Source: Plumapathes pennacea
Lineage: Eukaryota > Cnidaria > Anthozoa > Antipatharia > Myriopathidae
NCBI GenBank assembly: GCA_964036295.1
Contig: OZ038466.1
Location: 1,984,001-2,048,000, forward strand
Length of the DNA: 64,000 nucleotides
Reading direction: 5' to 3'
The position numbers were made by a program, and so were the translations under genes. Under the pieces are notes generated by a model, which did not search any database, had not been told where the DNA came from, and saw only the letters and a list, made by a program, of their open reading frames with translations. Numbering within the stretch: position 1 is the first letter of the stretch; every line of letters starts with the position of its first letter. Of this stretch, positions 1 through 64,000 are shown in pieces.

Positions 1-640
1 TCTCGTATGGTATGCCTTGAGTCATGCCATTGGAATGCAATTAGCCGGAAAAGATTGGCTTTTTTTTCCGGGGCTAACCTTGCACTTCTTTGTAAACAGA
101 GAAATAGCGAGCGTTTGAAAATGAAAATCACATTTCAAAGCTGCGGTACATTTGCAAAAAGAAATGTTGTGGGATTGGGAATGATCAAAATTTTGTGCAG
201 TACTGATTTATGCCGCATGTCGAACTTCATTGTTGTTCTTAATATTGAAGCTATTCTATTCAAACAATTTTCGATGTTAACTATGGTACAGTACAAGGCG
301 TGTATTCCTTTTTCATGAAGTTGCTCTTGTGTTGTTGAAAATGATCTTGAAGGTGTCAGTTTTATTGTGAGGTAAGACTGACAATTCATGAGTAAAGTTG
401 ACAGTACAGTTCATGTGTTAGTTCGCACGGCGTCTATTGGAAAAGAACACTTTAATTTCTTGTGTCAGCTGAAGTTTGCCAGCTTTATTATCACTTTAAT
501 TACTGACTTCACACTAATATACTGAAATGATCACTAGAACACACGAGACTGCCGCAATATTGTTTCACTGCTGTGCACCAGTTTCCGGTTTATTTTTTCC
601 TGTTCTGAGTAAGACAAATCACACGCGCGAGAGCGCGGAA
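1..640. repeat. Segmental duplication block, matching 41440-42370 inverted
   Basis: This stretch reads, with scattered changes, as the reverse complement of about 41440-42370. Shared landmarks include the CTTGAAGGTGT segment near 345, GACAGTACAGTTC near 400, and the CAGCTGAAGTTTG segment near 467 that runs on through an ACTTCACACT stretch. The copy at 41-42 kb carries about 330 extra bases between the last two landmarks, including a possible signal-peptide exon. A shorter relative lies at 43495-43660, upstream of the intact Ly6 gene. The block therefore looks like 5'-flanking DNA that travelled with Ly6-type genes. I see no convincing coding exon in it. Confidence 0.65.
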
Positions 641-745
641 GTCTTAAACGGTCAACAAAACGTGAAGGAAGATTTTTCATCTTTTGCTTGTTTTGCTTTG
701 TTTGTCAAACTTCTCTGTGTACATGAATCTTTCTCTTCATTGCAG

Positions 746-915
746 TTCTGTCACTGAAGTGCTGCAAATGCGATGACGAGTGCGACATCAAAGATATTGA
801 TCAGCACAATAAAATGTTCTCAAAGGAAAACATGTGCATGGACTCTCAGCATCTAGACACTTTGTGCTTGCGTTTGTGCTTGCGTAAAGCCTGTTTTCAC
901 TGTGATTGGAAATAA
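746..915 (+). pseudogene. Ly6-like cysteine-rich exon, probably degenerate
   Basis: After a good 3' splice site (TCTTCATTGCAG) an open frame begins LSLKCCKCDDEC and ends at TAA. The same entry context (CATTG.AG, then LSLK) opens the second exon of the intact Ly6 gene at 42.9 kb and of the broken copy at 1715, so this is a third relative. It has about ten cysteines, but it lacks the CCxxDLCN signature and a GPI-anchor tail and stops early. A first exon with a signal peptide was not found with confidence upstream. It could be a divergent small secreted protein, but decay is more likely. Confidence 0.4.
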
Positions 916-1714
916 GGACTCTTGTGCTTACGCTTATGCTTGTGCTTGCGTCACTCGTAAAAACCAGCACGATAACATGTTTCCCTTACTAGAAAACATG
1001 TGCATAGACTTTAGCATAGACATGTGCAAAAATTTATTTGGTCCCCTTCATATCGAGTATCCGTACAGAAAAACTATTGAATGTCGCATACTGGAGTGAA
1101 CTAGTGTTCAGTATTTTCCACTAGTTTTGTTGTTTGTTTTGTCGGGTAAAGCGGTCACGTGCAAACAAGCCCATCCAGGAACAGCCATAAAACGCAGCGA
1201 AAAATCTAAAGGTTTTCTTGTTCAAAGAGTAAATTATTAACACAGTTAAGGTGATTCCCTGGTTATGCATTGGGCTTCTTTACTGCGCATAACAGTTTTG
1301 AAATATTCCCATTAAATCACTGTTACGATGTGTTGCTAGGTGTTTCACAGGAGGCGTGAAAATGACCAAATTTCCTATTATTTCATTAGCTTGATATTTA
1401 TTTTTTTATTTTTTCATTTTTTGCTACTATAGGCGTTTCACAGTAATGTTGTTGTGTTATCACAGTAACAATACTGCATTCTTTCTTCAGGCACTTTTTT
1501 CATAATTTTTCCATATTACGTTGTCACACAGCAGAGTACGTCTACACTACAGCCATGTAGCGCGAAAACACGCACCGTAACCCCCTTTTTTTATTTTATT
1601 TTTTCCAAGTACTATAGCTAATTAATAATTTTTCAGAGTTTCAAAAGAAAATTATCGCAACTTCATTTTCGATGAAATCACCTTAAGCATTGGTCCTTCG
1701 CATCTTCATTGCAG
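916..1714. other. Gap between Ly6 remnants
   Basis: AT-rich sequence with T runs at 1390-1420 and 1580-1605. No coding exon, RNA gene or clear repeat was recognised. It may be the decayed intron or promoter of the Ly6 remnant that follows. Confidence 0.4.
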
Positions 1715-2375
1715 CTCTGTCCCTAAAGTCCTATCAGTGCACAAACTGTGGTAGCAGCAATGGTAATACAATGACTTGCCCTTCTGGTGTGGACAGCTGC
1801 TTCAGAGCCTGAACTTAAGGACAAGAGCGACAACGAGCTGGTATTACCGAGGCTGTGGCACCAAAAGCAACTGTGACGCTGCAATTGCATTGTGCAAAAT
1901 CGTGAAAGAACAAGATAAGGGGGACTGTACAGTGAACTGTTGTGATACTGATCTGTGCAACACTGGACATCCAGGGACCCGGCTCATTCCCAGTTTACGA
2001 AAGCAACCCGGAAATGTGCAAACCTTGCGTTAATCAAAGTATCTGCGAGAAGGCTCTTGCAAAGTGCAAGATTTTTAAACATCCTGATAGAGAGGGCTGT
2101 GAGATGCTGATCTGTACAACATGGCTGGAGCCGCGTCGCTCACAGAAAATGGTAACGAGGAACTTATGCAGAGCCTGCGATATTAAAAGCTTTTGCGACG
2201 CAACACTTCAAAGCTGCAAGTTTTTTTAAAGACCGAGGGAAGTTTGCAGTGGGCTGATTTTTGTCACGGCGCGGGAACCGTCCCGTTCTTCAGCGTCTTT
2301 CTGGTTTCTCTGAGCTCCCTGCTCGCTGTGACCTGGCATTTTTCAAGGCTTGACGCACGAAAGTTGGCCAAATGA
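1715..2375 (+). pseudogene. Ly6/uPAR-domain gene remnant with repeated half-domains
   Basis: The exon opens after TCTTCATTGCAG with LSLKSYQCTNCGSSNG, closely matching the intact gene at 42588-43040 but with the first domain cysteine changed to serine. Stops (TGA, then TAA) follow within about 90 bases. Two single-base gains relative to the intact gene, near 1810 and 1850, throw the second half into another frame, where RGCGTKSNCD through CCDTDLCN is readable. Two further pieces resembling the second half of the domain follow: CVNQSICEKALAKCKIF and CDIKSFCDATLQSCKFF. A hydrophobic tail (PFFSVFLVSLSSLLAV) resembling the GPI-anchor signal of the intact gene comes last, in yet another frame. Family knowledge: Ly6/uPAR proteins are small secreted or GPI-anchored three-finger folds. 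As it stands the locus cannot encode one. Confidence 0.65.
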
Positions 2376-2514
2376 AAGTAATTTAAATTTTCTTCACCGG
2401 CAGTCCAGACTCCGGAGGTTCTTCGGATGATTTGCATATACAGTGTCCCAGGGTAATTTGCATTTGACAGTACACTTTCGCACTGTCAATCGAGAACTCG
2501 AACTGAATTGCGAC

Positions 2515-2520
2515 AATAAA
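2515..2520 (+). terminator. AATAAA polyadenylation signal after the Ly6 remnant
   Basis: A canonical AATAAA lies about 140 bases after the end of the hydrophobic tail of the broken Ly6 locus. It fits the 3' end of the ancestral gene; use today is unknown. Confidence 0.4.
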
Positions 2521-3846
2521 GCTTAAACTCACTCACCTTGTTTTTGTGATAGTTTCCTTGCTGCTGTAGTGACGTCAGCGCGATTCGTTCCATATTACGC
2601 CTCTTGGTAGAGAAAACGTTTCAAGGCTGGAAACGCGGCCACATAAATGCTGGCCACGAGACTGGCTCGAGAAAACGAGGTGTTCAAATACGACATTCCA
2701 ATTTCCCGCATGTCCATTAGACCTCCGCAAACATCGAGTTGAATACTTTCCCGATAACATGTCTCTTGTAAACAGTTTGCAAAGGAGTCCGCCAAATTGG
2801 CCGCCTCCGCGTCCTCAACGGAGGGATGGGTAAGGACGACATTTGTATTTTATCCTCACTGCATACACATTGTCACATCCCGGTTGGTTAAGTTATGGGA
2901 GGTATCCACGACAATGCAAAAGTGAGATCACGTGGCCCTTGGTCAACCGCCACCAGGGGGGGGGGGGGAGGGGGGGGGGTGGGCAAATTGTGAGCTCCTC
3001 CCTGGCTATAGTGCGGACTGATTGCTAGCTGTTAAATATGCAGAGCGCGCAAAGCATCATGCACGCCCCATACGATTTCAACTCAAGCAGTTGAAATCGT
3101 GGAATTTCACGCTTTTTCATGAAGTGCCAATTATGTATGCAGTGAGATGGTATCGAATTTTGGAACGGGCTCCAGTCACAACACGTCGGTCGGGCTCCAA
3201 GTTCTTATACCGCCCTCTAGGACTGACCATTGTCCACATCAAGACACTAAATGGTGCCGGGACCTGCAGACCTTTTTAACTCGAAGCCTTCACAGTGAAC
3301 ATCTCCGGGGGGTGGGGGTGGAGTAAATTCCTTGTCAACTTGTGATCCCGGAGGGGTGGGGGTGGAGTAATTCATTGTAACGTCAACTTGTGAGTAAAAG
3401 GCTCCACCAAACTAATGAAAGTTGTTCAGTTTTACGACACACACTTTATTGTACCATGACAATAAATAGAACAATTATCTATAATCATGTAGTTAACTAA
3501 ACTATCAAACTGAATGGCCATCTAGTTCCTCTTATACTGAGCACAGCCGGTTCCTTCTACTATTAAACTGCACGAACTTATAGTTTTAAATGCTATAAGT
3601 TGTTTGTCTTCTGCCAGAGCGAGTCATGTGTCCCGCGTTCAGCATTATCGTGCATCACGAGTTTTCATATGATCGGCGTTACGATCTCACCGGCAGAGAA
3701 ATATTAGTTGATGTTTCCAGTTATCCGCGCGGCGACGTAACAGTGCTGTTTGTGCAGTCATTTCTACGCATCATGAAATATTGTAGTCCGGTAGTTTGAT
3801 ACATACCCACTGGACACGTAGAGTTTTTATCATTATTATTAGTAAA

Positions 3847-3984
3847 GCCCGTTTTAAACGTTGAACTTCACATGCATCGAATACAATTACAAATAAAAAT
3901 ACACATTACAAATGAGCAAAAGCCATTGTTTCAGCTAATGTACATTGTATTCGACACATATGAAGTTCAACGTTTAAAACAGGC
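3847..3984. mobile_element. Short inverted-repeat element (MITE), family A
   Basis: The two ends are about 40-base inverted repeats: GCCCGTTTTAAACGTTGAAC on the left and GCCTGTTTTAAACGTTGAAC reading inward from the right, both continuing to TCGAATACAAT. The centre is about 55 bases of AT-rich DNA without an ORF. TAAA flanks both ends and may be a target-site duplication. A second member lies at 48204-48290, and a solitary end fragment lies at about 47542-47562, beside the 3' end of SABATH copy 2. The ends also resemble those of the larger element at 40944-41319. Confidence 0.8.
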
Positions 3985-5248
3985 CTAAAAATTCCAACGT
4001 ATAAATATTTGTCCTTTTAACTTGCATATGCAACTGCAAAACAACATAAGGAGACCGTGACTGCACAGGTAAATAGAGTGATTCCGTGTAACTCTCTTAC
4101 TGTATGCTAATGAGTTCCACTAAATTCTAAAAGCCAGCACACACTCATACTTAAACATAGACAGAGGGAAGAGACTGAGAGACATTGGGATAACACTCTT
4201 AAGCGCGGAAATTATACTAGGTTTTCTTCCACGGTTATTTAGCGTATTTCGGAAGTTAAGCCACCTAACTCGTGGACGGTCATTCCTAAAGGCTATGATC
4301 GAGCTAATTTCTTATAAGAGGTCTCTTGTTTCTTAGTAAAGCTTGCGATCCTAAAATAATACTGCTCGCGAAAGTTAGGTGCATAAATAGATTAGGTAAA
4401 AGCGATCGCTCCTAATTCTTTCACTCCCAAGTTCAAAGTGCAGATTTTTATTTTAGAGAAAAAGATATTTATCTCTGGTGAGAAACTGAACGCGAACATT
4501 TAAGTTGATAACTCTTGGAGTGAAAGACGAAGGAAGTGAAAGGGAGTGAAAATGTTACAAACGACTCGGACTTAGTTTGAATAATCAAATGTTATACTAC
4601 AGCCATTTCAGATTAATCCCCATACATTGATCCATGTATTTGTGACAAACATTTGTGATACTCACACTTTATTGCTTGGCACAGAAAAAACTTCCAATAC
4701 TGGTTGTTTCTATCATGCTACATTATCCGCACTCGTGTTGTTGTTGTTGTTGTTGTCAAATATAGCAATCCTCAGAACGTTCTATTTGTGCAGTCATTTT
4801 GTTTCTGTTTTGGTTACTGTTACTGTTGTTGTTGCTATTTTCGTGTCACTGTTGCCCTTGCTGTTGTGGTTGTTGTTGTTGTTATAACTGTTAGGTTGCC
4901 AAGGTAACGCTTCCCACTGTCAACGTTTTTCTTTTTGGAGATATGAATTTGCAAATCGCCTTCTGAACTTTGAAAACTACTGCATATTATTTAAATCCAC
5001 GAAACCTGTGCACCTGAGGTATTTACAGGTAAAGTTAAATTTTACCAGAAAGAAATTTAAGACCCACTGGACTAAATGGCTGAAAAGAAATTTTTCCCAA
5101 AGCAATCGGCTCTCTCTTTCTCTCTCTTGTTCTAATGTAATGAAGCTACAATTCTCTAAAATTCCCAGATACAACCTCCTAATGCAAGCCAAACATTAAG
5201 AAATTACGTCTCTTAGTTTGAACCGTAATATCGTTGGGAAGTTCAGAA

Positions 5249-5271
5249 AGAGAGAGAGAGAGAGAGAGAGA
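5249..5271. repeat. (AG)n microsatellite
   Basis: About eleven AG units just beyond the 3' end of the TM9SF2 coding region, likely in its 3' UTR. Confidence 0.9.
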
Positions 5272-5323
5272 AGGGGAGAGAGCCGAGTGTATTACAATAC
5301 AAGTCCAGTCCTGTTGACAAGCT

Positions 5324-8300
5324 TTAGTCCACTTTGACGATGCTGTAGATCTTCCTGATGAAGAAGAAACAGGAGAAAAAACCCACGCACCCTACAAAAA
5401 ATAAATAAATAAATAAATAAATAAATAAAGTTACCATGATGCTGAAAACTTACATCCTACAAAGCAGAAGTCAGTTTGATACTCCTACAACTGCGAACAG
5501 TATTAAAATTATGATCTGCGCGTGATTACGACGCTCTGACCAATGATCTATAAAACATTGTGGGAGATGAAGTTCAAGTAGCATACATTTTAACCTACCA
5601 GTGAATAAGAAGAACAGTAGGACCATGATGAAGGTGTAACCAAAGTACAAGAAGGTATTGGTGCTGCCAGCGATGCTCAGCTTGGTGTAGAAGAAATGTA
5701 TGGAGTACAAGAAGAAGTACAGCGCTGTGCAACCACCGGTCAGGAACGAGCGCCACCACCAGTGATAGTCCTGTGTACAGGATTGAACAATTTACTCAAA
5801 TGACACAACATTGCTGCATGACCTTACTGTCGCCCCTGACGTTATCCTCATCATTAATGTTAGACCCGTTTTGGATGACTGTCGAAAACCAAAACCAAAA
5901 CCAAAGAAAGTACCGTACAACCACAGATTGAGGCTGTATGAGAAACACTTTCAATCAATCGGAAGCCAAAGAAATCCGCGTTTGGTTTTACTTTGAAGAA
6001 AAAAAACAACCAAAAGTGCGAGGAAACGCCATCGGCGCCACCTGATTTCTTATGTGATGATATCGCAATAAGCTTTTACTTTTGCTTTTGATTGGCCAAG
6101 AATGCTGCTAATCATGCTAAACCTGTTTGGGCCAATCTGAAAGCGTAGCAAATGCAAAACCAAAGCAATCACACAATTACTTTCGATAATCATCCGAAAA
6201 AGGCTCTGTTAGCCTACTGTAAGTAAGCAACGCATAGCCCGACCCCTATCGATCCAGTAAGTCCCTGGTTGAAATTTGCACCTCCCATTCCCTTAGTGAC
6301 ACTGAACAGATTTGGAAGTTATGTACCTGTAGTTTTCAGCAATAAATAACTAAGCAAAGGAATGCAAAGTACTTACTTCTGCACAAAGGTGGAAATAACA
6401 GAGAAGGATCGTGGTTTCGGTGACAGTCAATACCAGAATGATGCAGACCAGAAACAGAAAGCCAAACATGTAGTAAATTTGGTGTGACCTGCAGGAGACA
6501 TAAAACACAGTGAAGGGCACGAAATAAAACACACAAACAAAAAGAAATATATACTAGTGAACAAGCACATGACACGGACACACAGCAATACTCACCAGAT
6601 ACTATTTAAGATGAAGAACAGCTGTATGAAGATGCAACCAAACGGCAGGACTCCCCCCATGATAATTCCAGGTAAAGCTTTGGTGTAAATGCTCTGAAAC
6701 AAGACAGACAATAATCCTGCATGTCACAAATTGAGCTTATCGCCATGGTAGAAGCAGCCCATGGAAGCAACAAGGTCAACAGTCAGAATCTGAGTATAGT
6801 TTATAGCTAAGAATGAGTCTCATACCTGGTCTGGTATTTGCCTGGGAATTTGGTTTGTCCTCACAGGTTGTTCAATTGGCTGAAAAGAAAGAGCAACAGT
6901 ACAAATTGTCATCATGTCCCTAGATACATTTCCAACTAACCACTAGAAATCCGAAGCAATGTACAGTAATGCCTTCTTTCAAACTAACTTATACTCACCT
7001 TTTTCTTGAATCCAAGGTAAGCTCCCAGGAAGGTAAGAGGCACGGAAATCCCAAACCTGTTAATCACAAGTCCAGCCAAAATTATCATCACAGCAAGAAT
7101 AAGCAATGACCCTGGCTAAGCAATGCCAAATAAACACTGTGTTCAAACAATGACAATATTCTAACATTGTTTAACCCTTTGTGTCCTAAGGCATAAAATT
7201 CTTCAGGTTTTGATTATACAGTCTAAAACTGTCACACAACCCAATAAAATTCCTTGCACATCTATTTTTTTTTTTTTTTTTCAATGTGAGTTGGAGTGCA
7301 TTTGTAAGTGAGTAAAACTATATGTAATCTTCATATAAAGGTTGTGTGCTTGGTCTTGCTTTGAAACAAAAGTGAACAAGAATTCAGAAATGGGCTGTCC
7401 ATTGTTTTGACTTGCAGTGACTGCCTGGGGTCAGAAACCTTTAAATAAGAAAGTTCTCCAACAGTGCAAAGCTTACCACAGTGCCAAAAGAGCCACCAGA
7501 GTGAAAAAGGGGATAGCTGCAGAGGATTTATTGGTCCATAAAATCAAATTCATCAGAAAGAACATGGAAAATATGGTGCTGTGGATGCAAACATATAATA
7601 GTTGGATCAAGACTGGTAACTCAAAAGATACACAGATTGATGTGAAGATTTGGATTCCTGGTGCAAAGAAATAGGCATACACCAGCTATTATTCTCCTGA
7701 CAGAAATTTAACAACAGGATTCACTGTACATGATCTAAGTTTCAGCCATTTTCATTACTATCAGAAAAACTGAAGACAAAAAAAAAAGACAACTGATGGA
7801 CCAACTGTGCGACCAACAATATTATTGATTGACTACACAACTACTATAATGGTAAATCACTGATTGAATGAATGAATGACTTACCCTGGGATTAGAAATG
7901 AAGAAAGCAGTACATTGGTCTTCCACATTTCTCCACCAAGCACTGTAGAAAGCATGGTAAGAACAAGTTTAGTTCCTCTGAAGAAGCAAATTGGACACAA
8001 AGCTGCCTCACAACAAAGAGCCATCAAAGGAAAACACAAAAACCTGTGTTCATAAAGGAAAGTTGATAAGATGTGTGCTTACTCTTATAAAGTCTGGCTG
8101 AAACATATCCAGCTGGGGAGCCAAGGCATACAAACAACACCTGTACAAAGAAACAAACATCAATTAACACCCAGAAACAGGATTTTTACCACAACACACT
8201 AGTTTCTCGCTCTCTGATTGGTCGATTTACCGTGGTAAATAAGAGTCCAGACAACGATGCTGACGCCAGCATGTCACGCTTTGCAGCGAAATACAACAAA

Positions 8301-11300
8301 AGTTTCCTGTATATTTCTAAATGTTGTGGTAAAAAACAAATTTCCACTGGTTTGCCGTGGTGTGGACTCTTATTTACCACGATTTACGTCATCACATGGT
8401 CAAAATTAGTTGCGGACTCACTCGGCGACGCCTCGTGAGTCCACAACATTTTGACCATGTGATGACGTAAATCGTGGTAAATAAGAGTCCACACCACGGC
8501 AAACCAGTGGAAATTTATTAAATTTACCCCTCTACTGTACATGTAACTCCAGAAATGAAAACAGAGCCCAAAATAGTGCACCTGATGCACACAGTTTAGT
8601 AGAAATATTAAATATTAAATATTAATTTTGCAACAAACAGTGTCATGCAAAGAATATGTTGAAAAACAAAGAACAACACTCTGACTGTACCAATGAACAT
8701 GTCATCAGGGCCCCACGGTTAGCTGGAGACAAGAATCCAAGGCAGGCAAAAACTGTGATGAAAAATGTTGATATGTGGTCAGAACAGTTGGTAACGTTAC
8801 ACAGTAAAAGTAGTTATATGTCAATGACATGTTCTGCATACAAGTAGAAGTAATGCAAAAACACTTTGAATTGCAGTCGCTACAGTACAAAATAAATAAA
8901 ATACAACAATACATGCAGCACATGTAGCTGGTTTTCAAAACAGGTTTAACACGATGCTAACTATTCACATGCAGCTGCCTCTCTTACCCAGCGTAACGAA
9001 AATCATAGTAGTGATCTGTACTCCAGAACCCAGCATAACAGACAAGAGCATGGCTTTCTTGGGGGGACGGAACACATCACCGTGAACTAGTTTCCAGCCA
9101 AATTCCTCCTGAGCATCCTCCTGCGACAAAAACAGTTTTAATCATGTCCTCCTAATGTACAGTTCACTTTAACTCTGAATATCAGAAAAATTTCAAGGTA
9201 GGAACTGCCAAACGAAACATAATGGTATGACCACTCAAATAAAAGCCCTCTGTGTATACATTCTAACAGTGTTTACATAACTGCTGAGCAGAGTACATAT
9301 TGTTGTATATTTAGACAAGAATATGGCAGAAAAACAGGATTAATGGTGATCTTCAGTGAACATTTGCCAATCTGTGCGTACTATACCGGCTCTGCGGTGT
9401 ACACTTCCAAGGTGAAGCTTACCCCTGAATCCATCTGGTTGTACCGAGCAATGTCTCTATGAAGAGTCCGCAACATAATCATGGCCATCATGCCAGACAG
9501 GAACAGGACAATCACCAACGAGTTCATGATGCTGATAAGAAAAGAACACACAGACATCACACTACATGCTGATAGACTGTCTTACAGGAAGAAGGCCTTT
9601 ATCACAAACCTGTATGTAAAATTGTACAATACACATGAAGATGGTAATGCTGTCCACCCACACCCAATAATAACAACTATGTTCATGTAAGCTTTGTGTA
9701 CAGTGTATCCACCATAATAAATTATGACCAAAGATGTATACCTTCCATATTTAGAACAAAATGTACACTCCCAAGAGTGATCAACTTCGATTTTCTCCTT
9801 CAACTTCTTACCAGAAATATATCATACAGAAGGAGAATTTGGCCTTTGATAGCATGTTCAAATGAAACCTGATTGAACTATCAACATTCTCACTACATCA
9901 CTGATCCATTTCTTTTTAAAAGGGAGAATCTGCATTTTGAGCTTGGGAGTGAAAGGGTATGTTAAAACTTCAGCTTACCTGAACCACTGAATCTTAGTAT
10001 GTGGCATAGAATCCAGGATGTAGTCCCAACGTGATGCCCACTTCAGTGTGTTGTCTTTCTGTATGATGATAATAAGACATTTACGCATGTGTATAAAGGA
10101 CAACATTTTACTGTATTTATCACTCTGAAACTTGGTAGTACATGACTAGATTCTAACATGCTCTATCTTGTGATGATAGATGATGGGGTCTCAACTTTCA
10201 ACTCTGGGCTATCGTCAACCTCTAGATTGACAAAGTTGATAACTTTGCAAGGAAAAAGGCCATCGGTGTTGTCAAATACTCCTGATAAACCCACATTATT
10301 GGTAATGAGATCAGACTTACAATGAACCGAACAGAGTAGGTGTAGTTCAGTTTGACTTCTCCTTTTGTTTCCTCAGGAATTCCCATCGCTAGCAAACTTT
10401 CCGCACAGTCTCCCTCCTTCTCATGTTTTATACTATCAACAAAAGTACAGCAAGTTTAGTGATGGTTACTGCAATGCAAACACTAAATCTTCAGTGTGTT
10501 CTCTTGTTATGACAATAATAATTATCTTTTTTTTTTCTTATTAACTTCTAGATTTGAAGTGTAGTGTAGATTTTAGGCAGGGTTCTCAGCACAGCAATTT
10601 TTAGCTCGCGAATTCCACTTTGTGGGATTTGCGAGGTATAGTAATCACTTTCCTTCCCTACTTCCCTACCTCCCTACTTCCCTACTTCCCTACTTCCCTA
10701 TTCCCTCTGTTGTCAACAATGGATTTCCAAATAAAGCAGTTGCGGTTTTCCAAATTTGGGCATGATGAAGGCGCGCAACAGGGTGTGTCGATCAACGCAG
10801 TTTAAAAGCAAGATGTTGTCGTAGTTGTTGCGACCATATTTTTGTTCGGAACGTGTTCTCATTTTGAAGTTTTGTCATGCGTTCAAAGTTTGTTTGGCCA
10901 TTGATTCTGAGCTTGGTTGTGTTTCACTCTACTGTGTTTTGCGTTGTTATTGTGACCGTTTGGCGCGGTGCCATGAAGGTCAAACAATCAGTGGCACCGA
11001 TGGCGTTATCGCACACAAATCTGAAGCCGTTGGTTTAGTATCCGCCAAAATTTCTGTAGTGACAGTAAATACGGCTTAGAAGATACTAGGCCGGAAAGAT
11101 ATTGAATCTCGGCCAAAAATATCCATTTCCGGTGAATGTTTACAAGTTCATACAGTATGCAAATTATCAGGTGTTTCAATTCTTGGTTTGCATGTCACGT
11201 CATAAAAAGCCATCTCAAAAGTAACGTATCCTATAAGTCTAATACACTGATATGTTTAGGACTATCATGCCTTAAGACTTAAAGCAAAATTCTGAGTCGA

Positions 11301-14300
11301 TACAAAATATCTATCGGGAGCTATGGACTTTTGAATACCGTGACAACAAAGCCGTGTACACACGCGCGGCCGACTAAAATCGGTCCTTCACGCAACATTT
11401 TAAAGTTAGAACTGCGAAAGATGTGAAGTAACTAAACATCAAGCTGAGTCACAGATCAACTTCATTTTGTGTTCTGAGTTCGACTAACATGGCGGCCGCA
11501 TACAAACTCTTATCAAATCTCCAAAAAACAAATTGCCCCTGCTTCGCCAAAATGAAGCCTAGACAATCCAAAATTGGCATCTGGACTATTTCAGGTCTTT
11601 TTAGTTCTAGAGTCAAAAAGGTACAATCTGTTATTTTGAAGGGTGCTGCGATCGCGTGACCCGTGAAAACCGCGTCGATAAATCTTTTCTCTCAATTATT
11701 ATATAACACTTTTTTAAGCCCGCGTTCACCACGAAGTGGTGAATTGAGCCAGTTCTATTAAATAGCTACTTCCGCAAAATGAAGTCCTTTTACAAATTCG
11801 CGAGCTTACAGCTGCCTTGCTGCTTTGATTATTGTTACAAACTGAGTTACCATAAATCCTCAAATTATATTAGCCTGGAGCACTTAATTCAAATTTAGGA
11901 TAAGGCAGGGAGAGTTTAATTGAGGGAGGCCCTTATTCAAAGGGGCTCACTTACTTCATATTTTCATAAATTGTAGCCAGATGGTCATCTTTTTTTGTAA
12001 TGCACAACATTTGCCCATAAACAACAACATAACATAAGCCGTTCTTAGAGTTCTAATAGTGACACACTTCATAATTATTTTAGTAGGTTTGCCAAATATG
12101 TAACACATGTTTACAAACTGTCTCGCTGATTTTGATGGTTAGTTTACTGTTTGTGCAAATTCAACGAGGGAAAGGGTGCGGGGTGGGTGGGTGCTTATCT
12201 CAAATTTTGGCTGAGATGAGGGGTGATTATTTGAGGATTTATGGTAGGCATACATGTAGCGATGCCTGGCTAGTATTCTAGTTAGCATGAACAAAAAGTC
12301 ACTCCACCCTGCACCTGTTTGATCTGGACTACTGGGCAAATGACTTTTCACAGTATGCTGTTGTATGCAAATACATACCTTCGGGGCTGAATCTTAGCAG
12401 ACAGCAATCGTGCACCATCCCAGTCTTCTCCATCCCCACTGTGGTATTTTATTTCTATGTTCACATGGTTGAAGACATAGTAATTGTCTGCAGTACCAGT
12501 CTGTGGCTGCAAAATTCAAATTGGTAAAGCATCTTATGAGACTGATACTGTACAAGTGGTGACTTCAGGGCCAAAATGCTGCACAAACTGTTTTCACTGA
12601 CATGGACAGGCATGCTCAGGTGCATGTTCAGTACAGTACTAAGGAGGGAGGGGAAAGGGGGAATGAAGAAGGGGGAGGGGGAGGGGGAGAAGGAAGGGGA
12701 AAGGGGGAAGGGTGGTTAAGCAGCACCTGATTCAGATATTGAAATGAAATTGAAAATTGGAGGTGAATAATGATGTGTGGCCTGAACCAAGAGCACTGCT
12801 ATTGCTTTAAAAGCATTTAAATATCCTACAGTTTATTCATAGTAACACCAAACTCAAAAACTATTCTATTTCCTTTCAGTCATGCCCTCAACTATATACA
12901 TAGAATTACAAATCGGGCTTATTTTGTGCTTTCTTTGATGATAGCCATATGTCTCCCATTGTACGTCACACATACACTGTACTTTAGAGACTCAACAACA
13001 CAGTGTCTCTTACACTTGCAACACAAGCATCTCGCGGGGTACCATCTGGGGCCACATAACAACCAACAGGAAAGCCAGTTGAGCAGTACTTCTTGTCTTC
13101 GTCTGTCACGTCATAACACCAGGTAGCAGGCATATTGTCAATAATCCTACAAAATCAAAAAGAGTTTCAGAAAAATTACAAAGTAAGCAAAAATTATCTT
13201 AGAGCTGTTTTTGGATGACTGTCGTAAAGTGCAGTAATTGTGTGTTTGCTTTGGTTTTGCATTTGCTACACTTTCTGATTAGTCCAAACAAGTTTAGCAG
13301 CATCCTTGGCCATTCAAGGGCAAAAGCAAAGCGTGATTATGATATTCTCACACTGCTGATTGGTTTCTACTTCAAAGTAAAACCAAACATGGATTACCTT
13401 GGCTTCCAGTTGGTTGAAAGCGTTTCTTACAGCATCTATGATTAGTGGTGTACTTGCTTTGGTTTTGGTTTTCAACAGTCAACCAAAAACAACTCTAGCA
13501 TAACTAAAAGGCCAATGCTAGCTTTGGGTCGTTTAACTGAACTATGTACTATGTACTTATATAAACTGCACTCATGCATGGGAGATGGCAATTCAATACC
13601 ACAACTCACCAATGATGCTGATAGTTGAGAGAAATTCCCTTCTTCAGAAAGTCTAACTTTTCCTTGGCAGCTGCATCATCAGGCTTGTATATTTTCTGGC
13701 AAAGATTCTTACAAGTCACATCTGCTTGAAATGTTATCTAAAAAGCAAACAAATTAAGATTAATAATTAATTATTGTGCAGTTCAGTGTTATGCTAAAGA
13801 GAGGTCCCAAAACAGCAAAGACTACATTCTTACATTGTATTTCGAAGGTCGAATTCTCTCACCAAACACAACCTGATGATAAAAAAAAAAGCAAAACAAA
13901 CAAAAAACAAATTAAGAGAAACTTAGAAAAAAAAACCATACATGTACACCATCACATAAAAAGCTCAGGGGATTACTGCAGATGTACAAACTAGTTAGGT
14001 TTTGCTAGCAACACAGTCAGAAAACTGGCAGCTGCTTGAGTGCCCATGTACACTGGGAACATTCACTTGGGAGTTGTAAAGTGAGGACCATGCTCATCAC
14101 AAGAGTTTTCACCAGACTACTACAGTAAGGATTTTCACCATGTGTGATGGAAGTGTTCAACTTGGGCATTTTTCCTTGCTCAACTCCAATAACAAAGTAA
14201 GCAATTTACAAAACAGGTTACACTGGCCAGATGACCACAAGGTGACTTTTACCCACTGGGCTACTCTGACTTATGAAAGTACTACAGTATTTGAGTAAAT

Positions 14301-15750
14301 GGAAGCAAGCCACCAAAAAAGGAGTGCCTCCAGTTATGGAGTTCGACACCAAAGAAACAACACAAGTGACATCAGTCAGTCAAGTATTTCTTATTAGTAT
14401 TTCAGCCACAACTTAATATCTAACTTCCCATTTTCTGTTAGTGTCTGATTTTATGTTTCATTTTCATTCCTTTATCCCTCTCTCCAAGTATTTTGTTTTT
14501 CATTGACATAACTAATACAAAGGATAATATCACTATTTGTGTCAATTCGCACCTGTCCCAGGTTTTCTGTTGGTGACGATTCATCCAAAGGACGAGGACA
14601 GAAATCAAAACTGGAAGATATGATACCATAAATTAATAGACATACAAATATTACTTAACCCTAGAGTGCTGTAGCTACTATACAATACTGTACTGCTTTC
14701 GTAACTGACTGTACATATACAAGTGATTATCATCTTATTTCAGACAGATCTGTCCATGTACAGTCCATGTCTGAAACAGATCTGTTGATGTACATGTAAA
14801 ATGTTTCAGCTGTTATACACTATACCTGTCATACTCAAAAGGAATAACTGATTCTGTGGAGTCCAGCCTGTTCACAAATAACTCAATCTTGGACTGAAAC
14901 GAAATAATATATTTAAGCTAATATTAGTCCATGCAGCATTAGTAAAGGAATAGAGCATGTTAATGTGCACTTGTGGAGTTATAGAAGCATGTGGGGATTC
15001 AAAAGAACATCAACATCAACATCAACATTACAACATCAACTTCATTGCAAGATGTTGTAATGTATAATGTATCATACATTAAATATGGTGGGGGGGGGGG
15101 GAGGGGCCAGTGGGGAGGGGGGGGGGTGGGGTGAGGGAGGCAATTTTCAAGACATGAAGCCTGGAAGTATCTGCCTTCTTAATATCAGAAGGAAGGTACT
15201 TCTTAGTACACTAAGTCTTATCCTACCACAAAAACACTTGAGTCAAACCAGCAAATATATTTATACTCAAGGTAAGAATAAATTATAAAGAACATTTCTA
15301 CAGAAAGCCTTTCTGGATTTCAAATAATATTTACTACTACAATAATTCAAATTGTGCAAATACAAATAGCTGTTGACCAGTAAGGGTTTCTTTCACGTAC
15401 TGCACATAAAAACGACTCTGTTCCTTTGTTATTTTCTTGTCCTCAACTAGCATGATTACTTATGTCATGTTCCACAAAGACGAAACAATTTTGCATCGAT
15501 CTAAAGTATTGTTAGTAGGATTGTCTTCACGGGCAGGCGTGAAGAACGAATCAGCCTTCACTTAATAAAGAATCGTATACTCACAAGTATTAAGTCATGT
15601 TTGGTTTACCAGACTTACCGGGCATCCTGGCTTCGTGTTTTCGGGAAGGCAGTACGAAACTGGAGCAAGCCCGGGAAGGTAAAAGCAACAAGATGGCGTC
15701 CAGAAGGCCACAGCCACAAAGACGACGAATACACCTCTTAAGTTCGCCAT
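5324..15750 (-). CDS. TM9SF2: Transmembrane 9 superfamily member 2 (TM9SF2), 21 exons
   Basis: Nonaspanin of the Golgi/endosome membrane system; the human protein affects sorting and glycosylation. Coding exons, 5' to 3': 15619-15750, 14826-14893, 14553-14610, 13834-13872, 13610-13737, 13014-13146, 12379-12506, 10321-10432, 9979-10058, 9423-9531, 8988-9120, 8691-8752, 8083-8140, 7885-7942, 7477-7578, 6999-7056, 6826-6879, 6596-6693, 6377-6488, 5599-5770, 5324-5391. They total 1962 nt (653 aa; human TM9SF2 is about 660). Visible: a signal peptide followed by FYLPGLAPV; lumenal FDFC, VVFGERI and LNYQHHW; the first membrane helix [18 protein letters not shown], then [16 protein letters not shown], which is TM9SF2-like rather than TM9SF4-like; [38 protein letters not shown]; nine helices in all. 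The C-terminus ends K-V-D, the family's KxD/E COPI-binding Golgi-retention motif. All junctions are GT-AG and in frame. Single ordinary gene, no operon context. Confidence 0.96.
5400..5429. repeat. (AAAT)n microsatellite in the last TM9SF2 intron
   Basis: Seven AAAT/ATAA units lie 9 bases upstream (in transcript sense) of the acceptor of the last coding exon. In RNA sense the tract is T-rich and probably acts as the polypyrimidine tract. Confidence 0.9.
5863..6206. mobile_element. MITE family B, copy 1, in a TM9SF2 intron
   Basis: The left end GACCCGTTTTGGATGACTGT and the inverted right end GAGCCTTTTTCGGATGATTA are related. The interior holds AACCAAAACC-rich and TTTGCTTTTGATTGGCC segments that reappear, in inverted orientation, in the element at 13202-13495. 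It lies in the intron between exons 5599-5770 and 6377-6488. TA precedes the left end, but the right flank is TG, so the target-site duplication is degraded. Confidence 0.65.
8338..8516. repeat. Near-perfect 179-bp palindrome (foldback) in a TM9SF2 intron
   Basis: Left arm AAATTTCCACTGGTTTGCCG onward is repeated in reverse complement up to position 8516, with the centre near 8427 (around CGGCGACGCC). Arms are about 85 bases with few mismatches, concentrated near the centre. A further partial copy of the GTGGTAAATAAGAGTCCA segment sits at 8232-8252. It lies between exons 8083-8140 and 8691-8752. The mirrored ORFs it creates on both strands are an artefact of the palindrome. Confidence 0.85.
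10652..10705. repeat. (CTTCCCTA)n tandem repeat in a TM9SF2 intron
   Basis: About six tandem copies of an 8-base unit, CTTCCCTA with small variants, in the long intron between exons 10321-10432 and 12379-12506. The rest of that 1.9-kb intron shows no exon. Confidence 0.85.
13202..13495. mobile_element. MITE family B, copy 2, in a TM9SF2 intron
   Basis: The left end GAGCTGTTTTTGGATGACTG pairs with the right end read inward, GAGTTGTTTTTGGTTGACTG. TA lies directly outside both ends, as expected for a Tc1/mariner-type target duplication. The interior has no transposase frame. It is the inverted relative of 5863-6206 and ends about 115 bases before exon 13610-13737. Confidence 0.75.
15088..15140. 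repeat. G-rich tract in TM9SF2 intron 1
   Basis: Runs of 9 to 12 G separated by A or T, in the first intron on the strand opposite to the gene. It could form G-quadruplexes, and a length error in assembly is likely here. Confidence 0.85.
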
Positions 15751-16890
15751 AAAATAATTTGCTCTCTTCCAGAAGTACCAGGGACTAATATTACAACGAC
15801 AGAACAGGAAAAATGTGCCAACTTATGACTGAAAACTTTTATCAATCGTTCAAGCCCTTGCATGCGTAGTCGACGACTATTGGGGTTCTGCGCATTACAA
15901 GCCACGTCACAAATTCCAAAATGGCGGTCTTTGACTCTTTCGTGGCAAAGTGTTTGTGGGCGCAGCACTGGTGCTATAGCGACTCTTATTGTCTCTATTC
16001 ATGATGGTCAGCGGAGGCTATTTCACTGTTTAATTCTTCTCTCGCAACGGTTGAAAATGTGTCGCTTTAACGATTTATGCCGAGAAGTGCTCTGAACTAG
16101 CGCCAGTAGTCTCTACGGCGGTGGGATCTTCAACCTCGTTCCCAGGGCCATCCGGGTCTCTACATACAGCCGGAGGCGGGAGGTGCATCAATCAGGAAGC
16201 GGCCGCATGCTAGGTCAACTCAGCTGTATAAAATTCCACGTCAGCATTGCCAGAGGGTATTGATTAAAGTATGTTGTTGGAGCACTTATCATCTCTCGCG
16301 CCTAGGGGCAAAAATTGCGAGACAAGTTTCTGGAGAAGTAGTTTTACACTATGCAACGGTGCATGGGTCTACACAGTTGCAATCGTTGCAAAAAGTAGCA
16401 CTTTATGTCATGTGCACATGCGCAAGTTGCTGGCCGACTTTATGTTTGCCGAAAATTTGAGTCGACTGGGACATCATGAGGAGCCGCAGCCGGGGTGAGC
16501 CGTAAGTACCCGTTGCTAACCAAGCTGTTTTAATCCCAATTAACTGCGGCGAACAAAGGTGTAAGCAAAACAGCAGGCAAGCGCCTCGATCCTTGGGGTG
16601 AGAATGTTTCCCGTGGGGCAAACGCCAGCCTGCTGAGCTGCTTTGTGAAAACCGGATATCAAGAATTCACTGAGCTTTGGGGCTGTTTTGCTGTATTTTT
16701 TGAGTCTCTTCAAAGTTTGTCATTTTTTCTTCGACAAATGGGCTGATACACTAAACTATTGCGCAAAATTAAAGTAGCCGTCCGTCGCCGAGTATTAAAA
16801 TTGACAACTTTTTATCCTACCAAAATAAGCTGATAAGCAAGATTGAAGCGTATATCAGTCTTGGAAAAAAGCCAATCACTACAAAAACGG

Positions 16891-18592
16891 TTTTACCTGA
16901 TTTTGACTTCACTTCCGTGCAATATTCCCTCCCAAAGATTCGTGTCGGAACATCCACTTCCTGGGGACATTGCAGCAACTAAGATTCTGTCTAGTCAGGT
17001 AGTAATAGAAAGATCCCAAATGGCTGAAATTTGGTCCAAAAAAAAAGCCGAGATGTTTACTTCGCACAGGCGAGATCTTACTTGTTTTGTTTGAGTTACG
17101 ATCGCAACGACAAGAAGACTGCTGAAACTGGACGGCTACAAGCTATTTTACCTGAATTTGACTTCACTTCCATACAATGTTCCTTCACAAAGATTCGTGC
17201 CGAAACACACACTTCCTCAGAACATTGCTGCACTAAGATTCTGCCAGGTCAGGTAATAACCGAAGTCGTAAAATATGTATCCGAAATTATAGTATTTCGC
17301 AGTAATAGTAGCCGGTTGAAAGCCAAGGTGTTCTCTTTTTTTCGCACAAGGTTGCGGTTCAACTCAAAACCCCCAAACACCACTGAAAACACCAGTAGAG
17401 TTCTCGACAAAACTTCAATCAAACTATAAATACTTCGCCCTATAATTGATCAAAGACTCAAATGACCACGTACGAGTTAATGCTCTTGTACTTTCTGTGT
17501 GAGTCTGCCCGGAGTTTTGTCTTGTGTTCTCCTAACAAAGCTTAATTTAGCTTTAAACCATTCCATTTGCCGCAACGAGTAAAATACATTTCATAAAGCT
17601 GCCTGCAATGTCCAAACATTGATCAGTTTTGAAAATTAAACTTATTCTTTCGCTATGACTATATAAACCTTTGGCCCTGCGCGAGTTTACAAGTAACCAT
17701 GTTGTGATCAGATAATACTATACGCGGGCCGAGGGCTAGACCTTTGACAAGTACCCTGGGCTTCGTTCGCGAGGTGATCTCGCAGTAATATGGTTCGCTC
17801 AAAACCACCGATTGAACGGATCTGGCCGTCACACAAAAAGAGCCACAATCACTTCAACATATAATTTTTAAAGCTATGAGCCATACTTCAAGAAACATAA
17901 GTCTAAACTAATATATCTACCCATCCTGAAATTTGCAGCTAAACAATTACAGAGCAAGATCCGGCCACAAAACCAAACATGTGGCCAGAACGTACACACG
18001 GGAAATTGGCCCAAATAAATCTCGGGGATTAACTGAAATAGCGATAGCTTACCCTCAACCGATTATACCACTACACAAGTGATTCGCTAACCCTCTCAAT
18101 CCTGCCTGTTGTCCTTCCCGCGTAAAATAGTAATGCCCCGCGAATGTAATTTTATTCCTAAAACAGGAACTGGATGCTATCATGCTGATTTCATGACAGC
18201 TGAGAGTTGCCTGATGTGGATGAGCCTGATTGAATCGACTGTTATTGGAATAATACCGCGGGACATTTTTCACTGATAACTAAACTTGAAACAGTCTTTT
18301 GTAAGATTTTGATAACGGCTTCAGCATCTAATTTGAAATTCGGATTTACAAAAATTAATTTTCGATTCGGCACATTGTCTGCTAGCAGCTGATTCAGTCA
18401 TAAAACTCGATAACGTGACATAACAGGGAAGAGATTGAACGGACATATTATAGCTTTTTGATTGCGATGCATAGAAACCATTCATTGAGTGTTTCGGCGA
18501 CTACCTGACCACTGTAATGTTCTCAGGAAGTGCGTGTTTCGACGCGAATCTTTGTGAGGAAATATTGCACGGAAGTGAAGTCAAATCAATGA
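16891..18592. repeat. Tandem plus inverted repeat family around 17-18.6 kb
   Basis: A unit containing TTTGACTTCACTTCC, CAAAGATTCGTG, CACTTCCT and CTAAGATTCTG occurs at 16891-17010 and again, same orientation, at 17145-17265. A shorter inverted copy, without the last piece, lies at 18498-18590. The outer inverted copies would be the ends of a 1.7-kb element, perhaps a decayed DNA transposon. No transposase frame is visible between them. Confidence 0.6.
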
Positions 18593-18848
18593 CATTGATT
18601 GTGACTGGCGGAAAACTAATAAGATTTTTTTTACTGGGCATCAAGCTCTTTCGTTAGACGCCGACTGATAATTTTCGCCACATAAGCGCGACTTCTGTTA
18701 TAGAGTGAGAAAGGCACCCCAGAGCACGATTGCCGGCTAAAGTTACAATTTCTAATTCAGGACAAAGTGATTATCGGCACACCGACTGTGCTAATGGTTT
18801 GGAGTTTACACCTCTGTCATTCATACCAAGCAGACCACACTCCACGGG

Positions 18849-18873
18849 CGGTGGGGACAAATTGTCCCCACCG
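18849..18873. repeat. 25-bp palindrome
   Basis: CGGTGGGGACAA is followed by one base and its exact reverse complement. It resembles a foldback-transposon end or a cruciform-prone site. Its function is unknown. Confidence 0.8.
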
Positions 18874-20367
18874 AAAGGCCGTTGTCAAGGCGTGCGGCTC
18901 GTCATGACAATCAGAAAAAAAGGTCAGTCAGACTAAACTTTAGGCCCCGTCCACACTAAGACGCGTTTTCAGTGACCGAAAACGGATATTTTTGAAAACG
19001 CTCTCCAGAATGGATATTTAAAACTAGAAGTAACCAAAGGCCAGGTGAATGCTGCCGAGGCTTACCCTAGCTGATTAAAACAAGTCAGAACACGGAAGCA
19101 AGAAAGTTTCTTTCCTGTTTACAACTGTAACTAAATCTATTAACCCATTCACTCCTGGAGAAATAACGTGCGCAGCTTCCTTCAAATTCTTTGAATTATG
19201 GAATCACAGCAAGAAAACAACGCATAGTTTGAACCCTTTTATTTTTTGGATCGATGACTTGCTCTTATTTCTCACGACCGGCTGTATAAAATACATGGAC
19301 ATCTTCGTTAATATAGAGCCAGGAAGATTTCCTGAAAGTTTCACGCGATTCTGACATTAGGTCAAAAATGAGCATTTTCTGAAAAAAAAGAAAAAAAAAA
19401 AGGGAGGTGCGGTGGAGCATTAAACAACACATGGGAATCTGGTTTTAAGACAGTTTATTTTACAAGTGCTTGGAAGTGTCATGAAAACTTTAAATAGTAT
19501 CAAGCCCAACGGACTGTTATCACCAATCTAAGATATGAGGATTGTTTGGCCCTTCTATCAGCTCCAGCAACGGCCTCTGTAACCTCAAACTGGGGTCAAT
19601 TCGATCGAACTTTACAAGTGCATTTTACAAGTTGGAATACCTTAGTCCAATACCATGATCAAATACTGTTGCAGCTAGTGTTCCGTAACATTCAACAGAC
19701 TTTCACCAATTTAAAGCCCGTTGGTTTTAGAATAAATAATTCGACTTGGAAAATACACGAAACGTTTCTTCTGGAGGCCTTTCTTTCTTTGTAGCCGTTC
19801 TACATCCACAGTGCGTGGAAATCTAATTTCAGACACAAGTACTTGTCGATTAAATCTCAAGGTTTTTAGCCCCCGTTTACACGACAAATGAAAATGAAGT
19901 AAAACGCTGTTCGAGTACATTGGGTTAAGAGTCATCTCTAAAGGAAAGGCTTGGCCAAGGTAATAGTACAGTGCAGGAGCCTATAAAGGGCATGGAAGAG
20001 TAAAATAATTAAAAGACAATCGCCCGCCAGAACCACCAAATGACACGCGAGTCTTTGTGCTGAGTGCAAAAGCGATCGAGCTGAAAGATACTTGAGGTTC
20101 ATAAAAAAGGGTCCGTTTGACTTACCACTAAGCAGTGTGTTGCAGCATCGTGTTGCACGAGAAAATCATCGCTACTAGACTATCCTACAATAATTACGTG
20201 TGTATGAAACCTCCACAAAAAGCTTGAGGAAACTCTCTAACTACAGCTCCTCATCACTACAACTACAAAGCAATTCAATCACTCCCTTCAAAAAAAAATT
20301 ATAAATAAAGATGGACGAGTAGAAAGTCTTTTTCACGGCCATTTAAGCCTTTAAACACTTCAGCACA

Positions 20368-23300
20368 TCAGTAATCGTAGAACTTGTACGTGGGGTTCTC
20401 GTAGCCGTTCTTCTGCATGTTGTCCAAATGACGTTTCTCAATGAAAGGTTCGCCCTCTCCTTCTACCAGCACGGTCTTGGTGGAGCTGTGGCGAGACTTG
20501 CGCATCACCATGGCAATGACGATCACTACCATGATCACCAGGGCCCCACAACTCAGGCCAACCACGGCCGCGAAGGTGGCGGAGGACTGGCGCTTCATGG
20601 GCACCGGCTGCTCCTCGTCTTCGGGCTCGTCCTCAGGGTCTCGCATCTTTTGTGCCTTGCCCAGGCGCCCGACGGGGGAGGAGGTGGCGTACAGGTCGTT
20701 ATCGTGCTCTTCGTCGAGTGCTGGAGGATCTGTGGGTTTTGGTTGCTCTGTGGTCGGCTCCTCCGTGGGCTAGTCAGGGAGGAATGGAAAGTGCGTCACA
20801 TACAGTATCTGCAACTTTCACGGTCAGAGGATTCCACAGGTCTCGATTACATACATGTAGGTACTGAACTAATAACGTGTGTTTTAACGCACAGACAATG
20901 TGTGCCAGCTGGTAAATACACTTGTAAATGTCTTACTGAATCTACCAATAAAAAAGAAATAAGTAACTGAAGAAACCATACCAGGGTAGGCAGCTTAGGA
21001 ACCCATGCGGGAAGGTCAGCGGGTTTGAGTTGACGAGCAACGTCCGGCATAGTGAAAAGCAAGAGCAGAGTGTCGTTGACACGTGCTTCAATCAGCTTCA
21101 GATGATCACGCAGAGTTGCCACAGCCTGCTCCTCCTGATCCGGATGGTGTTTACGCATGTACTCCAAGTAGCGCAGACTAAAATGAGGGCAAACAACAAT
21201 CACGTGTTACAACAACAATACCAGCCTCCCTTCCAAGCATACAACAGGACACCCCTCACCCCTTTCACAAAAAGTCATCGCTAGACCCATTGAACACCAT
21301 AAAGAATCTACAGTCTACTCTCTCTAAGCGGACACCTCTCTAAGGCGGACAGCTTGCAGATTTGGTCCTTGGCAATTTTCACTTGTTTCTCAGTCTGTAA
21401 CTGAACTCTCTCCAAGGCAGACAATAAATGTAGTCCCGAAGGTGTCTGCCTTAGAAAGAGTTGACTGTACAAGCTATGACACCACAGAAACAACACTTTC
21501 CATAAATTATGTAGAGCTATTGTAGCTGCACGTGAACAAAATCAAAATATGCCTTTGACAACAATGTCCACTGTAAATTTGAACAACAACATACAGTAAA
21601 CTGTGAACTTGCAAAGTGTTTGCCACTACTTATGCCTGAGCCGGCTATTATACAAGAAGTTAACAACAAACTGTCAGTTCTCTTCATCAAGCAGACCAAC
21701 ACTTTAGTTGCTCTGGGAACCACTACATGTGGGTATCAGTTCAATACATTAGCAAAGGAGGAGTCACTCAGACATGCAACCAGACAAAACATACTTGTGA
21801 AGACGGTCCTGGTTGCAGATTTGCAAGTAATTCTTCAAAGTGTCCAGAATCTTGGTGGCATCTGGTGTCTTATCCTGTATGGCCTCAACAAAAGTTTTGA
21901 GGGCATTGACTTTCTGGTTATTCAGGTCAATCTGAACACACTGTTGATGCTCCTCTCGCAGCCTCTCTTGTTGCAGGTTGTCTTGATCATCCAGCGACTT
22001 CATTGACTTCTTGAAGTGGGACAGAGACTCTGTGAAGTTCGGCATAACTCAGTCAATAAACCATTTACACCAGTCAGACTTCAGTGTTCACAGCAACATG
22101 TGGCAGATCAAAAATCTAAAAGACCACCTTAAAATTGTGTCTTAAGAGTGCTTGTGTTGAATAGTATAGTACCTGTAATCAGTTCTTCGGCTTGCTTGGG
22201 GTCGGCATCCTTGAGTGCTTTGTAGCGCTGCTCTGACTTCTGCCATTGTGCCAACAAGTCACTCATACGAGTGCGATGCATCTCCTGTTGCTGCTGACGC
22301 TTGTCATGGTACTTACTCCGGTCACATCCTACAGTAAGTTACAAAACAAAAACATAAGAGTCTCCCTCAGTAAGTGCTTCACTCTATAACTAGAGCCAAG
22401 TTCTCTGTGTTGCTGCTAATGTAAGCTCCAGATGCAGACAAGGTGACTGAGTTATCATTTCTGAGACTGACCAACTGCAATTTTCTCCTTCACCAGAAAA
22501 ACATCATACAGTAACAAGAATTTGCCACTTGATACTGTACAGTAGCTAACTCAGATGAAAGCTGATTCAAGTATGAATATTGCTACTACGATCTCAATTC
22601 TCACTACATTGCTCATGCAGTACATTTCCTTTTTAACCCTTTCACTCCCAAGATCAAAGGGCAGATTCTCCCAAATATTCTAGAAAAAATGTACATGATG
22701 TGGTGAGAACTGATAGTTTAATCAGCTTTCACCTAAGCAAGGTATCAAAAGCCAAGTTCTCATTACTGTATGATACATTTCTAGTGAGAAACTGAAGGAG
22801 AAAACTGAAGTTGATCACTCTTGGGAGTGAAAAGGTTAAATGGCTGGGAGAATTTGTATTCTGAGCTCAGAAAAAAAAATCATTCTCCACACACAATATC
22901 ATTGCAGAAAGAAGCAAATTGAGATCAGTTAATACCAGGTACAAGCTACATTGACTCGTACTTACCAGCCATCGCACTAGTCAGAAGGTTGGATGCTTTG
23001 CTGACTTCCAGTTTGAGTCTGTCCCAAACTGACAGTGGCTTGTGGGTTGTGGGAATCACTGTAGGCTTGGCGGGGGCACTGCCTACTTGGCAGCATACAA
23101 ACTCCACGCCAGAGAACATGTCAGTACCACAGGGGATAAGCATGCCGTGGGTGTTCAAGTGCATGTCGTCCTTGAAACAGCTCTCAGCAGCCATCTGTTT
23201 CCAATCCTCCTCAACACTGCATTTGGAGTTCATGTGAAGATGCTTGAAGCTGCAGTTTCTCGGGACGAGCAGTGCATCAGCTTCATACTTGCCAACTAAA

Positions 23301-26300
23301 GAGGGGACAGACACAGGAAAAAATTATCCAACCACACTGACCTCAGCATTAGCATATTATAACAAGAACACTACACTGTACATTGCAACCTTGTTATGAT
23401 CAACTGGTGATGTACAAAAATGCAGTTTCCTTTACTTCACATTGTCAGTTCAGAAGGCATGTTGACAGATGGAGTTCAATAAATATAACAGTAACATTCT
23501 TTTTAGGCATCACAGTGTCATCTACTGTGTGCTTACTTACAGTATGTATGTATTGTATATGTGTAAACAAAACAACTGTGTCTTACAAGACTGTTAAAGG
23601 AAATTCCATCTGTCATGTAGGGTGTGTGTGTGTGGAGACTATTTAATGATAGCTTAATGACATACCAAGGCATCGGTAGGGAATGATTTTCCTATCATCA
23701 AACAAGACAGCTTTCTGGGCCTTTACAATGTTTCGCACATCAAGGCCAGGGTAAGATTTCTTGCAGTATCTACAAAATAATATTATAATGTACACATGTG
23801 AGTTACACATACAGTATCACAAACACTACCTCTCATCATACAAGGTGGCAGTGCCAGGCCCAGATTATGTTTTGTGATCATTATATCTAATTCAGGCCAA
23901 TTTACAGAAAATAAATTTGATGGGATGGCAATGTCTAAACTGCATTCCATCTACCTTATTATTCAATAGAGCCAGACAGATACCAAAATGCATTTTTATT
24001 AAAAGTAGCAAATATGCACTGAATGAGATGTATCAATGATCATCATGCCTAACATTGAGCCTTCAAGAGTGACATCGATGTTGTCTAGTGGGTGAAGCTT
24101 ACATGAGTATAAGAGGGTATGGTTTGTAGCTTGTCTAAATTTTGTAACATAACATATAAACTAGGCCATACTTGAGAATATCTTCTTTGTCAGTGGTACA
24201 GATGGCTGTGTGGTTCTTGTCTTTACTCCATTCTCCAGTTTTCAGGTCAACATGTTGACTCACTTTACCACAAGAGACCATGATCTGTGGCTCATGTGCA
24301 TTACCATCTTCCATGGCACAAAACACCTGCAAAGGACCAGTCAGATACTCAGTGGAACACATCCACATGGAACATCCAACAAAACTTCCAGAAAAACAGT
24401 TTTTTTCACAGCAGCCATATTGCATGCCTAGAACAATTAGAATTAAGCTCCTCTGGGAAAGAAAAGCTCTTGCTGTGTAAAATTATTCATTGTTTCAGGC
24501 ATGCAATTTATTACACGAAAAGTCGTGCAATATAGCTGCATTTTTACTCGTAATACTCCGCCTTATTGCACTCCTTCCTGTGTAATAACCCCTTTGCAGT
24601 AACTAAATTGTGTGGTGCATTATAATAACATTTGCAAAAAAAAAAAAAAAAAAAAAAAAGAAAGAAAGAAAGAAAAAATAAATAAATAAAAAGAAAAAAA
24701 AGAATAAATAAAAGCCTCTGGTGTAGAGACAGTGGTTTGTTGTTGCTGTGAATGAACATTTTTGCAGACCAAAAATAGTCAGTAGATCACAATTACACAA
24801 ATCTGAACCACTGCAAACAACCAGAAGCCCTTCAATTTATTATCACACTAACAGCATGTATCCATGACAACTTAACGACTTCAATGGAATTTAAGCAAAA
24901 CAAAATAATACACTATACAGTCCTACAATAGCATACTGTATCTCAGATGGTTGCAGCTTTCATGATCAAGTGCTGAATCCTTAGATTTGCTTCAAGGCCA
25001 CAACAATAAGTTACACTGGCTTATATGATCAACACATTGCTTGCATGTTGACAGAACATAAAAATATACTTGTAAAATGGAACCACTCTTTCCTTTGCAC
25101 CATATATATATATTACAAATTCAGTGGTGTATTATGCTATCACAATTCTGGGGCATATACAGTAGGTATATTCAAAAAACTCGTAACTGTGTCCCAATTG
25201 AACATTTTTCACATTTTGTATGAAACATATAAAAGAGCTCAGATAACAGTGAAATTAATGGTCACTTCATACAAAATTGCCACATGAACAACGCTTCATC
25301 AGTACACCTATAGTATTGTTATTCTTTATTCAAAAGTTCTTTATGGATAGATATTCATTTCAGTGATTATAAACAAGTAAAGCTTTAAGCACAGAACAGA
25401 AGTATAAAAATACAGCAGTAATCATTCTTTGTTATAATGAAGGGCAACACTCAAAACATTTTTATAGGATATGGACCACACAAGCCAGGTTGACATACAC
25501 TTATAAACTGCAGTTTATATAATATCCATACAAGGATCTTTATTGTACATTTGAAGTTTCATTTGGCATATAACAATATTCTATGTAATGCTTTAGATTT
25601 TTACATAAAAATAAAACTGAGTGTTTTCTTTTGTTGGGCCACTATACACCAGCAACATCTGCTATCAAGTAGCTTACATAAAGACTTCATACATTTATGT
25701 ATATACCTGAGTAACCAATATGTACAAGCCTAAATCTATAACATAAACTACAGTATATGCTGTGAGAGCACACTATAATGCAAATAAAGGTTATGATTTC
25801 AGACAATTAGCAGAAAAAGTGACTGATACAACATGCTGTCCAGTCAGGCTAGGATCCTGACGGCTGCTTCTCTTATGGCAGAAATAACAGACTCAGCATC
25901 AATAATTTATTGCCTCAACAGAAAAATAACAACAGTATATGTGAATAATATTTTACCCATGGATGAAATGTTTTAACCAGAATTATAGGCCGCTGAAAAT
26001 GTATCGACTCTCTAAAACACCAATGAACTTTGTACAGTAGACACATTAATGAGTACAGGTTCAGGTGATTCAAAAACAAAGTCTTTTAGTGAATAATGAC
26101 CAAGGTCACTTTGAATGTTATGTTTACATGAATAAGAACCATGCAATTCAAAGTACGAACTGTGTTTCATGTAAAGCATTCCTGCCCGACGTTTTTGAAG
26201 ATAGTTAAATTATTGTATGTGTAGTATACAGTACCCCAAAGGATATAAAGATGTAAAAAAACATGTTGACTTAAATCTATTTTTGCACAAAAAATGTACA

Positions 26301-27693
26301 AAAAATGTTGATGGTACTTCCTAGACAAATATCACACATTCTGATATTATATTTTCCTTTTTTTATGTGGTCATGTTACCATACATAGAATTATGCCTTT
26401 CTGATACTGCAGCAACTATCACTTATTAAAGTAAATCCAGCATGGATACCATACTTTTACTATATACAGTATGTGCCTATACACCTTAGTAACACACTTG
26501 AGAAAAAAAAACTTCCAAAGACTGAGAATTGCATTATATTCCTTCTTTTTTATGTTGGAACCTTGTCAATCAGTATTGCTTTCGTTGTGCAGAATACCTA
26601 AGTTCTAATGAACATGTTTATCAAACTTTTCAAGCCCAGAAATTGGTTTCTCCTGATACTAAACATTTCCAAGATGCCTGTTGAACCGAAGAAAATAGAA
26701 ATTTGAAATTTTCATCATCTCAATCTCATGGTCGTAATCTGATATTCCTTGTCCTTATTTGGTTCAGTTCAAGGCAAATAAAGGGATCCTTTGGGCAATG
26801 AAAACATGCTATAAAGCTTATGGCAATCAAATGCGGAACATTCAACAAAACTGTGTAAAGCATTCCAAAGTTTCACATCTAAGGAATTCCATCTTAACAC
26901 ATCGCATCAGTATTCGCTCACAAAAGCTGATATTGGACAAAAGCCCTCGTGGAGAAAAAGTGATCACACACTTTTCGACTATTTGAGTAAAAGGCAAAAC
27001 ATATTCAACACAAAATTCCCTGTCCATATTTGTAATCTCCTGGTTTATATTTATGAGTTCACTAGGGGAAGTACAAACTCGAGTCGTCGTTCGATTATGA
27101 TAAATTTCGCCCAGTCGGTTCCCAACGAAACCTCTTGTATTACAAAAATCAGTTTTATATCTTGCTTAGCTTTGCCTGCACTTCGCTCAGGTCTCCTAAA
27201 CGAACTGGGTGAAGCGTCGAACAGTTTCCGTGATAAACTAAAACACGATATCGAATTTCAAAACCCAAGAAAAGACGGCTTAAAATAGCAAAACCACGAA
27301 ACGGAACATAGCTTTGTGGGAAAAAAGGAACGGCCTTGCTAAAACGTCAGTGCAAACATGTCGGCGAAACGTTGTCGGGCAACAAAACCTTCACAAGCTT
27401 CGCGTTTCTTTAATATAATATAATATACAGTTCGATTCTGTTCTTACGGGTTCCAGACACTAATCAGCTTATAACTTTGAGCAATCGTTGCAAAAATAGC
27501 TACCTTTTATCAAACACCCTTCTTTGAACACAGAACCTCTCGACAGAAAAGATGTCTACGTTGCTTTTAATTATTACAAACTCGCGTTCCTGATTTGCTC
27601 GGACATCGCAATAACTTTATACTCTAAACAGACTGAACTCACCTGTGAAGCCATTAGGCTCAGGAATATCGACAGGACGATACTCCGTACCAT
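20368..27693 (-). CDS. APP: Amyloid-beta precursor-like protein (APP/APLP family)
   Basis: Type I membrane protein. Coding exons, 5' to 3': 27643-27693, 24172-24326, 23666-23769, 22966-23295, 22173-22328, 21795-22029, 20982-21177, 20368-20769; 1629 nt, 542 aa. The start is fixed by an in-frame TAA two codons upstream and by a signal peptide (MVRSIVLSIFLSLMASQ). Order: growth-factor-like domain about 22-105; copper-binding-type domain about 106-165, ending GMLIPCG and GVEFVCC; helical E2 domain about 215-405; acidic stalk; membrane helix about 474-498 with GLSCG (GxxxG); tail ending HLDNMQKNGYENPTYKF. NPTY tail motifs of this family bind PTB adaptors such as Fe65. There is no Kunitz domain and no Abeta-like sequence. 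Relative to human APP it lacks the 98-105 disulfide loop, and the copper-site histidines are replaced by E, D and K. The symbol denotes the family; orthology to one vertebrate paralogue is not implied. Confidence 0.95.
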
Positions 27694-28507
27694 CCTTTAA
27701 ACTCGAAAACCTCAAATTCGAAATATACAACAAAACAACTAATAAATATGGCGGACTTCTTCGTAAACCGAGTGCGTTTAACATCACGTGACTTCTTTGC
27801 ACTTCAATTTACATACGAATACGCGCGCTTTTGATTGGCTCAATGCAGATGTCCACAGTATATTTGCCTCCTTTTAGCAATTTCGTCATTGTCCAATATT
27901 AATTGCTTCGCATTGTTGGCAGGAATAAATCGTGATCAATCGAACACAAAAGACTATATTTCAATATTTTCCCGCTCCAGATCTCTTATTCCGACCACAG
28001 TGGATAGTCCTCTTCTGGTTCAACCTGACGGTTCATCGGTGCTGTTGCTTGAAGAGGTTTTTGATAAAATATTTTGCTTTCAAAGGTTAGCCGCCAGCAT
28101 GCCGGGCCAGGAATCCATGAATTCTAAACTATTTTTACGGCCGTGTTGAAATTGTTGAGTCAGTAATTCGTGCGAGGTATTGAGCTGGCCTGGGGGGAGC
28201 CCCAGTTTGTACAGGCCGAAGCCATAACGCATTGAGTAAATGTTCACAATAAGCAACCTTTAATACGGAAAAGGTGATATAATAAACACGAACTTCAAGG
28301 CGGATATAGTGGCATTCTTACAGAGCAAAACAAAAGTACACAGTGATTGAGAAACAAATCGCAAGGAGCGCTAGAAAAAGAAAACCGCCTTGAATCATAC
28401 CGCTTATGTACTTCATTGCAAATAAAAGTGTACTGTATTGATGAACTTATGACAGACAAGGATAAAACACGTTGCATCCAGTTGGGCGACCAAGCACGAC
28501 TCCCTCC

Positions 28508-28538
<31 letters not shown>

Positions 28539-29941
28539 TGAAGTGGGTAATTGTTTGTTGAAGGACGTCATAGGGTGTGTCCCGGGTGCGAGAGGAAACT
28601 GGCACATTCTAACAAAGAAACACGAATAAAAGAGCAGGAGTTTCGTACATGTACTAAAAACTCAAGTTCTTTCTCATCTTAGCTAGTAAAAAGTTCCCTG
28701 TAGTGCGGATCTTAGCTTTTCAATACTGCTACTACCTTAATTACAAGAGGTCACTGGAAATTTGCGATGAGTTTCAGCAACACTTCGATCAAAGGTTGTC
28801 TACCTATATTGCATAAAACGTTCCATCTTGGACCAGTCTGATATTCCTTCTTCCATGGTCTTGGCGAACAAAATGCAAACTTCTGGGGAAGATGAGGACT
28901 AAAAGTTTGTTAGCATACATTCAAGTTGTGTTGCGAAACGAAAGCGTTTCATTGCCATGCTAAATGATTGAACCAAGAGAAGATCATCTTTTGTTTGACT
29001 ACTAAGTTGAATTTCAAATTGGAAAGGCTCGTAAGTACAAGCAGAAAAACGTTGCACGTTCACGCATCTAACTTCACAAGAGGACACGTTCGAAACGCCA
29101 GCCAAACTTCATTAACGGCGCTTAGCTTTCCCACACCAACTTTTAGTTGATTTAGCATACGTTTTACCCGCACGTATACGTAATGCAAAACTCGTTGTCA
29201 CTAATACTAGCATTGCATTGTAACCTTTACGATAGTCCTTCAATAACTGTGAACCATAAAATATCATTGCCGGTAACTTGCCAGTTCATAGTGAGCCTGG
29301 GAACGACCTGGCAGAAGGTCGAGATTGCAGAATACGAATAGAGTAATGGCGACATATTCCATGCTATGGTGTCACAAGACCCATATATTTATGTAGAATG
29401 ATGATGCGACAAAGAAGCTCTCTTGTATATTCTTCACCAGATAAAAACTCTTTTTCACTAAAAGTTTTGAACGCAGTGTCATAACTCGACTCGATTTCGC
29501 GGGTACATTGCATGGCCTAGCAGGAAAAATAAACTGGACGCCCGGACTGCGAGCAGTATCTCCAAGAGCGAACGAGCCGCACTCTCTAAAGAGCGGTGTA
29601 AGCACTCGCCACACGATCCTAGAGGAACTGCTCGTAATCTAGAACAGCCAGGTGTTGGCTGAAATGACAAGAGTTTCAAGGGATATAATCCCAGACAAAA
29701 CTAGTCAAACATAACTTCTAAGCTGCCTCATCCGCCCAACCTCTAGCAATGTTCAATCGTTGTAAATCACACACCATGCAGTTGCAAATGATCTCTCAGC
29801 AACCTTGCTTGCTGGAAATTGAGCTATAGAGAGGCAATGAGAGCAGTGAAGATGGAATGTTTTAACATTTTCTTTGGGATTGTCGTTCCACGGGTCCGTC
29901 GACCGCTGACTCTGTAGTTATCTATTGTCCTAAGCGAGCAG
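27694..29941. other. Intergenic region between APP-like and TOM70 genes
   Basis: Contains the APP-like promoter side and the 3' flank of TOM70. A C homopolymer of about 29 bases lies at 28509-28537 and is a likely length-error site. No coding exon or RNA gene was recognised. Confidence 0.5.
27785..27790. promoter_or_regulatory. CACGTG E-box upstream of the APP-like gene
   Basis: A canonical E-box about 92 bases upstream of the start codon, likely in the promoter or 5' UTR. A site of the same sequence sits at a similar distance before TOM70. Factors such as USF, MYC/MAX or MITF/TFE bind this motif in animals; use here is inferred only. Confidence 0.35.
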
Positions 29942-32900
29942 TTAACCGGTGTAAGGAAACTGGGGAGGAGTCAGGCCCATGTTTTCTGTGACGTATTTCT
30001 GAGCCTTGGCTGCTTCACAGAGTGAAAACGTCTGGGCCATCTCCGTTTCTGTGCGCACTAGGTCGATACCTTTTTGGAATAACGAGATTGCTTTGTCGAT
30101 ATTTCCTCTGTGGAGAAAAAGTCAAGTAACGTATGAGGCGTCTTATCTGGTCGGAGAAGAAAGTACACATTAAGGGGGAACATGGGGAAGCCATTTCGTG
30201 CGCAAAAGGCTGACAACGTTGAGGGATCGCAGCTCTCACCTCAGTACTATCACTGATTATCATGAAGGTGTGGTCAAAGAGGAAAAAATTTATCAACTAA
30301 GTATCATGACTTTTTATTTTTATCCAAAAAGAATGAGACCCCTTTTTTCCTTATAATATTATTATAGTCCGTGATAGTTCGTGTTTAAAGAGGCGCGAAA
30401 GTTCAAGCTCTCATCAACTTTCATCGACTATTATCACCGTTTGATGAGAGTTTTACGAGTAAGTGTCGCATGCGACCTTCTTACGACACTGTTATGCCAC
30501 AAATCGCATCGTGTAAATTTAACCTAAAGCTGTCTCTAATTAGTATAGAGGGCTTTTACCCTCAGCTACGCAAGTCAGTTTGACATAAATAAACTTGACT
30601 TGTTATTCATATTTTATATCTCACCTTTGTACTTCTAGTGTCGCCAAAGTTTCGTAAGCAAAGTCGCACTTATCATCAATCTCGATGGCCTTGTTTACAA
30701 ACTCGACTGCTGCCTCTATATCTTGTTTCCACTGAACCATCAACAAACTGTAAAAACAAACACGGTAAAGACGCCTGCTAAACGTCGGCCCTTCCTGCAG
30801 CATCATTGGTAGCCTACGTAGCAAGCGTTTCCGTAGGATTCTGAGCGCATACGAAGACTTTTTCGATTTTGTACAGCGCTCGGTCCCTACGGAAACCCCC
30901 CCCCCGGGGGGGTACTCCTCAAAATTTTGGGTGGGAGTGTGCCGCCTGGGACTGAAAACCCTTGCCCTTTCAGATCAAAAGTTGCGATTTTCGACCGCTT
31001 TTCAGACCAAAATGTGCGATTTTCGACCCTATTTCAGACCAAAGGATCAAATCGATACCCTATTTCAGACTAAAATGCTGAAAATGATACCCTTTGGGGC
31101 GGCACATACCTATATGTCTCATATATGGTAGTACCCCCCCACCTCCCCACAGCACGTACCTTTTGTACACGTAGTGCACAGGGTTATCCGGTTGAAGTGC
31201 GATTGCCTGATCGAACTTCTCTTCTGCTCTGTCAAACCTCTGGTGTTCTTGAAGAACCTAAAATAACGGTGGGAAGAAAAGAGGAAGCTGGTCCCATTTG
31301 TGGTCGATATGTAGTCGTGGTATGTTGTCTGTATGTGGTTGGCATGTTATGAAGTGAGACGCATGTTATCAGTAAGTTAAGTGTTTCTGTTGTTCTGACG
31401 AGTAAATGAATAGCAGAGTAAGAAAAAGAATGAATGCTTCTGCATCTACGGAAGTGGTACATCTATAAAAAATACTCTGAAATACCCTATTTTGCAAAAT
31501 GAGTGAGGCCCAAATAGGCGTGTTAAAAGTTCAATGCAATTGCAGTGATAATAAAAAAATCAAAACATTTTAAAACAATAAATATATAATATATATAATA
31601 TAATACTACAAATATCCAAAGAAATAAGCTTCTAACTTTGAGCTTCGAACGTAAATTAAAGGTCTTTGCTATTACTTTCTTTTCTTCACATAAGTTCAAA
31701 GGAGAATATAATATTTTAGATCAAAGTGTTTGGTACAAACCTGAGCATACAGACTTAGAGCATCATGTGAGTCTGGGTGTTTTTCTGCCACTTGTTCCAT
31801 CATCTCAACAGCCCCCTGGGCCAGGATAGGAGCTTGTGATATGATGGCAGATTTGTAGATACAGTATGCCAGTTGAACCTTAGCAGGTACAAAGTTGCTA
31901 TTCAATGAGATGGACTTCTCAAAGTCTTCCTTGGCATCTGATAACTTCTCTGTCAAGAATTTAATCTGCAGTGAGAGGAAAGGTGAAAGGTTAAGCAAAT
32001 AAAAATAGTGGATGGAGAACCTGCAAAGGGCTGTTGGCCTGTTGAAAGCACACTCTCACTAATGGCAACTTTCACTTCTTTTGAAGAGTGGGAGGTCATT
32101 CCTTGGGGGTACTGATTCAAGAAGAATACATGGAACCGACAATAACATTGTATTCATTTGAAACTTTTTTTTTTTTTTTTTTACGAAAAACAGCAACACA
32201 AGAAAGAGTCAATTTACAAGGAGCTCAGAAACATCGAAAACAGTGTGGGAGACCAGTGGGGACTCCCACATAAAAATGATGGGGATGCTCGTTGGGAAGA
32301 GGTACCAAAACCGTAATTTTGACCCAGAAGATGGAGATTCCCAGGATTACAGTTCATACATACTGACAGAAATTTTTATTCAGAGTCAGTGCATGGAAAC
32401 TCTGAGTGAGGCTGTCTGGTACAACTTCAAAGGAAGGCTTTCCATGCAATGAGTGCATACCACTATACCATATGTACGATGGGAATCATTGATTTTTTTT
32501 TTTGTAGTTTACCTGTCCTCTGTGATAGTAAATATCAGAATTTTCAGGGTCCAGGGAGATTGCTTTGTTAAAATCCAGTGATGCCTCGCTTTCCAGGCCC
32601 TCTTGCATCCGGTGAGAGCCCCTCTTGATCAGGCAGTTTACCTTCAACTGCAGACAAATGACACAACTTAGACCCTTCCTGCAGACTCAAAACTGATAAA
32701 GCACTGGAGGAAGATGGTACAGTCAAACCTGTATAGCAGACACCCTTGGGGAATTCTGCTCAATACAGGTACAGTTTGCAGTATCTTACTGGGGAGTAGA
32801 TTTTCGAGACTTGGACAACCATCCACTTAATATACGTTTGACTATATTCATCAATAAGTGTACCTTGATTCCAGCCTTGTCGTCATCCATGTCAATAACT

Positions 32901-34787
32901 CGTGTCAGGTCACTAATTGCTTCATTCACTTGGGCTGTGAGACAGAACATGGTGCCCCTCAGGGCAAAGGCTCTGGCATAAAAAGGGCCTGGCCCTACAA
33001 ATAAAGAAAGATGCAAACCTCTTCACTTGACTCTGATAATGACTTCCACTCAGGTCTAATTGAAATGTCAGTCACCAAGAACAGTCTTCCTGAAGACAAC
33101 TCTCACTCTCAAACTATTTGCCATAAATAAAGAGGTTACTGCAGTAGATGTTGCTTCTTATAATTTGCACCCAGAAAGTTGTGCAAGCAAACTTATTGTA
33201 TGTTTTTTTCCCTTCCAAACCTGTCTGCTTTCTACAGATATTACATCAACACAGCCCCACCAGCTATGCTGAATTACTTACCGTGTAAACCTTAAATACT
33301 TTACTTTTACTTTACTTAGGACCTACGATGTTGAAAAATTTACATTCAACTGTTGCAAACCAAAGACATAAATGCCAACCTTTGTCAATTTCTTTTGTAC
33401 ACAGCTCAACAACCACTTCAAACTTCTTGTCTTTCACAGATCTGAGAGCCTCCAGGAATGGAGAGTCCTCTGGAACATCTTCATCAGCCTTGTGTTCCTC
33501 ATTTAATATTGCATCTGCATCAAGAATGTAAGAAAACAAATGACCAGCCACATGACTTGAATGTCTGTACAAATATACAAGCAAGTCTTTGTCAGCAAGG
33601 TCTTGAACTTGTGAAAGCTGTGTTCAGAAAGTGGTTTAACTAAAGCTGTCCCAGTTGTGGCTTGACCTATAACCTTCACTTACAGTACCCCCTAGACTCT
33701 GCGATTCTCAGACGCTTTTTCTTTTTTCACTAATGCATACAATCTGTGGCTGAAAAGGAGGGACTGGCACAGTTTACTGTAAGTACTCTCACAGGAACAT
33801 TTCACTGCATCAGCATGCATTGTACTTGCCTTCATTAAAGGACTCCAAGTAAGCTCTAACATAAGTGGGTGATGGGATAATCGGCTTGCGTTTCTAGGAA
33901 AGATGAAGAAGACTGTAAACGTTCCAGACATGGAATAAAATGTAAATAAACTATGCATTCACGTCATAAGAAAACTAACAAATAAACTGGTTGGTGTTTC
34001 ATGCAAAAGAGGCACAAGAACATACACTTGTGGAGAAGGGAATTCTACAGTTTAAATATAAATGTATTGGTATGCTGTACTCCATGTCTTTTTGATGAAG
34101 CAAATTTAGGTTGAAATAAAACAAGAATGCCCTGTAGCTTTTGGTTTTAATGGTACAATATATGATAACTGCATATGTTAATATTAACGATGTACCGGTA
34201 GTAGTCACTGTTGGATTCTCTGATATAACATAATCTGCATCATCTGCACCTTGAAATATTCACTGGCTTTCTCCTTGCCAATCTCTTTCAATACTCGATC
34301 AGCTTGCGTCATCCATGTTGGGTTATTGAATCCTTCCACCATACACACAGCTGTCAGGTCTACAAATAACAATATATAACAACACTAGAGAACACAACAC
34401 AAAAATTTCCAAATGTGACTGAATAAAAATATGTCCTAACCTTCATGGACAGCATAAGATTATTCTAGTTTCTAGTTTTACACTGTGTGACAACTTCTTT
34501 AGTGGTTACAGCCATAGGTCATGATTCCAAAACTTAGTCAGGCAGTATACTTTTTGGCGGGCCGTGTAAATGTCTACCTTGCAGGCATTCTTCTTTTCTG
34601 TTCAGCTGTTCGTAAGCTCTTGCTCTTTTCATCAGGGCCTTGCTGTATCTTTTGTTCAGTTCCAGAGCTGACAGTGAAACAAAACTGGTCAGAGTCTACA
34701 CTATAAATCCTACACTTCCTGAACACGATGACTTTTGGATGAGAACTGATAGAACAATCAATGTCGTTCTAACTTGGTCAGATCATG

Positions 34788-34818
<31 letters not shown>

Positions 34819-36217
34819 ATTCAGATCATGAATACATTATTTTCCTTTGGTGTTGAAAGCTTCATCTTGTAAGCATGACATAATGAGGCTGATTTTCTTT
34901 GCATGTACTTCAGCCCCCCCCCCCCCCCTGCAAAGACCTCTGTGGGTACATGTAGATGTTTAGTTTCATATTTCAGTTCAGTTATGAAACAATATACTTT
35001 ATTGGCTTGAGCAGCCCAACAAACTATGTGTAAAATATTCCACATTACCTATTCAAGGCAAATATCAAATTAGACAAGCATGTGAATTTATCATTTTACA
35101 TCAGTTAATAGGGAGAGCTTCTGCCATGACACACCTTTTGTAGCATTTGCAACAACTTGCTCAAAATCATTCTGCAAACAAACAAAAGAGCCAAAAATAT
35201 TGTGTTCAGTAAGGACTATACAATAATGATATTTTCTAAATGGCACAATTTTTGACAATAATTTAGCAGATTCGTCACAAGCATCATGCTGAGTTTTGTG
35301 TTACCTGCTGCTCATATGCGGCAGCTCTGTTTTGGTAATATGTTGCCAGGTCTTGCTTGTTCTCAGGTGGACAAAGCTCGATGGCTTCAGTGTAACATTT
35401 GATTGCCTGCTCATACTTTCCACCCTTGAAGTATTTGTTTCCTTTCTGTTTGATGGCCTGTGCTTGTTGTGCAGGAGTCTAAAGTTGTAACAAATGATTA
35501 TTACTGTAGTTACGGTACTGGAATTCTTGTCTAAACCCTAAAGGTTCTTTTGACTAAAACTTTGTCACCAAACAGCACTGTTCAACAAATGACAAATGTA
35601 TACGGTTTACAGTTTGCTGCTGTGTGATTTGCATCAGCTGGGAAACCAGTGGGAGAAACATTGTCAGCTCTAATGACCTGGGTGCAAAGAATTTGTAGCT
35701 ACTGAGAGGTTGTATACTGAGAGGTTCCCAGACGGAGGGGGGGAAGGGGGCGAGGGAGAGTCCCAGGTGGGGGAGGGGAGGGGGAGGGGAGGGGGGAAGG
35801 AAAAGGGGTGTGTGACAAGTGACAAACCTTTGTTAACACTAGTAATGGAGTAAGCACAGTTTAAATAGAGTGTCAGGTTCCTGCTTTTAATCCATGATAG
35901 AGAATATACAATATCTCAAATTTCGCAAAGTGCTGTCCTCACTCTTGTACTGTACTAAAATATTTAAAAAGAAATCTATAGAACAAAAGTTTACTCACAA
36001 GTTCATGAGTGTCCTTTTCCTTGGCTTCCTCGCGGTCTGTAGGAGCAGGGGGACTTGTAACAGCGTTTTCTTCGTCTCCGGGTTTGTCAATGGCTTGTGC
36101 CGGTCTGGACTGCCAGTAATACACGGCCGCTCCCACCCCGATTGCAGCGACCGGCAAGCCAATCAACAAAGCCAACTGAAACTTCGTCAGCCCTCCTGTC
36201 GTCTCTTGACTGCTCAT
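29942..36217 (-). CDS. TOMM70: Mitochondrial import receptor subunit TOM70
   Basis: Outer-membrane receptor that accepts Hsp70/Hsp90-bound precursors, notably carrier proteins, for the TOM complex. Coding exons, 5' to 3': 35999-36217, 35305-35478, 35135-35171, 34578-34667, 34250-34359, 33830-33893, 33380-33514, 32864-32994, 32513-32647, 31741-31965, 31160-31257, 30625-30747, 29942-30107; 1707 nt, 568 aa (human about 608). Residues 13-35 form the N-terminal anchor (KFQLALLIGLPVAAIGVGAA). A charged linker follows, then TPR repeats from about 83: GNKYFKGGKYEQAIKCYTEA, YYQNRAAAYE and KALMKRARAYEQL, which match the chaperone-tail clamp. Later repeats include LIKRGS, DIYYHRGQ, ALQPDNPVHYVYK and CDFAYETLATLEVQRGN. 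The intron after exon 33830-33893 has a GC donor; all others are GT-AG. A 37-nt exon (35135-35171) is easily missed. Confidence 0.96.
30906..31140. repeat. G/C-run-bounded repeat with internal CAGACCAAAA units
   Basis: Starts with GGGGGGGTACTCC and ends with GTAGTACCCCCCC, so its ends are inverted. The interior has about five units of roughly 30 bases, built on TTTCAGACCAAAATGTGCGA and later CCCTATTTCAGACTAAAA, followed by TTTGGGGCGGCACATACCT. The same element, longer, occurs at 63164-63605. It sits in a TOM70 intron, between exons 30625-30747 and 31160-31257. Confidence 0.85.
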
Positions 36218-37299
36218 TCTTCAGAGAAGTAGGATTGTCCCCCAACGCAACTGAAAAGAATCACCAAGTTTGGTTCCCCGGCGCCATGACTGCTCCTCCG
36301 CGCACGTGTATTATGCCAGATGCGCATATGTACCAGAAAAACAACCGCTGACTTTTTCCGCTTCGCCCCCAGGACCCTCCGCGTGAAGGGAGTGGCCTGG
36401 CACTGATGCGTTTATTATAAGTCGCAGAATCGCAGGGTGCGGGCGATTTCAGGATGATACCTCATAAACGGCTAAAGCAAAATAAGACAATGCATTGCAA
36501 AAATTCTTGTTATAGTCAAAGGAAGATTTCGTAAAAGTTTCAACAGTTTTAAATTTTTCGTCAAAATCCGCCATTTTGGAGATTAAAAGCATAGACCATC
36601 TATATAAAATTGCGCTGAGCCACTTCCGTCCGTACGTCCGTGACGCTTTTTCTCAGGCATCCTCATCATAAAAACTATCTAATGGACGCCAAATCGAGTG
36701 AAACTAAGTATAAATATTGGCCTCGTATGCGAGCCAGTTTTAGAAATCGGAAATGAGCTTAAAAAGAGAATTTCTGTTGTAAGGTGACCGGATGTCAGGC
36801 TGATGCTGCCGCATGTTAAAAAAACGAGATTTTGATGTCGATCGATCGGCAATTCGTCAAGTGGTATTGTCTGAGTATTACCCAGACCCCCCGGGCCAGA
36901 TTCATTGGTCGGGTCTGAGGAAAGTCATTTTTTACATTACATGCATTCGCCTTTTTGTTATAATCATACCGAGTTTGGTCCATAAATCGCAGAATGATAC
37001 GTTTTGGAGCTTAATTCAACAGCAGGAAATTTTGCATAGAACCTCGTTAACTAATGATTTGCAATTTTAAAAGCGATACCGTCACACTTCCGCACTCAAC
37101 TTAGAGCATAATACTTTCTTTTTCGGTAGTTACACGAATCAAAATTTTTTGCAACAACGTGTAATGCAGCGTCATTGCGAAAAAAGTTTTATAAGAAATG
37201 CATGCAACATTCCTATAGCGCAACTTGTCTCGCAACAAAAATTGTGAGATAAGATTAGCCAGGAAAGTACAACTCTTTTAAAAATTCTACGATGGGGCC
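36218..37299. other. Intergenic region between TOM70 and SABATH copy 1
   Basis: Holds the TOM70 promoter side and the 3' flank of SABATH copy 1. No coding exon, RNA gene or clear transposon was recognised. Confidence 0.5.
36303..36308. promoter_or_regulatory. CACGTG E-box upstream of TOM70
   Basis: Canonical E-box about 86 bases upstream of the TOM70 start codon, close to the spacing seen before the APP-like gene. Promoter use is inferred. Confidence 0.35.
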
Positions 37300-37305
37300 T
37301 TTATT
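37300..37305 (-). terminator. AATAAA polyadenylation signal of SABATH copy 1
   Basis: AATAAA on the minus strand, 31 bases past the stop codon of SABATH copy 1. Copy 3 has the same signal at almost the same distance. Confidence 0.7.
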
Positions 37306-37336
37306 GAAAATAAAACCAACACTTCACTTGAACAGA

Positions 37337-40300
37337 TTATTTCTTCTTCTCTATCACTACAAATGCGTGAATATAATCTAGTGCGTGGTCTGCTGGGTTC
37401 TTCGCCACTTCCTTTTCGAAACGACCGTAAAACTCGTTCACAATCTTCGTCTTCTCTTCGGGTGAGCGAGAGTCTGATAACCCTAAAATATGAAAATAAC
37501 AAAACTTTCAACAAACTGAAATAACCTCTGTCCTCCGAAGGCAACAGCACATGGGAGAGCAACCACAGTAAGTAGCGAAAATATCGCAATATCTTGTCGA
37601 CACTGATGTACCTGAAGTCAATGGCTGTGCAATTTTATCAACAACTTGTCTTGAAATGTTTGACAATGGACCGTTAAGATGTTTCACTGTGCAACGCGAT
37701 CTCAGAAACGTGCAACGATTTATGCCGAAAAAGTAGAACTGCATGGCCAATTATATTTCGTGCAACGTTGCGCGCAACAACAACAAATTACAAGACAAGT
37801 TACTCAAGTACCCTGTTGCACAGTGTAATATTTCAGCCACTTGTCTTGCAACGGTGCAACAGGGACTCTTTATTGTCGTTTCTAATTTGTGCACAATGAC
37901 CGCAAACCAAAAACTATGGTGATCGCTGACTCATTTCCGAGGTGCTCACCTGACTTGAAGGTGCTGGTACTCCAGCTTCTCAGTGTCCCAACGTACCACT
38001 TGGCATGCGCCTGTGGGTCTCCTCCGTCCTTCATCCACTTCTCGTGGTAAGGGCACCGCACTAACTTGGTTTCCGCGGAAACCAGGGACAGGCCTGCTTT
38101 TCGAACTGGAGAATCTTCAGACTCAAATGGTTTGCTAAATTGCTTCACCGTCCTGTAGTAGTTCTGGAGAGTCGTCCTGTGAAATTCGTCCTGTTGTCGG
38201 AATGGGATAACCATATCTTTTAAAACGTCTTTTCGTCGGAAATGTTCTTGCAGAAAACCCAATTAAGTTTTCTTAAAAAACGGAGGGAGGATGGAAGGGA
38301 AGCATAGAGAGAACAACTGAAAGAAAAAAAGAAGGAAGGAAAAAGGAGAAAGTGGAGTCTCGTACAACTGTAAACACACACACCTGTGTAATGGATCCAT
38401 CATCCACCATCCCTTTCCATAAGTCTCTCATCATGTGGTGCGTAGATACCTTCGCGTTCTCAGTATTTCCTAAGTATCGCCCTTTATCATCAATTGCACA
38501 CGTCGTCACGACCATTGCACCACCTGACAAGTAAACAAACAAACAAACAAACAAACAAACAGATAACACATGACAAAACTTACCAGGACCATTCCACCCT
38601 TAAACAAATCACAAATAGACACGTGACCAAGTGACGTCACTAGTCACCACTCACTCACGGTATGTCTTAAGCGAAGAAACGAGAACGGAATACCTGGAGC
38701 TAATTCTTCAGCCCTCTTTAGCAGTATAGTCTCCCAGTCTCTCTCGGCCTGCTCCCTGAATTTCTCAGCCTCATCTGGATCAGTGATCAATGCACTCTGC
38801 ACTGCGCCCGTAATATGACACGGCATCTTGCTCAAAAATTGCATTGCTGTACCAGAAAATCCCAACTTGACGGAGCCGGACGGGAGGCACTGACTGTAGA
38901 AATTCGTTCCACAAGCCGTCACGAACACGTTGGGAAAGTCCAGATAGTAACTTTTGGGACCAGGAATGAGACCTTATGGAAACAAAAATATACTGTACTT
39001 GTTAATTTCCATTCAGTTTAAACGTTTTGTTCTTCGTTTTGTTCTCATTTCTTAAATACCTTGTAGACGAAGAAACAGCGCCTTGAAGTCATTCACCGGT
39101 TGATCTTCATACGACACATGGATTGGCAACTTGGGCCCATAGGTCTTCCTCAGTTCTTGCACGACCGTGTAGAATAGCGGCATAGATGTCCCACCATCAG
39201 CGCACCCATAGTCCATTATAGTGAAGACCTCTTCAGGTTTGACGTCCATAGACTTGATACACTTCATAACAAGAGGCACACACACTTGAATGGCACTGTA
39301 ACAACCCATGGTGTTGTCGGAGTAGTACCCAGACCCCTCCTGGCCAGCTTCCATGGGGCTGTGTGGGGTCTGAGAAAATGAATTATTATTATTCGGTTCG
39401 GTATACGGAAATCTATCGACGCAGAAGCAGTGAAGAAAGGGTCATGTAATGAGATAAAGAATTGTTTTGATATAAGAGGAATATAACCCCTTTTGACTTT
39501 TTTTAAATATATTTTAAGGACAAAATGCCTCTCCCTGCGGGCAGAATACTCCTCTAGTTGGGCTCCACAAATACAAAAAAAAAAAAAAAAAAAAAACTCC
39601 GATATTTCAGCGAAGGAACAATTACCAGACGGAACAAAACCAAACAGTTCAGTCGGCGGAAGACGAACAATCACCACGAACGGCCAGTTCCGAGGACAGG
39701 CTGATCACCAACACGAGGGGACAAGTCGCGGGAGGATATTTCCTCTCGTGCGCCCCAACCTTATACTCTCGCGTGAAACGTGATTTAAATTAATAGACTC
39801 CAATACGTCACGCCAGTGCATAGCCTCGCAGTATTTGCATTCTCTGCAACTTGGCAGGGGAGAGACGCAGTTTGTCGCATTCTTCGCGCTAGTTCCTTCA
39901 ACATTATGTTTCGAGTAGTTTGCATATATAAACAAATATCTCAGAGCTTATGCAATCTGCAAAGTTGAAACATTGAATTTTGTGATAACAAAGCCGTGTG
40001 TCACGCTCTTCGCTGACCTATTGAATTTGAATTTTGTTCTCCTTTATATAAAGAAGCAAAGAATCAAACCAAGGCCCGGTTCGACTTTTATAGTTCGTGT
40101 TGCACGCCATGTTGGCGTACTAATAAAAGCCGCATACAAAACATACGAACACCAACTATAACCGAGCAATATTAATACGGAATATTAAAGAATTCATGGA
40201 AGATGACGGCAAATAAAGATCTGACAAGTTCCTTGCATAAACGAGGAAACCTGTAGTATCAGGCTAATTTTTCCCCGAAACGAGTCCCTTCGCACTTTCT

Positions 40301-40873
40301 GGGGTCTCAGTTTTCGAGACCTCGGGCCATATAAAAGGCCAGCCAAATGATTGCGAAATTACCGCATTGTCTGACCTACTCAAATTTATGCAATCCGCAA
40401 ACCTGCCAATACATTCAAAGCTGTGTGTCCACGTTCTTCGCTGACTGGCTGAATTGAATGTTTATATTCTAAAATGGATGGCAAGGTATTAACACAGAAT
40501 CAAACCTTGGCCCAATTCAGCAAGCTGCAAAAATCTCGACCCCTCGCAGTATCAAATATTCTCAGATATCCAAACGCAGTCAACTGTCCAAAATTTGGCC
40601 CAGTGATGCCATATCGTTATGTTTACCGAGTCGAAAAGTCAAACTATGCTTAAATGTGATGATCTACACCGAAATCTGGCGATGCATGACCGTGCAATCC
40701 ACCGATATAATCAAGAGAAATCCTGATTGTGTCATGAAGGAACGAGCGGAACTGATACACAAGTACTGCACTGTACTCGAGCGAACCAAACTCGCCTGAA
40801 ATCATTATTTGCTGCTTTCTAACTATTGCATCCAGTTTTATACAGTACTCACGTATGTTTGAGCTCCAGACAT
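37337..40873 (-). CDS. SABATH-type carboxyl methyltransferase, copy 1 (variant active-site motif)
   Basis: Predicted S-adenosylmethionine-dependent methyltransferase acting on small-molecule carboxyl groups; substrate unknown. Coding exons, 5' to 3': 40853-40873, 39060-39369, 38694-38972, 38384-38523, 37950-38190, 37337-37482; 1137 nt, 378 aa. The first exon is only 21 nt (MSGAQTY), then TPHSPMEAG. Visible: GSGYYS near residue 20 (cofactor and substrate pocket), DYGCADGGTSMP near 60 (glycine-rich SAM motif), YEDQPVNDFKALF near 94 (the plant NDxPxNDFN counterpart), ETILLKRAEELAP, and the C-terminal SPEEKTKIV segment. At the family's LxWLSxxP motif (residue 156, Trp in copies 2-4) this copy reads MQFLSKMP. 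In plant salicylate methyltransferase the matching Trp contacts the substrate carboxylate. It shares strand and exon plan with copies 3 and 4, and its promoter abuts the element at 40944-41319. Confidence 0.88.
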
Positions 40874-40943
40874 CACGACGATTGCACGAGTTCTCGTGTT
40901 CTATTGCCTTGATCCCAGGCCTTCCAAGTGAGAACCGACTTAA

Positions 40944-41319
40944 CCTCGGTTCAGACCCCGCTCCTGACATGCGCCGAATCTAATAGTAATAGATTCGACC
41001 CTGGTTCGACATAGGAGCGACTGTTGATTCAAACGTCGAACTTTTCCTGCCGCACCAAATACACAGTAGTGCTTATGTTTAAGGATACATGTTTTTAATT
41101 CAAAATAATTTAAAATAATTCATGATATAGGTACGGCACATGTGAAGAGCGGCGTCTGAATTAACGGTCGGATTATGCGACAGCGTCAGTCGAACCTAAT
41201 ACTGCTGCCGTACCTAATTCAAATATGCCGAACCTAATTGATTCAGACGCCGCTCTTCTGCCGTACTTAATTCAAGCATTAGGTTCGGCGCATGTCAGGA
41301 GCGGCGTCTGAACCGGGCC
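40944..41319. mobile_element. Inverted-repeat element flanked by TTAA (piggyBac-like MITE)
   Basis: The ends pair as inverted repeats: left CCTCGGTTCAGACC..GCTCCTGACATGCGCCGAA, right read inward GGCCCGGTTCAGACGCCGCTCC and on. TTAA lies directly outside both ends (40940-40943 and 41320-41323), the target duplication typical of piggyBac. The interior contains smaller inverted copies of the GAGCGGCGTCTGAA and GCCGTACCTAATTCAA segments but no ORF. It begins 70 bases upstream of the first exon of SABATH copy 1, so it overlies that promoter. Its ends resemble those of the family at 3847-3984. Confidence 0.75.
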
Positions 41320-41439
41320 TTAAGGTCTTCAGGTTTTGCTTTCATTTTGGGAGATTTTTAACCTGTTTTGAGGTTCACAAACATAGTCGTTGAAGCTCAT
41401 TGAATATGCGCGCCGCATGTGATTTGTCTTTAAAAATTA

Positions 41440-42370
41440 ACGGGAAAAACTAAACAGGAAAAAACAGACAGGAAAAAGTGCAGTACAGCAATATTCCGGC
41501 TGTCTTGTGTGATCTAGTGATCAGTTCAGTATACTCAGTGTGAAGTTAGTGAATAAAATGATAATGAAGCTGACAAACTTCAGCTGACGCAAGAAAAGTA
41601 TAATCTTGTTAAACACCATCGGACTTCCTACGCGCGATGAAATAAACTTGACAGACTGCAAGACTTAGGGACAGGACGAACTAATGAAAAAAAAAAAGGT
41701 TTTTTGAAATGACCACCAAACTTACCAACTGCGCCAGAAGATGCGAGCACAATTAAGGCAAGTCTGCCGTATTTTTGTTATGTTTTCAACACCAGAAAAC
41801 ATTCCTTAGGTAAGTCAAAGACCGTAGCAATAAGCTCCCGTTATTTCAGAAATTGCTTCCTTTAACAAAGGGTATATTAGGATATAAGTGACTTTTTGCG
41901 GTTTGTGTGCTACAGTATACGCACGTCAACAAACTGCGAAAGACCTGCAAACAGCACGTTCGCGAACTGTACTGTCAACATACTCATACAGTCATATCTC
42001 AGATTAAAATTAACACCTTCAAGGGCGTTTTCAAGAACACGAGAGCAACTTCATGAAAAAGCAATACACGCCTCGTTTATCATAAGGACAGTTATTAACA
42101 TCGAAAATCGTTTGATGTTATAAACATACTGAATAGCTTCTATAATAAGTACAACAATAAGTTTGGCATGCATAAATACTGCACAAGATTTTGATCCAAC
42201 AACATTTCTTTTTTGCAAATTTACCGCAGCTTTGAAATATAATTTTCATTTCCAAACCCTCGCTATTTCGCTGGCTTTGAAAAGAAGATTGACTCCTGGA
42301 AAAAAGCCGATCTTTTCCCGCTAATTGCGTTCCAATGGCATTACTCAAGGCACACCATACGAGAGGAGGC
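41440..42370. repeat. Inverted copy of the 1-640 block with a Ly6 signal-exon remnant
   Basis: Matches the left edge of the window in reverse orientation. On the minus strand, about 41726-41773, a hydrophobic stretch (KYGRLALIVLASSGAV) is followed by a good donor (GTAAGT). It resembles the signal-peptide exon of the Ly6 gene at 43.0 kb, but no ATG precedes it (in-frame TAA two codons upstream) and no downstream Ly6 exon follows. It is read as the relic of a further Ly6 duplicate. Confidence 0.6.
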
Positions 42371-42392
42371 ATGAACAATTTTAAATTGGCAG

Positions 42393-42398
42393 TTTATT
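42393..42398 (-). terminator. AATAAA polyadenylation signal of the Ly6 gene
   Basis: AATAAA on the minus strand, about 190 bases beyond the Ly6 stop codon. Confidence 0.5.
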
Positions 42399-42587
42399 CA
42401 AAAGCATAAAACACGCGCCTAGCTTACACTTGACACGTTATGGAACCCGGTCTCAGCTACATTCAATCGAAACGCTTGGGAGTCAGTAAAAAAAAAAAAT
42501 GTATGACAGTCAAAATGCAAAACTAATCAAATCAAAGTTGGACTAATTCAACAACTTGTCCGAGCTCATCTCGCTGGCTTGGGTTTC

Positions 42588-43040
42588 TCACTTGAAGAAC
42601 GGGAACACAGCGAACAGGGAGCACAGAGAGACGAGTAAGACGCTGAAGGTCGGGGCGGCTCCAGAGTTACACAGATCAGTATCACAACAGCCAACTGCAC
42701 AATCATCCAGATCACCTTTCTCTTTAGCTGTTTCGCAAAATGCAGCTGTAAGTTTACATTGGCCTTCGGTGCCACAGCCCCTGTTTACCATCTCGGTACC
42801 GCTCTTGTCCTTGGACCAGCTTCTGAAGCAGCGGTCCGCACCAGAAGGGCAGGTCGTTGTATTATCATTGCTGCTACCGCAGTTTTCGCATTGATAGCAC
42901 TTCAGAGACAGAGCTACAATGAAGACCAAGATCGCAACAATCAGTTCCCGAGTTTAACTAAGTAATAAAAGGAGAAGTTAGGAAAACTTACCGACTGCGA
43001 AAGATCCGAGCAAAATCACGGAAATCAGGACGAACTTTAT
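42588..43040 (-). CDS. Ly6/uPAR-domain protein, predicted GPI-anchored; start codon uncertain
   Basis: Two exons. Exon 1 (from about 43040 to 42992) encodes a signal peptide core, KFVLISVILLGSFAV. A short intron follows, and exon 2 (42588-42913) encodes LSLKCYQCENCGSS, then CFRSW, RGCGTEGQC, and the diagnostic CCDTDLCN. Last comes a hydrophobic tail (FSVLLVSLCSLFAVFPFF) typical of a GPI-anchor signal. The spacing of the cysteines fits one three-finger Ly6/uPAR domain. Such proteins are secreted or cell-surface and often bind receptors or other surface proteins; the partner is unknown. The codon where ATG is expected (43038-43040) reads ATA, and no in-frame ATG lies upstream in the exon, so translation may fail, start at a near-cognate codon, or use another first exon. 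It sits between SABATH copies 1 and 2. Confidence 0.75.
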
Positions 43041-43104
43041 CTTGAAGAGAAGCAGTCTTCGTCTATTAAAGTCACTGCCGTCAGTGCTTCATTTTATGTC
43101 TGTC

Positions 43105-43112
43105 CTTTTATT
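43105..43112 (-). promoter_or_regulatory. TATA-like element of the Ly6 gene
   Basis: CAATAAAAGG on the minus strand, about 65 bases upstream of the expected start codon. This position suits a TATA box for a short 5' UTR. Confidence 0.4.
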
Positions 43113-43312
43113 GAGGATGAAAACTAGCCAATTACAAAGCGAGAAACTGAAGTGTTATGTTTACACCCATTGTAGCACGTACTGAGCATAATGACGTCGT
43201 GCGCATGACATATTGCCGCATTCAATTGGCCAGAATACGTCAAGTGAGGAATCCGGACAAACGTTTCCGGTCGTCTAAAATCGTGTCTCTGGTGCTTTTA
43301 TTGTCGTCGTGC

Positions 43313-43363
43313 GCATGTACATATGGCCGCGTTCAATAATTGAACGCGGCCATATGCACATGC
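43313..43363. repeat. 51-bp palindrome between Ly6 and SABATH copy 2
   Basis: Arms of 25 bases (including CATATGGCCGCGTTCAAT) surround a single central A at 43338, with one mismatch. It is flanked by two direct copies of CGTTTCCGGTCGTCTAAAAT at about 43263 and 43424. The arrangement looks like a small foldback element or the junction of an inverted duplication. Confidence 0.8.
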
Positions 43364-43689
43364 ACGTGAAGTATTGTGGCCAATTATTGGCGACAGTACT
43401 TCACGTGAGGAAGCTGGACAGACGTTTCCGGTCGTCTAAAATCGTATCTTTGGAGCATTTAGTGTGCTGCCTTTTTCGTCGGCAGCAACAATGAAGTTTG
43501 CCATGCATAAATACTGCACAAGATTCTGATCACTGGGATAAGTCCCCAATCCCACAACATTTCTCTTTGCATATTTACCTTCGCCTCGAAATATAGTTTT
43601 CATTTCCAAACCCTCGCTTTTTCTCTATTTACAAAGAACAAGGTTTGCCCCGAAAAAAGCCTGGGTACGAGGATGCCGTAGTTAGGAAA

Positions 43690-44232
43690 CAGCAGACAGG
43701 TGATCTGTAGCGAGTTTTGCGGCCCGACCTTGTTTAGGTCCTTAAATTCGTCTTGGAGGTTATTCTCTCTTATGAGAGAGCGCTCTTCTGAAATCCTCCC
43801 GAAAAGAGAAAATTCCCTTCATGCTCCCCGTATCGAATTTTACGATCACTTGCTGCGACCTCTCGTGAGGGTCACTTTATGTGACATGATGAGCTTAGGT
43901 TACCTGGATACCGTCGGACATGCACAGTGGAGCGATTGTTCACGCGGAAGGCCCTGTGTTCGTGGTAACCCGATTGCAACTCCCTTCGACTTCATCGAGG
44001 AACTCGCGCCACCGTCGTGATGTGTGCAGCTCAAACCTACGTGAGTAACTGAAAGAAACTGTGTACAGTAGTTAGAAAGCAGCAGATAGGTGATCTGAAG
44101 CGAGTTTGGTGGCCCGACCTCCAAACCTCCGTCTTCCTTAAATTTCGTCTGGGAGGTTATTCTCTCTCATGAGCGGAGAGCGCTCTTCTGAAATCTTTCC
44201 GAAAGAGAAAATTCCCTTCATGCTCCTCTCAG
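43690..44232. repeat. Direct repeats flanking exon 1 of SABATH copy 2
   Basis: A segment of about 145 bases (with GGTGATCTG.AGCGAGTTT, GGAGGTTATTCTCTCT, AGCGCTCTTCTGAAATC and GAGAAAATTCCCTTCATGCTC) occurs at 43690-43835 and again at 44085-44232. The 21-nt first coding exon lies between them, so one copy is in the promoter and one in intron 1. Confidence 0.8.
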
Positions 44233-47200
44233 TAGTTAGCAGCAGATTGAGGCGAGCTTTGTTCGCTGAGGTGCATGCTCGTTTTATAGTCACACACAGT
44301 CGTGCATCGCTAGATTTACTTGTAGATCATTACATTTAGCCATGCTTTGACTTTTCGAATCGGTAAACTTAACGAAAATGCATCACTGCGGACCAAATTT
44401 TAGAACATATGACTGCGTTATACAATATCTGAGGACATTTGATACTGAGCTTTGCATGCAGTTTTATATTAGTTCAGCAACATGCATGAATGCCTTTCAT
44501 TTGCGGCATGAACTAAAGCTGATTTTGGGTCTCAGTCTGATTCTGTCCATCCACTTTAAAGGAGTTACAAAGCAACACTGGCCGAATTTATACCACGTAC
44601 AAATTATCCATCAAAATTAGACTCCGTGTTTAAACATGGTGACTGACTCGTCTAGATGGAGATCTGATCTCTAATGCAAATTTCAAACGTCCCGACAGAA
44701 GCTTCGCATCTACCCATAAATTAACGCGGTGAAGGCTTCTCTCGTAACGAGCGCGTCTCTTGCCCAGTGTCAATCGTCCATTCTTTTGGAATACATGTCA
44801 TTCATTAATTGAAACAAAGCTTTTTGGTTTTCGTTAAATAAAATTATCATGTAGTATTTTACCTCGCGTTTATGAAAAAAAAAAATGTGAATACATATTG
44901 CCTCCGCGCACTTTACTTCCCCACCCTATTTTTAAAAACGCTTTTACCAAGGCGCAAGGACTGGTAAAGAAAGCTCTCTCCCTCCTTCCCCACCCTACCC
45001 CCACCCCCTCCCCCCCCCCCCCCCCCCCCCTGCGTCCTATTCCGAGCCAAAACAGCTGTTTATACCTCCAGAAATCTGGAAGATTTTGTCACAACCCTTC
45101 GGTTTTCAAGCTCACTGCATGTTCATAATTGATAAAACGAATATCTATTACCCCTGATGTTCTCAGAGTAAACTTGTCGGTGTTACAGTTTCCACAGATC
45201 CCTCACAGCCCTATGGAATCTGGCCCGGATGGGTCTGGGTACTACAGTAATAAGACCTTGGGAACGTACCCTATTATGGAAATATGCAAACCCGTGCTTC
45301 TAAAGTATATCAAGTCTATTGACGTCAAGCCTGGTGAGGTATTCACTATAATGGACTATGGGTGCGCTGATGGCGGGACATCTATGCCGCTATTCTACGC
45401 ATGCGTACAGGAACTGAGGAAGATCTATGGGCCCAAGTTGCCAATCCACGTGACGTATGAAGATCAACCGGTGAATGACTTCAAGGCACTGTTTCTATTT
45501 CTGCAAGGTTAGTTTCTGTGCACAATGTCCATTACAGCAATCTGTGATTTCTGAATTTTGTGCATGATAACGTTGGTATCTAATCTATCTAAAGTTTAGA
45601 CAATTGTCAGGTCGAGTTTAATGTGTTGAATTTCTTCTCTTCCTTCTTCTAATTTTATTAGTTTCTACTGTCTGACAAAGAGTGATCCGATCTGGTCTAA
45701 ATTTGAACCGTTTTCTTACCATCACCCATTCAGTTGTATAATAGACGTAGAACACAAGTATCGTTTCAATAGCTACGAGAATTATTTCGTTTTGTTTCCA
45801 TAAGGTCTCATTCCTGGTCCCAAAAGTTACTATCTGGACTTCCCCAACGTGTTCGTGACGGCTTGTGGAACGAATTTCTTCAGTCAGTGCGTCCCGTCTG
45901 GTACCGTCAAGTTGGGCTTTTCTTGTACAGCATTGCACTGGTTGAGCAGGATACCGTGTCACATCACAGGCGCAATTCATCATACAATGATCTCTGATCC
46001 AGAAGAAGCTGAGAAATTCAGGGAGCAGGCCGAGAAAGACTGGGAGACCATTCTACTGAAGAGAGCTGAAGAGTTAGCTACAGGTACCAAACATTCGTTC
46101 GTGACCCCCTAAATAAGACCAACCCAGCCTTCTGTTCGGACAAACCGTGAGGAAATAGTGACACGACGCTCGTCATTTGTTGACTTGTTTATTTGTTGAC
46201 TTGTTTAGGGGGTGCAATGATCCTGGCGACGTGTGCGACTGATGATGAAGGACAATTCCTTGGAAATACCAAGAACTCCAAGGTGTCGGCTCTCCGGTTG
46301 ATGGGCGACTTCTGGAAAGGGATGGTGGATGATGGTTCCATTACACAGGTATGTGTATTTACAGTTGTACGAGACTTCCATTATTCGCATTCCCTCTCCT
46401 CTGCCTCCTCCCTTCCTTTCATCCTCTCTCCTTGTTCTTCCTTCTCTCTGCTTCCCTTCCATCCTTTTCCGTAATCTATTGAAAACTTTGATTTTCTTGC
46501 AAGAACATTTCCAGTATATTTCATAACAAACGATGCACATTACCCCATTCCACAACAGGACGAATTCCACAGGACTAATATCCAGAACTACTACAGAACT
46601 GTGAAAGAATTTAAGAAACCATTTGAGTCTGAAGATTCGCCAGTTCGCAAGGTAGGTCTGTCCCTGGTTTCCATAGAAACCAAGTTAGTGCGGTGCCCTT
46701 TCCACGAGAAGTGGATGAAGGACGGAGGAGACCCAAAGGCGCATGCCAAGTGGTACGTTGGGACATTTAGGAGCTGGAGTACCAACATATTCAAGTCAGG
46801 TCAGTGTCACGGAAATATGTCAGTGATAAACTTACTTTTTGTTCAATTTTTTTTTATAGTTTGCCGTTGCCAGACAAGTTCCTGAAGAAGTATAACAGGC
46901 GGCACCTTAGCACATTGTCTCGCATTCTTTATTTTGTTGCGCACAACGTTGCAATACTTTTCCCAATGATTGCATCAATTTCAATCGTCGTTCCACAGTT
47001 TAGCAACCCTCCCCCTCCCATAAACTTGTGTCGCAATTTTCCCGAGTGCGATTAGGAGCGCAACGGCTTTTGTTAGAATCGTTCAAATGTCGGCGCGCCA
47101 TGCAGTCACGAGTTCTCCCCAGCCTTTTTCGGCTTTGATCGTTGCAAGATGCTCGGATCGCGTTGCACAGTATAACATCTGAAAGATCCATTTTCAATTA

Positions 47201-47507
47201 TTGCAAGACCAGTTGCTGATAAAATTTCACATTGCAAACTGCACATTGTGGAGAAGCCGTATGAAGATATTGCGATATTTTCGTTACTCAGTTTTGGTTG
47301 GCCGATTTTAACTCATTTCAGTTCGTTAAAATTTGTTACATTTTTTCCTTTTTTTTTTCAGGGTTATCAGACTCTCGCTCACCCGAAGAGAAGACGAAAA
47401 TTGTTGAGGAGTATTTCCACCGCTTCGAAGAGGAAGTCGCCAAGAATCCAACAGACCATGCACTGGATTATGTGCACGCATTTGTAGTGATGGAAAAGAA
47501 TAAATAA
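44020..47507 (+). CDS. SABATH-type carboxyl methyltransferase, copy 2
   Basis: Predicted cytosolic SAM-dependent carboxyl methyltransferase; no signal peptide or membrane helix; substrate unknown. Coding exons: 44020-44040, 45198-45507, 45805-46083, 46209-46348, 46559-46799, 47362-47507; 1137 nt, 378 aa, typical of the family (about 350-390). Exon 1 is 21 nt (MCAAQTY). Visible: GSGYYS at 19-24; DYGCADGGTSMP near 60-71; YEDQPVNDFKALF near 94-106; GTNFFSQCVPSGTVKLGF leading to LHWLSRIP (Trp156), which aligns without gaps to the plant motif GSFYGRLFP...LMWLSQVP; GNTKNSKV; FESEDSPV; and C-terminal PEEKTKIVEEYFHRFEEEV. A methionine inside exon 2 (PHSPME) could be mistaken for the start, but all copies share exon 1, and copy 4 lacks that methionine. 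AATAAA follows at 47533-47538. Confidence 0.9.
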
Positions 47508-47532
47508 TCTGTTTGGGATTAAATTTACTCTA

Positions 47533-47538
47533 AATAAA
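47533..47538 (+). terminator. AATAAA polyadenylation signal of SABATH copy 2
   Basis: AATAAA 26 bases past the stop codon of SABATH copy 2. A fragment of the family A MITE end (GCCGAACTTCACATGCGTCG) begins right after it. Confidence 0.7.
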
Positions 47539-48203
47539 ACATTGCCGAACTTCACATGCGTCGTAGTTTTTAAGCTGTTTGTTAAGCTCTTAAACATTCA
47601 CTGTTTCAGTTGCTTTTACCCATCTTGCGCAACCTGACACAACCCATTACCCTTTAGAATCGTTCATCTGCTTTTACTAGGAGACCTCTGCACTCTTTGT
47701 TTCATTTACTCTCCTACTTTTTACAATTATTATTTACCTACTATTTACTCTCACGTATCGCTCTTCGGTTGCGATAAAAGCTGCACTTGAATACCACGAG
47801 CAGTGTTGTCCATTTCGTCCAGAGAAAGTTTACATTCGAATTACGACTGCTACATCCTGTCATAGAAGCTTGAATAATAAATTTAGCTCCCTGCCAAAGG
47901 AAAATCTTAACTTTTAGGGAAAACTCTTGACTTTTGACAAAAACTGAGAGGTAGTAACGTTTTTCGTAAAAAGCAGCATAAGCCTACCGAGTTACCAGGT
48001 GATCCGCTGACCAGACATCGCAGGCGGTTTACGCATGCGCACCATTATTGCAACCTGTCATTGGCACAAACTTTTAAAAAGGATACGTGATGAACCTAAC
48101 AGCCAATGAAGTTCATAAAGACCTGGCATGATGTGGGTATACCTCCCCATGTTCAGTACTAGTCTCTTCACGAGTCCTAACTTGTCGAACGGTGGAATAT
48201 TTG
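47539..48203. other. Spacer between convergent SABATH copies 2 and 3, left part
   Basis: The axis region of the inverted duplication. Apart from the MITE end fragment next to the polyadenylation signal, no gene or repeat was recognised. Confidence 0.45.
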
Positions 48204-48290
48204 GCCTGTTTCAAACGTCGAACTTCACATGCGTCGAATACAATGCAAAGGAGCAAAATCTCATATTGTATTCGACGCAATTGTGACTTT
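48204..48290. mobile_element. Short inverted-repeat element (MITE), family A, second copy
   Basis: The left end GCCTGTTTCAAACGTCGAAC continues to TCGAATACAAT, and the inverted TTGTATTCGACGCAATTG follows after about 35 bases. The right end is truncated or diverged compared with the copy at 3847-3984. It lies in the spacer between the two arms of the SABATH inverted duplication. Confidence 0.7.
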
Positions 48291-48544
48291 AAAATATGGA
48301 ACAGCAGAACACCCTACCACATCGAGGGATACACTCAGCTCATAACCATCACGGATGACCTTTTGTAAACAGTCCCTATTCCAGCACTGGACACATTTAT
48401 GCTACACAAAAGTATTTTAATGAAATCAACTTCAGTTTAAACTCACGCAAACGTCTACATGCACCAAAATAGTGAAGAACAGAAACAAATAAAACATCCC
48501 AAACAACGGATGGAGAGACCCATCCCATTACTCAGCAGAGCTCA

Positions 48545-48550
48545 TTTATT
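48545..48550 (-). terminator. AATAAA polyadenylation signal of SABATH copy 3
   Basis: AATAAA on the minus strand, 25 bases past the stop codon of SABATH copy 3, matching copy 2. Confidence 0.7.
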
Positions 48551-48575
48551 CAGAGTAGATTTAATCCTCAACAAA

Positions 48576-51525
48576 TTATTTGCTCTTCTCCATCACTACA
48601 AACGCGTGCACATAATCCAGTGCGTGGTCTGCTGGATTCTTGGCGACTTCCTCTTCGAAACGACGGAAATACTCTTCAACAATTTTCGTCTTCTCTTCGG
48701 GAGAGCGAGAGTCTGATAACCCTGAAAAAAATGGAAAAAATAAAAAGTTCAACAAACTAAATTAATAAGTTGAAATCGGCTCCTGCGCAGGTGCTTACGG
48801 GCAACAACAAAGAGGAGTGCAACCAAAATTAGCAAAAAAAAAAACCGATATCTTCTTGGCATTGATATACCTGCCACAATTTTCGTTTGAACGGTTCGCA
48901 CGAGCCGTGCGACGGTAAGAGCAGCAATTGCGATGTATTTTCGCGTTCTTCAGGAACTTGTCTTCCAACAGCGTTGCGATGAACCTCAGAAAATTGAACA
49001 AAAAGTAAGTTTATCACTGACATATTTCCGTGACACTGACCTGACTTGAATATGTTGGTACTCCAGCTTCTAAATGTCCCAACATACCACACGGCATGCG
49101 CCTGTGGGTCACCTCCGTCCTTCATCCACTTCTCGTGGTAAGGGCATCGTATTAACTTTATTTCTATGGAAACCAGGGACAGGCCTGCTTTGCGAACTGG
49201 CGAATCTTCAGACTCAAACGGTTTCTTAAATTCCTTCAGAGTTTTCCAGTAGTTCTGGATATTAGTCCTGTGGAGTTCGTCCTGTTGTGGCGAAATGGGG
49301 TAGTGAACTTTACAGCGCTGTTTGTTTCGAAACAAACTAGAAATGTTTTTGCAAGAAAATGAAGGTTTTCAATAGATTCCGGAAGAATGGAAGCGACGCA
49401 GAGAGAAAGAAGAACAAGGAGAGGATGAAAGAAAGAAAAGAGAGAGAGGAGAGGAGAGAAAGGGAGTACGAGTAATGGAAGTCTTGTACAACTGTAAATA
49501 CACACACCTGTGTAATGGTGCCATCATTCACCATGCCTTGCCATAACTCTCCCATGAAGCGAACCGCTGACACCTTGGCGTTCTTAGTATTTCCCATGAA
49601 TTGTCCTTCGTCATCAGTTGCAGAGGTCGTCAGGACCATTGCACCCCCTGAAGTAAACAAGTCAACAAATGACAAAATTGATTAGCGGTTTGTCCGAATA
49701 GAAGACTGAATCGGTCAAGGGGTTCACCACGAACGAATGTTTGATACCTGGAGCTAACTCCTCAGCCCTGTTCAGCAGTATGGTCTCCCAGTCTTTCTCG
49801 GCCTGCTCCTTGAATTTCTCAGCTTCTCCTGGTTCAGAGATATATTTTTGATGGACTGCGCCTGTGATGTCACACGGCAACCTGCTCAACCAGTGCATTG
49901 CCGTACAAGAAAAGCCCAACTTGATGGTACCAGACGGTACGCACTGACTGAAGAAATTCGTTCCACAAGCCGTCACGAACACGTTGGGGAAGTCCAGATA
50001 GTAACTTTTGTGACCAGGAATGAGACCTTATGGAAACAAAATAAATCATGGTAGCTGTTGAAACGCTTTGTGTTCTTCGTCGATTATACAGCTGTATGGG
50101 TGATGGTGGGTGAACGATTCAAATTTGGACCAGATCGGAGCCTTTTTTGTCAGGCAGTAGAAACTAATCAAATTGGGAGAAGGAGGAGAAGAAACTCAAC
50201 ACAGCAAATTCGACCTGACAATTCTAGATAGACAAAAAACCAACGTTATTAGGCATAAAATTCTGAAATCACAGATTGCTGTTTGTCAGCATTTTGTTTA
50301 GTGGACATTGTGCACAGAAACTAACCTTGCAGAAATAGAAACAGCGCCTTGAAGTCATTCACCGGTTGATCTTCGTACGTCACGTGGATTGGCAACTTGG
50401 GCCCATAGATCTTCCTTAGTTCCTGTACACATGCGTAGAGTAGCGGCATAGATGTCCCGCCATCAGCGCACCCATAGTCCATTATAGTGAATACCTCACC
50501 AGGCTTGACGTCAATAGACTTGATATACTTTAGAAGCACGGGTTTGCATATTTCCATAATAGGGTACGTTCCTAGCGTCTTATTAGTGTAGTACCCAGAC
50601 CCATCCGGGCCAGATTCCATAGGGCTGTGGGGGGTCTGGGGAATCAATTATGAACGCACAGAGATCTTTAAAAACGGATCGCGCTGAAGTCGCTACAGTG
50701 GCAAAAGAATACACACAGGAACAAGATACGTAAGTTTCAGCTTCATTATTGGCGTAAAACCCGAGTTCGCGAACGACAAAAGTCTCCCATACAAATCCTT
50801 ATAAAATCCAACCGTCTTGAAAATTGCGCAACGCAACGGGCATCTCATATCACATGAAACCTGTGGTAATGATGATAATGAGTGAGGCCTTCACGCAAAC
50901 CTCTGGGTAGATATGAAGCCTCTATCGGGACGTTGAAATTCGTGACTTTGGCCAAATTTGCATGGAGACGTGTAAATCCGTCTAGAGGAGTTTTCCAGTG
51001 TAAATTCGTCAGACGGATAAAACGTGAAGTCGAATTTGACGGATAATTTGCCCGTAGTATAAATTCGGCGAATGGAGCCCTTTAAAACGTAGCCAAAGAT
51101 TCAGACTGAGGCCCAACATCAGCTTTAGTTCGCGCCGCAAATGAAAGGCAGCCACGCATGTAAAACTGAAAAGATATCGTATAACGCAGTCATCTGTCCT
51201 AAAATTTGGCCCAGTGGCGCATTTTCCTTTCCTTATAATTACCGCTCGATAAGTCAAAGTATGGCTAAATGTAATGATCTAGAGATGCACCACCAGCAAA
51301 CGAAACAAACCAGCAACATATTAACCCAGAGAAATGCAAATTATGCATGAAGAAACAACCATGTATTGTATGCACAACCACTGCACTTTAACGAACCAAA
51401 CTCGCCTCTCAAACTCGACCCTCGACTCTTGCTTAACAAACTCGCTTCAGATCACCTCATTACTGTTTTCTAACTACTGTACACAGTTTTGTTCAGTTAC
51501 TCACGTAGGTTTGAGCTGCACACAT
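48576..51525 (-). CDS. SABATH-type carboxyl methyltransferase, copy 3
   Basis: Same predicted activity as copy 2, its closest relative. Coding exons, 5' to 3': 51505-51525, 50326-50635, 49748-50026, 49508-49647, 49041-49281, 48576-48721; 1137 nt, 378 aa, with exon lengths identical to copies 1 and 2. Exon 1 is MCAAQTY, then TPHSPMESG. The SAM motif DYGCADGGTSMP, the YEDQPVNDF segment and MHWLSRLP are intact. Differences from copy 2 are scattered substitutions (for instance LIPGHKSYY, DITGAVHQKY, DELHRTN) with no stop or frameshift, which suggests constraint rather than decay. A 192-bp hairpin-forming palindrome begins 37 bases upstream of the start codon, inside the expected promoter or 5' UTR. 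Confidence 0.9.
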
Positions 51526-51561
51526 CACGACGGTAGCACGCGTTCCTCAATGAAGTCAAGG

Positions 51562-51753
51562 TTGCGACTAAATACAGGAATCGCTCCTGGTTCTGATTGG
51601 TCCAACGAACAATAGACTTACCGAAGCCCGACCGATCACGCTTCCGAGAAATCGGAAAGTGTATCACTCGGAAACGTGATCGGTCGGGCTTCGGTAAGTC
51701 TATTGTTCGTTGGGCCAATCAGAACCGGGAGCGATTCCTGTATTTAGTCGCAA
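51562..51753. repeat. 192-bp palindrome at the promoter of SABATH copy 3
   Basis: Arms 51562-51648 and 51667-51753 (87 bases each) are reverse complements with about three mismatches; the loop is 18 bases (51649-51666). Arms contain TTCTGATTGG/CCAATCAGAA and CGATCACG segments. Transcribed, it would form a long hairpin. No equivalent is seen at the promoter of copy 2, so it was probably acquired, or lost there, after the duplication. The matching ORFs on both strands are by-products of the symmetry. Confidence 0.9.
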
Positions 51754-52726
51754 GTGCCCCAATTGGGGCTCATCGTGCCATATAAAGTGACCCTCACGCG
51801 TCACGCAGGAAATGACGGGCCGTCCGGGTCATGTGACCCGCCGCGTCACGCAGCAATGACGGTTGGATTCTGTGAGGGGAAATGTGTGGGAAATTCACTC
51901 GATCGCGAAAATCGAATATTACGGGAATAAACTTATACATACCTTGCTTGAGTGCGCTTTCCTTGCTACTGCAGCGATTTCATTCTCAACTCTTTTCCTT
52001 ATAAAAGAAGCGAGTCACGTCACAGGGTCATAGCCCTCGGCTGAGCTTGGGTGTGAAGGTCTGATGTATTGAATTCAGTTGTGGTAGAGCTCGTTCCAAA
52101 TTATTCACGGCTGTCGTGACTGAACATGATTGTGATGTTCCTCGTTAAACTGCGTGAATACATGAATAATTCAGTCTGCACCTCTCGCTATGGCAAAGGA
52201 ATCTTAATAGATATACGATATTTGCATATATTTCTTCGCCCAACAAGAATTTCAAATACTTTTTAACTGGGTAACTGTGCAACTTGAGAATCCTCAGAAA
52301 ATAAGACGGAGGCCAAAACGACCGAGATAAAAGTCGTTAATGTCCAGATGCCTCTCTCTTGATTCTCCCAGTGTTCACGAAGTTACTCCTTTCCTGGAAT
52401 TATCAGTTTCTTTTTGCGTATGACTTGCAGTCGAGTTTGCTCATAAACAGAAGTGCGTATTGCAAATATTAAAGGTGGTGTAAGTTCCGAGCAGTCATAA
52501 TGAATGGATGTTTACGCTGGAGCTAATTTGCTGAGTTCGGGTCAGGTGAAGTACGGCGTTAGACCCGGGCCTACCCTGCCAAAGTGAAACTCCTGCAGTC
52601 AAGTCTACGTTGACGGCGTTTCTTTTGTAAACGGTGCAGTCACATGCACTATATGCTGACCTTTTTAAGTTTAAATTCATGCACACGTCTACACCAGCAA
52701 AGTACACAAACAAACAATCTTTCTGA
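51754..52726. other. Gap between SABATH copy 3 promoter and the TIR transposon
   Basis: Starts with CATATAAAGTGACCCTCACG and two CGCGTCACGCAG-type repeats near 51805-51855, probably promoter-flank sequence shared in part with copy 2. The remainder shows no gene. Confidence 0.4.
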
Positions 52727-52735
52727 GTACATACG

Positions 52736-53664
52736 GGGTGTAAACAAAACCTGGGCCCAGCCCATGGGCTACCCTATGGGTCACCCTATGGGCTACCCAA
52801 AAATAAATAAAAATACTAAATAATAATAATTTAATAATTTATTAAAAGAGGCCATTTTTCTGTCTTAAGTGGTAGGGTTACTGCTGACCAATGACCGCTG
52901 ATTGAAAACTGACGGTAGAGAAATGTATTTCGTGGTGTCAGACGTACCACTGCTAATTTAATAAATCACTATCTGCTGGCCTGCTCCACGAGTTCAGATA
53001 TACAAAAGTACTTTTCGAGGGAGAAAATAGAAGGAAGGGGTTGCGCAAGGATATAATCTGTTGGTGATGACTGAAGAACTCCAGAAACAAGTAAAAAAAA
53101 AGACGGAGGAGTGGGAGTGAGACGAATGAAAGGACAGTTTGCCTCCTTCCCATTCTGAGTGTTTGATTCCCTTCCCCACCGTTATGACACTGACAGTTTA
53201 ACAACGAACTCTATGGGAGATTCTCATCGGCACTTCCCGGAATATGAGAGGCGCACATTTAGTTGCGTGTTCTCCTGCGGGATGTCACGTTGATCGCTTT
53301 GTGACGCAACCTTGGCAGCGGTGGCCAAAGGCTTTACCGTCCCCTCCCCACCCTACGATGAATTTTTTCAGCTCGCAGCTCGCTGGGCGTCCAAGGAGGG
53401 AAGAAAGGAAGGAAGAAAGGAAATAAATGGCTGGTGATTTATTGCGACTGCTGATGTTGGCCTCCCCCACCCAATAAGAAATGAAAATAGAAATAAGAGA
53501 GTCTTCTGAAATGGCTAGAAGTGCATTTTTCAAATGGCGACTTAAAAATGGCCTCTTTTAATGGATTATTAATTATTAATATTATTAATTATATTAGTTA
53601 ATTTTTATTATTTATTATTTTTATTTATTTTTTGGGTAGCCCATAGGAGGTTTTGTTTACACCC
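52736..53664. mobile_element. 929-bp non-autonomous DNA transposon with long TIRs and 9-bp TSD
   Basis: The left end GGGTGTAAACAAAACCT is repeated inverted at the right end, and similarity continues about 110-120 bases inward to TTAAAAGAGGCCATTTTT on both sides. The left arm has an extra tandem ATGGGCTACCCTATGGGTCACCC segment. GTACATACG is present directly outside both ends (52727-52735 and 53665-53673), a 9-bp target-site duplication. Long TIRs with a 9-bp duplication fit the Mutator-like (MULE) superfamily; this is inference, since no transposase is encoded. It lies just downstream of SABATH copy 4. Confidence 0.8.
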
Positions 53665-56600
53665 GTACATACGGGAGCTGGCCCATTGTTTCGATACTTG
53701 ATAAATTTTTTTTTCTTCTCCACCACTAAGTATGCGTGCACATAATCCATTCCATGGTCTGTTGGATTTTGAGATACTTCATCTTCGTAACGTCGGAAAA
53801 ATTCGTCGACAATCTTTGTCTTTTCTTCGGTTGAGCGAGAGTCTGATAATCCTAAAAATATAAGTAATAGATCGAAAAAAAAAAAAAAACATTGATGCGT
53901 TTGAAATAAGTTCGATATTGGAGTAAACTCCTTTGATCGCAGTGTCCAACGGTCGAGAAAAGTGAACATTTTAATTTTATTTAAATATTGTGAGAACAGT
54001 GCAACCTTCGGTAAGTCACTACCCTTGCTGTCTTGAAACCTTCGGGAAATCTTCCCGGAACTATGCCAAGCACAGTTGAATTCTTAGCTGAATAATAACC
54101 CTTCATAAGCCTTTCACTTTGTTTTGTTTTCACCTCAAATTTCATGTGTCAGTGTTGTAATGGAAAGACTGGCACCCAAAATTTAGAATGTCTTACCTGA
54201 AATGAACGTGCTGTTACTCCAGGTCCTCGTGGTTGGGATATACCACTGAGCATGCGCCTTGGGGTCGCCCCCGTCCTTCATCCACTTCTCATGGTAAGGG
54301 CATCGTACTGCTTTGGGCCTGCTTTGCAAACTGGCGAGTCTTCAGACTCGAATGGTTTCTTGAATTCCTTCACAGAGCAGTAGTAGTTCAGGAAAGTGGT
54401 CCTCTGGAATTCATCCTGTGATGGAATAAGGGATGGAAGGATGGGAGAGAGGAGGAAAGAGAGAAGGAAGGATGGGAGGGTGAGAGGAGGAGGAAGGAAG
54501 TGAATGAGGACGATTAGTTTAAATACACAGTTTAGCAACAACATTATATACTGTACCTGTGTAATAGAGCCATCCTCCACCATGCCTTTCCATATGTTGC
54601 ACATCTTGTGGTGCATTGACTCTTTGATGTTCTTAGTATTTCCTAAAAATTGTCCTTCATCATCAACTGCAAACTGTGCCAGGACCATTGCACCCTCTAA
54701 ACAAGTCAAATAAACAAGTAAACAATCAAGTCAACAAATCTACAAATCAACAAGGCAACAAGTCAAATCAAAAAATCAAAAAAAGCAAATCAACAAGTCA
54801 ATAAATCAAGAAGTCCACAAATCTACTAGTCAACAAGTCAACAAATCAACAAGTCAACAAATCAACAAATCAGCCAATAATAAACTGCACTAGGCCTGAT
54901 CCACCCCACTGAACAAAGTTAATATTAAACAAGTAAATAAATTACAAATTTGCTGAGCATGCAAGGGCATCTCATGATCACAAATTACCACTTTCTCACA
55001 GTGTGTCAAAAAATATCACTGTGAATAAGACTTACCACACATCCATCACTTACTTGTTGATTTGTAAATTTGTATCACTTAGTGTGATACATTTTGAAAA
55101 TGTTTACAAATAGCAAATAGTTTTGCCTGCTTTTTTCATGTTGCATCTGATGTTCAGATCATGTAGCATGTGACAGGTTACCATTGGGAAGTTGGAAGAA
55201 CATGAGAGTAGCAAAGGGAAACCACACAGCAATGTAGCAAACATATGAAATGACTCCAACACTGTCCCACTGAATGACTTGAATCACAAAAACAAATCAA
55301 ACAAAAAACAAAAAATAGACCAGCCATATTGGATCCAGGCCAACGGCTGAGATTACCTGGAGCTAACTCCTCAGCCCTGTTCAGCAGTATGGTCTCCCAG
55401 TCTCTCTCGGCCTGCTCCCTGAATTTCTCAGCTTCTCCTGGTTCTGTGATCATTGTATGATGCAATGCACCTGTGATGTTACATGGCTTCCTACTCAACC
55501 AATGCATAGCTGTAGCAGAAAAGCCCAACATGACGGAGCCAGATGGAACACACTGTTTGTAGAAACTCGTACCACAAGCTGTCACAAACACATTGGGGAA
55601 GTCCATATAGAAACTTTTAGGGCCTGGAATAAGTCCTTGAGGAAACAAAAATAGATTCAATAAATTTAGCCATGTTCAGTTCCCATGTGTTCTTCTAGCA
55701 ATTGAAAAGTTTGGTGTTCTTATTACACAGTTGAATATGAGAAAGAAAATTTAACTGCACGTAGTAAACATGAGATTGGGACGTAGTTCTTGACTTGTAA
55801 AATGTGATGCACAGTTTCAGATACTGTAGTCTCATACTAATCTCTATTATTTAGCAAATGGCTCCTAATCAGAGGAACCAACACTAAACAAGAAGAGTTT
55901 AGTATGGAGCAATTTGAAATTCAAAAGCCCATTCCCACTTAGCTGTTTAATGCACTAAAAAGTCACTTTTTGTGTTAAACTTCGTGTTGTCAGATAGGTC
56001 ATATATTCCAACCAACTGAATGAAATCAATCATTTCAGAAAAATATTTGTGACTTTCACTTTACTGTCCATAAATACCTTGTAGGCGAAGGAATAATGCT
56101 TTGAAATCATTCACTGGTTGATCTTCATATGTCATGTGGATTGCCAGTTCAGACCCATGGATCTTCCTCAATTCCTGCACACATGTATAGAATAGCGGCA
56201 TAGAAGTCCCACCATCAGCGCACCCATAGTCCACTATAGTGAATACCTGACCAAGCTTGATGTCAATAGACTTGATATGGTTCAAAACGAGGGGCATGCA
56301 CATTTGGATGACATTGTAGCAGCCGATGGTGTTGTCAGAGTAATATCCAGATCCATCCTGGCCATAAGGAATATGGCTGTGTGGGGTCTAAGAACAAGGA
56401 CACTAATGGGTTACTGTGAGACAAGAAATGGCTAAGATGCTGTGCAAAAATGTGTCTAAGTATATATTTTACACTTGATAAGCTCTTGATAAGGTATATT
56501 CTGGCAACGCAAAGGGTATGGTTTTGAAACATTTAGCTCTGAATTAGGGTGACCTGAGTGTTAAAGATTATTTGATAACCCTCATGATGATGTTACAAAT

Positions 56601-56841
56601 TGATCGGTTAACAAGATTATCAATCTTACTTTTTAAAGTAGAGAGCATTTGAATGTGAATCTTGGGGCAGCATCATAAGATGGCGGCACTTCAATCTGTC
56701 TCGAATTCGTTCGAAGTATTAAACGAAAACATGCCAAACACAAGGCCGAATAATTGATGTACAGAGAGCTGCGCTGCATTCTGGCTAACTATATCATTAG
56801 TCTGCTTTTAATATACTCACGTCTCTTTGAGCTGCGCACAT
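53625..56841 (-). pseudogene. SABATH-type carboxyl methyltransferase, copy 4, frameshifted
   Basis: Exons homologous to the other copies: 56821-56841 (MCAAQRD), 56078-56387, 55357-55635, 54557-54696, 54197-54415 and a last exon from 53851. The first four match the other copies in length and frame; DYGCADGGTSMP, YEDQPVNDF and MHWLSRKP are intact. Exon 5 is 219 nt instead of 241: a 22-bp deletion after KAG shifts the frame to a TGA at 54278-54280. The product would be about 295 aa without the C-terminal quarter. The old downstream frame (RCPYHEKWMKDGG) is still open, so decay looks recent. In the last exon the normal stop is AAA (53706-53708), and the frame runs on into the end of the adjacent transposon. 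Copy 4 lacks the methionine after PHS present in copies 1-3, which shows that the 21-nt exon supplies the start. Confidence 0.85.
54703..54880. repeat. Minisatellite next to the intron-3 acceptor of SABATH copy 4
   Basis: Many tandem copies of AACAAGTCAACAAATC-like units, on the plus strand, start 6 bases from exon 54557-54696. In transcript sense they read TTTGTTGACTTG. One or two units stand at the same place in copies 2 and 3, and a (TTTG)n run in copy 1. Confidence 0.85.
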
Positions 56842-59508
56842 TTTCCGCATCGAATTTCATGTATGATCATACCCAAGGTAGCGGAATATGTTTCGACGTC
56901 ACTTCCGTTTGCGCGTAAAATGGCGCCTTTTGGGCACGATGTTATAGATTATTGAACTATTACTTATAACCACTTGAGTGACTTGTCTTGAATGTTTAGG
57001 TTTTTTACTTTTACGCATTTTACAGCAGCCTTGCACAAAGTCAGTCGTTCCTAAATTTTGCAGGCCCATTGACCCCAACAGCGTTGTGCTCGTGGTCTGC
57101 GAACATTTGTTTTTGTGCGCGTGTTATGGTTATGAAAACCTTGATTGCACACTATATGAAAATCATGTCCTATCAGGTTATTCATGCTTTTATACATAAA
57201 AATGCTGCGATGGTAAAATCTTCGTTTACATAATGGCTTCCAGTTTAGAGGGTTTAATGCCTCGTGGCTGAAGTCATAAGAGGAAGGTCAAGAATTACGC
57301 GTGCGGTATACGCAACGATTCATTAATGTAAATATTTCACTTGTCGTGTACATGGATAGATTTTGGGATTAAATCCGCTTAAAAGTATCCTGAAAATGCC
57401 AGAAATGCAATTTCAGACGAAGGAGAAGTCCATGGGTTCGCGCCTCCACTGGCCGCTGGTTCATCTGTGGTCTGCTTTTTCGTTTACCATGGACCTGCTA
57501 ATGCCACTATCTGCTACATCTCAGCTCAGGAATGCTGGCTTTTTATGCTGAGCACGTGGTCGGTTTATCAGGTTCACCTTCTGGTACTCGGCAGGCGTGT
57601 GGCAGTCGCTGTCAGTACTTATCACCTGTTCTCCCACCCTCATGTCTGAGAAAATGTTTGATCAGGAAACTTCTGGTTAGGGCGTGGTGGTGGTGGGGGG
57701 GTTAACAATCGGAAGATTAGACTTGTCTCAGCACATCCACCGTGACCATCTCCTCAGTTGAGATACAGCTTTCTCGAGGCAAAAAAAGACGAAAAATGGA
57801 AAGTTGTCTTGTTCTCCTCGGCGCTGCCAGAAAGTTTCCAGTTACCGAGCAGCAGGCCAATCGCAAACGCAGACAAATTGAATTAGCACATGTGAAATAA
57901 AGTGCGCCTTCAAGGCCGATTTTCAAGTGAACGAGCACAGGTCCTTCAACTTTGATTTACATCCGCCGGCGACAGGAAATTGGAGTAATTATCTCTTATT
58001 TTTTCTAGCATGGAACTTTTTTTCGTATGGCCAACAGGAATTGCGATGTGAATTGTCAGACACACAACTCACGCAGAATAGAATGCAGGGTAGAAAATAA
58101 AATGTCTCCCCGATTAGTACTCACATGTGCCCGGCTATAAGAATCCGAGACTTTAATAAAGTTGTTGATTGAATGAAATGCCCCAAGGTAAACGGGTCAG
58201 TCAATTTACATGGCGGGACAGAACTCCTGCCGGCAAAAGATCAACAAATGGCTAAATTTAGTTTTTAAAACTCTTTAGACATGCAAATCACTTTTGGAAT
58301 TTACCAAACACAAATAAGAGATTTCTTTCAGGGCTCTTAGATCCCATCGCTCCGAATGAAAGTCTCTTCTGTACTCCTGATTTATAAGTCCCAGTCACTG
58401 CTGGCTTTTTAAACCGGAGTTTGCGTTTGAGCTCGTGACTGATGCTAAGTGAAAGTAAGAGAACCAGTTTAGAATTACCATGCGATTCCGTTTTCAAGTG
58501 AAGTGTCAGTAAGTACTCGTCACTTGGACCCAATATTCACCGGCTGATTGATCGAGCAGAGCCGGCGTTCAGTTATTCAGGGGCTATAAGTTGAGTCCAA
58601 CCGGCACTACCGACAATAAACAACATTTGCAAACAGTTTATAATTAGCAACTGACCAAAGATCGTAAAAATATATCGCATTAAAGCTTGCGAGGAGTTTT
58701 TTTTAAATTGGCTCCGAGTACAACAATATGAAGTGTAAGTATTTTAAGTGACTAAAAGCATGGTAAGAGAGCTAGTGCGCTCTCAAACTAGCTCAACACA
58801 ACAACGCTGCACAGAATCTTGTCGTCGTCGTCTCATCGCATGACAGAGACAAGCTGCACAGTTTCCAGGCATTTCCGGTGCCTTGCTGTGAAACCGCCTT
58901 TTGTGTGTGAATCAGGAAGCAAACCAATTTTGTTTTTTGACACAAAGACAATACATGACAGTTGTGCTCATATTTCGGCGTAGCGTTTGATTGTTTTGCG
59001 CCCTTTATAAAATCGGAAAGAGATTAATTTGCCTAAAAATATTCCCATTGTACGTTACACAAACATGCCTCTGGGAAAATCGCGGCGATGAGAGATCGCC
59101 TTTGTCCGACGTTTCCGGCCACAAATTCGTGATAACGTCACGTTTCCGTTTCCGGTTGCTCGTTTCCGGCACTTGAGGTGGTATTCGGCACGTTCACTGA
59201 AGCCAGAGATCTTTCTTCAAGAGAAAGGACAAAAAGAGAGTTTCAACAGCCGTCACCGCTTCTTGAGGTTTGTCGGTGCGTTAAACCAAAGAGACCGATT
59301 TGAATTCGCTAATGAGCCTCATTCAAAGTTTACACACACAGACTTTGATGACAGTTGTGCCGCCTGGCAATTTCCGGTTTTCTGTGTGTTAATGTCAAAG
59401 TGCAGCGCCTAATACCTCTTGCTAGCTCTTTCGTTAGGCTGTGTTCTCTGCAGAAGATTCAGAACGGAAGGATCAAGTGTTCGTGGGTCTTAGGAAGAAG
59501 CACTTAGG
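56842..59508. other. Region upstream of SABATH copy 4, no gene recognised
   Basis: GACGTCACTTCCG at about 56895 could belong to the copy 4 promoter. GAGCTCGTGACTGATGC and other GC-richer stretches near 57400-57600 and 58300-58560 gave no exon with a start or splice context. Confidence 0.4.
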
Positions 59509-59687
59509 ATGTACACACGTCAAGATTTGTATTCATCCAGCGCGCAGGAACCGAGTCGGTGTGACAGCGGTCAGGTGCCTCTGTATCACCCAGACCCAAA
59601 TCCGTGGCAGAACGCTCCAAGACTCCCGAGAACTGATATGTTTTCTCATCAAATGGAGGCAAACATTCCACAAAACAGCGATCCCAG
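59509..59687 (+). CDS. Candidate first coding exon of an unidentified gene
   Basis: An ATG follows an in-frame TAG six codons upstream. The frame stays open for 59 codons plus two bases and meets a good donor (CCCAG then GTAAAT). The residues (MYTRQDLYSSSAQEPS, then LYHPDPNPWQN, ending MEANIPQNSDP) are rich in Pro, Ser and Gln, like the disordered start of many transcription factors. I do not recognise the family, and no second exon was found before the window ends. It may be chance. Confidence 0.3.
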
Positions 59688-62600
59688 GTAAATTTTACAT
59701 CTCTCCGTATTTCATCTGCAGTGTCAGTTAATCTTGGCGCGAACGTGTGAAAACTTTTGAACCACAGTTACACACGCGAAAGTCGTAGCTGTAACATCAG
59801 TTCCATTTTAAGATCCACTCGATCCTTTTGCCGCTTATTTCACCGCCCTTTGTTTCACTTTAATCTGAGTTATGTAACATATTGAACTGACGGGCAAATA
59901 CAAACAAGCAACCACACTGACTCAACTCTGTGGAACTGTTCAACACTGCTTTCGAATTTCTTTTTGAGGCATGTGCTAGATCCAGATTGTTGTGACTTTC
60001 CCGATGACTGCTGTTATTTTAAACGTCTGGTTATATAAAACTTCGACTTTTTCAAATCAAGCGTTTCTTCGTGACTCGGCTGCTGTGAATAATTCAGTTT
60101 GAAACAATCTCAGAAATTTGTCAAATTACTGAATCTTTGAATTTTGTGTTATACTTGGTAACACAACTTTATAAATGATACATCGCTTCGCTGGAAAAAT
60201 GCCCTAACTTAAAACGGAGACGGGAACGGAAAAATACATAAACGCCAGAGATAGTGCCTGAAGTGCTTGGTTCAATTCCAATACTGAGTCACAGTTTAAC
60301 ACTTTCACCGTAACAGAGACATATACCACACAGAATTGAGAACTTGGAGCTTGGTCAGATCAGGAAACCTATCAATTTGACTAGTTGAAAGAAATCGTAG
60401 TTTTTAACTCAGAACACTGAAAACATCTAGTACATACCATAACACAGCAACATAACACATGTACTACATTCTGAAGCTGACACCCCCAAACGTGCGCAAT
60501 GCGTCCTCTAAGAAGCCTAACTAATGATATAACACTTAAGCGCCCAAATCATAGGACATATAAACATCATAGAGAGATAAGTAACTTATGTCTCGAATTC
60601 CTAAAATCAATGATTATACCGGAAAGTGCCTCAACTTTAAGAGAATTTGCACAGAACGTGCTTCTGTTCACGCCACGTGTTGACAGTTTGATATTCATGA
60701 TAAATTAATATATACTGTAGTCGATACTAAAAGGTTTCGTCACTTCTATACTATACTATGTTTTGTTGTACAATGTGCATCATGTTAAATATTAAATGAA
60801 CTGGTAAACGCTCGGGAGATTTCGGAGTTTCTTACTACAAACACTTGTCAACATGTTTTTATATTGTAGCTTTCGAATAAGATTTGAGAAGGGAAACTTG
60901 CCGTGGTTGAGTCGTATTAGTTTTTTTCACGTTCATGCCAGTTCGATGTCTAACTAACGCTCTACTACAGAACATGGCTGACTATGCGAGTAGACACACC
61001 GCCCTTTAGCCTTTCGGTTGACACTCCTTCCACTTTGGCAGACCAGCCTGAACATTGACAACAGATTGGAAAGATTTTGAACGAACTAGAAGTAACTATA
61101 TGTATCTATTCAGTAGTGTTGGGGAGTGTGGGCTCAGTATTGATAGCTAGTCAGCTTTTGTCCTAAAATATCAGAAGTAAACCGCGAACTCTACATTTCC
61201 GATGTGTCTCTTTCGAATTTTCTTGTATAGTGTGTATAGAGTTGAGCCTATAATTTCTAAAGCAAATAACAAAATGGAGCACACAGATATAATGTTACAA
61301 CAAAAGTGTCGAGCTGATGATTCTGTGCTGGTCATGAAAACTTGACTCGACAACTTGTCCGCCTTTTCTGTGCCGCGGTCCAGGTGGCCAGAACTGACTT
61401 TAGAAGAAATTATCACAAAGGATTTCCTGCGGAAGCTCCACGCAGTGTCTATTAGTTTTTAGACTACAGGAAAGTTATTGATTAATTCCTCGGCCGTTAT
61501 CTTTTCTAAATTTATTTTCTAAAGAAAACTTGTTTTATAATCTGTTAAAATTTCATTTTTTTCTCATTTTATTTTTCTGAAAACGGTCACTATTAAGACG
61601 AGTGGAATGTATTCTACACAATGAAAAAGAACAGAACCACTACAAGGCTGCAGTACAAAAAGGGTTTCGATATTTAATAGAGGACTGATTTCTCTCCCCG
61701 TGAATTTTTCCAGTTAAAACCTACTTTTCGTGAAGCCAAGTTTAGGCAAGCTGTCATCGTGTCATTACTCAAGAAGTTCATTATCTCACATTTAGTTGAC
61801 TGTTCAAAGTGTACCTCGGACACCCAAAAGAGCCGTGGAAAAACTGCTTTCACGAGACCCTTGAAACTCTCTACTCATCGGCGCCAGCTAAATGGCAGGA
61901 CCTTGGATTGGTAGCACGCGCAACACACAGAAATTATACGTAGTGAATTTTTTACGGAATATTTTTCCAAAATGCCGTCCTTCCATCTAAGCGGGTTTAA
62001 ACACTTCCATATAAGGCGTGTCGTGGGATGGGAGGCCACTCAAAGCTTCCAGATTCCAACGAGGTTTAATCCGACTGATGTGGGCGGCATAAAAACGCGG
62101 TTGGGCTTATGCTTCGAGTCACGCATTGCACTGCAGTCGTGTTATAAACGCGGGTAAGATTGCCACTGATCGAAACGTGCCGCATAACCAAGCATTGAGA
62201 TCCTTTGTTTGGGGCACAAGTAATGCCGAGTCATAATACGTTTTTCATGTCGTGTGGTTTTCCAGTATAGTTGCTGAAGGTCTGTTCGGAATGTTCGAGC
62301 TGACACACAGCTTGATGTTGTCAGTTTATATTTCACTGACTCTTTGTCTTCCGTTGTTCGAAACGCGTCCGTTGATATCTGATTCGGAAGTTTATTTCTA
62401 CGTGAGTCAGTAGAGAAGCCTCGGGCGGTCAAAAGCCGAATCTTCGACCACAACCTCTAAGTCGACATGAATTTCCAGCCTCTGGTGGCTCTAGAACCAA
62501 AGGCTACGTGCTTTCCAGAGCCTTCCATCACAGTATATTCCGTGTTCCTGGAAGAAAGGCTCTCAAAAAATAAAAATAAAAATAAACGAAAAAAGATGAT

Positions 62601-63161
62601 TCATCGGCCCTTGTCCGCGATTTCCTGTTCTTCTTTCTAAATACGACATGCAAAGAGGTATTTCCGTTCTTATGTTCATATCACAAAAATAAATCTTCTT
62701 GACCTATTCTTGATACCTCGTTTAACTTGGTGGGGAACTAATCTGATTCAGTTTTTCCGGGCGTTCCGGCCAAAACAGTCGGAGTTTTACCGCCCGCCCA
62801 GATTAGGGACTTTTTTTGGCTTTCAGGACCAGTTTCAGACACAATACCTGTTATTAATTTTATTTTGGCACTCCTGTCGCTTCAAATCCTCTCATTGCGG
62901 TTTCCAGTCGGGGCCACGTAAGCTTCAACGGATGGGCTTTTTGTCTTTCGCTATTATCATGTTCCTGTTACCCCGCATTTCATCACGTCCTGATGGTCTC
63001 CTCGAAAAAACTGGCTTCTCTCAAACCGGAGCAAAGTTCTCCTACCGCCTTCTTTCTCAAACGCCACACCTTTTTTGGTTTCATCTGTCAATATATTGTT
63101 AAGTCGCCCACTATGACTTCAGCTCTGACTCCGTGATCATTCGTCAGCCTGTCTGAGCTCC

Positions 63162-63163
<2 letters not shown>
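59688..63163. other. No gene recognised
   Basis: AT-rich sequence without recognisable coding exons. It would be intron 1 of the candidate gene at 59509 if that exon is real. ORFs at 62142-62453 and 62710-63102 lack family similarity and splice context. Confidence 0.4.
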
Positions 63164-63195
<32 letters not shown>

Positions 63196-63605
63196 TCATC
63201 ATAATTTTGGGTGGAGGTATGCTGCCCGGTCCTGAAAACCCTTACCCCATTTCGGACCAAAATACCTGATTTTCTATACCCTGTTTCAGACCTGACTCCA
63301 AAATTTATACCCTATTTCAGACCTTTTTTTTGGAGATTTCTTTGTTCTTTTGCAACGATCGCCGCCCTGTGTTTTCTTCCATTTGCCTCCGGCTGCATGG
63401 TGCAATGTCCGCGTTGACATCTTTCTGTTAAAATCATACCTATCCCAGACCAAAAAGACAAAATTGATACCCTATTTCAGACTAAAAAGACAAAATTGAT
63501 ACCCTGTTCCAGACTAAAAATGCTAGAAAACGATACCTTTGGGGCGGCACATACCTGTATGGCTTATATGTGGGAGTACCCCCCCCCCCCCCCCCCCCCC
63601 CCCCC
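63164..63605. repeat. G/C-run-bounded repeat, second copy
   Basis: Begins with a G run of about 29 bases and ends with GGGAGTACC plus a C run of about 27. The interior repeats CCCTATTTCAGACCAAAA-type units and ends TTTGGGGCGGCACATACCTG, as in 30906-31140, with an insertion of about 100 bases near 63320-63430. Homopolymer lengths are probably unreliable. Confidence 0.85.
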
Positions 63606-64000
63606 GGATCTGAGCTTTGAAACTACGTTACGTGCTCTCAGCCCGTTACGGTATTAGAAATATGTGAGGTCTTTTATATAATTTGTTTTATCCTGGCTTC
63701 GTTCATTTCATCAAACTTTCTGAGAATAAAAAGCAATGACGTCTAAAAAATGACGCAACTGATGAAGCGCCAAACGGACGTGCGCACACTATGTGGCTTT
63801 CAGAATAGTCGTGATAGCGTTAGCAACAGGAAAAATCTGAAATACGTGCGTACAAGAAGCTCGCAGCTTAAATCTTCAAACGCTTTTTATCAGAATAAAA
63901 AAAGCCGCTTGTATTCGTCGTAGTGGCATATCAGACTTCTAGAATGCCGCTATCACCTGGTTTGTATGGCCTCCAAGCCAACGCAATCAACATTGTTTAG

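Follow-up and report, generated by a model that had tools for sequence, protein, structure and literature searches.

The window (the whole 64,000-nucleotide stretch of DNA that was analysed) contains four loci of the Methyltransf_7 superfamily between 37.3 and 56.8 kb. With three loci elsewhere in the genome (seven in total), they probably make up a hexacoral gene family, partly in tandem and partly dispersed, whose products are SAM-dependent small-molecule methyltransferases; the family would be of bacterial descent, and it belongs to a branch that we name here "alphaproteobacterial-type". The earlier note was right to see a local expansion in a cnidarian. The host is of hexacoral type, its mitochondrial contig pointing to either a sea anemone or a black coral.

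Gene models and copies

The four loci, designated C1 to C4, lie on mixed strands. Their exons are as follows.

C1, 37337..40873, minus strand, intact; exons 40853-40873 (predicted), 39060-39369, 38694-38972, 38384-38523, 37950-38190 and 37337-37482 (the last including the stop codon)
C2, 44020..47507, plus strand, intact; exons 44020-44040 (predicted), 45198-45507, 45805-46083, 46209-46348, 46559-46799 and 47362-47507
C3, 48576..51525, minus strand, intact; exons 51505-51525 (predicted), 50326-50635, 49748-50026, 49508-49647, 49041-49281 and 48576-48721
C4, 53702..56841, minus strand, frame broken; exons 56821-56841 (predicted, from peptide and donor only), 56078-56387, 55357-55635, 54557-54696 and 54197-54415; last-exon homology at 53702-53851

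The loci were correctly located in the earlier note, and the six-exon plan that it assigned to all four is seen in C1-C3. In these copies, the main coding exons, five in each, are equal in length (310, 279, 140, 241 and 146 nt), are bordered by AG acceptors and GT donors, and form an unbroken frame of 371 residues. The plan does not extend intact to C4, where exon 5 measures 219 nt rather than 241; the absence of these 22 nt breaks the reading frame, which suggests that C4 is either a pseudogene or a broken allele. A 21-nt exon 1 is predicted 5′ of all four copies, with GTGAGT directly after each, and would encode MSGAQTY in C1, MCAAQTY in C2 and C3, and MCAAQRD in C4. In C1-C3, the predicted exon lies inside upstream blocks that can be aligned between copies; in C4, it starts at window position 56841. 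AATAAA is found by inspection downstream of the stop codons of C1-C3.

The intact copies C1-C3 are under purifying selection, with dN/dS of 0.284-0.379 in all three pairs. C2 and C3, which are arranged tail-to-tail, form the youngest pair (dS 0.202, dN 0.057). At all three loci outside the window, the four introns checked (of five) agree in position and phase; the introns are therefore older than the duplications. One locus (L010, the second on its scaffold) is a near-copy of L009 and was left out of every tree.

Family membership

All four copies match the Methyltransf_7 profile (PF03492), as the earlier note expected, with E-values of 1.4e-29 to 5.5e-38. C1 (113.7 bits, E 1.3e-32), C2 (131.4 bits, E 5.5e-38) and C3 (130.8 bits, E 8.6e-38) align along most of the profile, for which the curated cut-off is 29.8 bits, and the N-terminal 276 residues of C4, the part of this copy that was used, score 103.7 bits (E 1.4e-29). 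The motifs DYGCADGG and YEDQPVNDF, cited in the earlier note, are present in all four copies; the LHWLS-type motif listed with them occurs as LHWLS or MHWLS in C2-C4, but reads MQFLS in C1. No NCBIfam model matched C2, the sole copy searched. In a sequence search of the PDB, the top match was the mycobacterial fatty acid O-methyltransferase (FAMT) 5f2k (E 2.2e-27), and the best plant entries reached 5e-14. Judged by sequence, the family belongs to the Methyltransf_7 superfamily, which holds both the plant SABATH enzymes and FAMT.

In the sources consulted, enzymes of this superfamily are described for plants, for mycobacteria (PDB titles) and for one plant parasite, the rhizarian Plasmodiophora brassicae, whose SABATH-type BSMT methylates salicylate according to the part of the article that was available (PMC8595600). 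By this description, BSMT resembles the hexacoral proteins as a SABATH-type SAM-dependent carboxyl methyltransferase of a non-plant eukaryote, but it differs in being the enzyme of a plant parasite. No article on such enzymes in animals was found among the matches listed for the open-licence literature, which cover titles and abstract openings, and the available portions of PMC11644291, PMC7762392, PMC9822479 and PMC3598815 contain nothing on them.

Phylogenetic placement

Frames were obtained for 59 of the 60 bacterial loci tried (L077 yielded none). The first tree used 28 of these 59, with near-identical mycobacterial rows and fragments omitted; the largest contained 43 bacterial rows, and the placement tree contained 28 (24 alpha-type and four FAMT). 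The eukaryotic rows were hexacoral (with C4 represented by its N-terminal 276 residues) and plant. The label "alpha" also covers L067, which was drawn by phylum only, while L053, from the class search, is not alpha-type (24% to the nearest hexacoral row).

The six hexacoral rows and 15 rows from Pseudomonadota, mostly Alphaproteobacteria, form one clade with support of 100/100, which becomes 98/98 when three long rows are removed and 100/99 with 33 bacterial rows. Approximately unbiased (AU) tests reject a clade of hexacoral rows with FAMT (p-AU 5.6e-5) and one with plants (p-AU 0.0136); the latter rejection is moderate, since the plants are represented by five N-terminal segments of about 260-280 residues taken from the PDB matches. 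Atypical amino-acid composition was flagged for C1-C3, L012 and L013 in at least one tree, as was the meeting of long branches. The phylogeny thus assigns the hexacoral family to the alphaproteobacterial-type branch.

The closest relatives found (among them L012, L013, L055, L061 and L076) are alphaproteobacterial Methyltransf_7 proteins that share 34-40% identity with C2 over their full length. One protein of this type, from Rhizobium (WP_283054904.1), is annotated as "SAM-dependent methyltransferase". In contrast to the hexacoral genes, the bacterial ones are intronless open frames, with one match per genome among the matches listed.

Bacterial descent or vertical inheritance

Horizontal transfer from bacteria is likely. 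The gene would have been acquired from a bacterium long ago, and would then have gained introns and undergone duplication; C2 and C3 would be recent duplicates, and C4 would be decaying. Alternatively, the gene may be an old eukaryotic one that hexacorals have retained and many animals have lost, or the Alphaproteobacteria may have taken theirs from eukaryotes. We consider such vertical inheritance the less likely account, though one with appreciable weight; the affinity to Alphaproteobacteria means that the source could perhaps have been the mitochondrial ancestor. It is consistent with the age of the introns, which predate all seven loci, and with trees in which the bacteria form one clade beside the hexacoral rows (42/3 with 43 bacterial rows, 59/0 with 24 alpha-type and four FAMT rows). 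Smaller trees place the hexacoral rows inside the bacteria, weakly (80/63 with 28 bacterial rows, and 74/49), and the only other eukaryotic rows are plants. By the AU test, nesting with either bacterial group is compatible with the data (p-AU 0.47 and 0.48). "Transferred or retained", as the earlier note put the origin, was a fair statement of the choice.

The bacterial distribution argues against vertical inheritance. Methyltransf_7 is sparse in bacteria: within the class to which L013 belongs, 13 of 385 genomes have a match, and within its phylum 4 of 398 do, although the figure reaches 25 of 136 in one order. One copy is surrounded by transposases on a conjugative plasmid of Rhizobium. The thin spread and the plasmid copy suggest a mobile gene more than a relic. 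Relatives occur in three of 72,556 plasmid records, one of them at full length; viral contigs (two scans) and phage records contained no relative. Among 14 bacterial neighbourhoods, no cluster of neighbours recurs in more than four loci. The only larger clusters are that of the gene and one of five, which is taken for frames on the opposite strand of the gene. Longer common stretches are confined to the locus pairs L081/L085, L082/L083 and L084/L087. The neighbours of L084, read by eye, are presumably TRAP transporter parts, a gamma-glutamyltransferase and a hydroxyacid dehydrogenase.

Diagnostic residues and predicted reaction

Residues were compared in an 87-row alignment (six hexacoral, 34 alpha-type, 35 FAMT-clade, seven other bacterial and five plant rows). 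All six hexacoral and all 34 alpha-type rows carry an insert of three residues, the last of which is Gly. The 35 FAMT-clade rows all have a gap there, as do the five plant rows; four of these five continue with residues past that point. The C-terminal residues Trp316, His356 and Asp359 (C2 numbering) are found in 34, 33 and 34 of the 34 alpha-type rows and in 5, 5 and 4 of the five hexacoral rows with letters there (one has Glu at the Asp359 position), compared with none of the 35 FAMT-clade rows; Trp316 and Asp359 also occur in three and two of the seven other bacterial rows. This comparison excludes plants, whose segments stop before the motif.

Four positions of salicylate methyltransferase (SAMT) that we take to bind SAM, Asp57, Gly59, Asp98 and Phe130, are conserved in 5, 6, 6 and 6 of the six hexacoral rows. 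The pocket differs. At the position of Gln25, which with Trp151 presumably holds the carboxylate, all six hexacoral rows have Thr, Cys, Asn or Val and all 34 alpha-type rows have Ala, whereas Gln is found in three of the five plant rows and in 29 of the 35 FAMT-clade rows (five gaps, one Arg). Trp151 is retained in four of the six hexacoral rows (Phe in C1, Tyr in row E), in contrast to Tyr in 31 of the 34 alpha-type rows. Leu99 is replaced by Gln in all six hexacoral rows, and Ser129 by Asn in three. The substrate may therefore be unlike both salicylate and fatty acids.

The proteins are most likely SAM-dependent carboxyl methyltransferases of small acids, and the reaction would convert the carboxylate of a small acid, probably a hydrophobic one, into a methyl ester. 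This reading follows from the nearest characterised members by sequence and from the fold modelled for a bacterial relative, which point to FAMT and the plant carboxyl methyltransferases. The fold model of L013 has FAMT 5f2o as its first PDB match (E 9.6e-22); the model is poor (mean pLDDT 65.3), and its alignment consists mostly of FAMTs, which biases the best fold match. No function was found for the bacterial members of the branch. Methylation of nitrogen, as by caffeine-pathway members, or of another non-carboxyl substrate is improbable: the N-methyltransferases 6lyi and 8uzd likewise have another residue in place of Gln25 (Thr and Ser), but the nearest characterised relative is a carboxyl methyltransferase, and the alpha-type rows differ from the N-methyltransferases in having Ala there.

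A more speculative idea, which we regard as a long shot, is that the array completes a sesquiterpenoid hormone route in cnidarians by supplying its missing final reaction, from farnesoic acid to methyl farnesoate, through an enzyme of bacterial descent; insect JHAMT presumably belongs to a different family. Some hexacorals would then make a juvenile-hormone-like methyl ester by means of an independently recruited methyltransferase. The pathway in cnidarians is read as ending at farnesoic acid in the available part of a survey (PMC9181382). The intact, selected and expanded hexacoral set offers a handle on the role of the bacterial branch and on whether cnidarians make methyl-ester signals, with exon models and a first candidate substrate, farnesoic acid, now in hand.

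Comparison with FAMT and plant enzymes, and genomic context

The family shares its superfamily with the mycobacterial FAMTs (5f2k, 5f2n and 5f2o), but forms a separate clade and has the insert and C-terminal motif that these lack. The label "plant-type SABATH" given in the earlier note does not stand: at the level of the subfamily, the tree puts the proteins in another group, an outcome that the note itself had named as refuting. Nothing relating to the algal symbionts that it mentioned came to light. Retention of a true plant-type gene, or its acquisition from plants or algal symbionts, is very unlikely: the Pfam family and an HW-type motif are shared with plant enzymes (SAMT 1m6e, LAMT 6c8r, GAMT 8wwq and those of the caffeine pathway), but plant similarity is below that to FAMT and to Alphaproteobacteria, and this origin is rejected by the grouping with Pseudomonadota and by the AU test. 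Bacterial contamination of the assembly, which the bacterial nature of the closest relatives might suggest, is ruled out for practical purposes by the GT-AG introns, the 26.5-Mb scaffold and the neighbouring genes, which carry amyloid-precursor and activin-receptor/Ly-6-like domains.

Gene models and genome setting

One protein family is encoded at four loci of the window, three of them intact and one broken.

37337-40873, minus strand: C1, intact methyltransferase copy
44020-47507, plus strand: C2, intact copy
48576-51525, minus strand: C3, intact copy
53702-56841, minus strand: C4, broken copy

All four copies match the Pfam family Methyltransf_7, C4 through its N-terminal part only. With exons joined, C1, C2 and C3 each give 371 residues from five main exons, whose lengths are the same in all three and whose junctions are GT-AG. 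A predicted first exon of 21 nt (MSGAQTY in C1, MCAAQTY in C2 and C3, MCAAQRD in C4), directly followed by GTGAGT in each case, completes a six-exon plan. Exon 5 of C4 is shorter by 22 nt, and the frame is lost. The pairwise dN/dS values of the intact copies (C1-C2 0.351, C1-C3 0.379, C2-C3 0.284) speak for working proteins. The closest pair, C2 and C3, is arranged tail to tail; its identity ranges from 0.829 in exon 4 to 0.965 in exon 2, an unevenness that may reflect patchy gene conversion.

The window scaffold measures 26.5 Mb in an assembly of 290 Mb and 24 contigs. Genome searches located family locus D on the same scaffold, about 0.28 Mb off, and locus E with a near-identical copy on a second scaffold, 18 kb lying between the two. 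In D, E and the E copy, all four introns compared (of five) sit at the same positions and in the same phase as in the window copies; being common to all these loci, the four introns predate the spread of the family.

The mitochondrial contig (G000:C24, 17,711 bp) carries nad1 and nad3 inside a nad5 intron, with genes named by eye. On the same contig (L049, L050) cox1 is split, and a homing-endonuclease-like frame, also recognized by eye, lies between its parts. Such a nad5 arrangement is attributed to Actiniaria, Antipatharia and Zoanthidea in a survey (PMC10261974), where the A+T contents quoted for Actiniaria (61.1%) and Antipatharia (60.5%) are nearer to the 59.8% of this contig than that for Zoantharia (53.7%). 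On these grounds a sea anemone or black coral is assumed as host.

Relatives by sequence and tree

Searched against solved structures, C2 scores highest with the mycobacterial fatty acid O-methyltransferase FAMT (E 2.2e-27), ahead of plant enzymes at 5e-14 or worse. In genomes of Bacteria and Archaea, it is most similar to two proteins of uncultured Alphaproteobacteria, L012 (39%, E 1e-76) and L013 (38%, E 2e-74), both aligned over residues 12-369; a fragment of the same origin, L014, shares 39%. The isolates behind these three sequences are presumably marine single cells, judging by their names. Mycobacterial matches reach 26-36%, mostly over shorter stretches. Wider searches added alpha-type proteins, members of an uncharacterised, mostly alphaproteobacterial branch, with 34-40% identity to C2 over the full length and 41% in one fragment. 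FAMT also came top in the structure ranking of a fold model of L013, which lends no more than mild support, since the mean pLDDT is low (65.3) and the underlying alignment is mostly FAMT.

In a 39-row tree, the hexacoral proteins (window copies plus outside loci) form a clade (100/100) within a clade holding 15 Pseudomonadota proteins (100/100), separate from the mycobacterial and plant clades. This larger clade receives 98/98 without three long rows and 100/99 with 33 alpha-type bacterial rows. The earlier note had read the window loci as plant-type SABATH enzymes; a tree forced to group hexacoral and plant proteins loses 25.3 log units (p-AU 0.0136) and is rejected. Grouping with FAMT is rejected at a loss of 61.9 log units (p-AU 5.6e-5). 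Inside the clade the order varies by tree, with the hexacoral proteins nested in bacteria (80/63 or 74/49) or the bacteria as one clade (42/3 or 59/0); holding the hexacoral proteins with either bacterial group gives p-AU of 0.47 and 0.48, neither rejected. The shared branch of hexacoral and Pseudomonadota proteins is thus well supported, in contrast to the direction of any transfer. These trees include long branches and, in at least one tree, an unusual make-up of C1-C3, L012 and L013. Their eukaryotic rows are PDB plant proteins and genes of this genome; genes of this kind from other cnidarian genomes may stand in databases under plant-enzyme names.

In partly overlapping samples, the whole Pfam family is sparse, occurring in 13 of 385 genomes from the class to which L013 belongs (L053, among these, is not alpha-type), 4 of 398 from its phylum and 4 of 149 from its order (3 above cut-off). 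It occurs in 8 of 246 and 6 of 98 genomes in the phyla of the bacterial loci L015 and L042, respectively, and is commoner in the order of the bacterial genome G387 (25 of 136, 23 above cut-off). One copy (L092 7989-9098, 40.5% identical to L012) lies on the conjugative plasmid pCB3171_3 of Rhizobium sp. CB3171, with a FAD-binding oxidoreductase adjoining and several transposase genes close by.

Marker residues

Residues were compared in 87 rows (6 hexacoral, 34 alpha-type, 35 FAMT clade, 7 other bacterial and 5 plant), using the numbering of the plant salicylate enzyme SAMT unless stated otherwise. The Gln25 position holds Gln in 29/35 FAMT clade rows (5 gaps, 1 Arg), 7/7 other bacterial and 3/5 plant rows, and in none of the hexacoral or alpha-type rows, the latter all having Ala. 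A three-residue insert with a final Gly is present in 6/6 hexacoral, 34/34 alpha-type and 0/35 FAMT clade rows; elsewhere the site is a gap in plant rows (one stops short of it) and filled in one or two of the seven other bacterial rows. The C-terminal Trp316, His356 and Asp359 (C2 numbering) are found in 5/5, 5/5 and 4/5 hexacoral rows with letters and in 34/34, 33/34 and 34/34 alpha-type rows; each is present in 0/35 FAMT clade rows, the other bacterial rows have 3/7, 0/7 and 2/7, and the plant segments are too short. The position of FAMT Gln154, the residue mutated in structure 5f2o according to its PDB title and placed by the C2-PDB alignment, is His in five hexacoral rows and Gln in C1. 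Leu99 is replaced by Gln in all six hexacoral rows and Ser129 by Asn in three.

Proposed function

Asp57, Gly59, Asp98 and Phe130, which we take to be SAM-site residues of SAMT, are kept in 5/6, 6/6, 6/6 and 6/6 hexacoral rows; the proteins are therefore predicted to use SAM for methylating a small molecule. The products of their characterised neighbours are methyl esters. As a whole, it is proposed with moderate confidence that the proteins O-methylate the carboxyl group of a small acid, probably a hydrophobic one, and given the altered pocket residues, the substrate need not be a known one. Published papers state that cnidarians are thought to produce farnesoic acid, measured in two jellyfish, that their pathway is taken to stop there, and that amphioxus and echinoderms are reported to have JHAMT (PMC9181382, PMC10598428, PMC13137736, PMC7305137). 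Since the cnidarian pathway is taken to end at this acid, it would be a fair first candidate substrate to try, and no more.

Neighbouring features

20368-24482, minus strand: exons of an amyloid precursor protein homologue with two Pfam domains
20368-20769, minus strand: APP_amyloid C-terminus (E 3.8e-18)
22946-23323, minus strand: APP copper-binding domain (E 1.6e-20)
about 30600-36220, minus strand: TPR exons and an N-terminal membrane segment
42588-42953, minus strand: open frame between C1 and C2 with an Activin_recp domain (E 1.7e-8, above cut-off)
43313-43407: two adjoining imperfect palindromes, one of 51 nt (94% self-complementary) and one of 45 nt (89%)

The TPR exons and the membrane segment look TOM70-like; Pfam TPR is matched in two of the four pieces searched and in neither of the other two. 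For the frame at 42588-42953, the CD59 and u-PAR/Ly-6 models score under their own cut-offs. The MITE-like palindrome pair came to light on comparing the upstream regions of C1 and C2, two regions that overlap while running in opposite directions.
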